Shown one piece after another: positions 1 to 64,000 of a DNA stretch of 64,000 nt. A program made the translations under genes and the position numbers. Source of the DNA: Mycobacterium sp. DL440. Its GTDB lineage: Bacteria; Actinomycetota; Actinomycetes; Mycobacteriales; Mycobacteriaceae. Under the pieces are notes generated by a model. The model was not told the origin of the DNA, made no database searches, and saw only the letters and a program-made list of their open reading frames with translations. The stretch is from the NCBI RefSeq assembly GCF_011745145.1, contig NZ_CP050191.1, positions 4,605,327 through 4,669,326 of the forward strand, in the 5' to 3' direction. The stretch's first letter is position 1, and each line of letters begins with the position of its first letter.

Positions 1-704
1 CCGAGGTCGTCCGCGGTGAAGGCCTGGCCGACCGGGATCTGGCCGCCGGCGAGGGCGATGCCCGCAGCATCTCCGACCTTCTCACCGATCAGGTGGAATT
101 CGCCGACGTCATCCTGCTCAACAAGACCGACCTGGTGAGCCCGGCGATCCTCGACACCGTCCACACACTGCTGCGCAGACTCAATCCGACCGCCAAGCTG
201 ATCCGGACCGACCACGGCATCGTCGACATCGGCGAAGTACTCGGCACCGGGCTGTTCGACCCGGAGGCCGCCGCCCGGACCCCGGGCTGGGACGAGGAGC
301 TCGCGATGGGACACACACCCGAAACCGAGGAGTACGGCATCAGCTCGATGACCTTCCGCTCCGACCGGCCGTTTCATCCCCAGCGCCTCGGCGACGCACT
401 CGCTCAGGTGACAAGGGTCTTGCGCAGCAAGGGATTCTGCTGGATCGCGAGCCGTCCGACGATCGCTGCCATCTGGTCGCAAGCCGGCCCCAACCTGGCG
501 ATCGAACCGGCGCAGTACTGGTCGGGCACCGAGATCGCGCCGGGTCAGGAGATCGTGTTCATCGGAATCAAGCTCGACCGGGACATGGTCCGCCGGCTAC
601 TCGACGGCGCCCTGCTGACCGATGCGGAACTGGCCGAGGGCCAGCAGGCCTGGGTCGGCTATCCCGATCCGCTACCGACCTGGAGCGTCACCCACTCGCA
701 CTGA
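1..704 (+). CDS. CobW/COG0523 family GTP-dependent metal chaperone, 3' part
   Basis: The reading frame is open from base 3, so the gene begins before the window; only the C-terminal ~233 residues are seen. An NKTD motif (the G4 guanine-specificity motif, bases ~119-130) is followed by a CobW C-terminal domain with the 'RPFHPQR' element typical of this family. COG0523 proteins are GTPases that deliver metals, often zinc, to client proteins. The intact NKxD distinguishes it from the degenerate paralogue at 11749. The neighbours (AztD-like lipoproteins, Zur-like boxes, alternative ribosomal proteins) favour a role in zinc homeostasis, which is inference. Its 3' end overlaps the convergent methyltransferase by 17 bases. 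Confidence 0.85.
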   Translation, partial: EVVRGEGLADRDLAAGEGDARSISDLLTDQVEFADVILLNKTDLVSPAILDTVHTLLRRLNPTAKLIRTDHGIVDIGEVLGTGLFDPEAAARTPGWDEELAMGHTPETEEYGISSMTFRSDRPFHPQRLGDALAQVTRVLRSKGFCWIASRPTIAAIWSQAGPNLAIEPAQYWSGTEIAPGQEIVFIGIKLDRDMVRRLLDGALLTDAELAEGQQAWVGYPDPLPTWSVTHSH

Positions 705-1515
705 GAGGCTTGCGGCCCCACACCGAGTACATCGTCGGTGACCGGTAGACGAACGCCGGGTCCTCCATGGCCCGACGGGCGTCGGCCAGGACCGATTCGG
801 TGATGACTCCGCCGGCGATCATCACGTCGTCGAGCTTCGCAAAGCTCTCCACGAGAAACCCCGATTTCACGCTTCCGCCCCGCTCCGTCGTCGAGCCGAC
901 ATCGCTGCCCGTGGCCTCCAGACCCAGCCCGTCCACGTGGGCCGGCAGCCGTGCGCCGTAGTGCAGATCCATCACCCCTGCCGCAACCAGAAACGCGTGA
1001 CGCGCGCGCACGTAGGCATGAAAGCCCGCCGCCGACGGATGGTCCGGGGTGAGTGATTGTGCGGTGCTGTAGTCGGGCTCCTCGACAACCAGCCAACCAC
1101 CCGGACGGAGCGCCGCCACCATGCGGTGCAGCACCGCGAGCGGATCGGTCATGTGCACCATCAATACCCGGCAATGCACGAGGTCGTATGCCGCCGGCTC
1201 GATCTCGTCGCGCGTGATGTCGCAGCGACGTACCTCGATCCCCAGCGCGGGCAAGTCGTCGAGGAACTTCGGATCCAGGTCAACAGCGACGACATGGCCG
1301 GTTGGTCCCACGCGGCTGCCGAGCCACCGCGCGACCGATCCCCCACCCGCGCCGACTTCAAGACAATGCCAGCCCGGACCGACCCCGATGGTGTCGAAGG
1401 TGCGGGTGGTCCGCGGATCACCCAGACCTTCAAGCCGCTGCAGACGCTCCCGCTCCCGCGTCTCTTCGTAATCTGCGGCAAAGTACCGCCCGCCCTCATC
1501 GGCATCGATTGGCAT
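688..1515 (-). CDS. Class I SAM-dependent methyltransferase
   Basis: A 275-residue protein. Motif I, LEVGAGGGS at residues ~52-60, is the glycine-rich SAM-binding loop of class I methyltransferases, followed by an acidic strand end (VVAVDLD) and a later 'RPGGWLVVEEPD' segment typical of small-molecule methyltransferases. The ATG at 1515 is the first in frame. It runs convergent to the CobW gene and overlaps its stop region. The substrate cannot be read from the sequence, and nothing in the neighbourhood fixes it. Confidence 0.75.
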   Translation of the reverse strand: MPIDADEGGRYFAADYEETRERERLQRLEGLGDPRTTRTFDTIGVGPGWHCLEVGAGGGSVARWLGSRVGPTGHVVAVDLDPKFLDDLPALGIEVRRCDITRDEIEPAAYDLVHCRVLMVHMTDPLAVLHRMVAALRPGGWLVVEEPDYSTAQSLTPDHPSAAGFHAYVRARHAFLVAAGVMDLHYGARLPAHVDGLGLEATGSDVGSTTERGGSVKSGFLVESFAKLDDVMIAGGVITESVLADARRAMEDPAFVYRSPTMYSVWGRKPLSASG

Positions 1516-1541
1516 GCCGACATTCTCGCTGACTCCAGCGA

Positions 1542-2711
1542 CTAGTGTGCGTGTCCTACCGTGCCGCCGAGCTCATTGGGTGCGTGCTCCAGCGTCACCG
1601 ATGCACCTTTCGCGCCGGATTCGACATCGACGATGTGCACCTGATTGGTGGCCGGGTCGGTGACGAACACGTCGTGACCGCGGGCGAAGACGCTCGGACG
1701 GGGCTGTTGCCAGTCGTCGGGCTCGGTCCACGGCTCAGCCACCGCGATGGTCTTGATAGTGCGCCCGGACGCCGGGTCGATGACATAGAGATTGCCGTCG
1801 GTACCCAGGATGAGGCCTTCGGCGTGCGGTCCGCGCGCCAACGACCGGAACGAGTAGCTGACCTGCGGTGGCAGTGACACCAGGCGCAGCTGATTGCTCG
1901 CGGTGTCGACGAGGGCGAACTGGTTGGGCCGCTCCAGCCCGGCGTCGGGATCAACCTTGTAGTCACCGAGGGCTACCGGTGAATCATCATGCCCGCGAAG
2001 CGTTCCCACCCTTCCGTACTCAGCCGGAGCGGCCACCTTGGTAAACGCACCGTCGGCGTAGGTCAATACGCCATTCTCACAGCCGAATACGAGGGTGGAG
2101 GCGTCGACGACGGTTTCTCCGTGAATACCGGGGCACTCATTGTTGCGGGCGATCTCCCGATCGGAGGCGTCGAAGGCAACCGCACCGCTGCGCTCGTCGG
2201 AATTGCCTTCGCTACGCACCCAGCTTCCGTCGTCCAGCACCACTGCGACGCCATGGTGCGGCTGCGGCGCCCTCAGGTTCCTGATCTGCGGTGCGGACGC
2301 GGCGATGTCGTGCGGGTCGACCACGGTGATCTCACCGGATCCGTCGGCAAACAGCACGGTGTGTTCGCCGTGCGCCACAACGTGACCGGGCTCCTCGGCC
2401 ACGAACATGGTGTCGGTCAACTCGCCCGCCGACGCGTCGAGCAACCGGAAGCCCTCATCGGTGGACACCAGCACGTGCGCATCGTCGCCGGCCGGGTTGA
2501 CCCGCAGGAACCCCTCCATCGGGACGTCCGCTTTGACCTGCAGGCTGTTGCCGTCCAACACGTACAGCCCACCGTCGTAGGTGACCACCAGCGGATCGGC
2601 TATCGGCTCCGCGCGCGCCGCCGGCTGCGATTCGCCACCGCCGCAAGCGGCCAAGGCCGCCGCGAGCGCGAGCGCACCGACCGGCGCCATGACCTTCAAT
2701 GGATTCGGCAT
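1542..2711 (-). CDS. AztD-like zinc metallochaperone lipoprotein (beta-propeller)
   Basis: A 389-residue exported lipoprotein: hydrophobic signal with lipobox LAAC, Cys23 as the acylated residue. The body has repeated VDP/VLDDG blade signatures of a beta-propeller. It carries elements like those of the periplasmic zinc chaperone AztD: a 'PQPHHGVAV' segment, a 'CPGIHGE' segment and 'FGCENGVL', giving a conserved cysteine pair and metal-ligating histidines, plus a C-terminal GHAH. AztD hands zinc to the AztC binding protein of an ABC importer. GGAGAAGG lies just upstream of the ATG. It is followed in the same orientation by nothing obvious and preceded (31 bases) by a paralogue. The family assignment is from motif resemblance only. 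Confidence 0.7.
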   Translation of the reverse strand: MPNPLKVMAPVGALALAAALAACGGGESQPAARAEPIADPLVVTYDGGLYVLDGNSLQVKADVPMEGFLRVNPAGDDAHVLVSTDEGFRLLDASAGELTDTMFVAEEPGHVVAHGEHTVLFADGSGEITVVDPHDIAASAPQIRNLRAPQPHHGVAVVLDDGSWVRSEGNSDERSGAVAFDASDREIARNNECPGIHGETVVDASTLVFGCENGVLTYADGAFTKVAAPAEYGRVGTLRGHDDSPVALGDYKVDPDAGLERPNQFALVDTASNQLRLVSLPPQVSYSFRSLARGPHAEGLILGTDGNLYVIDPASGRTIKTIAVAEPWTEPDDWQQPRPSVFARGHDVFVTDPATNQVHIVDVESGAKGASVTLEHAPNELGGTVGHAH

Positions 2712-2742
2712 CCTTCTCCTTCGTGTGCCTGTTGTTGTGGAG

Positions 2743-3858
2743 TCACCAGCCCGCGACCGTCATGAAGTCAGGGGTCACGGCCGGGTGGTGCGTACGAACC
2801 ACCCGGAGGCCGTTCGAATAGTCGATTTCGTGCACTGCCTTTGCCGTCGCGTCGTTGACGTAGGCCCGCCCGGCGCCAACCTCGATCACCGGGGTGCCAA
2901 CCGGAGGCGCGAGAAGTTCGACGCGGCCGGTGCGCACGCCTGCCGCCACATCGAGCGCATGCAGGCCGCCGTCTTCGGTTAGGGCCAGCACCGTGGTGGC
3001 GCCGGCGGTGTTCACCGCAACCACACCGGGCAGCCGCATCGACGACCATCGGCGTCCGTTGAGCAGCCACACCTCGTCACCGGCCACCGCCGCCAACGAA
3101 TTCCCTTGCCTGCGATAGCCGAACGATCCCAACGGTTCTCGGGGCCGAACCGGCCCGAAGGGGATGCTCTCGGCGGCCGGCACCCCGCCGCGCCGGACGA
3201 TCTTCAACGCACCGTCACGGCAACCGAGCACGACCGTCCGGCGCAGTACCACCGCGTCGGTGACCGCCGGGCAGTCTCCGAGCACCGTGGTCTGTTCGGC
3301 GACCTTGCTGACCAGACCGTGGTCGGCCACGGTCAGCAAGTCGCTGCCGAATGGGATTGCAGCTACTGCGTTTTCAGATTCCGAATGCGCGGCTACCAGC
3401 GTCACCTCACCCCGCGCGAAGGCGTCCCGATCCAATGAGGTGACCGCACCATCAGCGCGGCGGGTGACGGCCAGCGCACCGTGGGCCCGTACCGCGATGA
3501 CCCGCCCGTCGATCCCCCCCACCACGGCGGGCGGTGCGTCATAGAAGTGCGAATGGTCGCCGTGGTCGAAGGTCCATGCCCCGCCGTCGAGGATCGTCAG
3601 GCCGGCATCGTCGTGCAGGTAGGCGTACCGGCCGTCACCGCTCACGGCGTCGACGCGGCCGTGTTGCCCCAGACCGGTCTCGACAGAGTCCGCGACATCG
3701 AGCACCGCGCCGGCGCCGGCGTGTCGCTCCACCAGGATCAGCCGCGTCACCGGCCGCTCAGACTCCCGCGGCGACGCATTCTGCCGGGCATCCGGAGGGG
3801 TGGAGCACCCGGCGATCAGGAGGGCGACGAGCGTGATCACCAAGGCCCTGTTCAGCAC
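2743..3858 (-). CDS. AztD-like beta-propeller lipoprotein, second copy
   Basis: A 371-residue lipoprotein with lipobox IAGC (Cys18), paralogous in layout to the downstream gene: a His-rich 'DHGDHSHFYD' stretch near residue 100, and a cysteine pair in 'GDCPAV' and 'LGCRDGAL' at positions equivalent to the AztD-like cysteines. Sequence divergence from its neighbour is large, so the duplication is old. The GTG start at 3858 lies only ~20 bases from a Zur-like dyad and has no good ribosome-binding site, so the transcript may be leaderless. Probably a periplasmic zinc-binding protein co-transcribed with the next gene. Confidence 0.65.
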   Translation of the reverse strand: MLNRALVITLVALLIAGCSTPPDARQNASPRESERPVTRLILVERHAGAGAVLDVADSVETGLGQHGRVDAVSGDGRYAYLHDDAGLTILDGGAWTFDHGDHSHFYDAPPAVVGGIDGRVIAVRAHGALAVTRRADGAVTSLDRDAFARGEVTLVAAHSESENAVAAIPFGSDLLTVADHGLVSKVAEQTTVLGDCPAVTDAVVLRRTVVLGCRDGALKIVRRGGVPAAESIPFGPVRPREPLGSFGYRRQGNSLAAVAGDEVWLLNGRRWSSMRLPGVVAVNTAGATTVLALTEDGGLHALDVAAGVRTGRVELLAPPVGTPVIEVGAGRAYVNDATAKAVHEIDYSNGLRVVRTHHPAVTPDFMTVAGW

Positions 3859-3866
3859 CCCAAACT

Positions 3867-3897
3867 CTTATCATTAATGACATTCATTTTCAATAAG
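3867..3897. promoter_or_regulatory. Zur-like operator between AztD-like lipoproteins and bluB
   Basis: The AT-rich dyad TGACATTCATTTTCA (3878-3892) lies inside a longer AT-rich stretch that begins CTTAT and ends ATAAG. It resembles the mycobacterial Zur consensus (TGAAAAT...ATTTTCA), matching 5 of 7 positions between arms. It sits 20 bases from the divergent lipoprotein start and 49 bases from bluB, in an otherwise GC-rich region. A -10-like TAATGAT overlaps the dyad on the minus strand, consistent with repression by bound Zur. Assignment is by resemblance. Confidence 0.55.
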
Positions 3898-3940
3898 GTC
3901 GGATGCCCGCCACGCCCGAGGGCCCGCCTAAGCTCGATCC

Positions 3941-4600
3941 GTGTCCGAGCACGCCTTCAGCCCCGACGAGCGCCGCGCCGTCTACCGGGCCATCGCCGAA
4001 CGTCGGGATATGCGCCGATTCGTTCCCGGCAGCACGGTGCCGCCCGAGGTCCTCGGACGGCTGCTGCAGGCCGCCCACGCGGCACCGAGTGTCGGCCTGA
4101 TGCAGCCGTGGCGGTTCATCCGCATCACCGACGATGCACTGCGCGGCAAGATCCACGCCATCGTCGACCAGGAACGCATCCACACCGCCGACGCGCTCGG
4201 CGCCCGCGGCGACGAATTCCTGGCCCTGAAGGTCGAGGGCATCCTCGACTGCGCCGAACTGTTCGTCGTAGCCCTCGGCGAGAACCGCGATCGGCACATC
4301 TTCGGCCGCCGCACCCTGCCCCAGATGGACCTGGCCTCGGTGTCCTGCGCCATCCAGAACATGTGGCTGGCTGCCCGCGCCGAGGGCCTCGGCATGGGCT
4401 GGGTGTCGATCTTCGAGCCGCTGCCGCTGGCCGAGTTGATGGGCATGCCCGACGGCGCCGAGCCGGTGGCCATCCTCTGCCTCGGCCCGGTGCCCGAGTT
4501 CCCGGACCGCCCGGTCTTGGAGATCGAGCACTGGACCGTTGGGCGCCCGCTGCCCGAATTCGTGGCGGAGAACGGCTGGCCGGCCGACGCATCGCCTTAG
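3941..4600 (+). CDS. bluB: 5,6-dimethylbenzimidazole synthase BluB
   Basis: A 219-residue nitroreductase-fold flavoprotein. It has the BluB hallmark RRDMRRF near residue 21 (FMN phosphate contact) and 'APSVGLMQPWRFI' near residue 48, which separate BluB from ordinary nitroreductases. BluB uses O2 and reduced FMN to fragment the flavin into 5,6-dimethylbenzimidazole, the lower axial ligand of cobalamin. A GTG start at 3941 is chosen as it opens the conserved N terminus. It is divergent from the AztD-like lipoproteins, and pxpA begins 9 bases downstream. Two cobalamin riboswitch operons in the same window make a corrinoid role plausible. Confidence 0.85.
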   Translation: MSEHAFSPDERRAVYRAIAERRDMRRFVPGSTVPPEVLGRLLQAAHAAPSVGLMQPWRFIRITDDALRGKIHAIVDQERIHTADALGARGDEFLALKVEGILDCAELFVVALGENRDRHIFGRRTLPQMDLASVSCAIQNMWLAARAEGLGMGWVSIFEPLPLAELMGMPDGAEPVAILCLGPVPEFPDRPVLEIEHWTVGRPLPEFVAENGWPADASP

Positions 4601-4609
4601 GCTGGACGG

Positions 4610-5371
4610 ATGGCTGCCTCCGTCGACCTCAACGCCGATCTGGGCGAGAGCTTCGGCGCGTGGAAACTCGGTGACGACGAGGCCATGCTGGGGCTGGTCA
4701 CCAGTGCCAACGTGGCCTGCGGTTTCCACGCCGGGGACCCAACCCTGCTGTTGCGCACCTGCCGCGAGGCCGCAGCCAGGGGCGTACGCGTCGGCGCCCA
4801 GGTGAGCTACCGGGACCTCGCCGGATTCGGCAGACGCTTCATCGACGTCACGCCCGAAGACCTCACCGCCGACGTGATCTACCAGATCGGTGCGCTGCAG
4901 GGCCTCGCCCATGCCGCGGGCACGACCGTGACGTACGTGAAACCCCATGGTGCGCTCTACAACACGATCGTCAGCCACCGTGAGCAAGCGGCCGCGGTGG
5001 CGGCGGCCGTGCACGCCGTGGACGCCGGCCTGCCAGTGCTGGGCCTGTTGGGATCGGTGTTCTTCAAGGAGGCCCGGCAGCTCGGCCTGCGCACCGTTGC
5101 CGAGGCCTTCGCCGATCGCGCCTACCAATCCGACGGCACGCTGGTGTCGCGGCGCGAACCTGGGGCGGTGCTGCACGATCCCTCGGAGATCGCCGAGAGG
5201 GTGGCCACCATGGTGTCGGCGGGGCAGGTCAGCGCGGTCGACGGGACCACCATCCCGATCACCGTGGAATCTGTTTGTGTGCACGGTGATTCGCCGGGTG
5301 CGGTGGAGATCGCCACCGCGGTGCGCGAACGCTTGAGCACCGAAGGCGTCAATTTGGCCGCGTTCAGCTGA
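4610..5371 (+). CDS. pxpA: 5-oxoprolinase subunit A (LamB/YcsF family)
   Basis: A 253-residue LamB/YcsF protein of usual length. Family motifs: NADLGES at the N terminus, '[10 protein letters not shown]' near residue 37 and 'VKPHGALYN' near residue 110. PxpA works with PxpB and PxpC in ATP-dependent hydrolysis of 5-oxoproline to glutamate; pxpB and pxpC are not in this window. It starts 9 bases after bluB, so it may be co-transcribed, though no metabolic connection is evident. Confidence 0.85.
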
Positions 5372-5396
5372 CAGATCTACCTGGCATGATGGCCGC

Positions 5397-6398
5397 GTGG
5401 TGGCAAACCCGGCGGTGACGCGGTGGCGGCCGAGTTCCATGCAGATTCTCGTGGCCGGGATCATCGCGTTGGCCCTCGCGGGCACCACGCTGCGTGGGTT
5501 CGTCGAGAACACGCCCGACGTCGCGACGGCAGCCACGGTGTTCTGCGGCGTGTTCGTCCAAGCGCTGCCGTTTCTGGCCCTCGGCGTGGTGATCAGCGGG
5601 CTGATCGCGGTTTTCGTGACGCCCGAGCGCCTGGCCCGCTGGCTTCCCCGGCGTCGCAGCGCGGCCATCCTGGCCGCCGGTGTCGGCGGCGCGGCATTGC
5701 CCGGCTGCGAATGCGGTTCAGTGCCGGTGGCGCGCAGGCTCTTCGGCGATGGAGCTCGCGACGACGCCGTCGGCGCCGCGGCCCTGACCTTCATGCTCGC
5801 GGCGCCGGCGATCAACCCTGTTGTGCTGGTGGCCACCGCCGTCGCCTTCCCCGGACATCCGCAGATGGTGGTCGCCCGCTGTATCGCGTCTTTGTGCACC
5901 GCGCTGATCATGGGTGTCGCGTGGGCGCGGTTCGGCCGCCCGGAATGGATCGCCCGCCGACTGCCGCGTCCTCAACACAGTGACGGTTCGAGGTGGCTGG
6001 TGTTCACCGAAGCGGCCCGCCACGATTTCCTGTCCGCATGCGCGTACCTGGTGGTCGGGGCCGCAGCCGCGGCCGCGCTGCACGTACTCGTGCCGACCTG
6101 GGTGTACGAGCACCTGGCCGGCCAGCTGATCCTGGGCGTGATCACCATGGCGGTGCTCGCCGTGGTGCTGGCGTTGTGTTCAGAGGCCGACGCTTTCGTC
6201 GCCGCCAGCCTGACCATGCTCCCGCTCCTGCCGCGACTGGTGTTCCTGGTGGTCGGGCCGGCCGTCGACATCAAGCTGTTCGCAATGCAGGCCGGAATGT
6301 TCGGACGGGCGTTCGCGATTCGCTTCGCACCGGCGACGTTCCTGGTTGCCACACTCGTCGGGACCGGTGTCGGACTGCTGATCCTGGGGCCGCAGTGA
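5397..6398 (+). CDS. YraQ/COG0701-family membrane permease
   Basis: A 333-residue polytopic protein with about eight hydrophobic segments. It carries the family signature 'LPGCECGSVPVARRL' with the C-x-C-G-S core in the first half, followed by 'APAINPVVL', which is typical of COG0701 permeases. The transported substrate of this family is not established. The stop codon overlaps the GTG start of the next gene (GTGA), so the two are translationally coupled; COG0701 and TIGR03943 proteins commonly occur as pairs. Given the adjacent zinc and cobalt genes, a metal-related role is possible (inference). Confidence 0.75.
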   Translation: MVANPAVTRWRPSSMQILVAGIIALALAGTTLRGFVENTPDVATAATVFCGVFVQALPFLALGVVISGLIAVFVTPERLARWLPRRRSAAILAAGVGGAALPGCECGSVPVARRLFGDGARDDAVGAAALTFMLAAPAINPVVLVATAVAFPGHPQMVVARCIASLCTALIMGVAWARFGRPEWIARRLPRPQHSDGSRWLVFTEAARHDFLSACAYLVVGAAAAAALHVLVPTWVYEHLAGQLILGVITMAVLAVVLALCSEADAFVAASLTMLPLLPRLVFLVVGPAVDIKLFAMQAGMFGRAFAIRFAPATFLVATLVGTGVGLLILGPQ

Positions 6399-7102
6399 GC
6401 CGGGAAACCGAGAACGCCCTCCTACTGCTGATCGGGGTCAGCACGGCGATCATCACCCTCACCGGCACCTTCACCCGTTACGTGAAACCGTCCGTGCTTC
6501 CGTTTCTGGCAGCCACCTCCGTGCTGCTGATCATGCTGGCGCTGGCATCGATCGTGGCCGACATCCGCCACGGCGGCGACGAGGCACACGGCCATCACGA
6601 CCATTCCCACCGACGGGGCACGGCCTGGCTGCTGCTCATCCCGATCGCGCTACTGGCGTTCGTCGTGCCACCGGCGATCCGCCCCCAGGCCGCGTCGGTG
6701 TCCGAAGCGTCCACCGATGTGCTGAGGCGTGCCTTTCCTCCCCTTCCCGACGGCCGGGCACCAGAAATCTCGCTGCCCGACGTGCTGACGCGGGTGGCGC
6801 AAGACAATGCCGGCACCCTCGATGACCGGACCGTGACCGTCTCCGGTTTCACGATGCGTGACGGTGACCGCACAGATTTGGCCCGAGTGGTGATCATCTG
6901 TTGCGCCGCAGACGCTCAGCTGGCCCGCATCCACCTGTCCGGACCCGCTGCCGCTCAGTTGGCCGGGTATCCGGAGAACACCTGGATCAAGGTCGAGGGC
7001 ACGATCCCTGCGGGACAAAGCGATTCGAGCAGAGGCAGTATTCCGACGATGACTGCCCTGAGCGCGGTCCGCACCGACCCTCCGAAGCGGCCCTACGCTT
7101 AG
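6395..7102 (+). CDS. TIGR03943-family membrane protein, permease partner
   Basis: The frame is open from 5993, but the real start is most likely GTG at 6395, which overlaps the permease stop by four bases and gives a 235-residue protein. Two N-terminal membrane segments are followed by a histidine-rich loop (HGHHDHSHRR, residues ~65-74), another membrane helix near 80-95, and a soluble C-terminal domain beginning near residue 120 with 'ICCAADA'. This architecture is the TIGR03943/COG3689 family, the regular partner of COG0701 permeases. The His-rich loop suggests metal contact. Its stop overlaps the convergent FhuF-like gene by four bases. Confidence 0.75.
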   Translation: MSRETENALLLLIGVSTAIITLTGTFTRYVKPSVLPFLAATSVLLIMLALASIVADIRHGGDEAHGHHDHSHRRGTAWLLLIPIALLAFVVPPAIRPQAASVSEASTDVLRRAFPPLPDGRAPEISLPDVLTRVAQDNAGTLDDRTVTVSGFTMRDGDRTDLARVVIICCAADAQLARIHLSGPAAAQLAGYPENTWIKVEGTIPAGQSDSSRGSIPTMTALSAVRTDPPKRPYA

Positions 7103-7764
7103 CCGCGGGGTCTCGTGAGGGAACAGTCCCGGCAGTTGGACCCACCGGGCACCCGGTAGAAGAGGCAGCAGCTGCGGCGACGGAATGTCAGCTCAACCAG
7201 GTCGCCCGTCCCGATCAACTCGCCCATGGCCAACAGTGATTCGGTGACGTCCCGGACATCGTCACGCAATTCCGGTCGGGCACTGGCAAACTCGGCCGCC
7301 GCGGCGACCAACGCCGCGGCGGCATTGCCGTAGAGCAGACGCGGCGCCATCTTGACCCGGAGCCCCGCGGCCAGCGGCTCGAGGTGTTCGGTGATCACCA
7401 GCCGATACAGCTGCTGCGTCAGCGGACGGTGATCGTCCACCGGCCCTCCCACCGGCACCGGCAACCTCAGCTCGGTGCGGGCGGCATGGCGCTGCAGATC
7501 GGCGAGGTCCGGCAGCACACCGAATTGCAGCGCACACGCCAGCAGCGGTGACCACAAGCGCGAGGCATGGCTGAACTGGACCAGCGACGCTCCGATACGC
7601 AGATCCGTCGTGTCGTTGCGCGCGCTCGTCGCGGCGACGAGGTCGGCGCAGCCGTCGTCATAGCAGCGCTGGACCGGAATCCATTCGGCCGGCTCCCCGC
7701 CGACGGTGATCGCGAAGAACCCTCCGTACGAGGTGATTTCGCTCAGCTGGTCACCGATGTTCAC
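7099..7764 (-). CDS. FhuF-like [2Fe-2S] iron/corrinoid reductase-type protein
   Basis: A 221-residue protein from the GTG at 7764, which overlaps the upstream ATPase stop (GTGA). The C terminus has C199, C200, C211 and C214, a C-C-x10-C-x2-C pattern that is the diagnostic [2Fe-2S] motif of FhuF-type siderophore-iron reductases. It is the last gene of an operon whose leader is a cobalamin riboswitch, so the substrate may be a cobalt corrinoid rather than a ferrisiderophore. That is inference; the cluster ligands are directly visible. Confidence 0.8.
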   Translation of the reverse strand: MNIGDQLSEITSYGGFFAITVGGEPAEWIPVQRCYDDGCADLVAATSARNDTTDLRIGASLVQFSHASRLWSPLLACALQFGVLPDLADLQRHAARTELRLPVPVGGPVDDHRPLTQQLYRLVITEHLEPLAAGLRVKMAPRLLYGNAAAALVAAAAEFASARPELRDDVRDVTESLLAMGELIGTGDLVELTFRRRSCCLFYRVPGGSNCRDCSLTRPRG

Positions 7765-8546
7765 GGCCTCGCCCCAACCTTGGCAGGGACGGTGACCTGC
7801 GGCCTGCCGGTGTCGGCATCGATGGCGATCCGGGCCCCGACCCCGTACACCTCGGACAGCAACCCCTCGGTGAGGATGTCGGCCGGCGTGCCGACCGCCA
7901 CCAGCCCGCCCCCGTCGAGCACGCAGATCCGATCGCAGTAAGCCGCAGCGAGATTCAGATCGTGCAACGCGGCGATGACCGTCGCACCGGTCTCCCGCAG
8001 CAGGTGCAGGGCCTCGTGTTGATGGCGCAGGTCGAGGTGGTTGGTGGGCTCGTCGAGCACGATCACGTCGGTGCGCTGGGCCAGCGCCCGGGCGATGAGC
8101 ACACGTTGCTTCTGTCCGCCCGACAGCCGGCCGTAACCGGCCCGGCTCAGTTCCGCGATGTCCAGCGCCGTCATCGCCGCGCCGATGATCTCGCGGTCCT
8201 CGGCGTTGTCGGCCTCGAAGGACCGCTTGTACGGTGTGCGGCCCATGGCCACCATGTCGAACACGGTGAGCTCGAAATCTCCTGCGGCTTCCTGCAATAC
8301 CGCCGCGACCCGGCGTGCGGCCCGCTTGCCAGGCAGCTTCCACACGTCGGTGCCGTCGACCAGCACGCGACCGGTGCTCGGTCGCTGCGCCCGGTACAAG
8401 GTGCGCAGCAGTGTGGTCTTGCCCGCACCGTTGGGACCCACGACGGCCAGCATCTCACCCGGGGCGACGGACAACGACACGTCGGCGATCAACGGTGTAC
8501 CGCGCACCGTCACCGAGACCGCCTCGAACGTCACTGCCGCCGTCAC
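7761..8546 (-). CDS. ABC transporter ATP-binding protein (BtuD/FecE type)
   Basis: A 261-residue ATPase. Walker A GPNGAGKTT lies near residue 37, signature LSGGQKQRV near 140, and Walker B VIVLDEPTNHLD just after. This is the class that energises vitamin B12, haem and siderophore importers. I chose GTG at 8546, which overlaps the permease stop in a GTGA junction, over an ATG at 8573 that would overlap by 31 bases. It lies between the permease and FhuF-like genes of the riboswitch-controlled operon, supporting corrinoid import. Confidence 0.85.
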   Translation of the reverse strand: MTAAVTFEAVSVTVRGTPLIADVSLSVAPGEMLAVVGPNGAGKTTLLRTLYRAQRPSTGRVLVDGTDVWKLPGKRAARRVAAVLQEAAGDFELTVFDMVAMGRTPYKRSFEADNAEDREIIGAAMTALDIAELSRAGYGRLSGGQKQRVLIARALAQRTDVIVLDEPTNHLDLRHQHEALHLLRETGATVIAALHDLNLAAAYCDRICVLDGGGLVAVGTPADILTEGLLSEVYGVGARIAIDADTGRPQVTVPAKVGARP

Positions 8547-9559
8547 GTCACGGCCTTCCGCCGCATCAGCCACAGGAAGAACGGCCCGCCGGCGAGCGCG
8601 GTCAGAATCCCCACCGGCAATTCCTCCGGCGCGGCCACGGTGCGGGCCACGATGTCACACAGCACCAGGAACGCCGCACCCAACAAGGCCGCGGCCGGCA
8701 GCGCTCTCCGGTGGTCGGCACCGACCAGCAGACGCACCACATGCGGCATGATCAGCCCGACGAAGCCGATCGTGCCGCTGACCGCGACCATCGCCCCGAC
8801 CATGAGCGCCACGACGACGAACATCCCCGCCCGGAACCGGTGTACGTCCAGGCCGAGCGAGGCCGCCGCCTCCTCGCCGGTATAGAGCAGGTTCAGCGAT
8901 CGGGTGAAGGCCAGCAGTACGACCACACCGACGAGTACCGCCACTGCGGGCACCCACACCATGCGCCAGGTGGTGCCGCCCAGGCCGCCGAGCATCCACC
9001 GCACGGCCGCCTGGGTCTTGTGCGGATCGTCCGAGGTGACGATCAGCAGGCTGGCCACCGCGGACAGCACTTCGGCCACCGCCACGCCGGCCAGGATCAA
9101 CCGCGCTGTCGTCATGCGCCCGCCCGAGCGGGCCAGGAAGTACACCGCGACGAGTGCGAGGAAGGCTCCGAGGAAGGCCGCCAGCGGCACGGTGAACACC
9201 TGTAGCGCACCGGCGCCGACCACCAGGATCACCACGGCGCCGACCGATGCCCCCGAGGAGACCCCCAGCAACATGGGATCGGCGAGTGGATTACGCACCA
9301 CGGCCTGCAGCGCCATCCCTGACGCCGCCAGGCCGGCCCCGACCACCGCGCCCAGTACGACCCGGGGAAGCCGGGCGTCGAGCACGATGGATTCTCGTAC
9401 CGCAGGCCAACTCTGCTCGACCAGGCCCGGATGGACGGAGTGCAGCACGATGGCCCACACCTGCCCGGGCGCGATGGACACCGACCCGATCGCGACACCG
9501 GCGGTCATCGCCATCAGCAACAGCCCGGCCAGTGCGGCGAGGGTCAGCCGGTAGGGCAT
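8543..9559 (-). CDS. FecCD-family ABC permease (BtuC type)
   Basis: A 338-residue integral membrane protein with about ten hydrophobic stretches. It shows FecCD/BtuC signatures: 'PRVVLGAVVGAGLAASG' and 'NPLADPMLLGVSSGA' in the N-terminal half and 'GTIGFVGLIMPHVVRLLVG' near the C terminus. The frame is open upstream, but ATG at 9559 overlaps the stop of the substrate-binding gene by one base (TGATG) and starts at the first conserved helix. It forms the inner-membrane channel of the importer. Confidence 0.85.
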   Translation of the reverse strand: MPYRLTLAALAGLLLMAMTAGVAIGSVSIAPGQVWAIVLHSVHPGLVEQSWPAVRESIVLDARLPRVVLGAVVGAGLAASGMALQAVVRNPLADPMLLGVSSGASVGAVVILVVGAGALQVFTVPLAAFLGAFLALVAVYFLARSGGRMTTARLILAGVAVAEVLSAVASLLIVTSDDPHKTQAAVRWMLGGLGGTTWRMVWVPAVAVLVGVVVLLAFTRSLNLLYTGEEAAASLGLDVHRFRAGMFVVVALMVGAMVAVSGTIGFVGLIMPHVVRLLVGADHRRALPAAALLGAAFLVLCDIVARTVAAPEELPVGILTALAGGPFFLWLMRRKAVT

Positions 9560-10530
9560 CAACTGAACCGGTCGGGGTGCAGCTGCCGGGCCAGGGCGTC
9601 CACTGCCCGGCCCACCCGTACGCCGACCACAACCGAGGACAACGGGAGGACCGCGAACCGCTGCTGGGCGACAGCCGGAACATGCTGCAGCAGAGGATGT
9701 TCGGTCAGGAACCGTTTCTTGTCCGCGACCGGCTGGTCTCCGTAGTCGTAGATCACGATGACCTCGGGTGCGCGATCGGCGAACTGCTCGAACGACACGT
9801 CGCCCCACACCTTGGGCACATCGGCGAACACGTTGACGCCACCGGCGGCCTCGATCATCAGGTTTCCGATGCCCTTGCCACCCGAGGTGAACACGGTCGC
9901 CTCACCGCTGTCGTAGACCGCGACGCGCACGGGCCGCACCCCGCGCAGCGTCGCCGCGGACTGCGCCAGCTCTCCATGGAGCTTCTCGATCTGTTGCTCG
10001 GCCCCGTCGGTGACGCCGAAGATTGTTCCGATGCTTCGGATTTCGTCATCGACGGTGGATATCGTGACGGGCTCGGACCGGCAATCTTCGATGTTGAGGT
10101 AGGTGTGGACCCCGGCGTCGTTCAGCCGTTGCCTGCCGCGGCCCTCTTTCTCGTCGAACGCGCTGTCCCAGCCGCCGTAGACGAAATCGGGTTCGACGGC
10201 CAGCAGCGACTCGTAGGACGGGTACTCCTTGGCCAGCACCGGAACGGTGTCGTAGGCGGCCTGGTATTCGGGCAGGATCCGATCGTCGAGGTAGGACGTG
10301 CCGACCATGGAATGCTCCAGGCCCAGCGCCAGCAGCGTTTCGATCGCATGCTGATTGAGCGCGACGGCACGGGTCGGCGGCCGGTCGTAGGTGGTGCTGA
10401 CGCCGCAATTGTCCACGGTGACCGGGAAACCCGGCGGCGCATCACCTGCGGTGTCGGGCACTGCGGTCGAGGCGCACCCCGACACCAGTAACGCCGACGC
10501 CAGTCCCGCGATCAGCCAACGTGCAGCCAT
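9559..10530 (-). CDS. Substrate-binding lipoprotein of corrinoid/iron ABC importer
   Basis: A 323-residue periplasmic-binding-protein (BtuF/FepB, cluster A) lipoprotein: signal peptide with lipobox VSGC (Cys19), then 'PTRAVALNQHAIETLLALGL', the first lobe motif of this class. ATG at 10530 is favoured over 10542 because GGAGAGG abuts the latter with no spacing but sits 12 bases before the former. It is the first gene after a cobalamin riboswitch, so corrinoid or cobinamide is the likely ligand. Siderophore binding cannot be excluded from the sequence alone. Confidence 0.8.
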   Translation of the reverse strand: MAARWLIAGLASALLVSGCASTAVPDTAGDAPPGFPVTVDNCGVSTTYDRPPTRAVALNQHAIETLLALGLEHSMVGTSYLDDRILPEYQAAYDTVPVLAKEYPSYESLLAVEPDFVYGGWDSAFDEKEGRGRQRLNDAGVHTYLNIEDCRSEPVTISTVDDEIRSIGTIFGVTDGAEQQIEKLHGELAQSAATLRGVRPVRVAVYDSGEATVFTSGGKGIGNLMIEAAGGVNVFADVPKVWGDVSFEQFADRAPEVIVIYDYGDQPVADKKRFLTEHPLLQHVPAVAQQRFAVLPLSSVVVGVRVGRAVDALARQLHPDRFS

Positions 10531-10578
10531 GGGCGTACCCATCCTCTCCGGGGAGATCCGCCCCAGTGCGTGCGAGGC

Positions 10579-10687
10579 GGCGACTGCGGTGCGTATCTGG
10601 CTCTCGACGGTCAGCGGAGGCTGGCCGATCGATCACAGTGGCGGGACCGCGCCGGATTTACACCGGCTTCCACGATCCGCAGTCGCC
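10579..10687 (-). ncRNA. Cobalamin riboswitch leading the ABC importer operon
   Basis: On the minus strand a perfect 11-bp closing stem, GGCGACTGCGG (10687-10677) with CCGCAGTCGCC (10589-10579), encloses the conserved cobalamin core. The order is GGAAGCCGGTG, an AATCCGGCGCGG step, the B12-box segment CCCGCCACTGT, then GCCAGATACGCA near the 3' side. It ends 36-48 bases before the two candidate starts of the binding-protein gene and can govern ribosome access. It is about 109 nt, compact for the class. The element begins 20 bases after the rpsR stop. Confidence 0.88.
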
Positions 10688-10707
10688 CTATCGCCGTCGA
10701 TCGTAAG

Positions 10708-10974
10708 TCAAGCCGGGCCGACCACCGGCAGCAGCGCCATCTCCCTGGCGTTCTTGATCGCCGTGGCGACCTGACGCTGTTGCTGCGGGGTGAGCCCGGT
10801 GATGCGCCGGGACCGGATCTTGCCCCGTTCACTGATGAAAGTGCGCAGCAGGTGGACGTCCTTGTAGTCGACCTCGGTGACCCCGAGGGCGGTCAGCTGA
10901 TTGCGCCTCGGCTTCTTGAGATCGGTGGCCGGAGGGCGCTTCTTGTTGTTCCGCCGGGAATTCGTCGCCATCAC
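10708..10974 (-). CDS. rpsR2: 30S ribosomal protein S18, zinc-independent paralogue
   Basis: An 88-residue S18 with the core '[21 protein letters not shown]' region and '[24 protein letters not shown]'. No cysteine is present, so this is the C-minus form that replaces a zinc-binding paralogue when zinc is short. GTG at 10974 and ATG at 10971 are adjacent; either overlaps the rpsN stop, so translation is coupled. Last gene of the rpmB-rpmG-rpsN-rpsR operon. Confidence 0.93.
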
Positions 10975-11276
10975 CAGCTCGACTTCCGCACGCCCGGCAG
11001 TTCACCGCGGTGCGCCATTTCGCGCACCCGGACCCGCGACAGCCCGAATTTGCGCAGGTGACCTCGCGGGCGGCCGTCGACCGCGTCTCGATTGCGCAGC
11101 CGCACCGGGCTCGAATCACGCGGCAGCCGTTGCAGCGCCGAGACAGCCGCGGCTTTCTGCTCGCGGGTGCTGTCCGGATTGCGGATGGCCTCTTTGAGCT
11201 CGGCCCGCCGTTCGGCGTAGCGCTCCACGAGTTCCAGGCGCCGTTCGTTCTTGACGATCTTGGATCGCTTGGCCAT
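10971..11276 (-). CDS. rpsN2: 30S ribosomal protein S14, zinc-independent long form
   Basis: A 101-residue S14 of the long, cysteine-free type ([13 protein letters not shown] at the N terminus; '[20 protein letters not shown]' and '[22 protein letters not shown]' in the C-terminal half). The short zinc-ribbon S14 has CxxC-x-CxxC, which is absent here. ATG 11276 overlaps the rpmG stop (TGATG) and its own stop overlaps the rpsR start. Confidence 0.94.
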
Positions 11277-11440
11277 CAGCGCTCCTCGCGGAAGTCGACG
11301 TGACGGCGGATGACCGGGTCGTACTTGCGCAGCACGATCCGGTCCGGGTCGTTGCGGCGGTTCTTGCGGGTGACGTAGGTGTACCCGGTCCCGGCGGTCG
11401 ATTTCAGCTTCACGATCGGCCGGATATCGGTGCGGGCCAT
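11276..11440 (-). CDS. rpmG2: 50S ribosomal protein L33, zinc-independent paralogue
   Basis: A 54-residue protein read directly from the bases: [20 protein letters not shown], then a basic stretch ending in HVDFREER. The sequence matches L33 but has no cysteines, so it is the zinc-free form. ATG at 11440 overlaps the rpmB stop and the TGA at 11278-11276 overlaps the rpsN ATG, each by one base. Confidence 0.93.
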
Positions 11441-11676
11441 CAGATCTTCTCCCCTGCGCTACGCAACCGGGCCACCACGGCCTCGATGCCGTCGCGGTCG
11501 ATCACCTTGATCCCCTTGGCGCTCACCCGAAGTCGGATCCGGCGGCCTTCGGTGGGTAGGTAGTAGGTCTTGTTCTGAATGTTGGGGTTCCAGCGGCGGC
11601 GACTGCGCTTGTGCGAGTGCGACACCGTGTTGCCGAACCCGGGCGAGCGCCCGGTGACTTGGCAGTGGGCAGACAT
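11440..11676 (-). CDS. rpmB2: 50S ribosomal protein L28, zinc-independent paralogue
   Basis: A 78-residue L28 ('[19 protein letters not shown]' near the N terminus and '[15 protein letters not shown]' after it). Only one cysteine remains, so it lacks the paired CxxC zinc ligands of the standard form. A strong GAAGGAG site precedes the ATG. First gene of the four-gene alternative ribosomal operon; a Zur-like dyad at 11710-11724 lies 34 bases upstream of the start. Confidence 0.94.
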
Positions 11677-11699
11677 CGGTCTCCTTCGGATGGGGTAGC

Positions 11700-11730
11700 C
11701 TTACGATAATGATAATCGTTTTCAACAACA
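11700..11730. promoter_or_regulatory. Zur-like operator between rpmB2 and the COG0523 gene
   Basis: The dyad TGATAATCGTTTTCA (11710-11724) lies in an AT-rich stretch between divergent genes. It is close to the mycobacterial Zur consensus and matches in form the box at 3878-3892. It is positioned 34 bases from the rpmB2 start and 25 bases from the GTG at 11749, so one operator could repress both directions under zinc sufficiency, as described for alternative ribosomal proteins in mycobacteria. Confidence 0.7.
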
Positions 11731-11748
11731 ACTTCGTCGGGAGGTGCA

Positions 11749-12939
11749 GTGCGAACCCCTGTGGTGCTGATCGCCGGTCAAGGTGACAGCGACGGCGTAG
11801 CGGAAGAATTGGGACGCAGGCCGGGAACCGTGCTGGTGCGCCACGGCTTTGACGGCCAGGTGGTCCTGCGGACCGTGTCCGACAACGGCGGGTCGTCCGA
11901 GCTCGCCCTCGAGCTCGCCCACGGTTGCGTGTCCTGCACGGTCCGCGATGACCTGCTGATCCTGTTGCGGCGGCTGCACCAGCGCGGCGACGTGGAGCGC
12001 ATCGTCGTGCAGTTGATGCCGTGGTTGGAGGCCGAGGCGGTGTGCTGGGCGATCAACACCATCCGGGTCCACGTCGGGCCCGGTTACCTCGACGGGCCCG
12101 CCGCCCGCGACGTCGGCATCGAGGCAGTCATCGCATGCCTGGACGCCACGGTCTGGCTGCAACAGTCCGTCGGCGACGAGGAACTTCCCGACGGACGCAC
12201 GGTCGCCCAGGTGGTCGTCGGTCAGGCCGAGTTCGCCGACATGCTGGTGCTCAACGAGCCCGACGCCACCACACTGGCAGTGCTCCGCCGGCTCGCACCC
12301 CGCGCCCGCATCACCGTGGGCCCCGACCGGGTCGAGCTCGCCCTGGCGCATCTGGAACCGAACAGCCGGCGCGGACGCACCGCCACCCCGCACGATCCAC
12401 TCCTGGCCGGTGAGCCGCCGCTGGAACCCGACGACGAGGTCATCATCGTCGAATTCGCCGCACGCCGGCCGTTTCACCCGCTGCGCCTGCACGACGCCGT
12501 CGACCACCTGCTCGACGGCGTGGTGCGCACCCGCGGCCGAGCCTGGCTGGCCAACCGCCCGGCCGACGTCATGTGGATCGAATCCGCGGGCGGCGGAATG
12601 CACTTCAGCAACGCCGGGAAATGGTTGGCCGCAATGGGTTCCACCGAACTCGCCTACACCGACCCGGAACGCCTGGCGATGGCCGCGATCGACTGGCATC
12701 ACCAATTCGGCGATCGGCACGTATCGCTGACGGTACTGGCCTGCGGTGCCCGGCCCGGTGAAGTCATCGAGGCACTGCGCGGCGCGCTGCTCACCGACGA
12801 CGAGCTGGCACGACCGGACCTGTGGGCCGATTACCCCGACCCGTTCGGGGATTGGCACGAGGAACCCTGTCAGCCGGCGGTCGAAGAACCCGCCGTGTCC
12901 GGCCATCAGGAAGCCCACCAGGAAGGGGAATCCCAGTGA
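11749..12939 (+). CDS. COG0523-like protein of the Rv0106/Mrf type, degenerate GTPase
   Basis: A 396-residue protein with the CobW-family scaffold: '[14 protein letters not shown]' near residue 64 (the metal-binding GCxxC region) and a C-terminal CobW_C domain with '[13 protein letters not shown]'. Walker A is replaced by [10 protein letters not shown] and the NKxD position reads NEPD, so classical GTP binding looks lost. Position and sequence correspond to the zinc-regulated protein divergent from rpmB2 in mycobacteria. I recall this as the factor (Mrf) reported to recruit the hibernation factor Mpy to zinc-free ribosomes; that identity is from memory. GGGAGG precedes the GTG start. Confidence 0.8.
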
Positions 12940-13190
12940 AACCCGCAATCCACCCCGACTACCACCCGGTGGTGTTCCAGGACGCCGCGACCGGCACCCA
13001 GTTCCTCACCCGGTCGACGGCGACCAGTGAGCGCACCATCGAGTGGCCCGCTCCGGACGGCATCCAGACCTACCCGCTGATCGTCGTCGACGTCACCAGC
13101 GATTCGCATCCGTTCTGGACGGGCACCGCACGGCACCTCGACTCGGCCGGGCAGGTGGAGAGGTTCCGCCGTCGTTACGGACAGATCTAG
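12936..13190 (+). CDS. rpmE2: 50S ribosomal protein L31 type B, zinc-independent
   Basis: An 84-residue type-B L31. The frame extends upstream, but GTG at 12936 overlaps the preceding stop (GTGA) and gives the conserved N terminus '[12 protein letters not shown]'. It has '[10 protein letters not shown]' near the middle and 'RFRRRYGQ' at the C terminus. It has no CxxC motifs, unlike zinc-binding L31. Coupled to the COG0523-like gene, it would be the fifth alternative ribosomal protein of this zinc-responsive locus. Confidence 0.92.
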
Positions 13191-13205
13191 CCATAGGGTG
13201 GGGCC

Positions 13206-14126
13206 ATGCGGCTCAAGCCCGGCAGACCCGACCTGGCCCCCTATGCGCGGTTCGTCGACGCGCCGGCGGCCACACCGCAATCCCCGGTCACCGTCACCTG
13301 GGCCGGGGTCAGCACGCTGCTGGTGGACGACGGCTCGTCGGCGGTGATGACCGATGGGTTCTTCTCCCGGCCCGCGCTGCCGAGCGTCGTCGCGGGCAAG
13401 CTGGCGCCGTCACTGCCCCGCATCGAGGGCAGCCTGGCCCGCCTCGGCGTCGACAAGCTCGAAGCCGTGCTGCCGGTACACAGCCACTTCGACCACGCCA
13501 TGGACTCGGCAGTGGTGGCCGAGCGCACCGGCGCCCGACTTGTCGGCGGCACATCGACCGCCCAGGTCGGCATCGGAGGCGGACTGGCCGCCGATCGGAT
13601 CACCACGGCCACCCCGGGCGAAGCCATCACCCTCGGCGCCTATGACGTGACGCTCTTCGAATCCGAGCACTGCCCGCCGGACCGCTTTCCCGGCGTCATC
13701 ACCGAACCCGTCGTCCCCCCGGTCAAGGTCGCGGTCTACAAGTGCGGGGAAGCCTGGTCGACGCTGGTGCACCACCGGTCCAGCGACCGCCGCCTGCTGA
13801 TCGTCGGAAGCGCCGGCGCGGTGCCGGGCGCCCTGGACGGGCAGCGCGCCGAGGTCGTGTACCTCGGAATCGGCCAACTCGGGCTGCAGTCCGAGCAGTA
13901 TTTCGAAAGCTACTGGACCCACACCGTGCGTGCGGTCGGGGCACGTCGGGTGGTGCTGATCCACTGGGACGACTTCTTCCGTCCGCTGCACAAGCCGCTA
14001 CGCGCCCTGCCGTACGCCGGCGACGACCTCGATGTGTCGATGCGGGTGCTGTCCGGACTGGCAGACCAGGACGGGGTGAACCTGCACCTGCCCGCCGTGT
14101 GGGAACGGTCCGACCCCTGGCGCTGA
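13206..14126 (+). CDS. Metallo-beta-lactamase-fold hydrolase
   Basis: A 306-residue MBL-fold protein with the metal-binding H-x-H-x-D-H motif (His92, His94, Asp96, His97) and the later strand 'RVVLIHWDDFF' that supplies a C-terminal His. No signal peptide. The overall layout resembles UlaG-like cytoplasmic hydrolases. It lies 15 bases after rpmE2 and its end overlaps the start of an ArsB-like permease, so it could be part of the same transcript; the substrate is unknown. Confidence 0.75.
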   Translation: MRLKPGRPDLAPYARFVDAPAATPQSPVTVTWAGVSTLLVDDGSSAVMTDGFFSRPALPSVVAGKLAPSLPRIEGSLARLGVDKLEAVLPVHSHFDHAMDSAVVAERTGARLVGGTSTAQVGIGGGLAADRITTATPGEAITLGAYDVTLFESEHCPPDRFPGVITEPVVPPVKVAVYKCGEAWSTLVHHRSSDRRLLIVGSAGAVPGALDGQRAEVVYLGIGQLGLQSEQYFESYWTHTVRAVGARRVVLIHWDDFFRPLHKPLRALPYAGDDLDVSMRVLSGLADQDGVNLHLPAVWERSDPWR

Positions 14127-15358
14127 CCTTCGCGCTCGTCGCGCTGGCCGTAGTCCTGGCTTTCGCGATGGCGCGCCCCAACGGCTGGCCCGAAGCGGTC
14201 GCGGCAGTGCCCGCCGCCGGATTGCTCATCGCGTTCGAGGTGATCTCGCCGGACGACGCACTGGCCGAGGTCAATCGCCTGCTGCCCGTGGTCGGCTTCC
14301 TGGCGGCCGTGCTGGTGCTCGCCCACCTGTGTGACGACGAGGGCCTGTTCCACGCCGCGGGCACGCTGATGGCGCGGGCCAGCAGGGGCGATTCCCGGCG
14401 GCTCCTGACCCGGGTGTTCCTGATCGGGGCGACGACGACGGCCGTGCTGAGCCTGGACGCGACCGTCGTGCTGTTGACCCCGGTGGTGCTGGCCACCGCC
14501 CGCACCTTGGCGATACCGCCCCGACCGCATGCCTATGCCAGCGCGCATCTGGCCAACTCCGCGTCGCTGCTGTTTCCGGTGTCGAATCTGACCAATCTGT
14601 TGGCCTTCGCCGTGGCCGGACTGTCCTTCACACAGTTCAGTGCGGTGATGACGCTGCCCTGGCTGGCCGCGATCGGCGTCGAATTCCTCGTACTGCGCTG
14701 GGTTTTCCGCCACGAGTTGAATCGCCCGGCCGTCGAGGTGACTCCGCCGCCGGCTGAGGTTCCGGTGTTCGTGCTCGTGGTGCTGGGTTTGACGCTGGCA
14801 GGTTTCGTCGTCACCTCAGTGTTCGACGTGTCCCCGGCGTGGGCGGCACTGGCCGGGGCGGTGGTGCTCGGTGTGCACAGTCTGGCGCAGCGTCGCAGCA
14901 CGATCGGCGGGATCGCACGCGCGGTCAATGTGCCATTCCTGGCATTCGTGCTGTGCCTCGGTGTGGTGGTAGACGCAGTCGTGCAGAACGGCCTCGGCGA
15001 CGCCATGCGCGGGTTGCTCCCCGTCGGCGACTCGTTGCCCGCTCTGTTGGGCCTGGCGGCAGTGGCGGCCGTGTTGGCCAATCTGGTCAACAACCTGCCC
15101 GCAGTGCTGGTTCTGCTTCCGTTGGTGGCCGGCGCCGGTCCGGCTGCCGTGTTGGCCGTGTTGATCGGGGTCAACATCGGCCCCAACCTCACCTACGTCG
15201 GCTCGCTGTCAAACCTACTGTGGCGCAATGTGGTTCACCGCGAGGGCCTGCCTGCACGGTTCAGCGAGTTCAGCCGGGTGGGGCTCGCGACAGTCCCGCT
15301 CACCCTCGTTGCCAGTGTGCTGGCGCTCTGGGTGGGCCTGCGCCTCTTCGGTGGCTAG
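14099..15358 (+). CDS. ArsB/NhaD-type (SLC13-like) membrane permease
   Basis: About 419 residues with ten or more hydrophobic helices. Two signature segments of the ArsB/Na-H antiporter superfamily are visible: 'NLVNNLPAVLVLLPLV' and 'GVNIGPNLTYVGSLSNLLW' in the C-terminal half. The frame is open far upstream; GTG at 14099 is chosen as the last start before the first helix and overlaps the MBL-fold gene by 28 bases. Arsenite efflux is possible, but no arsR or arsC is near, so the substrate is undecided. Confidence 0.7.
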   Translation: MGTVRPLALTFALVALAVVLAFAMARPNGWPEAVAAVPAAGLLIAFEVISPDDALAEVNRLLPVVGFLAAVLVLAHLCDDEGLFHAAGTLMARASRGDSRRLLTRVFLIGATTTAVLSLDATVVLLTPVVLATARTLAIPPRPHAYASAHLANSASLLFPVSNLTNLLAFAVAGLSFTQFSAVMTLPWLAAIGVEFLVLRWVFRHELNRPAVEVTPPPAEVPVFVLVVLGLTLAGFVVTSVFDVSPAWAALAGAVVLGVHSLAQRRSTIGGIARAVNVPFLAFVLCLGVVVDAVVQNGLGDAMRGLLPVGDSLPALLGLAAVAAVLANLVNNLPAVLVLLPLVAGAGPAAVLAVLIGVNIGPNLTYVGSLSNLLWRNVVHREGLPARFSEFSRVGLATVPLTLVASVLALWVGLRLFGG

Positions 15359-15363
15359 GAGGC

Positions 15364-15984
15364 TTACCACTCCTTGAGCACGCGAAGCTTGTTCGCATTG
15401 TTCATCGCGGCGCGCCGCAGGCGCTTCAGCTCGGGGTAGAAGGCGTTGGCCTTGTTGGCCTCCTGGCCATTGAGCGGCAGATCGAACGCGCCGATCAGTT
15501 TTTCCTCCAGGAACCACGGCTCAGGGTGCACCATCCACGACACCAAGGCATTCTCGGCCATCCACTGCGTCAAAACGGATTCTCCGCCGGCGAAGGTTCG
15601 TCTGTCGCCGGAGCCGATACGGCGCAACTTGAAGCCGAGCTCGTCAGCGAGCAGGATGCCGAGCGTCTTGCGCAGCGTCGAGCCCTCGGCGCTGGCGTTG
15701 GCTGCGCCGTAGTGGTACTTCACCCGCTTGCGCAGATTCTGGGTGCTCGGCGGCTTTCCGCTCGCCGGCGGGCGCGTCGGACTGATCCCGACGTAGAGAA
15801 GTGTCAGACCATCCCGCTGCTGACACCCCGAGACGTCGATGTCAGCGGGCACCGTACGGAACCACCACCCGTTGGCGCCGGGCGCATCGGGAACCGGACA
15901 GGGTTCGCTGAACACTTCGTCCCGCGTAAATGGCTGGGCGGCAAGAAAATTCGCGGGGCTGCTGGCACTTCGCCCTTTAGACAT
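15364..15984 (-). CDS. GIY-YIG superfamily protein
   Basis: A 206-residue soluble protein. 'LTLLYVGIS' near residue 80 resembles the YIG strand, an arginine-rich 'LRKRVKYHYG' helix follows, and 'EEKLIGAFDLPLN' near residue 165 matches the Glu and P-L-N end of the GIY-YIG fold. The canonical first GIY triplet is not clear. Starts 3 bases after the rRNA methyltransferase gene, so it probably belongs to the carD-ispD-ispF-cysS transcript. Function unknown; nuclease activity is only suggested by the fold. Confidence 0.6.
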   Translation of the reverse strand: MSKGRSASSPANFLAAQPFTRDEVFSEPCPVPDAPGANGWWFRTVPADIDVSGCQQRDGLTLLYVGISPTRPPASGKPPSTQNLRKRVKYHYGAANASAEGSTLRKTLGILLADELGFKLRRIGSGDRRTFAGGESVLTQWMAENALVSWMVHPEPWFLEEKLIGAFDLPLNGQEANKANAFYPELKRLRRAAMNNANKLRVLKEW

Positions 15985-15987
15985 CGG

Positions 15988-16929
15988 CTAGCTCCGGCGC
16001 TGGCGGGCGATCTCGGCCAGCACCACACCAGCGGCCACCGAGGCGTTCAGCGATTCCGTTGGCCCCGCCATCGGGATCGACACCACCGCATCGCAGTTCT
16101 CGCGCACGAGCCGGGACAGGCCCTTGCCCTCCGAGCCGACCACCACGATCATCGGGCCGGTGCCCTCAAGCTCGTCGAGCGAGGTGTCGCCACCGGCATC
16201 CAGGCCGACCACCTGCAGACCGGCGTCGGCGTAACTCTTCAGCGTCCGCGTCAGATTCGTCGCCCGCGCCACCGGCGTACGGGCTGCAGCCCCGGCGCTG
16301 GTGCGCCACGCCACCGCCGTCACCGAGGCCGAACGACGCTGCGGGATCACCACGCCCTGTCCACCGAACGCGGCCACCGAGCGCACGATGGCACCCAGGT
16401 TGCGCGGATCGGAGATGTTGTCGAGGGCCACCATCAGCGCGGGCTCCCCGGAACTGCGGACCGCCTTCAACAGGTCATCGGGGTGGGCGTAGTTGTACGG
16501 CGGCACCTGCAGGGCCAGACCCTGGTGCAGCGTGTTGTTGCTCATCCGGTCGAGGTCGTGGCGCTGTACTTCGAGGATCGAGATACCGCGGTCGGCAGCG
16601 ATCTGGACGGATTCGGTGAGCCGTTCATCGGCCTCGGCGCCCAGTGCCACATACAGCGCGGTGGCCGGGACCTTGGCCCGTAGGCACTCCACCACCGGGT
16701 TGCGGCCGAGCACCAACTCGGTGTCATCGGTCTTCTTGTGCCGGCCCTGCGCCTGACGTGCCGCCTTGGCGGCCTTCTTGGCCGCCGGATGGTGCGGACG
16801 CTGATCCGCGCGGGGCGTGGCCCCACGACCCTCCAGCCCACGGCGACGCACACCGCCGGATCCGACCGTCGGTCCCTTTTTCGTCCCCGGCTTGCGCACT
16901 GCGCCGCGCCGCTGCGAATTCCCGGCCAT
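15988..16929 (-). CDS. rlmB: TrmH/SpoU-family rRNA 2'-O-methyltransferase (RlmB type)
   Basis: A 313-residue protein: basic, low-complexity N terminus (residues 1-~65), a substrate-binding domain starting at '[14 protein letters not shown]', and a SPOUT catalytic domain with the three family motifs '[15 protein letters not shown]', '[19 protein letters not shown]' and '[19 protein letters not shown]'. RlmB methylates a 23S rRNA guanosine (G2251 in E. coli). It starts immediately before the cysS stop ends, as in M. tuberculosis. Target specificity is inferred from the family. Confidence 0.85.
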
Positions 16930-18366
16930 CTATGCTCCGTTCCCGTCCACCAATGCCCACTGAGGACCGTCAGCGGTGTCGGTTACCTCGATGCCGGCCG
17001 CCTTGAGCCGATCCCGGATGGCGTCGGCCGCCGCCCAGTCCCGGTTGATCCGGGCCTCGGCCCGGCCTGCCAATGCCCACTGCACCAGTTCGTCCACCGC
17101 GGCCAGCGCAGCCGAAGTCTCGTCACGGGACTCCCAGCGCTCATCGAGCGGATCACACCCCAGGATGCCCATCATCGCCCGGATCGCGGTCGCCTGCGCC
17201 ATCGCGCCCTCGTGGTCACCGGCATCCAACGCGCGGTTGCCTTCTGCGCGGGCGGCATGCACCTCGGCCAGAGCGATCGGCACCGCGAGGTCGTCATTGA
17301 GTGCGGCCGCGAACTTCGGCGTCCAGTCGCCGACGGCTACGGCGCCCACCCGGTTGCGCACCCGGTGCAGGAAGTCCTCGATGCCGCTGTAGGCCTTCAC
17401 CGCGTCCTGCAGCGCGTTCTCGGAGAACTCCAGCATGGACCGATAGTGCGCGCTACCCAGGTAGTAGCGCAGCTCGGCAGCTCGAACCCGTTGCAGCACA
17501 GCGGGAATCGAGAGCACGTTGCCCAGCGACTTGCTCATCTTCTCACCGCCCATGGTGACCCAGCCGTTGTGCAGCCAGTACCGGGCGAAACCATCACCCG
17601 CGGCCTGGGCCTGGGCGATCTCGTTCTCGTGGTGCGGGAACACCAGGTCCATTCCGCCGGCGTGGATGTCGAACTCCGCGCCCAGATAGGCCTCGCACAT
17701 CGCCACGCACTCGGTGTGCCAGCCGGGGCGGCCCCGGCCCCAGGGCGTCGGCCACGACGGCTCGCCCGGCTTGGCGCCCTTCCAGAGCGTGAAATCGCGC
17801 TGATCGCGTTTGCCGGTCGCCGACCCCTCGCCCTGGTGCACATCGTCGATCCGGTGGCCCGACAGCGCGCCGTAATCGGACAGGCTCAGGACGTCGAAGT
17901 AGACGTCGCCGCCCGCGGCATAGGCATGGCCCTTCTCGATCAGGCGGTCGATGAGCTCGACCATCTGGGTGATGTGTCCGGTGGCCCGCGGCTCAGCCGA
18001 CGGCGGAAGCACGCCCAGCGCGTCATACGCGGCGCTGAACGCCCGCTCGTAGGTCGCGGCCCACTCCCACCACGGACGGCCTGCATCGGCAGCCTTGTTG
18101 AGGATCTTGTCGTCGATGTCGGTGACGTTGCGGATGAACGCAACGTCGTATCTATTGGCGGTCAGCCAGCGGCGCAGCACGTCGAACGCGACTCCGCTAC
18201 GGACATGGCCGATGTGCGGCAAGCCCTGAACGGTGGCACCGCACAGGTAGATCGAAGCGTGCCCCGGCCGCAGCGGTACGAAATCTCGTACGGCACCCGC
18301 CATGGTGTCGTACAGCCGCAAATCGGAGGCAAACCCCGACGCGACGGCTTGAGCGCGATCGGTCAC
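16930..18366 (-). CDS. cysS: Cysteinyl-tRNA synthetase
   Basis: A 478-residue class I synthetase. '[18 protein letters not shown]' contains the HIGH signature and '[13 protein letters not shown]' the KMSKS loop. The zinc ligands include the Cys before GATV and the '[13 protein letters not shown]' segment. It charges tRNA-Cys. GTG start at 18366. Located 19 bases after ispF and directly abutting rlmB, the usual mycobacterial order. Confidence 0.96.
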
Positions 18367-18385
18367 GACGTGCCAGCTTACCGGC

Positions 18386-18862
18386 CTATTCCGCAGGAAC
18401 CACCAAAGCGCTGGCTATCGCGGCCAATCCTTCACCCCGGCCGGTCAGACCGAGCCCGTCGGTGGTGGTGGCAGACACCGATACCGGCGCCCCGATCAGC
18501 TCGGCGAGCAGCCGCTGGGCCTCCTCGCGGCGCGGCCCGATCTTGGGCCGGTTGCCGATCACCTGCACTGTGGCATTGCCGATCTCGAAGCCCGCTGTCT
18601 GCACCAATCCGCGGACATGTCGCAGCATGTCGGCGCCGGTGACTCCCCGCCATTCCGGCCGGTCGGTGCCGAACACCGCGCCGAGGTCGCCAAGGCCCGC
18701 CGCGCTGAGCAGCGCGTCACACAGTGCGTGGGCGGCGACGTCACCGTCGGAATGGCCGGCGCAGCCGTCGGCGCCTGCGAATTCCAAGCACAGCAGCCAA
18801 CAAGGCCGCCCCGGCTCGATCGGATGGACGTCGGTACCGAGCCCGACCCGGGGAATCAACAT
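18386..18862 (-). CDS. ispF: 2-C-methyl-D-erythritol 2,4-cyclodiphosphate synthase
   Basis: 158 residues from ATG 18862; the frame is open further upstream but the family N terminus '[17 protein letters not shown]' begins here. '[17 protein letters not shown]' and '[18 protein letters not shown]' are IspF signatures; Asp and His residues in the first two motifs bind the metal. Converts CDP-ME-2-phosphate to MEcPP in the MEP isoprenoid pathway. Seven bases follow ispD, the preceding pathway gene. Confidence 0.95.
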
Positions 18863-18869
18863 GCGATCC

Positions 18870-19556
18870 TCACGAGACACGCGCCAGGATGGCCTCGGCG
18901 AGCAGCAGGTCCAGCGGCGTGGTGATCTTGAAGGCCATCGGATCGCCCTCGACGATCTGCACCGGCGTACCGATCTGTTCGACGAGCGAGGCGTCATCGG
19001 TGACGACACCGGCCCCGGCCCGTTGATAGGCGCGGCGCAACACGTCTGTGTGGAAGCCCTGCGGGGTCTGTACGGCCCGCAGACCGGCCCGCTCGGGCGT
19101 CCCCAACACCGCGCCGTTGGCGTCGACGGCCTTGATGGTGTCGACCAGCGGGAGGCCGGGAACGACGGCAGCGTGACCGTCAGCCAATGCGGCAACCACG
19201 CGGGCGATCAGCGACGGAGGGGTCAATGCCCGGGCAGCGTCGTGTACGAGGACGAAATCAGGCGCCCCGGAGGACGCCGCCACCGCAATATCCAAGGCCA
19301 GCGCCACCGATTCGGTCCGGTCAGCTCCCCCGGGCACGATCTGCGCACGCCCACCGAAGACCAAGGTGGCCTCGTCGGTGAGCGCGGGCGGAACCGCGAC
19401 CACGACCTTGTCGATCACCCCTGAGGCCAGCAACCCGTCGAGGGCATGCTCCAAGAGGGGTTTGTCCCCCAGTTTGACGAACGCTTTGGGTCTACCCGCG
19501 CCTAGCCGCTCACCGGAGCCGGCGGCTGGGACGACCGCGACAGTTGTTGCCACCAC
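18870..19556 (-). CDS. ispD: 2-C-methyl-D-erythritol 4-phosphate cytidylyltransferase
   Basis: A 228-residue nucleotidyltransferase with '[19 protein letters not shown]' (CTP-binding loop and catalytic Arg/Lys), '[13 protein letters not shown]' and '[19 protein letters not shown]'. Two GTG codons stand in tandem at the start; I use 19556. It begins 3 bases after the carD stop, so CarD and the MEP genes are likely co-transcribed, and is followed by ispF. Confidence 0.95.
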
Positions 19557-19559
19557 GCG

Positions 19560-20093
<534 letters not shown>

Positions 20094-20141
20094 TCACACG
20101 CGCACCAACTATGCAGGTCAGGGGCACTGCAGGTGAAGAGC

Positions 20142-20176
20142 GGGGGTTGACATGGTGACGAAACCGTGCAACCCCC
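20142..20176. other. Inverted repeat in the carD-lpqE intergenic region
   Basis: GGGGGTTG (20142-20149) and CAACCCCC (20169-20176) are perfect 8-bp arms; with one bulge the pairing continues six bases inward (CATGGT with ACCGTG, one G-U). The 272-base divergent region 20049-20321 otherwise holds only the carD promoter candidate. Could be a protein-binding dyad or a hairpin in the lpqE leader. Confidence 0.4.
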
Positions 20177-20321
20177 GGGCCCGTCGAGCACGCGAAACGG
20201 GTGCCCCCGCAAAGGCGTTGCCGGCCCGAGACGGCCCTAGCCGAGCCCTAGCATTCCGCCCGCCGACGCCACCTACTACTGTGCATAGTCGAAGTACGCC
20301 GACCCAGCTCAGGAGGCTTGA

Positions 20322-20888
20322 GTGAACCGCTTCGCAATGCGTGCCTCGGCCGGTCTCGCCGCATGTGGCCTGACCGCAGCCGTTCTCACCGGGTGCGGCG
20401 CCGGCCAGGTCTCCCAGACGGCAACCCAGGAGCCCGCGGTCAACGGCGCCAGCGCACAGTCCGGCGCGATCGCGCTGCGCAACGTGCACCTGCGCGCGCC
20501 ACAGGAGAAGGACTACGTCGAGCCCGGCTCCGAGGCCGAATTGCTGTTCGTCGCGGCCAACGGATCCAACGAGAAGGCCAACAAGCTCGTCTCGATCACG
20601 ACCACTGTCGGCGACGTGGCACTGACCGGGGACCAGACCATCCCGGCGGGCGGCGTCCTCGTGGTGGGCGAGCCCGACGGCCAGCTGAAACCGCTGGAGA
20701 AGACCGAGGCCGCCGACGCCGTCACCGCCAAGGTCACCCTGACCAAGCCGGTCACCAACGGCCTGCTCTACGACTTCACGTTCAAGTTCGAGAACGGTGA
20801 GACCACAGTCGCAGTGCCGATCTCGGCAGGCGAAGCGCCCCGGCGCGACAAGTCCGGCGAGGGCCCGGCCGAGGCCGGCGGTCACTGA
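20322..20888 (+). CDS. lpqE: Lipoprotein LpqE
   Basis: A 188-residue lipoprotein with signal peptide and lipobox LTGC (Cys25). The mature domain is an immunoglobulin-like beta sandwich with '[19 protein letters not shown]' and '[15 protein letters not shown]', consistent with the mycobacterial LpqE family, related in fold to copper-chaperone-type domains. It sits between carD and radA as in M. tuberculosis (Rv3584). Function not established. Confidence 0.8.
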
Positions 20889-20969
20889 CCTCACCCCCCG
20901 CTGACCCACGGGGCCCCCGACCGGCGCGTGCACACCGCCGATGTCGGGGGCAGCCGTTAGTGTCGCGGC

Positions 20970-22373
20970 GTGGCCGCTTCGAAAGTACGTTCGCAATACC
21001 GGTGCTCGGAGTGTCAGCACGCCACCCCGAAATGGGTGGGCCGCTGCGCCAATTGCGGCACCTGGGGCACGGTCGACGAGGTGGCGGTGCTCGCCCTCCC
21101 CGGTGGCAGAGCAGGTGGATCCTCACTTCGTTCGGTGGCCCCGACCTCACCCGCAGTACCGATCACCTCGATCGATCCGGGTATCACCCGGCATTACGCG
21201 ACCGGGGTCAGCGAGCTGGATCGGGTTCTCGGCGGCGGCCTGGTGGCCGGTTCGGTCACGCTGCTGGCGGGGGATCCCGGAGTAGGCAAGTCCACCCTGC
21301 TGCTCGAGGTCACCAATCGCTGGGCGCACACCGGCCGCCGCGCGCTGTACCTGTCCGGCGAGGAATCCGCGGGCCAGATCCGGCTGCGCGCCGAACGCAC
21401 CGGCTGCACGCACGACAACGTATATCTGGCAGGCGAATCCGATCTTCAGATCGCCCTGGGTCACATCGACGAGGTCAAACCCAGCCTGGTGGTGGTGGAT
21501 TCGGTGCAGACCATGTCCACCACCGAAGCCGACGGGGTAACCGGCGGGGTGACGCAGGTGCGCGCGGTGACCACGGCGCTGACCGGCTATGCAAAAACCG
21601 CTGTCGGAGACCCGGCGGTAGCCATGATCCTGGTCGGGCACGTGACGAAGGACGGCGCCATCGCGGGCCCGCGTTCCCTGGAGCATCTGGTGGACGTGGT
21701 GCTGCATTTCGAGGGCGACCACACGTCGAGCCTGCGCATGGTGCGCGGGGTCAAGAACCGGTTCGGCGCCGCCGACGAGGTCGGCTGTTTTCAGATGCAC
21801 GACAACGGGATCGAGTGTGTGAGCGATCCGTCCGGCCTGTTCCTCGACCAACGTCCGGCGGCAGTTCCCGGCACCGCCGTCACAGTCACCCTGGACGGCA
21901 AGCGTCCGATGATCGGCGAGGTGCAGGCGCTGGCCGTACAACCGGCAGGTCCGCCGCGCCGTGCGGTCAGCGGTATCGACTCGGCCCGCGCGGCGATGAT
22001 CAGCGCGGTGCTGCAGACACGCTGCGCGCTGCCCATCGGCGGCCACGACCTTTACGTGTCGACCGTCGGCGGCATGCGGCTGACCGATCCGTCCTCGGAC
22101 CTGGCCGTGGCGGTCGCCATCGCGTCGGCCTACCTCGACATCGCGTTGCCGATGAACGCCGTCGTGATCGGCGAGGTGGGGCTGGTCGGCGACCTGCGTC
22201 GGGTCACCGGCATGGACCGCAGGCTGGCCGAGGCCGCCCGGCTGGGCTTCACGACCGCCGTGGTGGCGCCCGGTGTCACCAGCGCGCCCGCTGGGCTGCG
22301 CGTCATCACCGTCGATCACATCGGGGCGGCTTTGCGGGCACTCAAGGACATCGCGGTTGCCGGCACCGCATAA
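20970..22373 (+). CDS. radA: DNA repair ATPase RadA
   Basis: 467 residues. N-terminal zinc finger C12-x2-C15...C26-x2-C29, RecA-like ATPase with Walker A 'GDPGVGKST', the RadA-specific 'VKNRFG' motif after residue 250, and a C-terminal Lon-like domain ('[19 protein letters not shown]'). RadA promotes branch migration in recombinational repair. GTG start at 20970. disA starts 61 bases downstream; in Bacillus RadA modulates DisA, fitting the linkage. Confidence 0.95.
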
Positions 22374-22434
22374 CTGCACGATTGCCAGCAATCCACGACA
22401 TCGCGGACAATGGCGGCCGACCCTAGGAGAATTG

Positions 22435-23553
22435 ATGGCCGTGAACTCCGGTGCCAGAGCCAGCCGCACCGTCGTGCATCTGGCGCGGCCGACGCTACGA
22501 GAAACCCTCGGCCGCCTGGCGCCCGGTACCCCGCTGCGCGACGGCCTGGAACGCATCCTGCGCGGCAGGACGGGCGCGTTGATCGTTCTCGGCTACGACG
22601 ACAGCGTGGAAGCCATCTGCGACGGTGGGTTCGCACTGGACGTGCGTTACGCCCCCACCCGCCTGCGTGAGCTGTCGAAGATGGACGGCGCGGTGGTGCT
22701 GTCGAGCGACGGCGGCCGCATCGTGCGGGCCAACGTCCAGTTGGTGCCTGACCCGTCGATCCCCACCGACGAATCCGGCACCCGCCACCGCTCCGCCGAG
22801 CGCACCGCGATCCAGACCGGTTATCCGGTGATCTCGGTGAGTCATTCGATGAGCATCGTGACGGTCTACGTCGCCGGGGAGCGGCACGTGGTACCCGATT
22901 CGGCGACCATTCTGTCGCGGGCCAACCAGACCATCAACACGCTGGAGCGCTACAAGGGCCGGCTCGACGAGGTCAGCAAGCAGCTGTCCACCGCCGAGAT
23001 CGAGGACTTCGTGACACTGCGCGACGTCATGACCGTGGTGCAGCGCCTGGAGATGGTGCGCCGGATCAGCCTGGAGATCGACGCCGACGTCGTCGAGCTC
23101 GGCACCGACGGACGCCAGCTCAAACTCCAGCTCGACGAACTGGTGGGCGACAACGAGGCCGCACGTGAGCTGATCGTCCGCGACTACCACGCGCTCCCGG
23201 ACCCACCGACCGCCGCGCAGGTCGGCTCGACACTCGACGAGCTGGATGCCCTTACCGACAGTGAGCTGCTCGACTTCACCACGCTGGCAAGGGTTTTCGG
23301 ATATCCGTCGACGTCAGAGGCGCAGGACTCAGCCATGAGCTCACGGGGTTACCGCGCGATGGCCGGGATACCGCGACTGCAGTTCGCCCACGTCGATCTG
23401 CTGGTCCGCTCGTTCGGCTCGCTCCAGGGCCTGCTGGCCGCCAGCGCCGACGATCTGCAGTCGGTGGACGGCATCGGGTCGATGTGGGCCCGGCACATCC
23501 GCGAAGGTTTGTCCCTGCTGGCCGAGTCGACGATTGCCGACCGGTTGGCCTGA
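22435..23553 (+). CDS. disA: Diadenylate cyclase DisA
   Basis: 372 residues from ATG 22435, which has TAGGAGA just upstream; the open frame starts earlier but without conservation. The DAC domain has the catalytic '[11 protein letters not shown]' (DGA) and '[11 protein letters not shown]' (RHR) motifs; a helical spine follows, and the C terminus has helix-hairpin-helix DNA-binding elements ('[17 protein letters not shown]'). Makes c-di-AMP from ATP and scans DNA for branched structures. Confidence 0.95.
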
Positions 23554-23556
23554 GCG

Positions 23557-24333
23557 TCAGTTACCCGGTGTGGCCGGCTCAGCCGGCGCGCCGCCCTCGG
23601 CCGGCGGCCCTGGCTGCTGCGGATTGGGCTGGGCCAGGATGAACGGCACCGGGGCCGATCTCAGATTGCCCAGCTGCACCATCAGGTTGTAGGTGCCAGG
23701 CCCGATCGGCTGACGCGGCATCGGGCACTGCGGCGCCGAGCTCATGCCGGTCCAGGTCACCTCGGTGGTCACCTGCTCCCCCGGGTTGAACGTCTTGACC
23801 AGGGTCTCGTTGGACGGCGCGCAGTCCAGGTTCGACCACAGCCGGTTGTTGTCGAGTGAGTACACATAGGCGGCCAGCACCGCGGCACCCACGTCGCGTT
23901 TGCAGGCGACCAAACCGATGTTGGTCACGACCATGGTGAACTTCGGCTGCTCACCCACCACGTACTGGGGTTGGCTGGTGATGCCCTTGACCGCGAGGGT
24001 CGAATCCGGGCAGTCGTCGCCCTCCTTGAGCAACGGCGGCGGGGTGACGGCGGCAGTCGGCGTTGCCGTCGGCGGCGGCGCATGCTGGGCCGGCGGCACC
24101 ACCGGGGTCTTGACCTCGGGGTTCTCACCCGGCAGCGGGGGCGGCGCGGCGGCGGCGGAGGGTTCGTCGGCGGACTTGGTCTCGGCTCCGGAACTGCTGG
24201 TCATGATCACCGCGACGATCGCGGCGACGATCCCCACGACGACTACCGCGATTCCGATGGCCAGCGCCCGGCGCCGCCAGTAAATCTGCGAGGGCAGTGG
24301 CCCATGAGGTTCGAGATCCAACACGGCTTTCAC
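23557..24333 (-). CDS. Conserved mycobacterial membrane-anchored protein (Rv3587c type)
   Basis: 258 residues: short cytoplasmic N terminus, one membrane helix (residues ~24-46), a Pro/Ala-rich extracytoplasmic linker (~60-105), then a globular domain with four cysteines that may form two disulfides ('GDDCPDS', 'VACKRD', 'LDCAPS', 'PQCPMP') and a proline-rich tail. Position between disA and carbonic anhydrase matches M. tuberculosis Rv3587c. No function is known to me. Confidence 0.75.
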   Translation of the reverse strand: MKAVLDLEPHGPLPSQIYWRRRALAIGIAVVVVGIVAAIVAVIMTSSSGAETKSADEPSAAAAPPPLPGENPEVKTPVVPPAQHAPPPTATPTAAVTPPPLLKEGDDCPDSTLAVKGITSQPQYVVGEQPKFTMVVTNIGLVACKRDVGAAVLAAYVYSLDNNRLWSNLDCAPSNETLVKTFNPGEQVTTEVTWTGMSSAPQCPMPRQPIGPGTYNLMVQLGNLRSAPVPFILAQPNPQQPGPPAEGGAPAEPATPGN

Positions 24334-24398
24334 GGTAAGCCCAGGTCATACCCAGTTGTCCGAGGCGCCTCGGCGTGTCGGGGGCTGCAGCGAAATTC

Positions 24399-25019
24399 TC
24401 AGGCTTCGCCGATGTTGCCGAGGTGGCTGCGCAGCTCCACGTGACCGTCCGAAAGGTGGTAGGTGGCGCCGACGATTGCCTGGGTGCCCGCCGCCAGCCC
24501 CTGCGAGATGGCGGCAGACCGCATCTGCAGCTGGTTGACCGTCTCCTTGACGTGGTAAGCCTCGAACTCGTCGACGCGCGTCAGACCCGAGTGGCGTCCC
24601 ATCAGGATCGACGGGGTGACCCGCTCGACGATGTCGCGCACGTAGCCGCCGGGCATTTCGCCCTCGTCGAGGGCGTTGATGGCGGCCTTGACGGCGCCGC
24701 AGCTGTCATGGCCGAGGACCACGATCAGCGGCACGTTGAGAATTGACACCGCATATTCGATCGAGCCCAGCACCGCGTTGTCGAGGACGTGGCCGGCGGT
24801 GCGCACCACGAACATGTCGCCCAGGCCCTGGTCGAACAGCAACTCCGCTGCCACGCGGCTGTCACCGCAGCCGAACACTACGGCGGTCGGCTTCTGACCG
24901 TGGGCCAGTTTGGCACGACGGGCGATGTCCTGGCTGGGATGCTGCGGTTCGCCTGCGACAAAGCGGGCGTTACCGTCCTTGAGTGCCTTCCATGCGGACA
25001 CCGGATTCGAATTGGGCAT
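24399..25019 (-). CDS. canB: Beta-class carbonic anhydrase
   Basis: 206 residues from ATG 25019, matching the known mycobacterial N terminus (a second ATG at 25028 is possible). Zinc ligands C51 (in CGDSR with catalytic Asp53/Arg55), H105 and C108 (in GHDSCGAV) are all present. Interconverts CO2 and bicarbonate in the cytoplasm. Divergent from mutY with only 25 bases between starts. Confidence 0.93.
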   Translation of the reverse strand: MPNSNPVSAWKALKDGNARFVAGEPQHPSQDIARRAKLAHGQKPTAVVFGCGDSRVAAELLFDQGLGDMFVVRTAGHVLDNAVLGSIEYAVSILNVPLIVVLGHDSCGAVKAAINALDEGEMPGGYVRDIVERVTPSILMGRHSGLTRVDEFEAYHVKETVNQLQMRSAAISQGLAAGTQAIVGATYHLSDGHVELRSHLGNIGEA

Positions 25020-25044
25020 GTCAGTCATTTTGCATGAGACGCCG

Positions 25045-25917
25045 ATGAGCATCGACCCAGAAGTACTCGTCGGTTGGTATGAATATGCCCAGCGTGACCT
25101 GCCGTGGCGCCGACCAGGCGTTTCTGCGTGGCAGATCTTGGTCAGCGAGTTCATGTTGCAGCAGACACCGGTTGCCCGGGTCGAGCCGATCTGGCTGGCC
25201 TGGATCGAGCGGTGGCCCACGCCGTCGGCCACCGCGGCCGCCGGATCGGCCGAGGTGCTGCGCGCCTGGGGCAAGCTGGGTTACCCGCGGCGGGCCAAGC
25301 GCCTGCACGAGTGTGCTGTGGTGATCGCAGGCGAATACGGAGACGAGGTGCCCGCCGACGTCGAGACGCTACTGACGCTGCCCGGCGTCGGTGCCTACAC
25401 CGCGCGGGCGGTGGCCTGCTTCGCGTATTCGGCGAGCGTTCCGGTGGTCGACACCAACGTGCGCCGGGTGGTCACCAGGGTGTTACACGGCCAGGCGGAT
25501 GCGCCCGCCCGGGCCCGCGACCTGGACGACGTGGCCGCACTGCTGCCGCCCGATGCGACCGCACCTATCTTCTCGGCCGCTCTGATGGAGTTGGGCGCAA
25601 CGGTGTGCACTGCCCGCGCGCCGCAGTGTGGCAGCTGCCCGTTGAGCCGATGTCGTTGGCGGACCGCGGGTTACCCCGCCGGAACGATCGCCAAGCGGGT
25701 GCAGCGTTACGCCGGCACCGACCGCCAGGTCCGCGGCAAGCTGCTGGATGTCTTGCGCGACAGCAGTTCTCCGGTTACCCGTGCCCAACTTGACGTGGCG
25801 TGGCTGACCGATACCGCCCAACGCGACCGGGCACTGGACTCACTGCTGGTGGACGGCTTGGTGGAGCAGACCGCCGATGGCCTCTTCGCGCTGGCCGGCG
25901 AAGGTGAAAATACATGA
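25045..25917 (+). CDS. mutY: Adenine DNA glycosylase MutY
   Basis: 290 residues from ATG 25045. Catalytic Glu35 in 'SEFMLQQTPVARV', helix-hairpin-helix 'LPGVGAYTARAVA' with the downstream catalytic Asp in 'VVDTNVRR'. The Fe-S ligands have spacing C-x6-C-x2-C-x4-C, one residue shorter at the end than the E. coli x5 spacing. Removes adenine mispaired with 8-oxoguanine. The C-terminal NUDIX-like recognition domain is short, so the protein is at the small end of the family. Confidence 0.93.
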   Translation: MSIDPEVLVGWYEYAQRDLPWRRPGVSAWQILVSEFMLQQTPVARVEPIWLAWIERWPTPSATAAAGSAEVLRAWGKLGYPRRAKRLHECAVVIAGEYGDEVPADVETLLTLPGVGAYTARAVACFAYSASVPVVDTNVRRVVTRVLHGQADAPARARDLDDVAALLPPDATAPIFSAALMELGATVCTARAPQCGSCPLSRCRWRTAGYPAGTIAKRVQRYAGTDRQVRGKLLDVLRDSSSPVTRAQLDVAWLTDTAQRDRALDSLLVDGLVEQTADGLFALAGEGENT

Positions 25918-25978
25918 GCTCGGCATGAATCTGGGCTGCAGCACACCATTTTGGCGCTGCTTCACATAGAACGGATCT

Positions 25979-26278
25979 ATGCCAAGCAAAATCTTAGCGA
26001 CGTTTGCGTGTACGGCACTGGGATTGGGGCTGGGCCTCGCGGCACCGGCCAACGCCGCACCGTCCGGCACCGGATCGGCCGCCGATACCGTGCGCGACCT
26101 GGAGAGCCGGGGGTATCACGTGCAGGTCAACTCGAACGCCAACACGGGCCTGTCGAATTGCCGGGTGACCGGCGTGCATGGTCTCGCCGACTCCAACATC
26201 GACGAGAACGGGTACCGGATCGATCCGTCCCGGCACACCACGGTCTACGTCGACGCGGCCTGCCAGCCCGACGGCTGA
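25979..26278 (+). CDS. Small secreted protein of unknown function
   Basis: 99 residues with a cleavable signal peptide (cleavage likely after 'APANA', ~residue 26). The mature part has exactly two cysteines ('LSNCRVTG' and 'DAACQPDG'), probably a disulfide, and a 'VRDLESRGYHVQVN' segment shared by small mycobacterial exported proteins. No function can be assigned. It ends 4 bases before the convergent GlxA-type regulator stop. Confidence 0.7.
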   Translation: MPSKILATFACTALGLGLGLAAPANAAPSGTGSAADTVRDLESRGYHVQVNSNANTGLSNCRVTGVHGLADSNIDENGYRIDPSRHTTVYVDAACQPDG

Positions 26279-26282
26279 CTCG

Positions 26283-27254
26283 TCATGCCGTCACAGCCTC
26301 TTCGTCTGTACCACAGGCAAATTGGCGTCGATAGTCCGAAGGCGTCACTCCGATCACCCGGCGGAAATGATGGCGCAGCAGCGTCGCGGTGCCGAACCCG
26401 GACTGCCCGGCGATCCGGTCGACATCCAGATCCGTCTCTTCGAGCAATCTGCGCGCGTAGAGTACCCGCTGATCAGTGATCCACTGCATCGGCGTGGTGC
26501 CGGTCTCCTCGACGAACCGGCGGGCGAAGGTACGCGTGGACATCGCAGACCGCTTGGCCAATGTCGTCACGGTGTGCGGCTTTTCCAGGTTGGTCATGAT
26601 CCAATCCAGGTGTGGCGCAAAGCCTTCCGAACACCTCATCGGAATCGGCTGGTCGATGAACTGGCGCTGCCCGCCGTCGCGCTGCGGCGGGACCACCATG
26701 CGCCGGGCAATCTTGTTGGTCACCTCGCTGCCGAGTTCACGGCGAACCAGGTGCAGGCACGCATCGATGCCCGCCGCGGTGCCCGCGCTGGTGATCAGAT
26801 TGCCGTCGTCGACGAACAGCACGTTGCGATCAACGCGCGCGGTGGGATATCTGCGCGCCAGGTCGTCGGCGTGCATCCAATGAGTGGTGCACGGCCGTCC
26901 ATCCAACAGGCCCGCCGCACCGGCCAGGAACGCACCAGAGCACACGGTCAGGATGATCGATCCCGCGTCGGCGGCAGCACGCACGGCCTCCAGCGCCTCG
27001 GGCAGGTAATCCGTGCCACCTATCGCGGGGATCGCGACCAGGTCCGCACCCTGAAGCGCATCCAGGCCGTATTCAGGGGTCAGCGTCGCCCCGACGGATG
27101 TTCGTAGCGGCTTCCCCGCCTCGGGCCCGCAGACCTTGAAGTCGAAGTTCGGCACCCCGTCTGCGGACCTATCGATCCCGAAAACCTCACAGATGACCCC
27201 GAACTCGAAAACCGCCAGTCCGTCGAGCACCAGAGTGGAGACGCTTCTCAGCAT
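26283..27254 (-). CDS. GlxA/FtrA-type AraC-family transcriptional regulator
   Basis: 323 residues with two domains: an N-terminal DJ-1/PfpI (class I amidotransferase-like) domain (residues ~1-180) with the elbow 'TVCSGAFLAGAAGLLDG', and a C-terminal AraC double helix-turn-helix (~210-315) with 'KRSAMSTRTFARRFVEETG' and 'AGQSGFGTATLLRHHFRRV'. The DJ-1 part probably senses a ligand. No adjacent metabolic operon reveals the target. Confidence 0.85.
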   Translation of the reverse strand: MLRSVSTLVLDGLAVFEFGVICEVFGIDRSADGVPNFDFKVCGPEAGKPLRTSVGATLTPEYGLDALQGADLVAIPAIGGTDYLPEALEAVRAAADAGSIILTVCSGAFLAGAAGLLDGRPCTTHWMHADDLARRYPTARVDRNVLFVDDGNLITSAGTAAGIDACLHLVRRELGSEVTNKIARRMVVPPQRDGGQRQFIDQPIPMRCSEGFAPHLDWIMTNLEKPHTVTTLAKRSAMSTRTFARRFVEETGTTPMQWITDQRVLYARRLLEETDLDVDRIAGQSGFGTATLLRHHFRRVIGVTPSDYRRQFACGTDEEAVTA

Positions 27255-27325
27255 GGCAGTATTTTATCGTAAGGCGTCAGCGCTGCCACTGTTGGCTGGA
27301 TATTTCCCCGACGAGCATTACTGCC

Positions 27326-27556
27326 ATGACTCTTGCACTCGCTCTGACCATCCTGATCTCACCCTTCGCGGTCGCCGCGGCAGTGGGCTGGGCGGCACGG
27401 CGCAGCAATGTCCTGCGGTTCCGCCTCGACCTGTTCGACATCGACCAGCCCGACTACGAGACATATCGCGCCGGCCATGACCTGGACGCGATACGCAGCC
27501 GGTTCGAACACGAGCCTGCCTGGCCGAGTGCAGGCGTCCTAGGCGAGCGCCGTTAG
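27326..27556 (+). CDS. Small membrane protein of unknown function
   Basis: 76 residues: one N-terminal hydrophobic helix (residues 2-22) then a charged tail with 'FDIDQPDYETYRAGHDLDAIRSR'. The ATG is the first available after the divergent regulator, and its 3' end overlaps the convergent hydrolase gene by 18 bases. Composition is protein-like, but no family is recognised. Confidence 0.45.
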   Translation: MTLALALTILISPFAVAAAVGWAARRSNVLRFRLDLFDIDQPDYETYRAGHDLDAIRSRFEHEPAWPSAGVLGERR

Positions 27557-28300
27557 AAACGCCGTAACGGCCTCGCGGTACACCTCGGGCGTGTCGTCGT
27601 GGATCAGGTGACCCGCGTCAGGTACGTGCAAATACCTTGTGTCCTGCCCGATCTCGGCCATCCGGCGCATCTGCCCGGGCGGCGCCACTGAATTTCCCGC
27701 CTCCATGAGCAAGGACGGCACAGCCACATCCCGCCACTGCTGCCAGTAGTCCCGCGTTCCCCACTGGGCAGCGATGTCCAGCCACCACTGCGGATACCCG
27801 TGCAGTCGCCAACCGGTGGCCGTCCGGTCGAACGCCTCCAGGAAGTACTGACCCGCGACGGGCCCGAACTCGTCGTAAATCTCTTGCGCCGAACCGAATT
27901 CGACCGGAAGGGCATGCACCCACGGCTCCCAGGGCCCGGTGGTGCGCCCGCGGAAATCCGGGGCCATGTCCTCAACCACCACCGCGCTGGCCAGTTCCGG
28001 GCGGGCCGCGGCCAGACACCACGAATGCAGCGCACCCATCGAATGCCCCACCAACATCGCCGGCCGCCCGAGTGCGGCCACAGCCTCGCCCAGATCCGCG
28101 ACGAAACGCTCGGTGCTGATCGGATACGGATCGACCACATCCCGCCCGCGGTGCCACGGTGCGTCATAGGTGTAGACCTCGCCCAGCCCTGTCAACCAGG
28201 GCAGTTGGCGCGACCAAGTGCTACCGCGGCCCATCAACCCGTGCACCAGGACGATGGGCTCGCCGCGCCCCCCTCTGTGGATGAGCAGATCTGTGACCAT
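27539..28300 (-). CDS. Alpha/beta hydrolase
   Basis: 253 residues from ATG 28300. Oxyanion-hole segment 'VLVHGLMGRGSTW' (~residue 17), nucleophile elbow GHSMG (Ser87), and catalytic His in 'PDAGHLIHDDTPE' near the C terminus. A soluble esterase-like enzyme of unknown substrate. Divergent from mhuD with 39 bases between starts, as in M. tuberculosis (Rv3591c). Confidence 0.82.
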   Translation of the reverse strand: MVTDLLIHRGGRGEPIVLVHGLMGRGSTWSRQLPWLTGLGEVYTYDAPWHRGRDVVDPYPISTERFVADLGEAVAALGRPAMLVGHSMGALHSWCLAAARPELASAVVVEDMAPDFRGRTTGPWEPWVHALPVEFGSAQEIYDEFGPVAGQYFLEAFDRTATGWRLHGYPQWWLDIAAQWGTRDYWQQWRDVAVPSLLMEAGNSVAPPGQMRRMAEIGQDTRYLHVPDAGHLIHDDTPEVYREAVTAFLTALA

Positions 28301-28339
28301 CCCGTTATCTTGCCGCGGACGCCGGGTAGCCTGAACACC

Positions 28340-28657
28340 ATGCCCGTCGTGAAGATCAACGCCATCGAGGTCCCGCCCAACGCCGGTCCGGAACTGGAGA
28401 AGCGGTTCGCGAACCGTGCACATGCCGTCGACAGTCAGCCCGGCTTCCTCGGCTTCCAATTGCTGCGCCCGGTCAAGGGTGAAGACCGCTACTTCGTGGT
28501 GACGCAGTGGGAAACCGAAGAGGCCTTCCAGGCCTGGGCTTCGGGCCCGGCCGTCGAGGCACACAAGGGCCAGCAGGCAAAGCCTGTGGCCACCGGCGCA
28601 TCGCTGCTGGAGTTCGAGGTTGTGCTGGACGTTGCAGGGCCCGCTGCCCAGGCGTAG
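28340..28657 (+). CDS. mhuD: Haem-degrading monooxygenase MhuD
   Basis: 105 residues, the length of the M. tuberculosis enzyme. Antibiotic-biosynthesis-monooxygenase fold with 'KINAIEVPPNAGPELEKRF' (containing the active-site Asn), 'QPGFLGFQLLRPV', and 'QWETEEAFQAWA', where the conserved Trp contacts haem. His in 'VEAHKGQ' is the haem ligand. Degrades haem to mycobilin and releases iron. The lpqF frame overlaps its 3' end. Confidence 0.93.
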   Translation: MPVVKINAIEVPPNAGPELEKRFANRAHAVDSQPGFLGFQLLRPVKGEDRYFVVTQWETEEAFQAWASGPAVEAHKGQQAKPVATGASLLEFEVVLDVAGPAAQA

Positions 28658-29996
28658 CCGCGGCCGGTCGCTGCACCGCGCGGTCGGCCTGACGGCTATC
28701 GCAGCGGTCGCCGCGACCCTGGCTTGTGGCTGTGCGCCGAGTGTCGCGCCCGCGGCCGAGGTGTCCTACGGCGCGCACATCGACACCATCACCCCACCCG
28801 GTCTGCGGGCCAAGCAGACCATGGACATGCTCAACTCCGACTGGCCGATCGGCCCCGTCGGCGTTCGCACCCTGGCTGCCCCCGAAAAGGTCGACCTGGT
28901 GGGCACCAAGATGGACTCGATCTGGTGGGATCGACCGTTCAAGGTCACCTCGGTGGACATCGGGGCCGCGCAGGCGACATTGCACGTCCTTACGTCCTAC
29001 AACGTGGCCCAGGACATCGAGCTCAGGACGAACGACGCCGGGCTGGTCGACCGCTTCGACGTCACGCTGGTCCCGCCGAGGATCGACAAGTGGTCCGATA
29101 TCGACACCGAGCTGACCAAGTCGGGCGCACGCTACTCCTACCGCGTGTCCAAAGTGGTCGACGGCAAGTGCGAGCAGGTTGCCGGCACCAACACCGACAT
29201 GTCACTGCCGCTGGCTTCGATCTTCAAACTCTATGTACTGCTAGCAGTTTCGGACGCCGTCAAGGCCGGCACCCTGAGCTGGGACGATCACCTCACGATC
29301 ACCAAGGAAGGCAAGAAGCTCGGCTCCGCCGGGCTGGACAAGCTGCCCCCCGGCGCTCAGATCACGGTGCGGACCGCCGCCCAGCAGATGATCTCGGCCA
29401 GCGACAACATGGCCACCGACCTGCTGATCGGACGGGTGGGCCCGGCCGCGGTGGAACGCGCACTGGTGACCGCAGGGCACCACGATCCGGCCAGCATGAC
29501 TCCGTTCCCGACCATGCACGAGGTGTTCTCGGTCGGCTGGGGCGAACCGAACCTTCGCGACCAGTGGAAAACCGCCTCCCCCACTGATCGGGTGGCGCTG
29601 CTCCAGCAGACCAATTCCCGTCCCTACGAACCGGATCCGTACCGCACCCATACGCCGGCATCCAATGACGGCCTCGAGTGGTTCGCCAGTGCAGCCGACA
29701 TCTGCCGGGTGCACGCAGCGCTGCAAGCCTCGGCCTACGGCGCTGCGGCGCCGGTGAAGGACATCCTGTCGGCGCTGCCCGGTATCGACCCGGATCCGGA
29801 TAAATGGAAGTACATCGGCGCCAAGGGCGGCAACCTGCCCGGCGATCTGACTTTCAGCTGGTACGCGGTGGATTACACCGGGCAACCGTGGGTGTTCAGT
29901 TTTCAGCTGAACTGGCCGAAGTTCCGTAGCCCCACTGCCGCGGGGTGGTTGCTGCAGGTCGCCAAGCGGGCGTTCGCCATGGCACCGGTCGGCTAG
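28620..29996 (+). CDS. lpqF: Lipoprotein LpqF, beta-lactamase-like
   Basis: About 458 residues. A signal with cysteines in 'TLACGCAPS' is consistent with acylation. The second half is a class-A-beta-lactamase-like domain with SIFK (S-x-x-K) and 'SASDNMATDLL' (SDN), but the final KTG position reads KGG. The first half is an NTF2-like domain. Start is uncertain: TTG 28620 overlaps mhuD by 38 bases and TTG 28632 by 26. Follows mhuD as in M. tuberculosis (Rv3592-Rv3593). Activity unproven. Confidence 0.8.
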   Translation: MCWTLQGPLPRRSRGRSLHRAVGLTAIAAVAATLACGCAPSVAPAAEVSYGAHIDTITPPGLRAKQTMDMLNSDWPIGPVGVRTLAAPEKVDLVGTKMDSIWWDRPFKVTSVDIGAAQATLHVLTSYNVAQDIELRTNDAGLVDRFDVTLVPPRIDKWSDIDTELTKSGARYSYRVSKVVDGKCEQVAGTNTDMSLPLASIFKLYVLLAVSDAVKAGTLSWDDHLTITKEGKKLGSAGLDKLPPGAQITVRTAAQQMISASDNMATDLLIGRVGPAAVERALVTAGHHDPASMTPFPTMHEVFSVGWGEPNLRDQWKTASPTDRVALLQQTNSRPYEPDPYRTHTPASNDGLEWFASAADICRVHAALQASAYGAAAPVKDILSALPGIDPDPDKWKYIGAKGGNLPGDLTFSWYAVDYTGQPWVFSFQLNWPKFRSPTAAGWLLQVAKRAFAMAPVG

Positions 29997-30541
29997 CTGC
30001 TTCGCAGCGTCCAGGCCTGGCCGCGGAAATGCATCACGGTGCGGCTCATCGGTGCGATGTCGATGCGCCAGAACGACTTTGGTGGCGCATCGAGGGCAAC
30101 CAGGATGGCCGCCCGGACCACCGCCGGGTGGGTCACCGCGACGAGCCGGCCCCGTGTCGAGGCCAAGCTGTCCATCCAACGTTGCACCCGGTTGACGAGA
30201 TCGACCACTGATTCGCCGCCGTGCGGTGCGCGGGTCGGATCGGTCAGCCAGACCGCCAGGTCCGCGGGCGGCATGGCGCTCAACACACCGCCGCGCCAGC
30301 TCCCGAAATCCAGATCGGCCAGTTGAGGTTCGACCACCGCCGACAAGCCCAGCAGTTCGGCCGTCTGGCGGACCCGTTTCTCCGGGCCGCAGTACGCGGC
30401 GTCGATGGCGCCCAGTTCGACGGTCGCATCGGCCTGGCGATGGCCCAGCGAATTCAGCGGCTCATCGGTGGGGAATCGTCCGGCCGCCGTAGCGTCGGTC
30501 ATGGCATGGGACACCAACGACAACCGGACAACTTCACTCAC
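29993..30541 (-). CDS. Histidine phosphatase-fold protein in the cbtBA operon
   Basis: 182 residues of phosphoglycerate-mutase/histidine-phosphatase fold. The usual N-terminal RHG reads S-H-A (His12 kept, Arg and Gly lost). 'CGPEKRVRQTAELLG' keeps the second Arg, and 'AVTHPAVVRAAI' keeps the second His. It starts 6 bases after cbtA, below a cobalamin riboswitch, so a cobalamin-related phosphatase such as CobC (alpha-ribazole phosphatase) is a fair guess. The missing Arg makes activity uncertain. Confidence 0.7.
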   Translation of the reverse strand: MSEVVRLSLVSHAMTDATAAGRFPTDEPLNSLGHRQADATVELGAIDAAYCGPEKRVRQTAELLGLSAVVEPQLADLDFGSWRGGVLSAMPPADLAVWLTDPTRAPHGGESVVDLVNRVQRWMDSLASTRGRLVAVTHPAVVRAAILVALDAPPKSFWRIDIAPMSRTVMHFRGQAWTLRSS

Positions 30542-30547
30542 TGGAAC

Positions 30548-31345
30548 TCACGCCGCAACTGACTCCCGCTTGCCGTCCAGCAACCGCGACAGCGACGCCG
30601 CTCCGACAAGTCCGATCGTCGCCCAGATGATCACCTGGGTGCCCAGGCCGTAGAGCCGGAACTCGTAGAGATCAACCGCCGGGAAACCCGGGAACACGAT
30701 GTTGCCGGCATCATCCCGCAACGGGCCGGGTGTCTCATTGATCGTGGGCAGGATCAGCATCAAAACCGCCACCGCGACGATGTACGCCGCAGCCCCCGCG
30801 AGGGTCGCATTCCAGGAACCGAGCTTCGGTGCCAGTTGATGGCCGAGATACGCCGCGGCGACCATCAGCAGCGCCGACAAGCCGACCATCAACAAGTACA
30901 GCAGCGCCCGCTGCGTGATCGTCTCATCGAGGCTCGTAGCCGGAGGATTCGGCGGGTACTTGAGCGAAGGCACGATCCACAGCGAGATCAGCATGCCGCC
31001 GGCGATGAGCACGGACAGCGTTCGCGCCGACAGGTTGTTGAGCCGGCCGTATGCCACACAGAACACGACGGCAAACAACGCACCCATCGCGACGCTGAAC
31101 AGCAGCACACCAAGTCCCATGCCTATGTTGGACTGAATCCCGCGGCTGAAGAGCTCACCACCCTCTTCACCATGGCTGTGGCCACCATGTGCAACAGACA
31201 TTGCCTCATGGGCCGCCGCAGTACCGTCCTCGAAATCGATTGCGCGGCCGACGATGGGTTCGATGAAGATCTTCGACCACACGAACGCGAAAACACCAGC
31301 TAGGGCGCCGGCGAGTACGCCGCGCCAGATGACATGTTTTTCCAT
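30548..31345 (-). CDS. cbtA: Cobalt transporter subunit CbtA
   Basis: 265 residues with five or so membrane helices, starting 'ILWRG/VIWRGVLAGALAGVFAF'-like and typical of CbtA. A His-rich cytoplasmic or periplasmic loop 'AHGGHSHGEEGG' (residues ~52-63) suits metal binding. CbtAB is a predicted cobalt transporter regularly found under B12 riboswitches. It follows cbtB by 24 bases. Confidence 0.88.
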   Translation of the reverse strand: MEKHVIWRGVLAGALAGVFAFVWSKIFIEPIVGRAIDFEDGTAAAHEAMSVAHGGHSHGEEGGELFSRGIQSNIGMGLGVLLFSVAMGALFAVVFCVAYGRLNNLSARTLSVLIAGGMLISLWIVPSLKYPPNPPATSLDETITQRALLYLLMVGLSALLMVAAAYLGHQLAPKLGSWNATLAGAAAYIVAVAVLMLILPTINETPGPLRDDAGNIVFPGFPAVDLYEFRLYGLGTQVIIWATIGLVGAASLSRLLDGKRESVAA

Positions 31346-31369
31346 TGTTTTGTTGTCCCCAGCGTCAGG

Positions 31370-31585
31370 TCAGTGGCAGGGGAAACCGAGCAGGTGCCGG
31401 GCGTCGTGGACGAACTCATGGATGTACATGTTGTCCCCGAAAACCGAGGTGGCACCCTGGTCGACGCCGACGAAGTACAGCAAGACCAACGCAAAGAACG
31501 CGGTCAAAGACAACCAGGCCACAGCACTGGCGGCAGACAGGTCGACTGCGGCGGCCCGGCTCTTACGCGCCTCGGGAGTAGTCAT
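31370..31585 (-). CDS. cbtB: Cobalt transporter subunit CbtB
   Basis: 71 residues from ATG 31585 (an upstream in-frame ATG at 31621 would fall within the leader). A single membrane helix (residues ~18-40) is followed by the CbtB C terminus with conserved histidines and Cys: 'MYIHEFVHDARHLLGFPCH'. GAAAGGA lies 6 bases before the start. First gene after the riboswitch. Confidence 0.9.
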   Translation of the reverse strand: MTTPEARKSRAAAVDLSAASAVAWLSLTAFFALVLLYFVGVDQGATSVFGDNMYIHEFVHDARHLLGFPCH

Positions 31586-31625
31586 CGGAGTTCCTTTCGG
31601 GGATATCGCGTCCCAGTTCAAGGGT

Positions 31626-31712
31626 GACAGGCCAGGGTCTGACTGTTAACAGTGGCGCGGCCGTCCTGGATTCTCACCAGATTCCTATGCCTGTCGATTA
31701 CACCAGCATCCT
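31626..31712 (-). ncRNA. Cobalamin riboswitch leading cbtB-cbtA
   Basis: On the minus strand GACAGGC (31695-31689) pairs with GCCTGTC (31632-31626) to close the core. Inside are GGAATCTGGTGAGAATCC, then a GG-CGCGCCACTGT B12-box segment and 'AACAGTCAGACC'. The 3' end lies 40 bases before the cbtB ATG. It is only ~70 nt between stems, a compact form; a further 5' segment (to ~31712) may take part. Consistent with cobalt uptake being repressed when cobalamin is sufficient. Confidence 0.85.
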
Positions 31713-31758
31713 AACTACCGCGCAGGAGATCGCTCGTCGGCAGGTATGAAACCGGTAT

Positions 31759-31795
31759 GAAGAATGCCCCCACCGAAACGGTGGGGGCATTCTTC
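31759..31795. terminator. 17-bp perfect hairpin terminator downstream of clpC1
   Basis: A perfect 17-bp stem with loop AAA (GAAGAATGCCCCCACCG / CGGTGGGGGCATTCTTC) lies 9 bases after the clpC1 stop and before the cbtB leader. No U-tract on either strand, so it resembles the intrinsic terminators without U-tails reported for mycobacteria. It isolates clpC1 from the riboswitch leader. Confidence 0.8.
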
Positions 31796-31804
31796 GTCTG
31801 GAGC

Positions 31805-34333
<2,529 letters not shown>

Positions 34334-34381
34334 CGGTGGTTACCTGCTCTCCATCGCGTAGCGATACCCGCGTACGGCTTC

Positions 34382-34387
34382 GTTATA
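34382..34387 (-). promoter_or_regulatory. clpC1: Candidate -10 box of clpC1
   Basis: TATAAC on the minus strand, 48 bases upstream of the clpC1 ATG, in a 292-base intergenic stretch that is otherwise GC-rich apart from the lsr2 terminator. Motif match only; no clear -35. Confidence 0.35.
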
Positions 34388-34560
34388 TCGGTTTTCTCGT
34401 AGCCCGCACGTAGTACCTACCGTCCACTCTAGTGGGCGGCCGCCCCGGGTGCGGAGGTTGGACCCAGGACAAGCTGTCCACATCGAGTGCTGCAGAAGAG
34501 CAACGCCGCCGGTAGACGATTCGTTTCCGAAAACCTTCCGATTCGGGTTCGCCACTAGCG

Positions 34561-34596
34561 AAAAACTCCGGACCGGGAATTCTCACCGGTCCGGAG
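34561..34596 (-). terminator. Intrinsic terminator of lsr2
   Basis: An 11-bp perfect stem CTCCGGACCGG / CCGGTCCGGAG (34566-34596, 9-nt loop) followed on the minus strand by TTTTT (34565-34561), beginning 29 bases after the lsr2 stop. This is a canonical rho-independent terminator with U-tract, unusual in mycobacteria. It separates lsr2 from the clpC1 promoter region. Confidence 0.85.
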
Positions 34597-34625
34597 CTGG
34601 CAACTATCGGTTACGTTGCGGTCGT

Positions 34626-34967
34626 CTATGTTGCTGCGTGGAAAGCGTCGATGACGTCAGCAGGGATGCGGCCGCGAGTCGACACGTTGTGCCCGTTGCG
34701 GCGGGCCCATTCGCGGATGGCCGCGCTCTGCTCGCGATCGATGGCGCCACGGCCTCGGGCCGGACCTGCCACCCGTCCGCGCCGACGTCCGCCGACCCGG
34801 CGTCCGGCCTCGACCCACTGCTTCAGGTCGTTACGGAGCTTGGTGGCATTCTTGGAGGAAAGGTCGATCTCATAGGTGACACCGTCGAGGCCGAATTCGA
34901 CCGTCTCGTCGGCGGTGGCTTCGCCGTCGAAATCATCGACCAACGTGACGGTCACTTTCTTAGCCAT
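34626..34967 (-). CDS. lsr2: Nucleoid-associated xenogeneic silencer Lsr2
   Basis: 113 residues from ATG 34967 (an earlier in-frame start at 35045 adds a non-conserved segment). N-terminal oligomerisation domain '[20 protein letters not shown]', basic linker ending '[15 protein letters not shown]', and a C-terminal DNA-binding domain with the AT-hook-like 'RGR' in '[12 protein letters not shown]'. Lsr2 binds AT-rich DNA in the minor groove and silences genes. Lies between lysS and clpC1 as expected. Confidence 0.96.
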
Positions 34968-35099
34968 TACCCCGCACCGAACCCTTCTGCTTACGCATTG
35001 GCGACTTACGCCCGAGTATCCTGCATCCGCGCCCCAATGTGCCACAAAACGCGCACATTTCCAACAACGCGTGGATCGCGGCGGTTCAGTTGCTGTGGA

Positions 35100-36623
35100 T
35101 CAGTTACCGTGACGGCGAACAATCGGGAACAAAACCGTGTCTCTAATAGACAACCCTGTCAACGCCATCAACAAGCGATCGACACCCATTCCGGTTCCGG
35201 TGGTCGGCGGCATCGCATACTCCAATGCGGCAAGGAAATCGTCGTCGAGAACCATTGCTTCGTCATCGCCGGCGGCCGCCGCACGGGCCTGGGCCTCGAA
35301 TCGTTCCCGTTGGATTACCGGATCGACGAGTTCGGAATATCCGGTGGCGAGCTCGAAACGCCGTATGTAGAGGTCCCATTTCTCGGTCACCCCGGGGATG
35401 CTGCGGTGAGCGCGGGTCAGCGGCGAGGTCTCGACCGGGAAGTCGCGGACGAACGTAGGCGCCCACAACTTCTCGCCGACAGTGTGTTCCCAGAGTTCCT
35501 CGACCAATTTTCCGTGCCCGTAACCACGGTCACGCGGAATCTCCACCTCGAGCCGATCGGCAATAGCCCACAAGTAGTCCACTGATGTCTCCGGCGTGAT
35601 CTCCTCACCCAGAGCCTCAGACAACGAAGGATACATTTCCAACGTGTCCCATTGCCCGTCGAGATCGTAGATAGTGCCATCGGGCAATGGCACTTGCCGG
35701 GTGCCGATTGCCTCGTCGGCAACCTCTTGAATAAGTTCGCGGGTAACTACCGCAGAATCGTTGTAGTCGCCGTAGGCCTGATATGTCTCCAGCATCGAGA
35801 ATTCCGGCGAGTGCGTAGAATCAACGCCTTCGTTGCGAAAGTTCCGATTCAACTCGAAAACCCGGTCAAAACCGCCGACGATGCAGCGCTTGAGGAACAG
35901 TTCCGGCGCGATCCGCAGGTACAAATCCACATCGAGCGCATTCGAGTGGGTAATGAACGGCCGGGCTGCCGCTCCACCGGCCAGCGTCTGCAGCATAGGT
36001 GTCTCGACCTCGAGGAAGCCCCGGCGTTCCAGTGCCGAACGCACCGCCCGCACCACCGCTACCCGCTGACGCGCAATACTGCGCGCCTCCGGACGCACGA
36101 TGAGATCCACGTAGCGCTGACGCACCCGCGCTTCTTCGCTCATTTCTTTGTGAGCAATGGGCAGCGGGCGCAGAGCCTTGGCCGCCATCTGCCACGAATC
36201 GGCCAGCACGGAAAGTTCGCCGCGCTTGGAGCTGATCACCTCGCCGTGAAGAAACACGATGTCGCCGAGGTCCACATCGGCCTTCCACGCATCGAGCGAC
36301 TCCTGCCCCACCTGGGCCAGGCTGATCATCGCCTGCAACTGCGTGCCATCGCCCTCCTGCAGCGTCGCGAAGCACAACTTGCCCGAATTGCGGGCGAACA
36401 CCACCCGCCCCGAGACACCGACCATCACGCCGGTCTGGGTGTCGGCGACCAGGTCCGGATAGGCGCTGCGCAGTTCAGCCAGCGAATGCGTACGCGGGAC
36501 GGTCACCGGATAGGGTTCGCGGCCCTCGGCCAGCAGCCGCTCCCGCTTGGCCTGACGAATCCGGAACTGCTCGGGAAGGTCGGCCTGGGACTGGGACGCG
36601 TCGTCGCGATCGGCTGGGCTCAC
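35100..36623 (-). CDS. lysS: Lysyl-tRNA synthetase (class II)
   Basis: 507 residues from GTG 36623 (an open frame to 36656 is unlikely to be coding). OB-fold anticodon-binding domain (~50-150), then class II motif 1, motif 2 ('[17 protein letters not shown]'), and motif 3 ('[16 protein letters not shown]') near the C terminus. Charges tRNA-Lys. Precedes lsr2 by 132 bases. Confidence 0.96.
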
Positions 36624-36757
36624 AGAGTGCCAGCTTAAATGAACCCGCGAGCGCATAATTGCACGCCGACAAGCTGGCGGGGACTATCCGCATCCTGACG
36701 GGGACAGACTGCAGCCCAGGTGTGCACAACCTCACAACAATGGCGAATTGGTTCTGC

Positions 36758-37573
36758 CTATTTGGCGGGCTTGAGCCGGCCGCGCTGGCTGTCACGGTTC
36801 CGCTCGAACACCAACCGCAGGCCGTCAAGGGTCAGGTGCGGGTCGTAGTGCTCGACCGTGCGCAGGTCCGGCAACACCAGCGGCGCGGTGTAGCCGGTCG
36901 CCACGACCGCGACATCGTCGCCGGCGAATCCGTCGACATCCGCGCGGATCCGGTGGACCAGCCCGTCGACCAGCCCGGCGAACCCGAAAACCGCTCCGGC
37001 CTGCATGCACTCGACGGTGTTCTTGCCGACCACCGAACGCGGACGGGTCAGCTCGACCCGGCGCAGGGCAGCCGAGCGGGCCGCGGCGGCATCCGAGGAC
37101 ACCTGCACACCGGGTGCGATCGCCCCACCCAGGAACTCCCCCTTTGCCGACACCACATCGACACAGATCGACGAGCCGAAATCGACGATGATCGCCGCAG
37201 TGCCGTATTTGTGATAGGCGGCAAGGCAATTCACGATCCGGTCCGCGCCGACTTCCTTGGGGTTGTCGACCAGCAGCGGGATACCGGTACGCACACCGGG
37301 TTCAATCAGCACATGCGGCACCGTCGGCCAGTACTGCTCGAGCATGAGGCGCACCTCATGCAGCACCGAGGGTACCGTGGACAGCCCGGCGGCCCCGGTC
37401 AGACGCTCGGAGTCATCTCCGATCAGGCCGTCGAGGGTGAGCGCCAATTCATCTGCAGTCACCTCGGATTCGGTCCGGATCCGCCACTGCTGCACCACTT
37501 TCGCGTGATCCCCTGAACCGGAGATCAGCCCGACGATGGTGTGGGTGTTGCGGACGTCGATGGCGAGCAGCAT
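36758..37573 (-). CDS. coaX: Type III pantothenate kinase
   Basis: 271 residues of ASKHA fold: phosphate-1 motif '[15 protein letters not shown]' (the usual GNT Gly is Arg, as in M. tuberculosis CoaX), '[13 protein letters not shown]' and '[14 protein letters not shown]'. Phosphorylates pantothenate without feedback inhibition. Overlaps panD by one base at the end of the pantothenate operon. M. tuberculosis CoaX has been reported inactive in vitro, so function needs care. Confidence 0.92.
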
Positions 37574-37989
37574 CAGCGCGGTGACATCAGTTCGGACGCG
37601 TCCTCGGGGACGTAGGCCGGGTCATGGCTGTGCTCGCCGAGATCGATCTGCTTGTTGTCGGCATCTACGAACACGATCCGCGGCTGGTAGGCACGGGCCT
37701 CGGCATCCTCCATCACCCCGTAGGCGATCAGGATGACCAGATCGCCCGGGTGGATGAGATGCGCTGCGGCGCCGTTGATCCCGATCACCCCGGTGCCGCT
37801 CTCGCCGGTGATGGCGTACGTCACCAGGCGGGCACCGTTGTCGATGTCGACGATCGTCACCTGCTCACCCTCGAGCAGGTCGGCCGCTTCCATCAGGTCG
37901 GCGTCAATGGTCACCGAGCCCACGTAGTGCAGGTCGGCCTGCGTCACCGTGGCACGGTGAATCTTCGATTTCAGCATGGTGCGCTGCAT
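37573..37989 (-). CDS. panD: Aspartate 1-decarboxylase (pyruvoyl enzyme)
   Basis: 138 residues. The self-cleavage site is Gly24-Ser25 in '[14 protein letters not shown]', giving the pyruvoyl cofactor at Ser25. Start ATG 37989 reproduces the M. tuberculosis N terminus (a second ATG lies four codons on) and overlaps the panC stop. Makes beta-alanine for pantothenate; the target of pyrazinoic acid in tubercle bacilli. Confidence 0.95.
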
Positions 37990-38933
37990 CAGTTCCTCCA
38001 GGGCAATTCGTGATTGTCGCTGTCACCGACGCGGGGGTGTCCGTCGATTCCCGCCGACGCTCCGATATCGACCGATATGTTGTCCAGCAGCCGGGTCCGG
38101 CCCAGCCGAGCGGCCACCAGCAACCGGGCCTGACCTTCGCTCGGCGCGGGACCCAACATCGGGTCGCGCACCTCCAGGTAGTCGACGTCGATGGCGGGCA
38201 CCTCGTCGAGCACCGCCCGGGCCGCGTCGACGGTCGCCGACGCCCCGCCCGCCGCCGCGTACTTCCCTGCCAGCAGGGCCGCCGACAACGCGCCGGCCTG
38301 TTCACGCTCGTCGGCATCGAGGTAGCGATTGCGCGACGACATCGCCAGTCCGTCGGATTCCCGGACGATGGGCACCCCCACGATCTGTACGTCGACATTG
38401 AGGTCGGTGACCATCTGCCGGATCAATGCCAGTTGCTGATAGTCCTTTTCGCCGAAGAAGGCCCGGTCGGGCCGGACGATCTGGAGTAGCTTGAGCACGA
38501 CGGTGAGCACACCGGCGAAGTGGCCCCGGCGCGACGCGCCTTCCAGTTCATCGCCGGCTGTCCCGGGCTGCACACTGGTACGGGGTCCGTTGGGGTACAT
38601 GTCCGAACCGGTTGGGGTGAAAGCGATCTCGACGCCCTCCGCACGCAGCGCGGCCAGGTCCTCATCGAGGGTCCGCGGGTAGGCGTCGAGGTCTTCGCCC
38701 GGCGCGAACTGCAACGGGTTGACGAAGATCGACACCACGACGACCGCGCCCGGAACCCGCTTGGCCGCCCGGATCAGGGTCAGGTGTCCTTCGTGCAGTG
38801 CACCCATGGTGGGCACGAGGGTGACCCGGCGGCCACTGGTGCGCAGGGCCCGGGCGACCGCTGCGACATCGGCGGGTGCCGAGTAGACGTTCAGCTCGCC
38901 GGCGACGAACTTGGGCGTGTTGCTGGGGGTCAT
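37989..38933 (-). CDS. panC: Pantothenate synthetase
   Basis: 314 residues with '[19 protein letters not shown]' (ATP-binding, HxGH) and '[21 protein letters not shown]', plus '[12 protein letters not shown]' (KMSKS-equivalent). Joins pantoate and beta-alanine with ATP. Sits between the DUF2520 gene (ATGA overlap) and panD, so the set is translationally coupled. Confidence 0.95.
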
Positions 38934-39928
38934 CCGTGACTCGTTTCAGGGCGGTTTTTGGGACCTGCTTCTGGGCTCGTCTCCCGGAGAGCTGCGAGCA
39001 CCCCCGCAGGCGCGTGAGCACGTTGGGCGGTGCGCAGTGAGTCGACCCGATATGCCTGGGCCAGTTGAGGATCCAATGCCCTTAGCGCATTCAGATGCGC
39101 GGTAACCGCGGCGGCGTCACCGCGCGCAACCGGCCCGGTCAACGCGGCCTGACCGCGTTGCAGCGCGTTCTCCAGCGCGGCCTGGGCCAGCGGGCCCACC
39201 ACACGTTCCGGCAGACCGCCGGGCGCATCGCCGACGAGTTCCTGGCCGAGCAGTTCCTGGCCGCGAAGCGAGGCACGCAAGATGTCGACCGCATCGAGCA
39301 CCAGGGTGACCAGGTGGTTGCCGGCATGCGCCAGCGCCGCGTGGTATTGCGTTCTGGCGTATTCGGGCACCCGGAACGGCTCGCCGCCGATCTCGAGCAC
39401 CAGCGACTGACCGATCGCATAACCGACTTCGTCGGCCGCGGTGACACCGAAACACGTATCGGCCAGCCGCGAGATGTCCTCGTCCGAGCCGGTGAATGTC
39501 ATCGCCGGATGGATCGCCAGCGGAATGCACCCCTGCTCGGTCAGCGGGGCCAGCACCGCGACCCCGTTGGCACCGGAGGTGTGCACCACGATCGTGCCGG
39601 GCCGCACCGCACCGGTGGCGGCCAGACCCGACACCAGAGATGTCAGCTCAGCGTCGGGGACCGCCAACAGCAAGAGTTCGGCCCGCTCCGCCACCTCGGG
39701 AACGGGAAGGACGGAGGTTTCGGGCAGCCGACGCTGCGCCCGCAGCCGCGACGCCTCGGATATCGCGCTGCACGCCACCACCACGTGTTCGACACGTTCC
39801 AGGGCATAGCCCAGCGCAGTGCCTACCCGGCCGGCGGAGATGATGCCGACGCTGAGCCTGGCCGGACGCAATCCCTCAGGAGGGGACCACCCGTTTGCAG
39901 GGGGCTGCTGCATCGCAGACGACCTCAC
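38930..39928 (-). CDS. Rossmann-fold DUF2520 protein of the pantothenate operon
   Basis: 332 residues: N-terminal NAD(P)-binding Rossmann fold with '[19 protein letters not shown]' (residues ~26-44), then an all-helical DUF2520 domain with '[20 protein letters not shown]' that resembles the dimerisation domain of ketopantoate reductases. Overlaps panC by four bases. The combination suggests a pantothenate-linked reductase, but this is inference; equivalent to M. tuberculosis Rv3603c. Confidence 0.75.
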
Positions 39929-39993
39929 AGGTTGAAATGGTTTTACGTTCCAGTCCCGCGTTGCGGGTACCGGACGGTCGCCACGAGACTAGC

Positions 39994-41523
39994 TCACTCC
40001 TTGCGGCGCCTGCGACGCCCGCCTTCGGCGGGACCCGTCTGAAACCGTGCCAGCAGCTCGTTCACCGACTGCCCATCGGCATGGTGCCCGTTCGGCGGCT
40101 CGGGCTCGTCGTCGGTGCGGTGCCGCGATGCCCGTCGCGGCGGCTCGGGTGGTTGCGAGGACTCGGTGGCCAACGCCGGGGACGGCTGTGCCGGTGCGGG
40201 CAGGCCGGCGTCGGAAACCTCACCCGCGGCGGAGTGACGACCACGCGGCGGCTCGGGAGCCTGACCTGGTGACATCGCGGGCGCCGGAGTCGGCGCGGGC
40301 TCAAGTGCCGGCTCAGCTGCCGGAGCTGGTTCGGGCTTGGGCGCCGGAGCTGCGGTGGGTGTCGATTCTTGGGCGCGGCGCCGGCCGACGTACTCGTTTG
40401 CGGCGCCGTTCTGGGCTACCGGTGTAGCCCAGTTGCTGCCCGGTACGCCTGCGGGAATCCACTGTCCCTCGGCGGGTGCCGGTTCCCAACCCGTCGCCGC
40501 GGGTTCAGCGGCGGGCGCCGACGTGCTCGGGGGCTCGGGTTCCGGGGCTTCGATGGTGGGTGACGGCTGCATCGGCGGCATGGCCGGTGGCGGCGGGGGC
40601 GGCGCCCAGGTCGACGGAGGCTCGGGCTGCCGGCGGGCGGCCGGTGGCGGCTCGGGCCGGGGCTGCGGTTGGGGCTCAGGCCGAGGCCCGGATACCGGTT
40701 GCGGCTCAGGCCCGAACACCGGTTGCGGCTCGGGCCGGGGCTGCGGTTGGGACTCAGGCCGGGCAGCCGGTTGCGGCCCGGGCCGCGGCGATGCCTTGGG
40801 CTCCGGCTGGCGCGGGGTTTCTTGCTGGCGCGGCGGCTCCGGGCGCCGGCGACGACGCGGCTGCTCTCCGGCGGGCACTGGCCGCGAGGGCAGCCGGTGC
40901 ACGCCACCGGACGTCACCCAGTCGTTCTCCGGCGGATGCGGCTCCGCCGGGACATCGATGATCGGGCTTTCCTGGGTACGCGACATGCGGATGTCCGTGA
41001 CCTCGACGGGCGGCACGTCCAGACGGCTGGCGGTGACCCGGCCGGCGGTACGCACCGCGCTCTTGTCGGTCTCGATGGCTGGGCGGTGTACCAGGTCCGT
41101 GTCGAACAGGATCTCCAGATTCGCCCGCAATGCGGCCAGCTCGGAGCGCAGCGCGGCAACCTCGTCGGCGGCCTGGGCGCGCAGCTCCGAGGCCAGCTCG
41201 CGGCGCAACTGGGTTTCGACGGTCAGCTCGTACTCCCGCCGCGCCGAGATCTCGCGATCCAGCTGCAGGTCGTAGACGAACTTCAGATCGCGGGCCTTGG
41301 CCTGGTCCAGGTCACTCTGGCGCCGATAGATCACGGAGACGAAGGCCGCCACCACGGCGGCCCACAGGGCCAGGATGACAGCGAGTTTCAGCAACTCGAC
41401 ACGATCGGTGAACACCAATGCGGAACTGGCCAGAATGGCGAGCACCAGCAATACCGTTAAGAGCAGCCAGCCTGGCCTTCGGCCGCCGCGCCGTGGCCGA
41501 CCACCGCGGGGCAGAACGGTCAT
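39994..41523 (-). CDS. Membrane protein with coiled coil and proline-rich tail (Rv3604c type)
   Basis: 509 residues from ATG 41523. Two membrane helices (residues ~17-35 and ~42-62), a coiled-coil region (~70-135) rich in 'RREYELTVETQLRRELASELR'-like heptads, and a long disordered Pro/Gln/Glu/Ala-rich C-terminal half with repeated 'PQPxPRPEPQP' units. Matches the mycobacterial protein family between folK and panC genes. Function unknown; layout suggests a membrane scaffold. Confidence 0.7.
   Translation of the reverse strand: MTVLPRGGRPRRGGRRPGWLLLTVLLVLAILASSALVFTDRVELLKLAVILALWAAVVAAFVSVIYRRQSDLDQAKARDLKFVYDLQLDREISARREYELTVETQLRRELASELRAQAADEVAALRSELAALRANLEILFDTDLVHRPAIETDKSAVRTAGRVTASRLDVPPVEVTDIRMSRTQESPIIDVPAEPHPPENDWVTSGGVHRLPSRPVPAGEQPRRRRRPEPPRQQETPRQPEPKASPRPGPQPAARPESQPQPRPEPQPVFGPEPQPVSGPRPEPQPQPRPEPPPAARRQPEPPSTWAPPPPPPAMPPMQPSPTIEAPEPEPPSTSAPAAEPAATGWEPAPAEGQWIPAGVPGSNWATPVAQNGAANEYVGRRRAQESTPTAAPAPKPEPAPAAEPALEPAPTPAPAMSPGQAPEPPRGRHSAAGEVSDAGLPAPAQPSPALATESSQPPEPPRRASRHRTDDEPEPPNGHHADGQSVNELLARFQTGPAEGGRRRRRKE
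40645..40800. repeat. Repeats encoding the proline-rich tract
   Basis: Near-identical units such as GGCTCGGGCCGGGGCTGCGG occur at ~40649 and ~40727, with shorter 'ggttgcggctcaggcccg' variants between. They encode the Pro/Gln-rich repeats of the 39994-41523 protein. A substrate for slippage and strain-to-strain length variation rather than a mobile element. Confidence 0.6.
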
Positions 41524-41601
41524 GCGCCGACTGTACCCGTCAGAGGTCATCCAGCCTGGGGACCGCTGCGGCGATTCGGCCAACTACCTGGCTGAAATCG
41601 T

Positions 41602-42078
41602 TCACTCGGTCGCAGTATCTCCGTTGTCCGGCGGTTCCTCGGGAGACTTGCAGCAATGCTGTAGCCACACCGCCGCGACGATCAGCGCCAGGGCACTGAT
41701 CGCAGCCACCACCGCGCCGGGAGTGTCCTCGCCGGCGACCCTCAGGTCGCCGCGCCGGGGCAACAGGTACACCAGCACCCCGATCCACCAGCCCGCGGCG
41801 ATGGCGCCGACCCAGGCCGAGGCCTTGGCGATGACGACCGACCGGGCCACCGTGAGTGGGTGCAGGCGGCCCCCACCGACCCCGATCTGACCGTCGTTGA
41901 TCTTGGCCCGTACATAGAACGCCCAGCCCGCCTCGGCGATCGCAACCGCCAGCAGTGAGAGTCCGGTCCAGATGGTGAGCGGCGGGAACCACCGGTAGAG
42001 GCCACCGACCAGCAGGTAGCCGACGATGGCGACGACGACCACCGCGCCGGCCAGGTCGCGTTTGCGCGTCGGGCCCAT
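41602..42078 (-). CDS. DUF3180-family membrane protein
   Basis: 158 residues from ATG 42078, which overlaps the folK stop by one base. Four hydrophobic helices, e.g. residues ~8-26 and ~32-48, with 'RAKINDGQIGVGGGRLHPLTVARSVVIAKASAW' being the conserved middle; DUF3180 proteins are found beside folate genes in actinobacteria (Rv3605c). Function unknown. Confidence 0.75.
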   Translation of the reverse strand: MGPTRKRDLAGAVVVVAIVGYLLVGGLYRWFPPLTIWTGLSLLAVAIAEAGWAFYVRAKINDGQIGVGGGRLHPLTVARSVVIAKASAWVGAIAAGWWIGVLVYLLPRRGDLRVAGEDTPGAVVAAISALALIVAAVWLQHCCKSPEEPPDNGDTATE

Positions 42079-42614
42079 CAGTCGGCCACCGGTTCGGTGC
42101 GGAAGTCCAGCGCCAGATCGGTGCGCCTGACCCCGGCTCGTTCGGCCGGGTCGATCTCCTCCAGCAGGTGCGCGACCCGCCGGGTGCGGCCGATGACGGT
42201 CAGCGTGGCATCCGGATCCACCGCCAACCACGGGATCAGCACGAACGCGCGCAGATGAGCCAGCGGGTGCGGCAACGTCAGGTCGTCATCGCGGGACTGC
42301 ACCTCGACGTCACCGTCATGGCAGGTGACCAGGTCGACGTCGAGGGTGCGCGGGCCCCACCTCTGCTCCCGGACCCGGTCCGCGGCCGTTTCCAACTCCT
42401 GGCCGCGTCGCAGCCAGCCGTGTCCGTCGAGGCCCGGATCGTCGGCGAGCAGTACCGCGTTCAGGAACGGCGCCTGCTCGACTCCGCCCCAGGCGTCGGT
42501 CTCGAACACCGGCGACACCGCGCGGACCGCACTCCCGAAGCCGTCGACCACCGACTGCAACCGGGCCAGCCGGTCGCCGAGATTGGACCCGATCGACAGA
42601 ACGGTCGATGTCAC
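42078..42614 (-). CDS. folK: HPPK, 6-hydroxymethyldihydropterin pyrophosphokinase
   Basis: 178 residues from GTG 42614, overlapping the folB stop in GTGA. Signatures: '[18 protein letters not shown]' and '[15 protein letters not shown]' (the Asp pair binds magnesium), then '[18 protein letters not shown]'. Makes DHPPP for FolP. Frame opens upstream without conservation. Confidence 0.95.
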
Positions 42615-42985
42615 GTGGAGTTCCCCCGCCTCGATCGCCGGGCCACCACCGCGACATCGTCGAAGGTCAGCGGAATCGGGGCGCTCGGCTTGTGCACGAC
42701 GACCTCGACCGCATGCAGACGCTCGTCGGCCATGATGGCGTCGGCGATCTCGGCCGAGACCGTCTCGATCAAGTTCCGCGGCGGGCCCGCGACGATATCT
42801 GCTGCCCGCTGGGCCAGTGCGCCGTAGTCGAGTGTGTCGGCGAGATCGTCGGTGGCTGCCGCCCGGCGCAGGTCCACCCATGCCGTGATGTCGATGACGA
42901 AGTCCTGCCCGTCGCGGCGCTCATGGTCGAACACACCGTGATTGCCACGAACCCGTAAGCCGCGCAATTCAATTCGATCAGCCAA
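42611..42985 (-). CDS. folB: Dihydroneopterin aldolase
   Basis: 124 residues, using the TTG at 42985 (8-base overlap with folP); no ATG or GTG is available near the family start '[18 protein letters not shown]'. Contains '[12 protein letters not shown]' and a '[15 protein letters not shown]' segment; Lys in '[14 protein letters not shown]' is the catalytic Lys. Converts dihydroneopterin to hydroxymethyldihydropterin. Confidence 0.92.
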
Positions 42986-43835
42986 TCTGACCTCCAGATT
43001 CCCAGGCTTCCAGTACGGCGAGCGCGTCGACGGAGGCCACCACATCGTGCACCCGAACTCCCCAGGCCCCGCGCTGGGCCGCGAGCATCGAGATCACCGC
43101 GGTGGCGGTCTCACGGCCGTCCGGTGGGCGCGGGGTCCCGTCGGGCCCGGCCAGCAAGGCACCGAGGAAACGCTTGCGTGACGCACCGACCAACACGGGG
43201 ATCCCGGTCGCGATGAATTCGGGCAGCGCGTGCAGCAGGGCCCAATTGTCCTGCGCGGTCTTGGCGAATCCCAGACCCGGGTCGATGATCAGCCGCTCCG
43301 GGGCAACGCCCGCAGCGACCGCGGCGTCGACCGCGGTCAGCAGTTCGGCCCGAACCTCGGCCACCACATCGCCGTAACCCGGAGCGCGGTGCGGCCGCTC
43401 GGTGCCGACCGAACGCCAGTGCATCAGGATCCACGGCACTTTCGCCTCGGCGAGCAGCGGCGCCATGTTGGGGTCCGCCAGGCCGCCGGACACGTCGTTG
43501 ACGATCTGCGCGCCACTTTCCAGGGCCACCTTCGCCACATCGGCGTGCATGGTGTCGATGCTGACCGTGACGCCTTGGGAGGCAAGCGCTTCGATGACCG
43601 GAGCGACCCGGGCCGCCTCCACCGCAGGGTCGACGCGCACCGCACCGGGCCGGGTCGATTCCCCGCCGACGTCGATGATCGCGGCCCCGGCAGCGGCCAG
43701 CGCCAGCCCCTGTTCGACGGCGCGGTCGCGGTCGATGAACTTGCCGCCGTCGGAGAAGGAATCGTCGGTGACATTCACCACCCCCATGACCTGCACGCGC
43801 GTTCCGCGAGGGACCATCGGCCTGGCTGGGTTCAC
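42978..43835 (-). CDS. folP: Dihydropteroate synthase
   Basis: 285 residues from GTG 43835, overlapping the folE stop in GTGA. TIM barrel with '[18 protein letters not shown]', '[11 protein letters not shown]' and '[13 protein letters not shown]', the pterin and sulfonamide-sensitive loops. Condenses DHPPP with p-aminobenzoate. The second gene of the folate set. Confidence 0.96.
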
Positions 43836-44449
43836 TTCCGCAGGATCAGTTCCAGCGCCTCGGCCCGAGAAGCCTTGTCGGTCTTGAACTGTCCCCGCAC
43901 CGCGGAGGTGGTGGTGACCGCGCCCGGCTTGCGGACGCCGCGCATGGCCATGCACAGGTGCTCGGCCTCGATCACCACGATGGCTCCGCGCGGATCGAGC
44001 TTGCGCATCATCGCGTCGGCGATCTGCGCCGTCAGGCGTTCCTGCACCTGCGGACGCTTGGAGTACAGGTCGACCAGCCGGGCGATCTTCGACAGACCGG
44101 TCACCCGGCCGTCCACCCCGGGGATGTATCCGACGTGGGCCACCCCGTGGAACGACACCAGGTGATGCTCACAGGTGGAGTACAACGGGATCGACTTGAC
44201 CAAGACGAGCTCGTCGTGTTCCTCGTCGAAGGTGGTGTTGAGCACCGCGTCCGGGTCGGTGTAGAGACCGGCCATCAGTTCCTTGTACGCACGCGCCACG
44301 CGGGCCGGGGTATCCAGCAGACCCTGACGGTCGGGGTCCTCACCGATGGCGATCAGCAGCTCACGCACGGCCGCCTCGGCGCGCGGTTGGTCGAACACCC
44401 GCGTGGCCGTATCGGTGTTGTTGTGATGCTCGCGCAGCGACTGCGCCAT
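43832..44449 (-). CDS. folE: GTP cyclohydrolase I
   Basis: 205 residues from ATG 44449. Zinc ligands sit in '[10 protein letters not shown]' (Cys, His) and '[16 protein letters not shown]' (Cys). Catalyses GTP to dihydroneopterin triphosphate. Follows ftsH by 19 bases; the series folE-folP-folB-folK is then contiguous and coupled. A zinc enzyme; no zinc-independent FolE2 is seen in this window. Confidence 0.95.
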
Positions 44450-44468
44450 CGAAGCCTCCGTTCTCGGA

Positions 44469-46769
<2,301 letters not shown>

Positions 46770-46931
46770 CGATCACTCGGCCGAGTTCGGCCCGGTCCTT
46801 CCAACGTGCGCAGTTGAGACATTCAAGGCTACCGCTTGACCAACGTCCGGCAGTTCCCGACGGTATCTAGCCGACGGCGGGCCGCTGTGCTTGGGTGAGA
46901 TCGTGCTCACTTCTGCCGAATTGCTCCTCGC

Positions 46932-47852
46932 GTGCGCGTGACCCAACGGTTGGTCGACACCAATGGCGTGACGCTGAAGGTGACCGAGGCGGGTGAGCAC
47001 GGAAATCCGGTGGTGGTGCTGGCCCACGGGTTCCCGGAGCTGGCCTACTCATGGCGGCACCAGATCCCCGTGCTTGCGGCCGCCGGCTATCACGTCCTGG
47101 CCCCTGACCAGCGGGGTTACGGTGGCTCATCACGGCCCGAGGCCATCGATGCCTTTAACATCGTGGAGCTGACCGCCGACATCGCGGGGTTGCTCGATGA
47201 TGTCGGCGCCGCGCAGGCGGTGCTCATCGGTCACGACTGGGGCTCGCCCGTCGTCACCAACTTTCCGTTGTTCTTCCCTGATCGGGTCGCGGCGGTGGCC
47301 GCGCTGAGCGTGCCCCCGGTCCCCCGGGCATCCGGGCCGCCGACGCAGATCTGGCGCAAGATCGTCGGGGACAACTTCTTCTACATCCTGTACTTCCAAG
47401 AGCCCGGCGTCGCCGACACCGCACTGGGCGCCGATGTCCGTCAGTCGCTGCGCCGCATGATCGCGATGGAAGGCATCAGCGCTCCCCCGGACAGCCTGTC
47501 GGATCGACCGCTGCCGCCACTGCCGGACTGGATCACCGCCGACGAGTTCGAGCGTTACGTGCAGGCCTACGCCGAGACCGGCTTCACCGGGCCGCTGAAC
47601 TGGTACCGCAACTTCGACCGGAACTGGGAGCTCACCGCGAGCACTCCCGCATCGGCTATCACGGTCCCGATGCTGTTCGTCGCCGGCACCGCCGACCCGG
47701 TGCTGGGCTTCACGCCGCGCGACCGGGTGCGTGACGTGGCCACCGGTGACTACCGCGAGGTACTGCTCGACGGCGCCGGACACTGGCTGCAGCAGGAACG
47801 TCCCGATGAGGTGAACAAAGTGCTGTTGGAGTTCCTGGAGGGCCTGAAGTGA
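46932..47852 (+). CDS. ephA: Epoxide hydrolase, EphA-like
   Basis: 306 residues with the alpha/beta hydrolase epoxide hydrolase hallmarks: HGFPELAYSWRHQ (HGxP), GHDWGSPV (nucleophile Asp), and 'GAGHWLQQERPDEV' (catalytic His). The start is GTG 46932, just upstream of 'VTQRLVDTNGV'. Close to M. tuberculosis EphA (Rv3617) by position and sequence. Followed by a coupled oxidoreductase gene (four-base overlap). Confidence 0.88.
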   Translation: MRVTQRLVDTNGVTLKVTEAGEHGNPVVVLAHGFPELAYSWRHQIPVLAAAGYHVLAPDQRGYGGSSRPEAIDAFNIVELTADIAGLLDDVGAAQAVLIGHDWGSPVVTNFPLFFPDRVAAVAALSVPPVPRASGPPTQIWRKIVGDNFFYILYFQEPGVADTALGADVRQSLRRMIAMEGISAPPDSLSDRPLPPLPDWITADEFERYVQAYAETGFTGPLNWYRNFDRNWELTASTPASAITVPMLFVAGTADPVLGFTPRDRVRDVATGDYREVLLDGAGHWLQQERPDEVNKVLLEFLEGLK

Positions 47853-49033
47853 GTCCGTTGAATTTCGGCGTCTTCATCACGCCGTTTCACCCGGTCGGCC
47901 AATCCCCGACCACCGCACTGCAATACGACATGGACCGGGTCGAGGCGCTGGACCGGCTGGGCTACGACGAGGCCTGGTTCGGCGAACATCACTCCGGCGG
48001 TTACGAACTCATCGCCTGCCCGGAGGTGTTCATCGCCGCCGCCGCCGAACGGACCAGGCACATCCGGTTGGGCACCGGCGTGGTGTCCCTGCCGTACCAC
48101 CACCCGCTGATGGTGGCCGACCGGTGGGTGCTGCTCGACCACCTGACCCGCGGCCGGGTGGTGTTCGGAACCGGGCCGGGTGCGCTGCCGTCGGATGCCT
48201 ACATGATGGGCATCGACCCGGTGGATCAGCGGCCGATGATGCAGGAATCCCTCGAGGCGATCCTGGCGCTGTTCCGCGCCGCACCCGACGAACGGATCAG
48301 CCGCGAGACCGACTGGTTCACCCTGCGCGACGCGGCACTGCACATCCGCCCGTACACCTGGCCGTATCCCGAGATATCGACTGCGGCAATGATTTCCCCG
48401 TCGGGCCCGCGGTTGGCCGGGGCGTTGGGCACCTCGCTGCTCTCGCTGTCGATGTCGGTGCCCGGCGGCTACGCGGCCATCGAGACCACCTGGGACACCG
48501 TGCGCGAGCAGGCCGCCAAATCCGATCGGCCCGAACCGGACCGGCAGAACTGGCGGGTGCTCGGGGTCATCCACCTCGCCGACACCCGCGAACAAGCCAT
48601 TGAGGACTGCACCTACGGCCTGCAGGATTTCGCCAACTACTTCGGCGCGGCCGGTTTCGTCCCGTTGTCCGAGAAAACCGAGGCAGCCGGTTCCGCATAC
48701 GAGTTCGTGGAAAACTATGCCTCCAAAGGCAATTGCTGTATCGGCACGACCGCCGATGCAATCGCCTACATCCAGGACCTGCTCGACCGCTCCGGCGGGT
48801 TCGGCACCCTCCTGCTTCTCGGCCACGACTGGGCGCCGCCGGCCGCCACGTTCCATTCCTACGAACTGTTCGCCCGCGAGGTGATCCCACATTTCAAGGG
48901 TCAGCTCACGGCGGCGCGGGCCTCGCACGACTGGGCCAAGGGCATGCGAGATCAACTGCTGGGCCGCGCCGGGCAGGCGATCGTCAACGCGATCACCGAA
49001 CACACTTCGGAAAGCAACGAGGGGAAGAGTTGA
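47849..49033 (+). CDS. LLM-class flavin-dependent oxidoreductase
   Basis: 394 residues of the luciferase-like TIM barrel: 'MDRVEALDRLGYDEAWFGEHHSGGYE' near residue 35, 'GTGVVSLPYHHPL' and 'VVFGTGPGALPSDAYMMG'. Uses reduced FMN for oxygenation; the substrate is not evident. Overlaps ephA (ATGA-type) and the next dehydrogenase (TGATG), so the three genes form one operon, as at Rv3617-Rv3618. Confidence 0.85.
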   Translation: MSPLNFGVFITPFHPVGQSPTTALQYDMDRVEALDRLGYDEAWFGEHHSGGYELIACPEVFIAAAAERTRHIRLGTGVVSLPYHHPLMVADRWVLLDHLTRGRVVFGTGPGALPSDAYMMGIDPVDQRPMMQESLEAILALFRAAPDERISRETDWFTLRDAALHIRPYTWPYPEISTAAMISPSGPRLAGALGTSLLSLSMSVPGGYAAIETTWDTVREQAAKSDRPEPDRQNWRVLGVIHLADTREQAIEDCTYGLQDFANYFGAAGFVPLSEKTEAAGSAYEFVENYASKGNCCIGTTADAIAYIQDLLDRSGGFGTLLLLGHDWAPPAATFHSYELFAREVIPHFKGQLTAARASHDWAKGMRDQLLGRAGQAIVNAITEHTSESNEGKS

Positions 49034-50043
49034 TGCGCGCCGCGGTCCTGCGTGACGGCCGGATGATCGTCCGTGATGACGTGCCCGAACCGGTGCCCGG
49101 CCCGGGGCAGGTGCTGGTCGAGGTGAAGGCCTGCGGAATCTGCGGGTCCGACCTGCATTTCGCCGCCCACGGCGCCGACATGCTGGCCGCGGGCGCCGAC
49201 CTGGAGGGTGTGCCCGATATGGACATCGACCTGGCCGGCGATGTCTTCATGGGGCATGAGTTCAGCGCCGAGATCCTCGACGCCGGACCGGGAACCGAGG
49301 CACCCGCCCCCGGGACACTGGTGACCTCGGTGCCGGTGCTGATCTCGGCCGGCGGGATCGCGCCGATCGTGTACAGCAACACCACCGTCGGCGGGTATGC
49401 CGAGCGGATGCTGCTCTCCGCCCCGCTACTACTGCCGGTACCCAACGGTCTGAGCGCCGCACAGGCCGCGCTCACCGAACCGATGGCCGTCGGCCTGCAT
49501 GCGGTCAACGCATCGCGCATCGAACCCGGCGAAACGGCACTCGTCGTCGGCTGCGGCCCCGTCGGCGTCGCGATCATCGCGGCACTGAAACTCCGGGGCG
49601 TGGAAACCATTGTGGCGTCGGACTTCTCCCCCACCCGCCGCGAACTCGCTGCCACCATGGGCGCCCACATCACACTGGATCCGGCCGCGGATTCACCCTT
49701 CCATCAGTGCCAACCCACGGTGGTCTTCGAGGCGGTCGGCGCGCCCGGGATCATCGACGACGTGCTGCGCCGCTCGCCCCCGGGCGCCCGTCTCGTGGTG
49801 GCCGGGGTCTGCATGCAGCCCGACACGGTGCATCCGTTCTACGCGATCACCAAACAGATCAGCATCCAGTTCGTCTTCGGCTACGACCCGACCGAGTTCG
49901 CGAACTCGCTGCGTGCCATCGCCGAGGGGGAAATCGACGTCGTGCCGATGATCACCGGGACCGTGAAGCTCGACGGGGTAGACGGCGCATTCGACGAACT
50001 CGCCTCCCCCGACCGGCACTGCAAGGTCCTGGTGACTCCGTGA
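49033..50043 (+). CDS. Medium-chain zinc-type alcohol dehydrogenase lacking the structural zinc lobe
   Basis: 336 residues from ATG 49033. N-terminal GroES-like domain with 'KACGICGSDLH' (catalytic zinc Cys) and 'MGHEFSAEIL' (His-Glu), then Rossmann domain 'ALVVGCGPVGVAIIAA'. The region that usually carries the four structural-zinc cysteines is replaced by 'TSVPVLISAGG', so only the catalytic zinc site remains. Third gene of the ephA-LLM operon. Substrate unknown. Confidence 0.85.
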   Translation: MRAAVLRDGRMIVRDDVPEPVPGPGQVLVEVKACGICGSDLHFAAHGADMLAAGADLEGVPDMDIDLAGDVFMGHEFSAEILDAGPGTEAPAPGTLVTSVPVLISAGGIAPIVYSNTTVGGYAERMLLSAPLLLPVPNGLSAAQAALTEPMAVGLHAVNASRIEPGETALVVGCGPVGVAIIAALKLRGVETIVASDFSPTRRELAATMGAHITLDPAADSPFHQCQPTVVFEAVGAPGIIDDVLRRSPPGARLVVAGVCMQPDTVHPFYAITKQISIQFVFGYDPTEFANSLRAIAEGEIDVVPMITGTVKLDGVDGAFDELASPDRHCKVLVTP

Positions 50044-50064
50044 CGTCCCGGTAGGGTTTCAGTC

Positions 50065-50790
50065 ATGCCGATCGCCGGGAATGTGAAATTGCGGGTACTC
50101 GGCGTTGCCACGGCGGGATTGATCGCCGTCAGCGCAAGCGCGTGCGATGCGACCTCAGGCCCCGCCGCGGGCGCACCGGACGGCGCCCGGCAGGTGACCG
50201 TCGTCGGATCCGGCCAGGTGCAGGGCGTGCCGGACACCCTGACCGCCGACGTGGCGATGGAGTTCACCGCGCCAGACGTGTCCGACGCCCTCAACCAGTC
50301 CAGCCAACGGCAGCAGGCCGTGATCGATGCGCTGGTCGGATCGGGCATCGACCGCAAGGACATCAGTACCACCCAGGTCAGCGTGCAACCGCAATTCACC
50401 GACAGCAAGATCTCGGGCTACCGGGCCAGCAATGCGATCAAGGTCAAGATCCGCGACACCGCCAAGGCGTCGGCGACCCTGGCCTTGATCGCCAGCACCG
50501 GAGGGGATGCCACCCGCATCAACTCGGTCGACTATTCGATCGAAGACGACTCAGACCTAGTGCGTGACGCTCGCGCCCGGGCATTCGACGACGCCAAGAA
50601 CCGCGCCGAGCAGTACGCCGGATTGTCCGGACTGCACCTGGGCAAGGTGATCTCGATTTCCGAACAGACCGGTGGCTCGACCCCGCCCACACCCACCCCG
50701 ATGCCGCGGGCGGCGATGCAGGCCGTCCCGCTGGAACCCGGTCAGCAGACGGTGGACTTCTCGGTGACGGTGATCTGGGAGCTCACCTAG
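50065..50790 (+). CDS. SIMPL (DUF541) domain exported protein
   Basis: 241 residues: signal peptide with a cysteine (Cys27) that could be a lipobox end, followed by a SIMPL domain with 'VTVVGSGQVQGVPDTLTADV', 'GSGIDRKDISTTQVSVQPQF' and 'ARARAFDDAKNRAEQYAGLSG', matching the OmpA-like BP26/SIMPL family. Separate from the upstream dehydrogenase by 21 bases. Function in mycobacteria unclear. Confidence 0.78.
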   Translation: MPIAGNVKLRVLGVATAGLIAVSASACDATSGPAAGAPDGARQVTVVGSGQVQGVPDTLTADVAMEFTAPDVSDALNQSSQRQQAVIDALVGSGIDRKDISTTQVSVQPQFTDSKISGYRASNAIKVKIRDTAKASATLALIASTGGDATRINSVDYSIEDDSDLVRDARARAFDDAKNRAEQYAGLSGLHLGKVISISEQTGGSTPPTPTPMPRAAMQAVPLEPGQQTVDFSVTVIWELT

Positions 50791-50802
50791 CCGGCTCACC
50801 CC

Positions 50803-50865
50803 CGCCGAAACCGCATTCCGGCAGCGAAAGTGCGAGTAAGGCACTGCTGGAATGCCATTTCGGCG
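50803..50865. repeat. 22-nt inverted repeat between convergent genes
   Basis: Arms at 50803-50824 and 50844-50865 match at about 18 of 21 central positions (GCCGAAA..GCATTCC.GCAG), separated by a 19-nt loop. It lies in the 84-base space between the convergent SIMPL and molybdopterin genes, so it may act as a bidirectional terminator. Confidence 0.6.
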
Positions 50866-50874
50866 CAAAGGGGC

Positions 50875-53100
50875 TCAGCCGGCGGGCGCAATGTCGACGG
50901 GAATGCCGTTGAGCACCGCGGTGCCCGACAGCGGATCCAGATGGGTGCCGTCGTTGAGCTGATTGACGTTGGCCCCGGGATGACTGGCCGCGAGCTGCTG
51001 ACCGGTGCCGCCGCGGTCGTGACCCCAGCCGTGCGGCAGCGAGACCACGCCGCGCCGCATGCCGTCGTCCACCTCGATCGGGGCCAGCAGCTCACCGCCC
51101 GGACCCTTGATCACCGCGATGTCGGTGAGTCCCAGATCAGCCGCGTCGTCGGGGTGGATCTGCAGGGTGCACCGGTTGGAGCCGCCCGACAGTGCCGGGA
51201 GGTTGTGCATCCAGCTGTTGTTGGACCGCAGGTGACGTCGACCGATCAGCAGGAAGCCGCCTGCCGAGCGGCCGAGGGCGTCGCGCAGCCGCGCCACGTC
51301 GGCGACGATCGGATCCGGTGCGAGTTCGATTCGCCCACTTGGGGTTCGCAGGATCTCGGGGATCCGTGGCTGTAGCGGCCCCAGGTCGATGCCGTGTGGG
51401 TTGGCTTTCAGCCGCTCCATGGTGAGCCCGTCGGGCCTGGCGCCGAAGGCGTCGCCGTAGGGCCCTATCCGCAGCGTCATGTCCAGGCGTCGTTCGTAGC
51501 CGGGCCCGTCGTACAGCATGGCGGTGAGCTCGTCGACGTTCCGCCCGGCCACCGGTGAATCGGGGTTGGCGGTCTCTTTCATCAGGGTCGTCGCGATCAC
51601 CTGTGCGTCGACAAGTGCGGGATCACCGTCGGCGCCGATGCCGTAGAGGATGAGGGCGAGCCGGGACAGGATCTCGGGCTCGTCGGGCCGGCCGTCGAGC
51701 GGGAGCGCCGGCGACGAGTACCGCACATTGTTGCGGACCGCGAGGTTGTTCAGCGCGACGTCGAAGTGGGCGCTGCAGGCCGGCGGGGGCGGCGGCAGGA
51801 TGACATCGGCGTGGCGGGTGGTCTCGTTGAGATAGGGGTCGACGCTCAGCATGAATTCGACGCTGTCGAGTGCCTTGTCGAGCCGGTCGCCGTCGGGCGC
51901 GGACAGCACCGGGTTTCCCGCGATGGTGATCATCGCCTTGATCTGCCCATCGCCCACGGTGTCGATCTCCTCGGCGAGTGCGGCGGCCGGCAGCTCGGAG
52001 AGCACTTCGGGATATCCCGAGACCCGGCTCGCCCACCGACCCGTCTTGAAGCCGCGACCCGGTTTCGGCGGACGCGGCGCGGGTGCCGCCGCGCCGAGCG
52101 CGAACATCGCCCCACCGGGGCGGTCGAGGTTCCCGGTGAGGATGTTGATCACGTCGACGAGCCAGCTGCCGATGGTCCCGAACTCGACAGTCGACGTACC
52201 GATCCGGCCGTAGACGGCCGCCGTCGGCGCCGCAGCGAGCTCGCGGGCCAGGTCCCGGATCTCGTCGGCGCCCACCCCGCAGGCCGCGGCGACAGCCTCG
52301 GGTGAGAACTCGTCGGCCAGCGTGCGGACCTCCTCGATGCCGGTGACGTGCTCGGCGAGTCCACCGAAATCGACGAGGTCCTCGCCGAACAGCACGTGCA
52401 CGATCGCGAACAGCAGTGCCGCGTCGGTACCCGGCCGCGGCGCGAGGTGACGGTCGGCCAGTTCGGCGGTGCGGGTGCGGGCCGGGTCGATGACGGTGAG
52501 CCGCCCGCCGCGCTTGCGCAGAGCCCGCAGCTTGCCGGGGAAATCGGCGGCGGTGGCCAGGCTGCCGTTGGACACCATCGGATTCGCGCCGATGATCACC
52601 AGATAGTCGGTGCGGTCGAGATCCGGCACGGTGAACGCGACCGGGCTGCCGAACATCAGGCCGAGCGCGACGTGCTTGGGCATCTGATCGAGCGTGCTGG
52701 CGCTGAACACCTGCCGGGTGCCCAGGCCCTTGATGATCAGCGGCGCATACAGGCTGCCCGCGATGGTGTGCGCGTTCGGATTACCGAGGTACACCCCGAC
52801 CGAGGATCCGCCGTACTCGCCGATCACCGCGCCGAGGCGCTCGGCCACGACCGCGTACGCCTCATCCCAGGTGGCCTCGGTCAGCACCCCGTCGCGCCGG
52901 ACCAAGGGGCGCGTCAGCCGGTCCGGATCGTTGTCGAGCTCGCCGAAGCTCGCGCCCTTCGGACAGATGAATCCGGCGCTGAACACGTCGTCACGATCAC
53001 CGCGAGCAGCGGTCACCCGGCCGTCGGAGATGGTAAGTGTCAGGCCGCAGGTGGCCTCACAGAAGGGGCAGATCCGCAGGGCAGTGCAGGTGTCAGCCAT
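50875..53100 (-). CDS. Molybdopterin-dependent oxidoreductase (formate dehydrogenase/nitrate reductase-like)
   Basis: 741 residues with an N-terminal [4Fe-4S] site C11-x2-C14-x3-C18-x27-C46 ('CPFCEATCGL' and 'ICPKGA'), then molybdopterin-binding domains ('GANPMVSNGSLATAADF' and 'VSLPHGWGHDRG' near the C terminus). A cytoplasmic DMSO-reductase-family enzyme with no signal peptide. No electron-transfer partner lies next to it. Substrate cannot be decided from the sequence. Confidence 0.85.
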   Translation of the reverse strand: MADTCTALRICPFCEATCGLTLTISDGRVTAARGDRDDVFSAGFICPKGASFGELDNDPDRLTRPLVRRDGVLTEATWDEAYAVVAERLGAVIGEYGGSSVGVYLGNPNAHTIAGSLYAPLIIKGLGTRQVFSASTLDQMPKHVALGLMFGSPVAFTVPDLDRTDYLVIIGANPMVSNGSLATAADFPGKLRALRKRGGRLTVIDPARTRTAELADRHLAPRPGTDAALLFAIVHVLFGEDLVDFGGLAEHVTGIEEVRTLADEFSPEAVAAACGVGADEIRDLARELAAAPTAAVYGRIGTSTVEFGTIGSWLVDVINILTGNLDRPGGAMFALGAAAPAPRPPKPGRGFKTGRWASRVSGYPEVLSELPAAALAEEIDTVGDGQIKAMITIAGNPVLSAPDGDRLDKALDSVEFMLSVDPYLNETTRHADVILPPPPPACSAHFDVALNNLAVRNNVRYSSPALPLDGRPDEPEILSRLALILYGIGADGDPALVDAQVIATTLMKETANPDSPVAGRNVDELTAMLYDGPGYERRLDMTLRIGPYGDAFGARPDGLTMERLKANPHGIDLGPLQPRIPEILRTPSGRIELAPDPIVADVARLRDALGRSAGGFLLIGRRHLRSNNSWMHNLPALSGGSNRCTLQIHPDDAADLGLTDIAVIKGPGGELLAPIEVDDGMRRGVVSLPHGWGHDRGGTGQQLAASHPGANVNQLNDGTHLDPLSGTAVLNGIPVDIAPAG

Positions 53101-53132
53101 GCCCAGAATTGTGCGCCGGACCCCGGCCTTTT

Positions 53133-53174
53133 GTAAGCCTCCGGCTTAGTGCCAGTTCGTAAGCCTTCGGCTTA
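53133..53174. terminator. Tandem hairpins at the hpt 3' end
   Basis: Two near-identical 15-nt hairpins, TAAGCC-TCC-GGCTTA (53134-53148) and TAAGCC-TTC-GGCTTA (53160-53174), repeat with a 26-base period, the second containing the hpt stop codon. On the minus strand the distal one is followed by CAAAAG, not a U-tract. Likely end-of-transcript structures for hpt. Confidence 0.5.
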
Positions 53175-53786
53175 AGGCCCTTCGTACACCTTTGGATCGA
53201 GAGTGCCGATGTAGGGCAGGTCGCGGTAGCGCTCGGCGAAGTCCAGCCCGTAGCCGACGACGAACTCGTTGGGGATGTCGAAGCCCACATAGGCGACGTC
53301 GAGCTCGGTCTTGACGGCCTCGGGCTTACGCAGCAGCGTGCACACCCGCAGCGAGCGCGGGTGACGCGTGGCCAGGTTGCGCAGCAACCAGGACAAGGTC
53401 AGCCCCGAGTCGATGATGTCCTCGACGATCAGCACGTCGCGGTCGTTGATGTCGCGGTCGAGGTCTTTGAGGATGCGCACCACACCCGAGGACGACGTGG
53501 ACGAACCGTAGGAGCTGACCGCCATGAACTCCAGCTGCGTGGGCAGCGGGATGGTCCGGGCCAGATCGGTGACGAACATGACCGCGCCCTTGAGCACGGT
53601 GACCAAAAGCAGGTCGTCGTTCCCCAGGTCGTTGCGGTACTGCTCGGCGATCATCTCGGCGAGTTCGACGGTGCGGGTCCGGATCTGCTCCTCGGACAAC
53701 AGCACCGATTTGATGTCTCCCGCGTACAGCTCGGCAGAGTCGACAGCCACTCCGACAGCGTGCCACGTGAGAGGGCCGCTTTCCAA
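53172..53786 (-). CDS. hpt: Hypoxanthine-guanine phosphoribosyltransferase
   Basis: About 204 residues (TTG 53786; GTG 53750 would give 192). PRPP-binding loop '[18 protein letters not shown]', '[19 protein letters not shown]' and '[14 protein letters not shown]' are the family motifs. Salvages hypoxanthine and guanine. Just downstream of tilS (9 bases), the conserved bacterial tilS-hpt pairing, before which the metalloprotease and dacB genes lie. Confidence 0.93.
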
Positions 53787-53795
53787 CGCGGATCG

Positions 53796-54755
53796 CTAGA
53801 CCGGTTCGGTGTGCATCGTCAGCACGCCGCCGCGCCGCGCCGCGAACAACCGCTGTTTGCGCAGCCCGGACCCGACGGCCACGCCGCCCTGCCCGCGCCA
53901 GGCCGTCACGAGCCGGTCGACCCCACGGATCTGGATGTCGGTCAGATCACACGCGCCGCCGTCCAGCAACCAGGCCCGGATCACCCGGCGCCGCACGGCG
54001 TCGGGCAACACCGACAACCGGGCAGTGTCCAGACCGCCGGCCTCGGTGCGCGTCCCGGCCAGGGCCTCGCCGGCCAGGGCGTCGAGCGTCTCGGTGTCCT
54101 CCCGCAGCGCGGTGGCGGTGCGGGCCAGGGCCTCGGCCACGCCACCGCCGAGCACGTCCTCCAGCAGCGGCAGCACCTCGTGCCGCAGCCGGACCCGGGT
54201 GAACCGGGGTTCGGTGTTGTGTGGGTCCTGCCACGGTGTGAGGCCGAGTTCGTCGCAGCCCGCACGGGTCAGCGTGCGCCGTACCCCCAGCAGCGGCCGG
54301 TGCCACGGCGGGTCGTGGGGGCGCATCCCGGCGATCGAGCGGGCACCCGATCCGCGGCCCAGCCCCAGCAGCACCGTCTCGGCCTGGTCGTCGAGGGTGT
54401 GGCCCAGCAGTACCGGTGCGCCGTCGCGGGCCGCGTCCAGGGCCGCATAGCGCGCCTCGCGCGCGGCGGCCTCGGGGCCGCCGGACCGGCCGACATCGAC
54501 TGAAAGAACTTGAGCTGCAACACATCCCAACGCCATCGCCTGGCCGCGCGCAGCGTCGGCAACCGCATCCGACGCCGCTTGCAGTCGGTGGTCGACGATC
54601 AGCGCAGTGGTGGGCCGCAACTCCGCGGCAACCGCGGTCAGCGCCAGGGAGTCCGGGCCGCCGGACAGAGCCACGCACCAATTCTCGCCGTCGATCCGCT
54701 CGCCGGCGCCCGCCACCGTTTGCCGCAGCGCGGCTACAGCACCCGATCGATCCAT
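53796..54755 (-). CDS. tilS: tRNA(Ile)-lysidine synthetase
   Basis: 319 residues with PP-loop 'VALSGGPDSLAL' (SGGxDS, residues ~29-40) and 'GHTLDDQAETVLLGLGRGSG'. Modifies C34 of tRNA-Ile (CAU) with lysine. Its 5' end overlaps the upstream metalloprotease gene by 22 bases. Confidence 0.93.
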   Translation of the reverse strand: MDRSGAVAALRQTVAGAGERIDGENWCVALSGGPDSLALTAVAAELRPTTALIVDHRLQAASDAVADAARGQAMALGCVAAQVLSVDVGRSGGPEAAAREARYAALDAARDGAPVLLGHTLDDQAETVLLGLGRGSGARSIAGMRPHDPPWHRPLLGVRRTLTRAGCDELGLTPWQDPHNTEPRFTRVRLRHEVLPLLEDVLGGGVAEALARTATALREDTETLDALAGEALAGTRTEAGGLDTARLSVLPDAVRRRVIRAWLLDGGACDLTDIQIRGVDRLVTAWRGQGGVAVGSGLRKQRLFAARRGGVLTMHTEPV

Positions 54756-55801
54756 CGTTGCGGTTCGTCGATCTCGTCGGGTAGCGGCAGGGTGTCGGGG
54801 CTCGACCAGATGGTGTTGAACCGGGCCATCCCCACGGTCGTGACCACGTGGTCGACGAACGCCTTACCCCGGGTGTACTGGCTGATCTTGGCGTCGAAGC
54901 CCAGCAGTGCGCGCACCAACCGTTGCAGCGGCGGCTGTTTGCGCTGCCTGCGTTCGTCGAAGCGACGCCGGATGGTCGACACGGTGGGCACCACCACCGG
55001 GCCGACGGCGTCCATCACGTGGTCGGCGTGCCCCTCCAGCAGGGTGCCCAGCACCAGCAGCTGGTCCAGGGCACGACGCTGGGGCTCGGCCTGCACGGCA
55101 CGCATCAGGCCGAGCACACCGGTCGAATTGGGGTCCGGCGTCGCCCCATTGCGCTGATTCCGGACAAACTCCGCGAGCCGCCCCACCATCTCGGTCACGT
55201 CCTCGCCGGCATCCTGGGTCAGCACCGCCAGGGCCTGTGACATGTGATCGGCCAGCCAGGGATTGGCCCGGAACTGCACCCGGTGGGTGACCTCGTGCAG
55301 GCACACCCACAGCCGGAAATCCGCTGGGGTGACGCGCAACTGACGTTCCACCGCGATGACGTTGGGATACACCAGCAGCAGCTCGCCACCGTCGGGGCCG
55401 AACGGGTCGTACTGGCCGAGGATGCCCGTGGAGATGAATGCCAGCACGGCGCCGGTCTGCGCCCCGGTCACCCGTCCGGTGATGAATCCTGGCTTTTGTG
55501 AATCACTTTCGTCACCGGATTCAGCTCCGGTGGTCATCACCCGCATGGAACGGGTGGCCGCACGAATCCACTCGGGACGATCCACCACACGGGCCTCGGG
55601 TACCTCCGCACCCTCGATCAGACCCGTCACCTCGCGCACCGGCAGCTCGGCGGCCTTCGAACTCTCCGAGAGCTGCTCGATCACCTGGTTGCGGGTGTAG
55701 TCCGTGGACGCCGGAGCCTGCCGGGCCAACTTCGCCCCGACCGTCGCGGCGAAGTCCCAGTCGACCGCGCGGCCCGCGGTCATGGCGTCCCGATCGCTCA
55801 T
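54734..55801 (-). CDS. Zinc-dependent metalloprotease-like protein (DUF2342)
   Basis: 355 residues from ATG 55801, which overlaps the dacB stop by four bases (ATGA); ATG 55816 is an alternative. Contains 'VCLHEVTHRVQF' (HExxH) around residue 170 and 'LEGHADHVMDAVGP', the helical element with the downstream Glu/His. Family seen in actinobacteria (Rv3626c), often annotated as F420-associated. Activity unproven. Confidence 0.75.
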   Translation of the reverse strand: MSDRDAMTAGRAVDWDFAATVGAKLARQAPASTDYTRNQVIEQLSESSKAAELPVREVTGLIEGAEVPEARVVDRPEWIRAATRSMRVMTTGAESGDESDSQKPGFITGRVTGAQTGAVLAFISTGILGQYDPFGPDGGELLLVYPNVIAVERQLRVTPADFRLWVCLHEVTHRVQFRANPWLADHMSQALAVLTQDAGEDVTEMVGRLAEFVRNQRNGATPDPNSTGVLGLMRAVQAEPQRRALDQLLVLGTLLEGHADHVMDAVGPVVVPTVSTIRRRFDERRQRKQPPLQRLVRALLGFDAKISQYTRGKAFVDHVVTTVGMARFNTIWSSPDTLPLPDEIDEPQRWIDRVL

Positions 55802-57180
55802 GTGCCACATCCGCATGACCGCAGCACCGCGGCCAGCTCATCGATCGCGGTACGGCCCGTCGGGCCCGCGTTGTTCGAGATCAGTGCGAACGTCAGCACC
55901 CGGCCGTTGTCGTCGGTGACGATGCCGGCCAGCGCATTGGTCCCGGTCAGCGATCCGGTCTTGGCCCGCAGCCAGCCCGCGGCGTCACGCCCGGCGTCGG
56001 TGTCGAGGTAGCGGTTGGACAGCGTGCCGCTGCCACCTGCGATGGGCAGCAGATCCACCAGCGGCCGCATGGCGGGTTCGGTGTTGCCTGCCGCGATGTT
56101 GACCACCTCGTCGAGGATCCGGGCGGTCAGCCGGTCGTCAGTCGACAGGCCGCTGGAATCGACCAGTTTGGCGGCCGACATGTCGATGCCGACGCCCTCG
56201 AGTTGGCTTGTCACGGCGTCGACGCCACCGTCGAAACTCTGTGGCCGGTGCAGTTGAGCGGCGACCTCGCGGGCGATCGACTCGGCCATCACGTTGTCGG
56301 ATTCGTTCATCATCTGGCGCAGCCGCTCGATGAGGGGGGCGGACTGCACCGCGGCGATCTGCCTGCCGCCCGAGACCTCGGTGGGAAGGACCGTCACCGT
56401 CGCGGGGTCCACCCGCAGGGCGGTGGCCAGGGCCCGGCCGGCGTCGAGCGCCGGTGTGGTCGACCGTCTGGATTCCACCGTCGTCGGCTGGATACGTCCG
56501 CCGTCGAGCATCACCGGTTCCATCGGTGCGATGTCACCGCCCTCGATATCGGCGGGATCCCAGCCCGGCGCCATCGTCGGGCCGCTGTAGTCGCTGGTGT
56601 CCACCCGCACCGCGGTGACCGTGATACCGCTGCCGCGCACCTGCTCGGCCAGGTCACTGATCCGGGCCGCACCCTTGTACCAGGTGTCGGTGTCATCGGG
56701 CGCCGCTGAGAGCGTGGTGTCCCCGCCGCCCTTGAGCACCACCAGACCGGGCTGCGAGTCGACGGCCAGGACCGTGGTGGCCAGCCGGGCGTTGCGGTCC
56801 AGCGTGAGCAGTGCGGCGGCCGTCGTCAGCACCTTGTTGACCGAGGCCGGCTGCATCGGCACCCCGGAATTCTGTTCCCACAGTTCGGCGCCGGTCTCGC
56901 CGTCGGTGATCCGGCCGGTCACCTCACCGAGATCGGGATTCGCCAGCGCCGGTGCCAGCGCCGCGATCAGGCCGCTCACGGTCGGAGTCGGCGCCGACAT
57001 GTCCACCGGGACGATCCCCGGGCTGGCAGTCGCCGGGGAAGGCGCAGGCGTGACCGCCGCGGCATCGCTGGAGCGGTGCCCGGTGAGCACGGCAGCAAGC
57101 GCGACGACGCCGGCGACCAGCACCAGGACCACGACGCCAACCGCCACATGGGTGGACTGCCGCCACCGAGTGGGCCGCAT
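55798..57180 (-). CDS. dacB: D-alanyl-D-alanine carboxypeptidase/endopeptidase (PBP4, DacB)
   Basis: 460 residues from ATG 57180. N-terminal membrane anchor (residues ~12-33), then the penicillin-binding motifs Ser113-V-N-Lys116 in '[10 protein letters not shown]', '[12 protein letters not shown]' (SxN) and '[10 protein letters not shown]' (KTG). Class-C PBP4 type with a large insertion between the first two motifs. Trims peptidoglycan stem peptides. Divergent from ppa by 127 bases. Confidence 0.92.
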
Positions 57181-57307
57181 ATTTCTCCTGCTCTGCCGGT
57201 GGTGGGGACGAGCCACCCGTTTAGGCCAGACTATCGCTCGATTAGGGTTGACCCGCGTCGTCGCCCGACGACCCAAGACTGACCGCAGATGCGAAGGAGC
57301 CGCGACG

Positions 57308-57796
57308 GTGAAGTTCGACGTCGTCATCGAGATCCCGAAGGGTTCGCGCAACAAGTACGAGATTGACCACGAGACCGGCCGGGTCAAGCTCGACCGCTAC
57401 CTCTACACATCGTTCGGTTATCCCGCCGACTACGGGTTCTTCGAGGACACCCTCGGCGAGGACGGCGATCCGCTGGATGCGCTGGTGCTGCTGCCCGAGT
57501 CGGTCTTCCCCGGCTGCACGGTCGAGGCCCGCCCGGTTGCGATGTTCAAGATGACCGACGAGGCCGGCGGCGACGACAAGTTGCTGTGCGTGCCCGCCGG
57601 GGATCCGCGCTGGGACCACATCCAGGACCTCGGCGACGTGCCGCAGTTCGAACTCGACGCCATCAAGCACTTCTTCGTGCACTACAAGGATCTCGAGCCC
57701 GGCAAGTTCGTCAACACCGCCGACTGGGTGGGCCGCGAAGAGGCCGAAGCCGAGCTGCAGCGTTCGGTCGAGCGGTTCAAGAGCTCAGATCACTGA
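57308..57796 (+). CDS. ppa: Inorganic pyrophosphatase
   Basis: 162 residues from GTG 57308; the open frame starts far upstream inside dacB, but the family N terminus '[17 protein letters not shown]' begins here. '[13 protein letters not shown]' carries the metal-binding aspartates. Soluble family I enzyme. A GAAGGAG site sits 9 bases before the start. Confidence 0.95.
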
Positions 57797-57845
57797 ATTT
57801 GCCTGGCTGTAACACGGGGTAACTCCCCTGTGCTCTGCGCCTTTC

Positions 57846-58379
57846 ATGCTTGACCAGGTGTTGATGCATCAGGGCATGGGGCTTGAGGCGTACAACGCAT
57901 TGCCGACGCGCCGTGCGGTGCACGCCGTGTACGAGTGCTGCTACAGCGTGGTGCTCGCGACCGATCTGGCCGGTGGGCGTCCGTTCGCCGACCATGCCGC
58001 GCTGTTCCGGCAGGCCGATACCCTGCTGTTCAGTCTCGGTGAGGATTCCATCGACCGCGTGCTGCAGGCCTATCCGCACATCGGGCGGCGCCCCCGCAGC
58101 CCGAAGTCGGTGTGCGAACAGTGCTCGGTGTGGGACGACGATCCCGCGGTGATGACACAGCTCAACTCCGAGGTCCGGCATTACACCGAGCTGTTCGGAT
58201 TCGGCTTCGTGATGTTCGTCCAGGACTGCTGTGCGCAGCGGGCCATGGCCGGGATCATCGACCGGTTGCACAACGACCGCGACACCGAACGCAAGGTGGT
58301 CCGAAACGAACTGGCCCGCATCAACCGGGCCCGGCTCGAACGCATGCTCGGGCCCGAGGGTGGTTACTACAACTGGTAG
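57846..58379 (+). CDS. OHCU decarboxylase (UraD)-like protein with a changed active site
   Basis: 177 residues with the all-helical OHCU decarboxylase pattern: 'YECCYSVVLATDLAGGRPF', 'LGEDSIDRVLQAYPHIG', 'CEQCSVW', 'LNSEVRHYTELFGFGFVMFV' and a final 'RLHNDRDTERKVVRNELARINRARLERML'. The usual catalytic His of the HPxIG motif reads Tyr76 (Y-P-H-I-G); Glu91 is kept. UraD makes allantoin in urate degradation, but no other urate genes are nearby. Follows ppa by 49 bases. Confidence 0.65.
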   Translation: MLDQVLMHQGMGLEAYNALPTRRAVHAVYECCYSVVLATDLAGGRPFADHAALFRQADTLLFSLGEDSIDRVLQAYPHIGRRPRSPKSVCEQCSVWDDDPAVMTQLNSEVRHYTELFGFGFVMFVQDCCAQRAMAGIIDRLHNDRDTERKVVRNELARINRARLERMLGPEGGYYNW

Positions 58380-58477
58380 CCGTTGGCTGATACCGTGGCC
58401 TCGCACGCCTCACCCTGGCGTACCGTGGTGCAGCAGAGCAGATTTCATTGCCAGACGTGCACCGACCGAGGACAGCC

Positions 58478-59428
58478 ATGCCCCATTCCGCGAACCGCGT
58501 CCTGCAGATCGGCCCGCTGAAGCCCTCACTCGCGGAAACCCTGCGTACCGATTACCAGGCGTATGTCCTCCGCAACGGGGACCAACGCGAGGCGTTTCTG
58601 GCCGAACACGCAGCCGAGATCACTGCGATCGTGGTCTCGGGCGTCACGCGTATCGACCCAGATCTGATGGCGGCGCTGCCGAACCTGAAGGCCGTGGTGA
58701 ACTTCGGTGTCGGGTACGACAACATCGACGTGGATGCTGCCGCGGCACGGGGTATCGGCGTCAGCAACACCCCCGATGTACTCAACGACTGCGTCGCCGA
58801 CACCGCAGTGGGCCTCCTCATCGACACCATGCGGCAGTTCTCGGCCGCCGACCGTTACCTTCGGGCCGGCCGCTGGCCGGTGGACGGGAACTACCCACTG
58901 ACACAACAGGTTTCGGGCTCTCGCGTGGGCATCCTCGGGCTGGGCCGGATCGGCGAGGCCATCGCCACCCGGCTCAGCGCATTCGGCTGCTCGATCAGCT
59001 ATCACAACCGCAGACAGATCCCCGACAGCCCGTACGACTACGTCGGCTCACCGGTCGAGCTGGCCCGCCGGGTTCAGGTGCTCGTGGTCGCCGCGGCCGG
59101 CGGCTCCGGCACCCGGCATCTCGTGAACCGAGAAGTGCTCGATGCGCTGGGGGGTGACGGCTACCTGGTCAACATCGCCCGCGGCTCCGTCGTCGACCAG
59201 GACGCCCTGGTGGACGCGCTGACCCAAGGCCGGCTGGCCGGCGCGGGACTGGACGTGTTCGCCGACGAACCGAACGTCCCGGGTCCGTTGACGGAACTGG
59301 ACAACGTGGTGCTGCTGCCCCATGTCGGCAGCGGCACCGTGGAAACCCGGGCGGCCATGGAGGCACTGGTCCTGGCCAACCTGAACCGTTTTCTGCAGTC
59401 CGGTCACTTGGTCACGCCCGTTCGGTGA
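58478..59428 (+). CDS. D-2-hydroxyacid dehydrogenase
   Basis: 316 residues from ATG 58478 (a TTG at 58448 would extend it). NAD-binding 'GLGRIGEAIATRLSAFG' near residue 145, and the catalytic set Arg in 'NIARGSVVDQDAL', Glu in 'DVFADEPNVPG' and His in 'LLPHVGSGTVETR'. Reduces or oxidises a 2-keto/2-hydroxy acid; substrate unknown. No operon partner is obvious. Confidence 0.85.
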   Translation: MPHSANRVLQIGPLKPSLAETLRTDYQAYVLRNGDQREAFLAEHAAEITAIVVSGVTRIDPDLMAALPNLKAVVNFGVGYDNIDVDAAAARGIGVSNTPDVLNDCVADTAVGLLIDTMRQFSAADRYLRAGRWPVDGNYPLTQQVSGSRVGILGLGRIGEAIATRLSAFGCSISYHNRRQIPDSPYDYVGSPVELARRVQVLVVAAAGGSGTRHLVNREVLDALGGDGYLVNIARGSVVDQDALVDALTQGRLAGAGLDVFADEPNVPGPLTELDNVVLLPHVGSGTVETRAAMEALVLANLNRFLQSGHLVTPVR

Positions 59429-59462
59429 ATCGGGCCCGTGACGGGCATGGTCCGGCGATGAT

Positions 59463-60608
59463 GTGCCGATGGATGACCTCGTACACGGCCACTGTGACGA
59501 ACGCTTTCACGCCGTCCGCGACGCGCTGTCGGATGCGCTCGCCAGCGGAGAGGAGACCGGCGCGGCCATCGCGATCGACATCGACGGCCGGCCCGTCGTG
59601 GACATGTGGGGCGGATACGCCGATGCTGAGCGGACCCGTACGTGGGACGCCGACACCATCGTGAACGTCTTCTCCTCCACCAAGACGGTGACGGCACTGG
59701 CCGGGCTCATGCTGATCGACCGCGGCCTGATCACCGCCGACACCCCGGTGGCCGAGTACTGGCCCGAGTTCGCCGCAAACGGCAAGCAGGACATCGAGTT
59801 CCGCCATCTGTTGACCCACAGCTCAGGGTTGTCCGGCTGGGACCAGCCATTCACCATCGAGGAGAGCTACGACTGGGACAAGTCCACGGCAGCGTTGGCC
59901 GCCCAGGCACCGTGGTGGGAGCCGGGCACCGCATCGGGTTACCACGCCCTGACCCATGGACACCTGATCGGCGAGGTGCTGCGGAGGGTTACCGGAAAGA
60001 CATTGAAAGAGTTTGTCCACGAAGAGATCTCGGGACCACTGGGCGCCGACTTCCAGATCGGGGCGGGCCCTGAGGACACGCACCGCATTGCTGACATCAT
60101 CCCGTCCGACGAACCACTCGATCTGCCGTTGGACCAACTGTCCGAGATCGCCCTCAAGACCTTCATGGGCGCGCCGTCGCCGGCGATCGCGAACACCGCG
60201 GCCTGGCGCGCCGCCGACATCGGTGCGGCCAACGGACACGGCAATGCGCGGTCGCTGGCCAGGATCCTCTCGGCAATCTCGTTGGGCGGCACGGTGGACG
60301 GCGTCACCCTGCTCAAGCCCGAGACCGTCGAGTCGATCTTCGAGCTACAGCTCGAGGGCCCCGACGTGGTGCTGCTCGGGCACCCGCTGCGCTGGGGACT
60401 GGGATTCGGCCTACCACAGACGCAAACCGTGTCCTATGTCCCAGATGGCAAGATCTGCTTCTGGGGCGGCTGGGGCGGCTCGTGGGAGACGTGCAACCCC
60501 GAGCACCGCGCCACGTTCGCCTATGTGATGAACAGGATGGGGCCGGGCGTCGAAGGATCTGAACGCACCGCCCGCTACCTCAACCTGTTCTACAAGGCTC
60601 TGACCTGA
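59463..60608 (+). CDS. Serine hydrolase (class C beta-lactamase/esterase EstB type)
   Basis: About 379-381 residues (GTG 59463 or ATG 59469). S-x-x-K in 'VFSSTKTVTALAG' (near residue 70), Tyr in 'SGYHALTHGHLIGEV' at the second motif, and no signal peptide. This is the cytoplasmic esterase group of family VIII, not a secreted resistance enzyme. Substrate unknown. Confidence 0.82.
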   Translation: MPMDDLVHGHCDERFHAVRDALSDALASGEETGAAIAIDIDGRPVVDMWGGYADAERTRTWDADTIVNVFSSTKTVTALAGLMLIDRGLITADTPVAEYWPEFAANGKQDIEFRHLLTHSSGLSGWDQPFTIEESYDWDKSTAALAAQAPWWEPGTASGYHALTHGHLIGEVLRRVTGKTLKEFVHEEISGPLGADFQIGAGPEDTHRIADIIPSDEPLDLPLDQLSEIALKTFMGAPSPAIANTAAWRAADIGAANGHGNARSLARILSAISLGGTVDGVTLLKPETVESIFELQLEGPDVVLLGHPLRWGLGFGLPQTQTVSYVPDGKICFWGGWGGSWETCNPEHRATFAYVMNRMGPGVEGSERTARYLNLFYKALT

Positions 60609-60725
60609 TCACCGATAGAAATCGCGTGGACAGGTCGGGGCCGCCAAGTGGGCCGCAACCGGGTGACGGCACCCGTTACTATTTGTCGACGTCTCCATGG
60701 ACGCACAATCACGTCGGAGGTGACG

Positions 60726-61088
60726 ATGACTAGCCAACCGGATCCGGCAAGCTGCTCGGTGGAAGAGAGCCGCGTCGGCGAGGTGAGTGTGGTGGCAGTG
60801 GCCGGAACGGTCGACATGCTCACCGCACCCAAACTCGAAGAGGCGATCAACTCTGCCGCCAAGAGCTCCCCCTCGGCCATCGTGGTCGACTTGAGCGCCG
60901 TGGAATTCCTGGCGTCGGCCGGGATGGGCGTACTGGTGGCCGCCCACGAACAGCTGGGCGATACCGCGCGGTTCTCCGTCGTCGCCGACGGACCCGCCAC
61001 GAGTCGGCCGCTCAAACTGGTCGGAATCGCCGAGGTGGTAGATCTGTACGCGACGCTCGACGAGGCATTGGCCGCATTGAAGACATAA
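60726..61088 (+). CDS. STAS-domain anti-sigma factor antagonist
   Basis: 120 residues from ATG 60726, with GGAGGTGACG just upstream; the open frame to 60648 is not conserved. STAS core 'VAVAGTVDMLTAPKLEEAI' and 'IVVDLSAVEFLASAGMGVLV', with Ser64 at the phosphorylated position of RsbV/SpoIIAA (the following S/T is Ala). It would be switched by the HATPase protein encoded 33 bases downstream. Confidence 0.82.
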   Translation: MTSQPDPASCSVEESRVGEVSVVAVAGTVDMLTAPKLEEAINSAAKSSPSAIVVDLSAVEFLASAGMGVLVAAHEQLGDTARFSVVADGPATSRPLKLVGIAEVVDLYATLDEALAALKT

Positions 61089-61121
61089 CACCGGCGACAA
61101 CGGGGTAGCCAGCAGGTCGAC

Positions 61122-61565
61122 ATGACAAACGCAGGCCAGTCAGCTCAGTTCACGAAGCATGTCACGGCCGCACCGGAAGGTGCGGCGCGGATACGCCGTG
61201 AGTTCTCCAGTTGGCTGGGCACGCATCTCACACTCGACCCGACCAAGGCCAGCGATGTGGTGCTCGCCGTGAACGAAGCGCTGGCCAACGCCGCGGAGTT
61301 TGCGTACATCGGTGCCCCGGCGCCGGGGGTGATGCATGTGCGGGCCGATTACAACGGGGACACGGCGGTACTCACCGTCACCGTTACCGACGAGGGCGTG
61401 TGGCGGATCGCCGAAACAGACCACAAGAACCCGGCCCGCGGCCGCGGAATCCCGTTGATGCGCGCGCTCACTGATCGAGCCGTCATCGACTCGAACCACG
61501 CAGGGACCGAAGTCCGCCTGCAGTGGGAACACATCGATCAGGACTGCGGAAGCCGTACCACCTGA
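61122..61565 (+). CDS. HATPase-domain serine kinase/anti-sigma factor (RsbW type)
   Basis: 147 residues of the GHKL fold: N-box 'VVLAVNEALANAAEFAY', G1 'VTDEGVWRI', and 'GRGIPLMRALTD' (G2), the RsbW/SpoIIAB pattern without a HisKA domain. Probably phosphorylates the STAS partner and sequesters a sigma factor, which is not in the window. Its 3' end overlaps the convergent response regulator by 28 bases. Confidence 0.82.
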   Translation: MTNAGQSAQFTKHVTAAPEGAARIRREFSSWLGTHLTLDPTKASDVVLAVNEALANAAEFAYIGAPAPGVMHVRADYNGDTAVLTVTVTDEGVWRIAETDHKNPARGRGIPLMRALTDRAVIDSNHAGTEVRLQWEHIDQDCGSRTT

Positions 61566-61981
61566 ACGAAGAACTCGTCGATCTGACGCACCGCATCCAT
61601 GAACTGGTCCAGGTCAACGGGTTTGGTGACGTACGCATTGGCATGCAGCTTGTAGCTGCGAAGGATGTCCTCTTCGGCCGACGAGGTGGTCAGCACCACG
61701 ATCGGGATGTGGCACAGGTCGGCGTCGGACTTGATCTTCTCCAGCAACTGCCGCCCGTCGTACTTCGGCAGGTTGAGGTCGAGCAGGATCAGGTCCGGCC
61801 GCGGCGCATTTTCGAAGGCGCCACGCCGATACAGAAAATCCAAGCCTTCCTCGCCGTCGCGAGCGACGTGCAAGGCGTTCTTGATCTTGTTGTGTTCGAA
61901 CGCTTCCCGGGTGATGAGCTCGTCACCGGGATCATCCTCGACCAACAGGATGTCAATGGCTCGGCTTTCCGAGGAGGTCAT
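61538..61981 (-). CDS. Single-domain response regulator (CheY/Rcp1-like)
   Basis: 147 residues: acidic pair in 'LLVEDDPGD', phosphoacceptor Asp68 in 'LILLDLNLP', Thr in 'VVLTTSSAEED' and Lys120 in 'YVTKPVD'. No output domain, as in Rcp1-type regulators paired with bacteriophytochrome-like kinases. Coupled to the histidine kinase by a four-base ATGA overlap. Confidence 0.92.
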   Translation of the reverse strand: MTSSESRAIDILLVEDDPGDELITREAFEHNKIKNALHVARDGEEGLDFLYRRGAFENAPRPDLILLDLNLPKYDGRQLLEKIKSDADLCHIPIVVLTTSSAEEDILRSYKLHANAYVTKPVDLDQFMDAVRQIDEFFVQVVRLPQS

Positions 61982-63555
61982 TCAGGGATTCCTTCCGACT
62001 GAGGTTCTGAGACGCCGTTGGGCACGGTGGTGGGCGTGACGGGCAGAGTGAACATGAACCGGGTGCCGTCGGTGTAGCTCGTGTCGATCCAGATGGAGCC
62101 GCCGTGGTGCTCGACGATCTTCTTGCACAACGACAGCCCGATACCCGTACCGCTGAAAGCGTCGCGACCGTGCAGGCGCTGAAAGATGACGAAAACCTTG
62201 TCCACGAACTCCTCGCCGATGCCGATCCCGTTGTCCGACACACTGAATACCCAGTTTTCGGCCAATTCATCCGTGCCGGCCCGGCAGCCGATGACGATCC
62301 GGGGCGCCACCCCCTCGCGACGGAACTTCACTGCGTTGCCGATCAGGTTCTGCCACACCATCGTCATAAGCGTGGGATCGCCGTCGATGCGGGGGAAACG
62401 CTCTGCCGGGCGAAGGATCTCGGCACCCGACTCATCGATCGCGGCGGCCACGTTGTTCAGCGCGGCGTCGAGGGTGTCGTTGAGATCCACCTCGGTGTAG
62501 GCGGCATTGAGCCGCCCCACCCGAGAGAACGTGAGCAGGTCGTTGATCAGCACCTGCATGCGCTTGGCCCCGTCGACGGCGAAGCCGATGTACTCGATAC
62601 CCCGATCGTCGAGTTTGTCGCCGTAGCGTTTCTCCAGCAGTTGACAGAACGAAGTGACCTTTCGCAGGGGCTCCTGGAGGTCGTGCGAAGCGACATAGGC
62701 GAACTGCTCGAGTTCGGCGTTGGACCGGCGGAGCTCGTCGGCCTGCTGGTCCAGAGCGGCCTGGGCCGACCGCGAGGCGTCGAGTTCGTCGACGATCCGT
62801 TGACGCATGTCCTCGACATCGGCGCCAATGGCTCGGATGTCCTTGGGGCCCTTCAGAACGATACGTTCGGTGAAGTTGCCTTCGGTAATCCTGCGGCATG
62901 AGGCGGCGAGCGCGGCCAGTGGCCGGGTGACAGCGCTGCGTACGAGCACGGTCATCAGAACCGCCATGACGAAGAACGCCGCGACCATGGTGATCACCAC
63001 ACCGTCGCGCCAGCCCCGAACGAGTGCCAGCTCATCGACACTGGTCTGCCTGGCCTGGCTCAGGTTGGTGTTCTGGACATCGAACAGCCCACGTAAACGG
63101 TCGAATTCGGTCTTTCCGCGATCTGCGGCACCGGTGTCCACGACCGCAGGACTGCCGACCTTGACACTCTCGATGAGCGGCTCGGCATCGGTGAACCGCC
63201 ATGCGGCGGCCCCGTTCTCGATCGCATCCAGATCGGCCAGGAGATCTGTGTGGCCGGCCAGATATCCGCGGATCTCCGCGGCCGCGGCCGCTTCGGCGCG
63301 CTGTCCATCACCGTAAGGTTCAAGGAACCGGGGGTCCGCGGCGATGGCATATCCCCGCACTGCCGTCTCCTGGTCGCGCAGTGCCCCTTGAAGTTGGTAG
63401 GCGGCAACTCGCGCGGGCTGAAGGTCGTCGATCAGCTCACGTGATACCGCATCGGTGCGGCCCACCAAGGCAATGCCGGCTATCGCACCGGTGAGGACGA
63501 TCACGCACATCACCGCCACCAGAAGGTTCTGCCAGCCTTGCACCGTCAGCTTCAT
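61978..63555 (-). CDS. Sensor histidine kinase with CHASE3 domain
   Basis: 525 residues: helix 1 (~9-32), an extracytoplasmic helical CHASE3-like domain (~35-180), helix 2 (~185-205), HAMP (~206-260), a short coiled coil, dimerisation/phosphoacceptor region with His291 in 'YVASHDLQEPLRKVTSF', and GHKL ATPase with N-box 'NLIGNAVKFRR', G1 'VSDNGIGIGEEF' and 'GTGIGLSLCKKIVEHHGG'. Overlaps the response regulator; the next gene upstream encodes a SpoIIE-type phosphatase. Confidence 0.9.
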   Translation of the reverse strand: MKLTVQGWQNLLVAVMCVIVLTGAIAGIALVGRTDAVSRELIDDLQPARVAAYQLQGALRDQETAVRGYAIAADPRFLEPYGDGQRAEAAAAAEIRGYLAGHTDLLADLDAIENGAAAWRFTDAEPLIESVKVGSPAVVDTGAADRGKTEFDRLRGLFDVQNTNLSQARQTSVDELALVRGWRDGVVITMVAAFFVMAVLMTVLVRSAVTRPLAALAASCRRITEGNFTERIVLKGPKDIRAIGADVEDMRQRIVDELDASRSAQAALDQQADELRRSNAELEQFAYVASHDLQEPLRKVTSFCQLLEKRYGDKLDDRGIEYIGFAVDGAKRMQVLINDLLTFSRVGRLNAAYTEVDLNDTLDAALNNVAAAIDESGAEILRPAERFPRIDGDPTLMTMVWQNLIGNAVKFRREGVAPRIVIGCRAGTDELAENWVFSVSDNGIGIGEEFVDKVFVIFQRLHGRDAFSGTGIGLSLCKKIVEHHGGSIWIDTSYTDGTRFMFTLPVTPTTVPNGVSEPQSEGIPE

Positions 63556-64000
63556 ACAGTGGAACGCTCCACTCTGATCAGCGCGATGTCATCGCTGAGA
63601 CCGCCGTGCGGACGCGCGCGGGATTCGACTTCACCGATCAAAGCACCGACGAAGTCGCGACTGGGCAGGTCCGCAAACGAATTGGCCAGCTCGAGCAGGC
63701 CGTCTTCGCCGAGACGTTCGCCGCCGGGTCCCACGTGCCCCTCGAACAATCCATCGGTGAGCAGAAGCAGGCCGTGCCTTTCCGGTAATTGCAGTCTGTT
63801 GACCGGCCAGTGTGTAGCGCCCAGGCCGAGCGCCGAACCGGCCGTCGGCTCGATCCACCGGACGGCGTTGTCGCCTTGGATGAGCAGACCGGGATGGCCG
63901 GCGCGGACCACGTCGTACTGCCCGCTGTCGGGATCGAGCGCCACACTGAGCAGTGTCGCGAAGATGCCGGGCCCGTGGCGTTCGGTGGTCAGGATGCGGT
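63552..64000 (-). CDS. PP2C-type SpoIIE-domain phosphatase, C-terminal part
   Basis: The frame runs open to the right edge (continuing through 'RILTTERHGPGIFATLLSV'), so the gene starts beyond base 64000. Visible are 'RAGHPGLLIQGD', 'LLLLTDGLFEG' (metal-binding Asp-Gly) and 'SDDIALIRVERS', the end of a PPM/SpoIIE domain as in RsbU and RsbP. It would dephosphorylate the STAS protein of the cluster. It overlaps the kinase start by four bases. Confidence 0.88.
   Translation of the reverse strand, partial: RILTTERHGPGIFATLLSVALDPDSGQYDVVRAGHPGLLIQGDNAVRWIEPTAGSALGLGATHWPVNRLQLPERHGLLLLTDGLFEGHVGPGGERLGEDGLLELANSFADLPSRDFVGALIGEVESRARPHGGLSDDIALIRVERSTV

Follow-up and report, generated by a model that had tools for sequence, protein, structure and literature searches.

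A cobalamin riboswitch-led ABC transporter operon with an FhuF-like gene in Mycobacterium sp. DL440, a probable corrinoid importer

Whether a mycobacterium may possess a dedicated, B12-regulated importer for corrinoids, and what an FhuF-like protein might do in it, is the question raised by a four-gene cassette in a 64-kb stretch of the Mycobacterium sp. DL440 genome (the window, analysed over its full 64,000 nucleotides). All four genes lie on the minus strand. They encode a BtuF-like substrate-binding lipoprotein (SBP) with the lipobox LVSGC (9559–10530; PF01497, 87.2 bits; model pLDDT 91.2), a FecCD/BtuC-type permease (8543–9559; PF01032, 329.9 bits), a BtuD-like ABC ATPase with a GTG start taken from the sequence (7761–8546; PF00005, 107.5 bits), and an FhuF-like protein with a GTG start and a C-C-x10-C-x2-C motif (7099–7764; PF11575 FhuF_C, 30 bits, cut-off 20.5). 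With these starts, successive genes overlap by 1, 4 and 4 nt, in agreement with the original prediction, which had described the same four genes as each overlapping the next. For the lipoprotein, 10530 is the better start and yields MAARWLIAGLASALLVSGC, a lipobox; an ATG at 10542 is absent from some relatives (ACG in L005 and L012).

The SBP, permease and ATPase genes stand together in one operon as in BtuFCD importers, and fall in the same three-part ABC importer Pfam families as BtuFCD of E. coli and btuFCDR of B. subtilis. A cobalamin riboswitch also precedes B. subtilis btuF (extract of PMC9600662), whereas the fourth gene of the cassette is FhuF-like and does not encode an adenosyltransferase. 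Scores against the curated NCBIfam equivalogs for BtuF, BtuC and BtuD fall below their cut-offs (48/234, 280.1/461 and 244.3/537 bits), and a structure search with the lipoprotein neither discriminated between ligands nor showed a fold preference for BtuF. A neighbour of the cassette on the plus strand, bluB (3941–4600; TIGR02476, 230 bits, cut-off 150), encodes the 5,6-dimethylbenzimidazole synthase for the B12 lower ligand, and bluB adjoins the cassette in loci L244 and L245 as well.

When the whole window was scanned with cmscan against 4227 families, the single match above gathering score was the cobalamin riboswitch RF00174 at 10571–10696 on the minus strand (42.7 bits, gathering score 31.5; E = 2e-7, calculated for 64 kb and 4227 families). 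The original prediction had placed a riboswitch core and an 11-bp closing stem at 10579–10687 and had proposed an Infernal search with the Rfam cobalamin models; both elements were borne out, the P1 stem pairing 10687–10677 with 10589–10579 perfectly over 11 bp. In an alignment of 15 relatives, standard pairs occupy 98.0% of the riboswitch pair cells, 24 cells differ in both partners (mean 9.3 after shuffling; none of 500 shuffles reaches 24), and two pairs of the P1 helix show such double changes. Two of the five covariation measures applied to these relatives did not beat the shuffles, namely the number of doubly changed pairs (6, with a shuffled value of 4.4; 44 of 500 shuffles reach 6) and further pair types (observed value reached by 283 of 500). 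The folding energy of the single leader sequence is unremarkable (z = –1.27). The riboswitch is almost certainly genuine, and very probably controls the four-gene operon.

The expression platform contains a P13-like hairpin (10548–10566, minus strand) that is kept in 15/15 aligned relatives. Its loop (10554–10560, GGAT) is complementary to the L5 loop (ATCC) over 4 nt in the window and 4–7 nt in the 15 relatives, and a Shine-Dalgarno-like GGAGAGG (10543–10549, minus strand), the presumed ribosome site, has its first two G within the hairpin. The riboswitch probably acts on translation, in what we infer to be the off direction. Plentiful coenzyme would bind the aptamer, and pairing of the L5 loop with the P13-like hairpin would mask the ribosome site that overlaps it; when the corrinoid coenzyme is scarce, the site would stay accessible, allowing synthesis of the lipoprotein, permease and ATPase.

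A possible –10 hexamer, TACGAT (10700–10705, minus strand), was recognized from the sequence and the alignment, with a similar TACCAT in several relatives; this weak candidate would start the RNA immediately before the aptamer. No promoter emerged from a sigma-70 scan that included a –35 box, and a promoter/terminator scan of 10400–11800 was empty. It is conceivable, if doubtful, that zinc and B12 control the cassette jointly, with transcripts running on from the zinc-repressed ribosomal-protein genes that immediately precede it and the riboswitch adding a second level of control, an arrangement compatible with corrinoid import. The gene rpsR2 ends about 11 nt ahead of the aptamer, ribosomal genes lie just upstream in 13/13 of the closest mycobacterial loci (L005–L017), and at 11701–11725 there is a Zur-box-like sequence. 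However, the cassette may have its own –10 hexamer, and L244 has no S14, S18 or L33/L28 match beside the cassette.

The link between riboswitch and lipoprotein is widely conserved. Among 68 close SBP loci (≥47% identity), taken from the best 80 of 116 confirmed loci, 67 are preceded by a same-strand riboswitch that lies no more than about 370 nt from the aligned start, 9 of the 68 having contributed to building the riboswitch model; with the Rfam model alone, it was found in 8/8, 20/20 and 4/4 (L136–L139) loci. These riboswitch-keeping relatives span mycobacteria, Streptomyces and Streptosporangiaceae; the riboswitch was unmatched at L019. At permease loci it was found in 24/29, and was unmatched at L215 and L216, where the flank was probably too short, and at L233, L235 and L236. 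Two SBP trees were built, one of 35 rows and one of 68, the latter composed of 39 rows from the alignment, 25 of the 29 genus loci and four additions. In the 68-row tree the window lipoprotein falls in a clade of 49 SBP rows, 48 with a riboswitch (support 100/99). Its clade is separate from the CbtJ-like and F420-0 clades.

Corrinoid import cannot be concluded from a riboswitch ahead of a BtuF-like transporter alone, since CbtJKL of S. meliloti, a BtuF-like cobalt importer, also lies under a B12 riboswitch (extract of PMC7689651). The original argument from the leader was therefore insufficient on its own, although the conclusion that it reached, corrinoid import, is the best-supported function of the cassette. 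In the main rival explanation, which we consider rather improbable, the cassette would be a cobalt importer of the CbtJKL kind, its lipoprotein binding either Co(II) or a cobalt chelate from which reduction by the FhuF-like protein would set cobalt free; the riboswitch would sense B12 as the end product. CbtJKL, encoded on pSymB, shares with the cassette a BtuF-like SBP, a permease, an ATPase and the riboswitch, and H. pylori CeuE, which was solved with nickel, is closer in fold to the lipoprotein than BtuF is. Nearly all carriers tested make the corrin ring: CbiC was present in 41/41 carriers in a first count, which failed as a discriminator, and in 26/29 in a second, against a base rate of 152/296 in the class. 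However, the riboswitch-linked pSymB SBP (L252), taken to be CbtJKL on the grounds of its plasmid, riboswitch and gene order, clusters at 41–46% identity with a second, CbtJ-like system (L145) that the DL440 genome carries besides the cassette. It is about 28% identical to the window lipoprotein and lies in a separate supported clade; unlike the cassette, L252 has no FhuF match. Pfam further identifies a CbtA in the DL440 genome (252.5 bits), although the NCBIfam scores for CbtA and CbtB lie under their cut-offs (23.8/182.9 and 22.3/64.4 bits).

A further argument against cobalt import comes from one complete genome, G693, in which the riboswitch, SBP, permease, ATPase, CobS and four mutase matches are present and CbiC and CobN were not found. 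It is the only clean salvager case among the 29 carriers of the second count. Two other carriers were without CbiC: G776 is a weak case, having the riboswitch and SBP but keeping CobN and giving ATPase matches of just 32–33%, and G568 was dropped, its SBP being 34% identical to that of the window with no riboswitch found.

Corrinoid import is thus favoured by the retention of the riboswitch in relatives whose clade is distinct from the CbtJ-like and F420-0 lineages, by the presence of another CbtJ-like system and CbtAB in the same genome, and by G693, which keeps the riboswitch and cassette without CbiC and CobN. We infer both ligand and transport, and assign a probability of roughly 0.75 to the cassette being a corrinoid importer operon under feedback control; that the lipoprotein binds a corrinoid is, taken alone, quite likely. 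In the cell envelope, cobalamin or cobinamide would be caught by the lipoprotein and then passed through the inner membrane by the permease and ATPase. Once inside, the Co(III) corrinoid would most likely be reduced by the FhuF-like [2Fe-2S] protein, with loss of cyanide or some other upper ligand, and would thereby become ready for adenosylation.

The FhuF-like gene is the most novel and least expected component of the cassette, and had not been drawn out by the original prediction. The predicted fold of its product matches E. coli FhuF (7qp5; Foldseek E = 1.7e-4, TMq 0.68, 16% identity), and C200, C201, C212 and C215 are invariant in 20 sequences; the same cysteine motif is also present in E. 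coli FhuF. The protein differs from the latter by its B12-riboswitch linkage, and scores below the cut-off of the siderophore-iron reductase equivalog TIGR03951 (30.7/63.85 bits). Such linkage was found for at least 18 of 54 distinct FhuF homologues, the window's own not counted: 11 have their own same-strand upstream riboswitch, 6 lie in riboswitch–SBP operons and 1 is in another riboswitch-led importer operon (L257). Some of the B12-linked FhuF genes stand by themselves, and others belong to importer operons that differ in gene order. The SBP–FhuF pair of G206 was considered as a riboswitch-free iron module, but the wider stretch (L254) shows a cobalamin riboswitch (73.3 bits) followed by permease, ATPase, SBP and FhuF, so that G206 counts for the B12 link and not against it. 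No link was seen within 1.5 kb of L202 and L141, but longer stretches (L257 and L256, respectively) revealed a riboswitch link for both; the FhuF tree and the 68-row SBP tree label them 'none', as the labels predate the longer stretches. The extension of L140 (L255) contains FhuF, an SBP and a partial ATPase, with no permease match and no riboswitch. Within the B12 clade of the FhuF tree (62 rows, leaving out fragments of one own-riboswitch gene, L160/L170), L178, L179 and L184 have no riboswitch.

Two other genes were noted near riboswitches. In one genome, a riboswitch-led FhuF gene is followed by a gene for a small Cys-rich protein, which its motif suggests to be ferredoxin-like; a PDB search gave nothing convincing for it, and Pfam and NCBIfam leave it unnamed. 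In Streptomyces, a GHMP kinase, putatively PduX-like, lies under a riboswitch; NCBIfam gave it weak other names.

We consider the chances to be even that the FhuF-like protein of the cassette is a corrinoid reductase. The wider proposal is just as finely balanced: that, in mycobacteria, Streptomyces and Streptosporangiaceae, the FhuF family has a branch devoted to B12, its genes lying under B12 riboswitches in importer operons or alone, whose [2Fe-2S] members would reduce or decyanate imported Co(III) corrinoids. Literature searches found no report of FhuF under B12 riboswitches; in extracts, PMC7689651 mentions FhuF solely in connection with ferrisiderophores, and PMC8088520 and PMC9600662 do not mention it.

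A ferrisiderophore importer, with FhuF as its ferric reductase and the B12 riboswitch in place by positional accident, is very improbable. Siderophore uptake systems typically contain these Pfam families and FhuF, and a 16-row FhuF clade has no riboswitch within 1.5 kb; however, an accident would not be conserved in 67 of 68 relatives across three such groups, and FhuF kin occur under riboswitches in several arrangements. General annotation had been expected to name the cassette a siderophore transporter, but the nearest curated names are those of the putative F420-0 transporter (TIGR03868, TIGR03869 and TIGR03873, the best NCBIfam matches). Import of F420-0 is extremely improbable, and membership was rejected, since the scores lie under all three cut-offs (201.5/392.4, 299.7/437.35 and 248.8/372.4 bits) and the three SBP members examined above the cut-off (L071, L074 and L081; 426–489 bits) form another clade with no riboswitch match in their loci.

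Rv1819c, the BacA-type transporter of M. tuberculosis, is built differently from BtuFCD. It takes up corrinoids in a mycobacterium, as is proposed for the cassette, and is described as nonspecific and promiscuous (extracts of PMC8088520 and PMC12713380). The original prediction knew of no characterised mycobacterial BtuFCD, and none was found in the literature consulted, but putative homologues are already in print: MSMEG_4560/4559/4558 (BtuF/C/D) of M. smegmatis, which like the cassette are a predicted mycobacterial BtuFCD, with function unassigned (extract of PMC8088520), and homologues in M. abscessus and M. smegmatis (extract of PMC12713380). Compared with MSMEG_4558–4560 by description only, the window lineage lies between bluB and C- ribosomal-protein genes and includes FhuF.

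In a 2025 review, mycobacterial corrinoid uptake is credited to Rv1819c and decyanation is given as 'not determined' (PMC12713380). A dedicated, B12-repressed mycobacterial importer would open uptake in the mycobacterial envelope to direct testing by genetics. The F420-0 and siderophore names nearest to the cassette genes may mislead annotation. Should the FhuF-like protein be a corrinoid reductase, it would supply the reduction step missing from many actinobacteria, and an 'FhuF' annotation need not imply iron.

The original prediction had proposed a riboswitch core with an 11-bp closing stem at 10579-10687, together with a covariance-model check, and the Rfam scan returned a cobalamin riboswitch (RF00174) at 10571-10696(-), which clears the 31.5-bit cut-off at 42.7 bits. 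The closing stem is P1, formed by 10687-10677 and 10589-10579. Among 15 aligned relatives, pairing holds in 98.0% of cells and drops to 49.4% or less once the partner strand is shifted out of register, and both sides of a pair are changed in 24 cells (shuffled mean 9.3); two of five covariation measures failed to beat the shuffles. Downstream of the aptamer, a CUGGGG-loop-CCCCGG hairpin is kept in 15/15 relatives, its 3' strand continuing into GGAGAGG in the window. L5/L13 complementarity spans 4 nt in the window and 4–7 nt among the 15 relatives. Since the start of the substrate-binding lipoprotein (SBP) gene is displaced downstream, behind extra sequence, in several other mycobacteria (loci L124, L125, L127 and L130), a simple occlusion model suits the window lineage best. 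The SBP (9559-10530), permease (8543-9559), ATPase (7761-8546) and FhuF-like (7099-7764) genes overlap in order, as predicted, by 1, 4 and 4 nt. This is a real B12-riboswitch-controlled BtuFCD-like operon.

The SBP search of named genomes gave 116 confirmed relatives, of which the best 80 loci were retained, 68 of them with ≥47% identity. Our own covariance model, trained on 24 of the riboswitches (9 of the 68 scored loci belonged to the training set), located a riboswitch ahead of the SBP gene at 67 of the 68 loci among the best 80 of 116; the single miss was L019, and the match at L018 (Streptomyces bambusae) was weak (35.8 bits). None lay directly upstream of the SBP in the remaining 12 of the best 80 (≤37% identity), which include five rhizobial loci where the riboswitch precedes ATPase-SBP-permease genes. 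The Rfam model alone gave counts of 8/8, 20/20 and 4/4. An SBP match of any kind occurs in 69/198 genomes genus-wide, and among 394 genomes sampled from the class a riboswitch is present at 24/29 best permease loci (window's own not counted). A Guanidine-III riboswitch (43 bits) lies just downstream of the L018 cassette, at 10886-10954(+). The 'F420-0' lipoproteins of L071, L074 and L081 exceed the TIGR03868 cut-off and have no B12 riboswitch match; the riboswitch clades receive the TIGR03868 name as their best sub-threshold match, creating a risk of misannotation.

The genome is a single contig of 6.38 Mb (window at 4605327-4669326), and of the named relatives detected Mycolicibacterium stands nearest (95% for the SBP of M. 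septicum). The operon neighbours bluB (3941-4600; TIGR02476, 230 bits, cut-off 150), the cassette also adjoining lamB-bluB in two other mycobacteria (L244, L245), and the end of the FhuF-like gene overlaps a convergent TIGR03943 gene. C- ribosomal protein genes and an MRF GTPase gene (NF047431, 557 bits, cut-off 375) occupy 10708-12939, directly upstream; rpsR2 and rpsN2 are upstream, and L33 and L28 were assigned from sequence reading. Ribosomal genes just upstream are common to 13/13 closest loci (L005-L017). A sequence at 11701-11725 resembles a Zur box, and zinc and B12 may jointly control the operon.

The leader had been taken to imply corrinoid import. Riboswitch control stands, but the leader alone is no proof of the ligand, since a BtuF-like importer behind a B12 riboswitch may serve cobalt, as CbtJKL does according to passages of PMC7689651. 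The S. meliloti pSymB SBP-permease-ATPase locus L252 (riboswitch 118.6 bits), which carries no annotation in its record, is presumably CbtJKL, from its plasmid, riboswitch and gene order. Its SBP shares only about 28% identity with the window SBP, compared with 41–46% with the tandem SBPs of a second importer in the window's genome (L145, G000:C1:3050000-3061000). That system (3408-7377) comprises two tandem lipoproteins, a permease and an ATPase behind a cobalamin match of 28.6 bits (Rfam, sub-threshold) or 47.4 bits (own model), is kin to the pSymB system and may import cobalt. In a 35-row SBP tree, the window SBP lies inside a 16-row riboswitch-linked clade (support 100/99), while the CbtJ candidates join L145 and L142-L144 (100/99). 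CbtA is found in the genome by Pfam (252.5 bits); the genome's genes score below the cut-offs of the NCBIfam CbtA and CbtB models. A second, sub-threshold cobalamin riboswitch at 31613-31729(-) (28.5 bits with RF00174; 38.6 bits with RF01482, where the cut-off is 50) immediately precedes CbtB-like (31373-31585(-)) and CbtA (30548-31345(-)) genes. Because the presumed CbtJ groups with L145 and not with the window SBP, and CbtA is present, cobalt uptake seems to be handled by systems other than the window operon.

Corrin ring synthesis requires CbiC, which is present in 41/41 and 26/29 genomes of two carrier samples (class base rate 152/296). Neither CbiC nor CobN was found in G693, a same-class genome (9.2 Mb, 10 contigs, completeness 100) that has CobS, four matches to the methylmalonyl-CoA-mutase family and a riboswitch with SBP (48%), permease and ATPase. 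In this one genome, an imported corrinoid would be useful for B12, and cobalt of little use. Another genome, G776, is half a case only, and G568 was dropped as a salvager case.

The C-C-x10-C-x2-C motif of the FhuF-like protein is invariant across 20 sequences, and its predicted fold (pLDDT 91.6) matches E. coli FhuF (7qp5; E 1.7e-4, TMq 0.68); it scores 30.7 bits with the curated ferric-reductase model (cut-off 63.85). We collected 54 homologues: 25 distinct genes from 18 named genomes and 29 class-sample loci (best loci only, window's own not counted; 92/296 genomes have a match). Eleven are preceded by their own same-strand riboswitch at a distance of 41 to about 575 nt, eight from named genomes (L149, L150, L151, L152, L153, L157, L159/L175, L160/L170) and three from the class sample (L177, L194, L203), and six more lie inside riboswitch-SBP operons (L148, L180-L183, L185). 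When four unlinked loci were extended, L202 (as L257) proved riboswitch-linked and the other three did not; linkage in at least 18/54 is thus an undercount from 1.5-kb flanks. The mycobacterial L257 operon (652-4820(+)) consists of a riboswitch, distant permease (36%) and ATPase (37%), and FhuF; a second riboswitch at 7256-7437(-) faces it, about 2.4 kb past FhuF. In an FhuF tree of 62 rows, 18 operon genes group with 4 own-riboswitch, 1 divergent and 3 unlinked genes in a clade of 26 rows (100/99), the other six own-riboswitch rows fall in two further groups, and a 16-row clade has no riboswitch-linked gene within 1.5 kb.

Further ARRANGEMENTS occur in the mycobacterial genomes G206 and G262, ordered riboswitch, permease, ATPase, SBP, FhuF (L254 1394-5487(-); L256 1593-5778(-)). 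An incomplete relative (L255, G261), with FhuF, SBP and a partial ATPase and neither permease nor riboswitch match, sits between TIGR03943 and ribosomal genes, the window operon's own place, and L246 has a FhuF homologue (30%) between SBP and permease. In the mycobacterium G069 (L177/L238), where SBP and permease searches gave no importer match, a lone riboswitch (5204-5334(-)) precedes FhuF (4523-5164(-)) beside recA; no riboswitch could be detected for the recA-adjacent orthologues of L239 and L240. At the bluB locus L241, a FhuF-like gene is retained (7442-8104(+)), with no importer gene match or detected riboswitch. FhuF is followed in L242 by a small Cys-rich (CCCG) protein (5328-5708(+)), and a similar one in L023 (6779-7171(+)) has its own cobalamin riboswitch; it has no Pfam or NCBIfam family and by its motif is presumably ferredoxin-like. 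FhuF in L023 is also followed by a riboswitch heading a MetE-sized gene, which we take to be metE; a strong riboswitch in L146 (4626-4834(-), 80 bits in Rfam) likewise precedes a MetE-sized gene, presumably MetE. At 2135-3436(+) in the Streptomyces locus L038, a riboswitch lies ahead of a GHMP kinase that we assume to be PduX-like, and a ferric-reductase-like membrane protein (PF01794, 690-1902(-)) adjoins the riboswitch-FhuF unit.

As riboswitch linkage recurs across these differing arrangements, we assign the FhuF-like protein to corrinoids. From FhuF family membership, we infer that the chemistry would be Co(III) reduction; this corrinoid-reductase role has roughly even odds, which were slightly lower before the G206 SBP-FhuF pair turned from counter-evidence to support. 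The BtuFCD-like operon kind is known, and predicted mycobacterial homologues appear in sections of PMC8088520 and PMC12713380; in tabulated passages of PMC8192938 the btuF and btuD entries are blank, and the groups named in part of PMC3766115 include Mycobacteriaceae. What is new, and testable, is the FhuF-like fourth component together with those of its relatives that are linked to B12.
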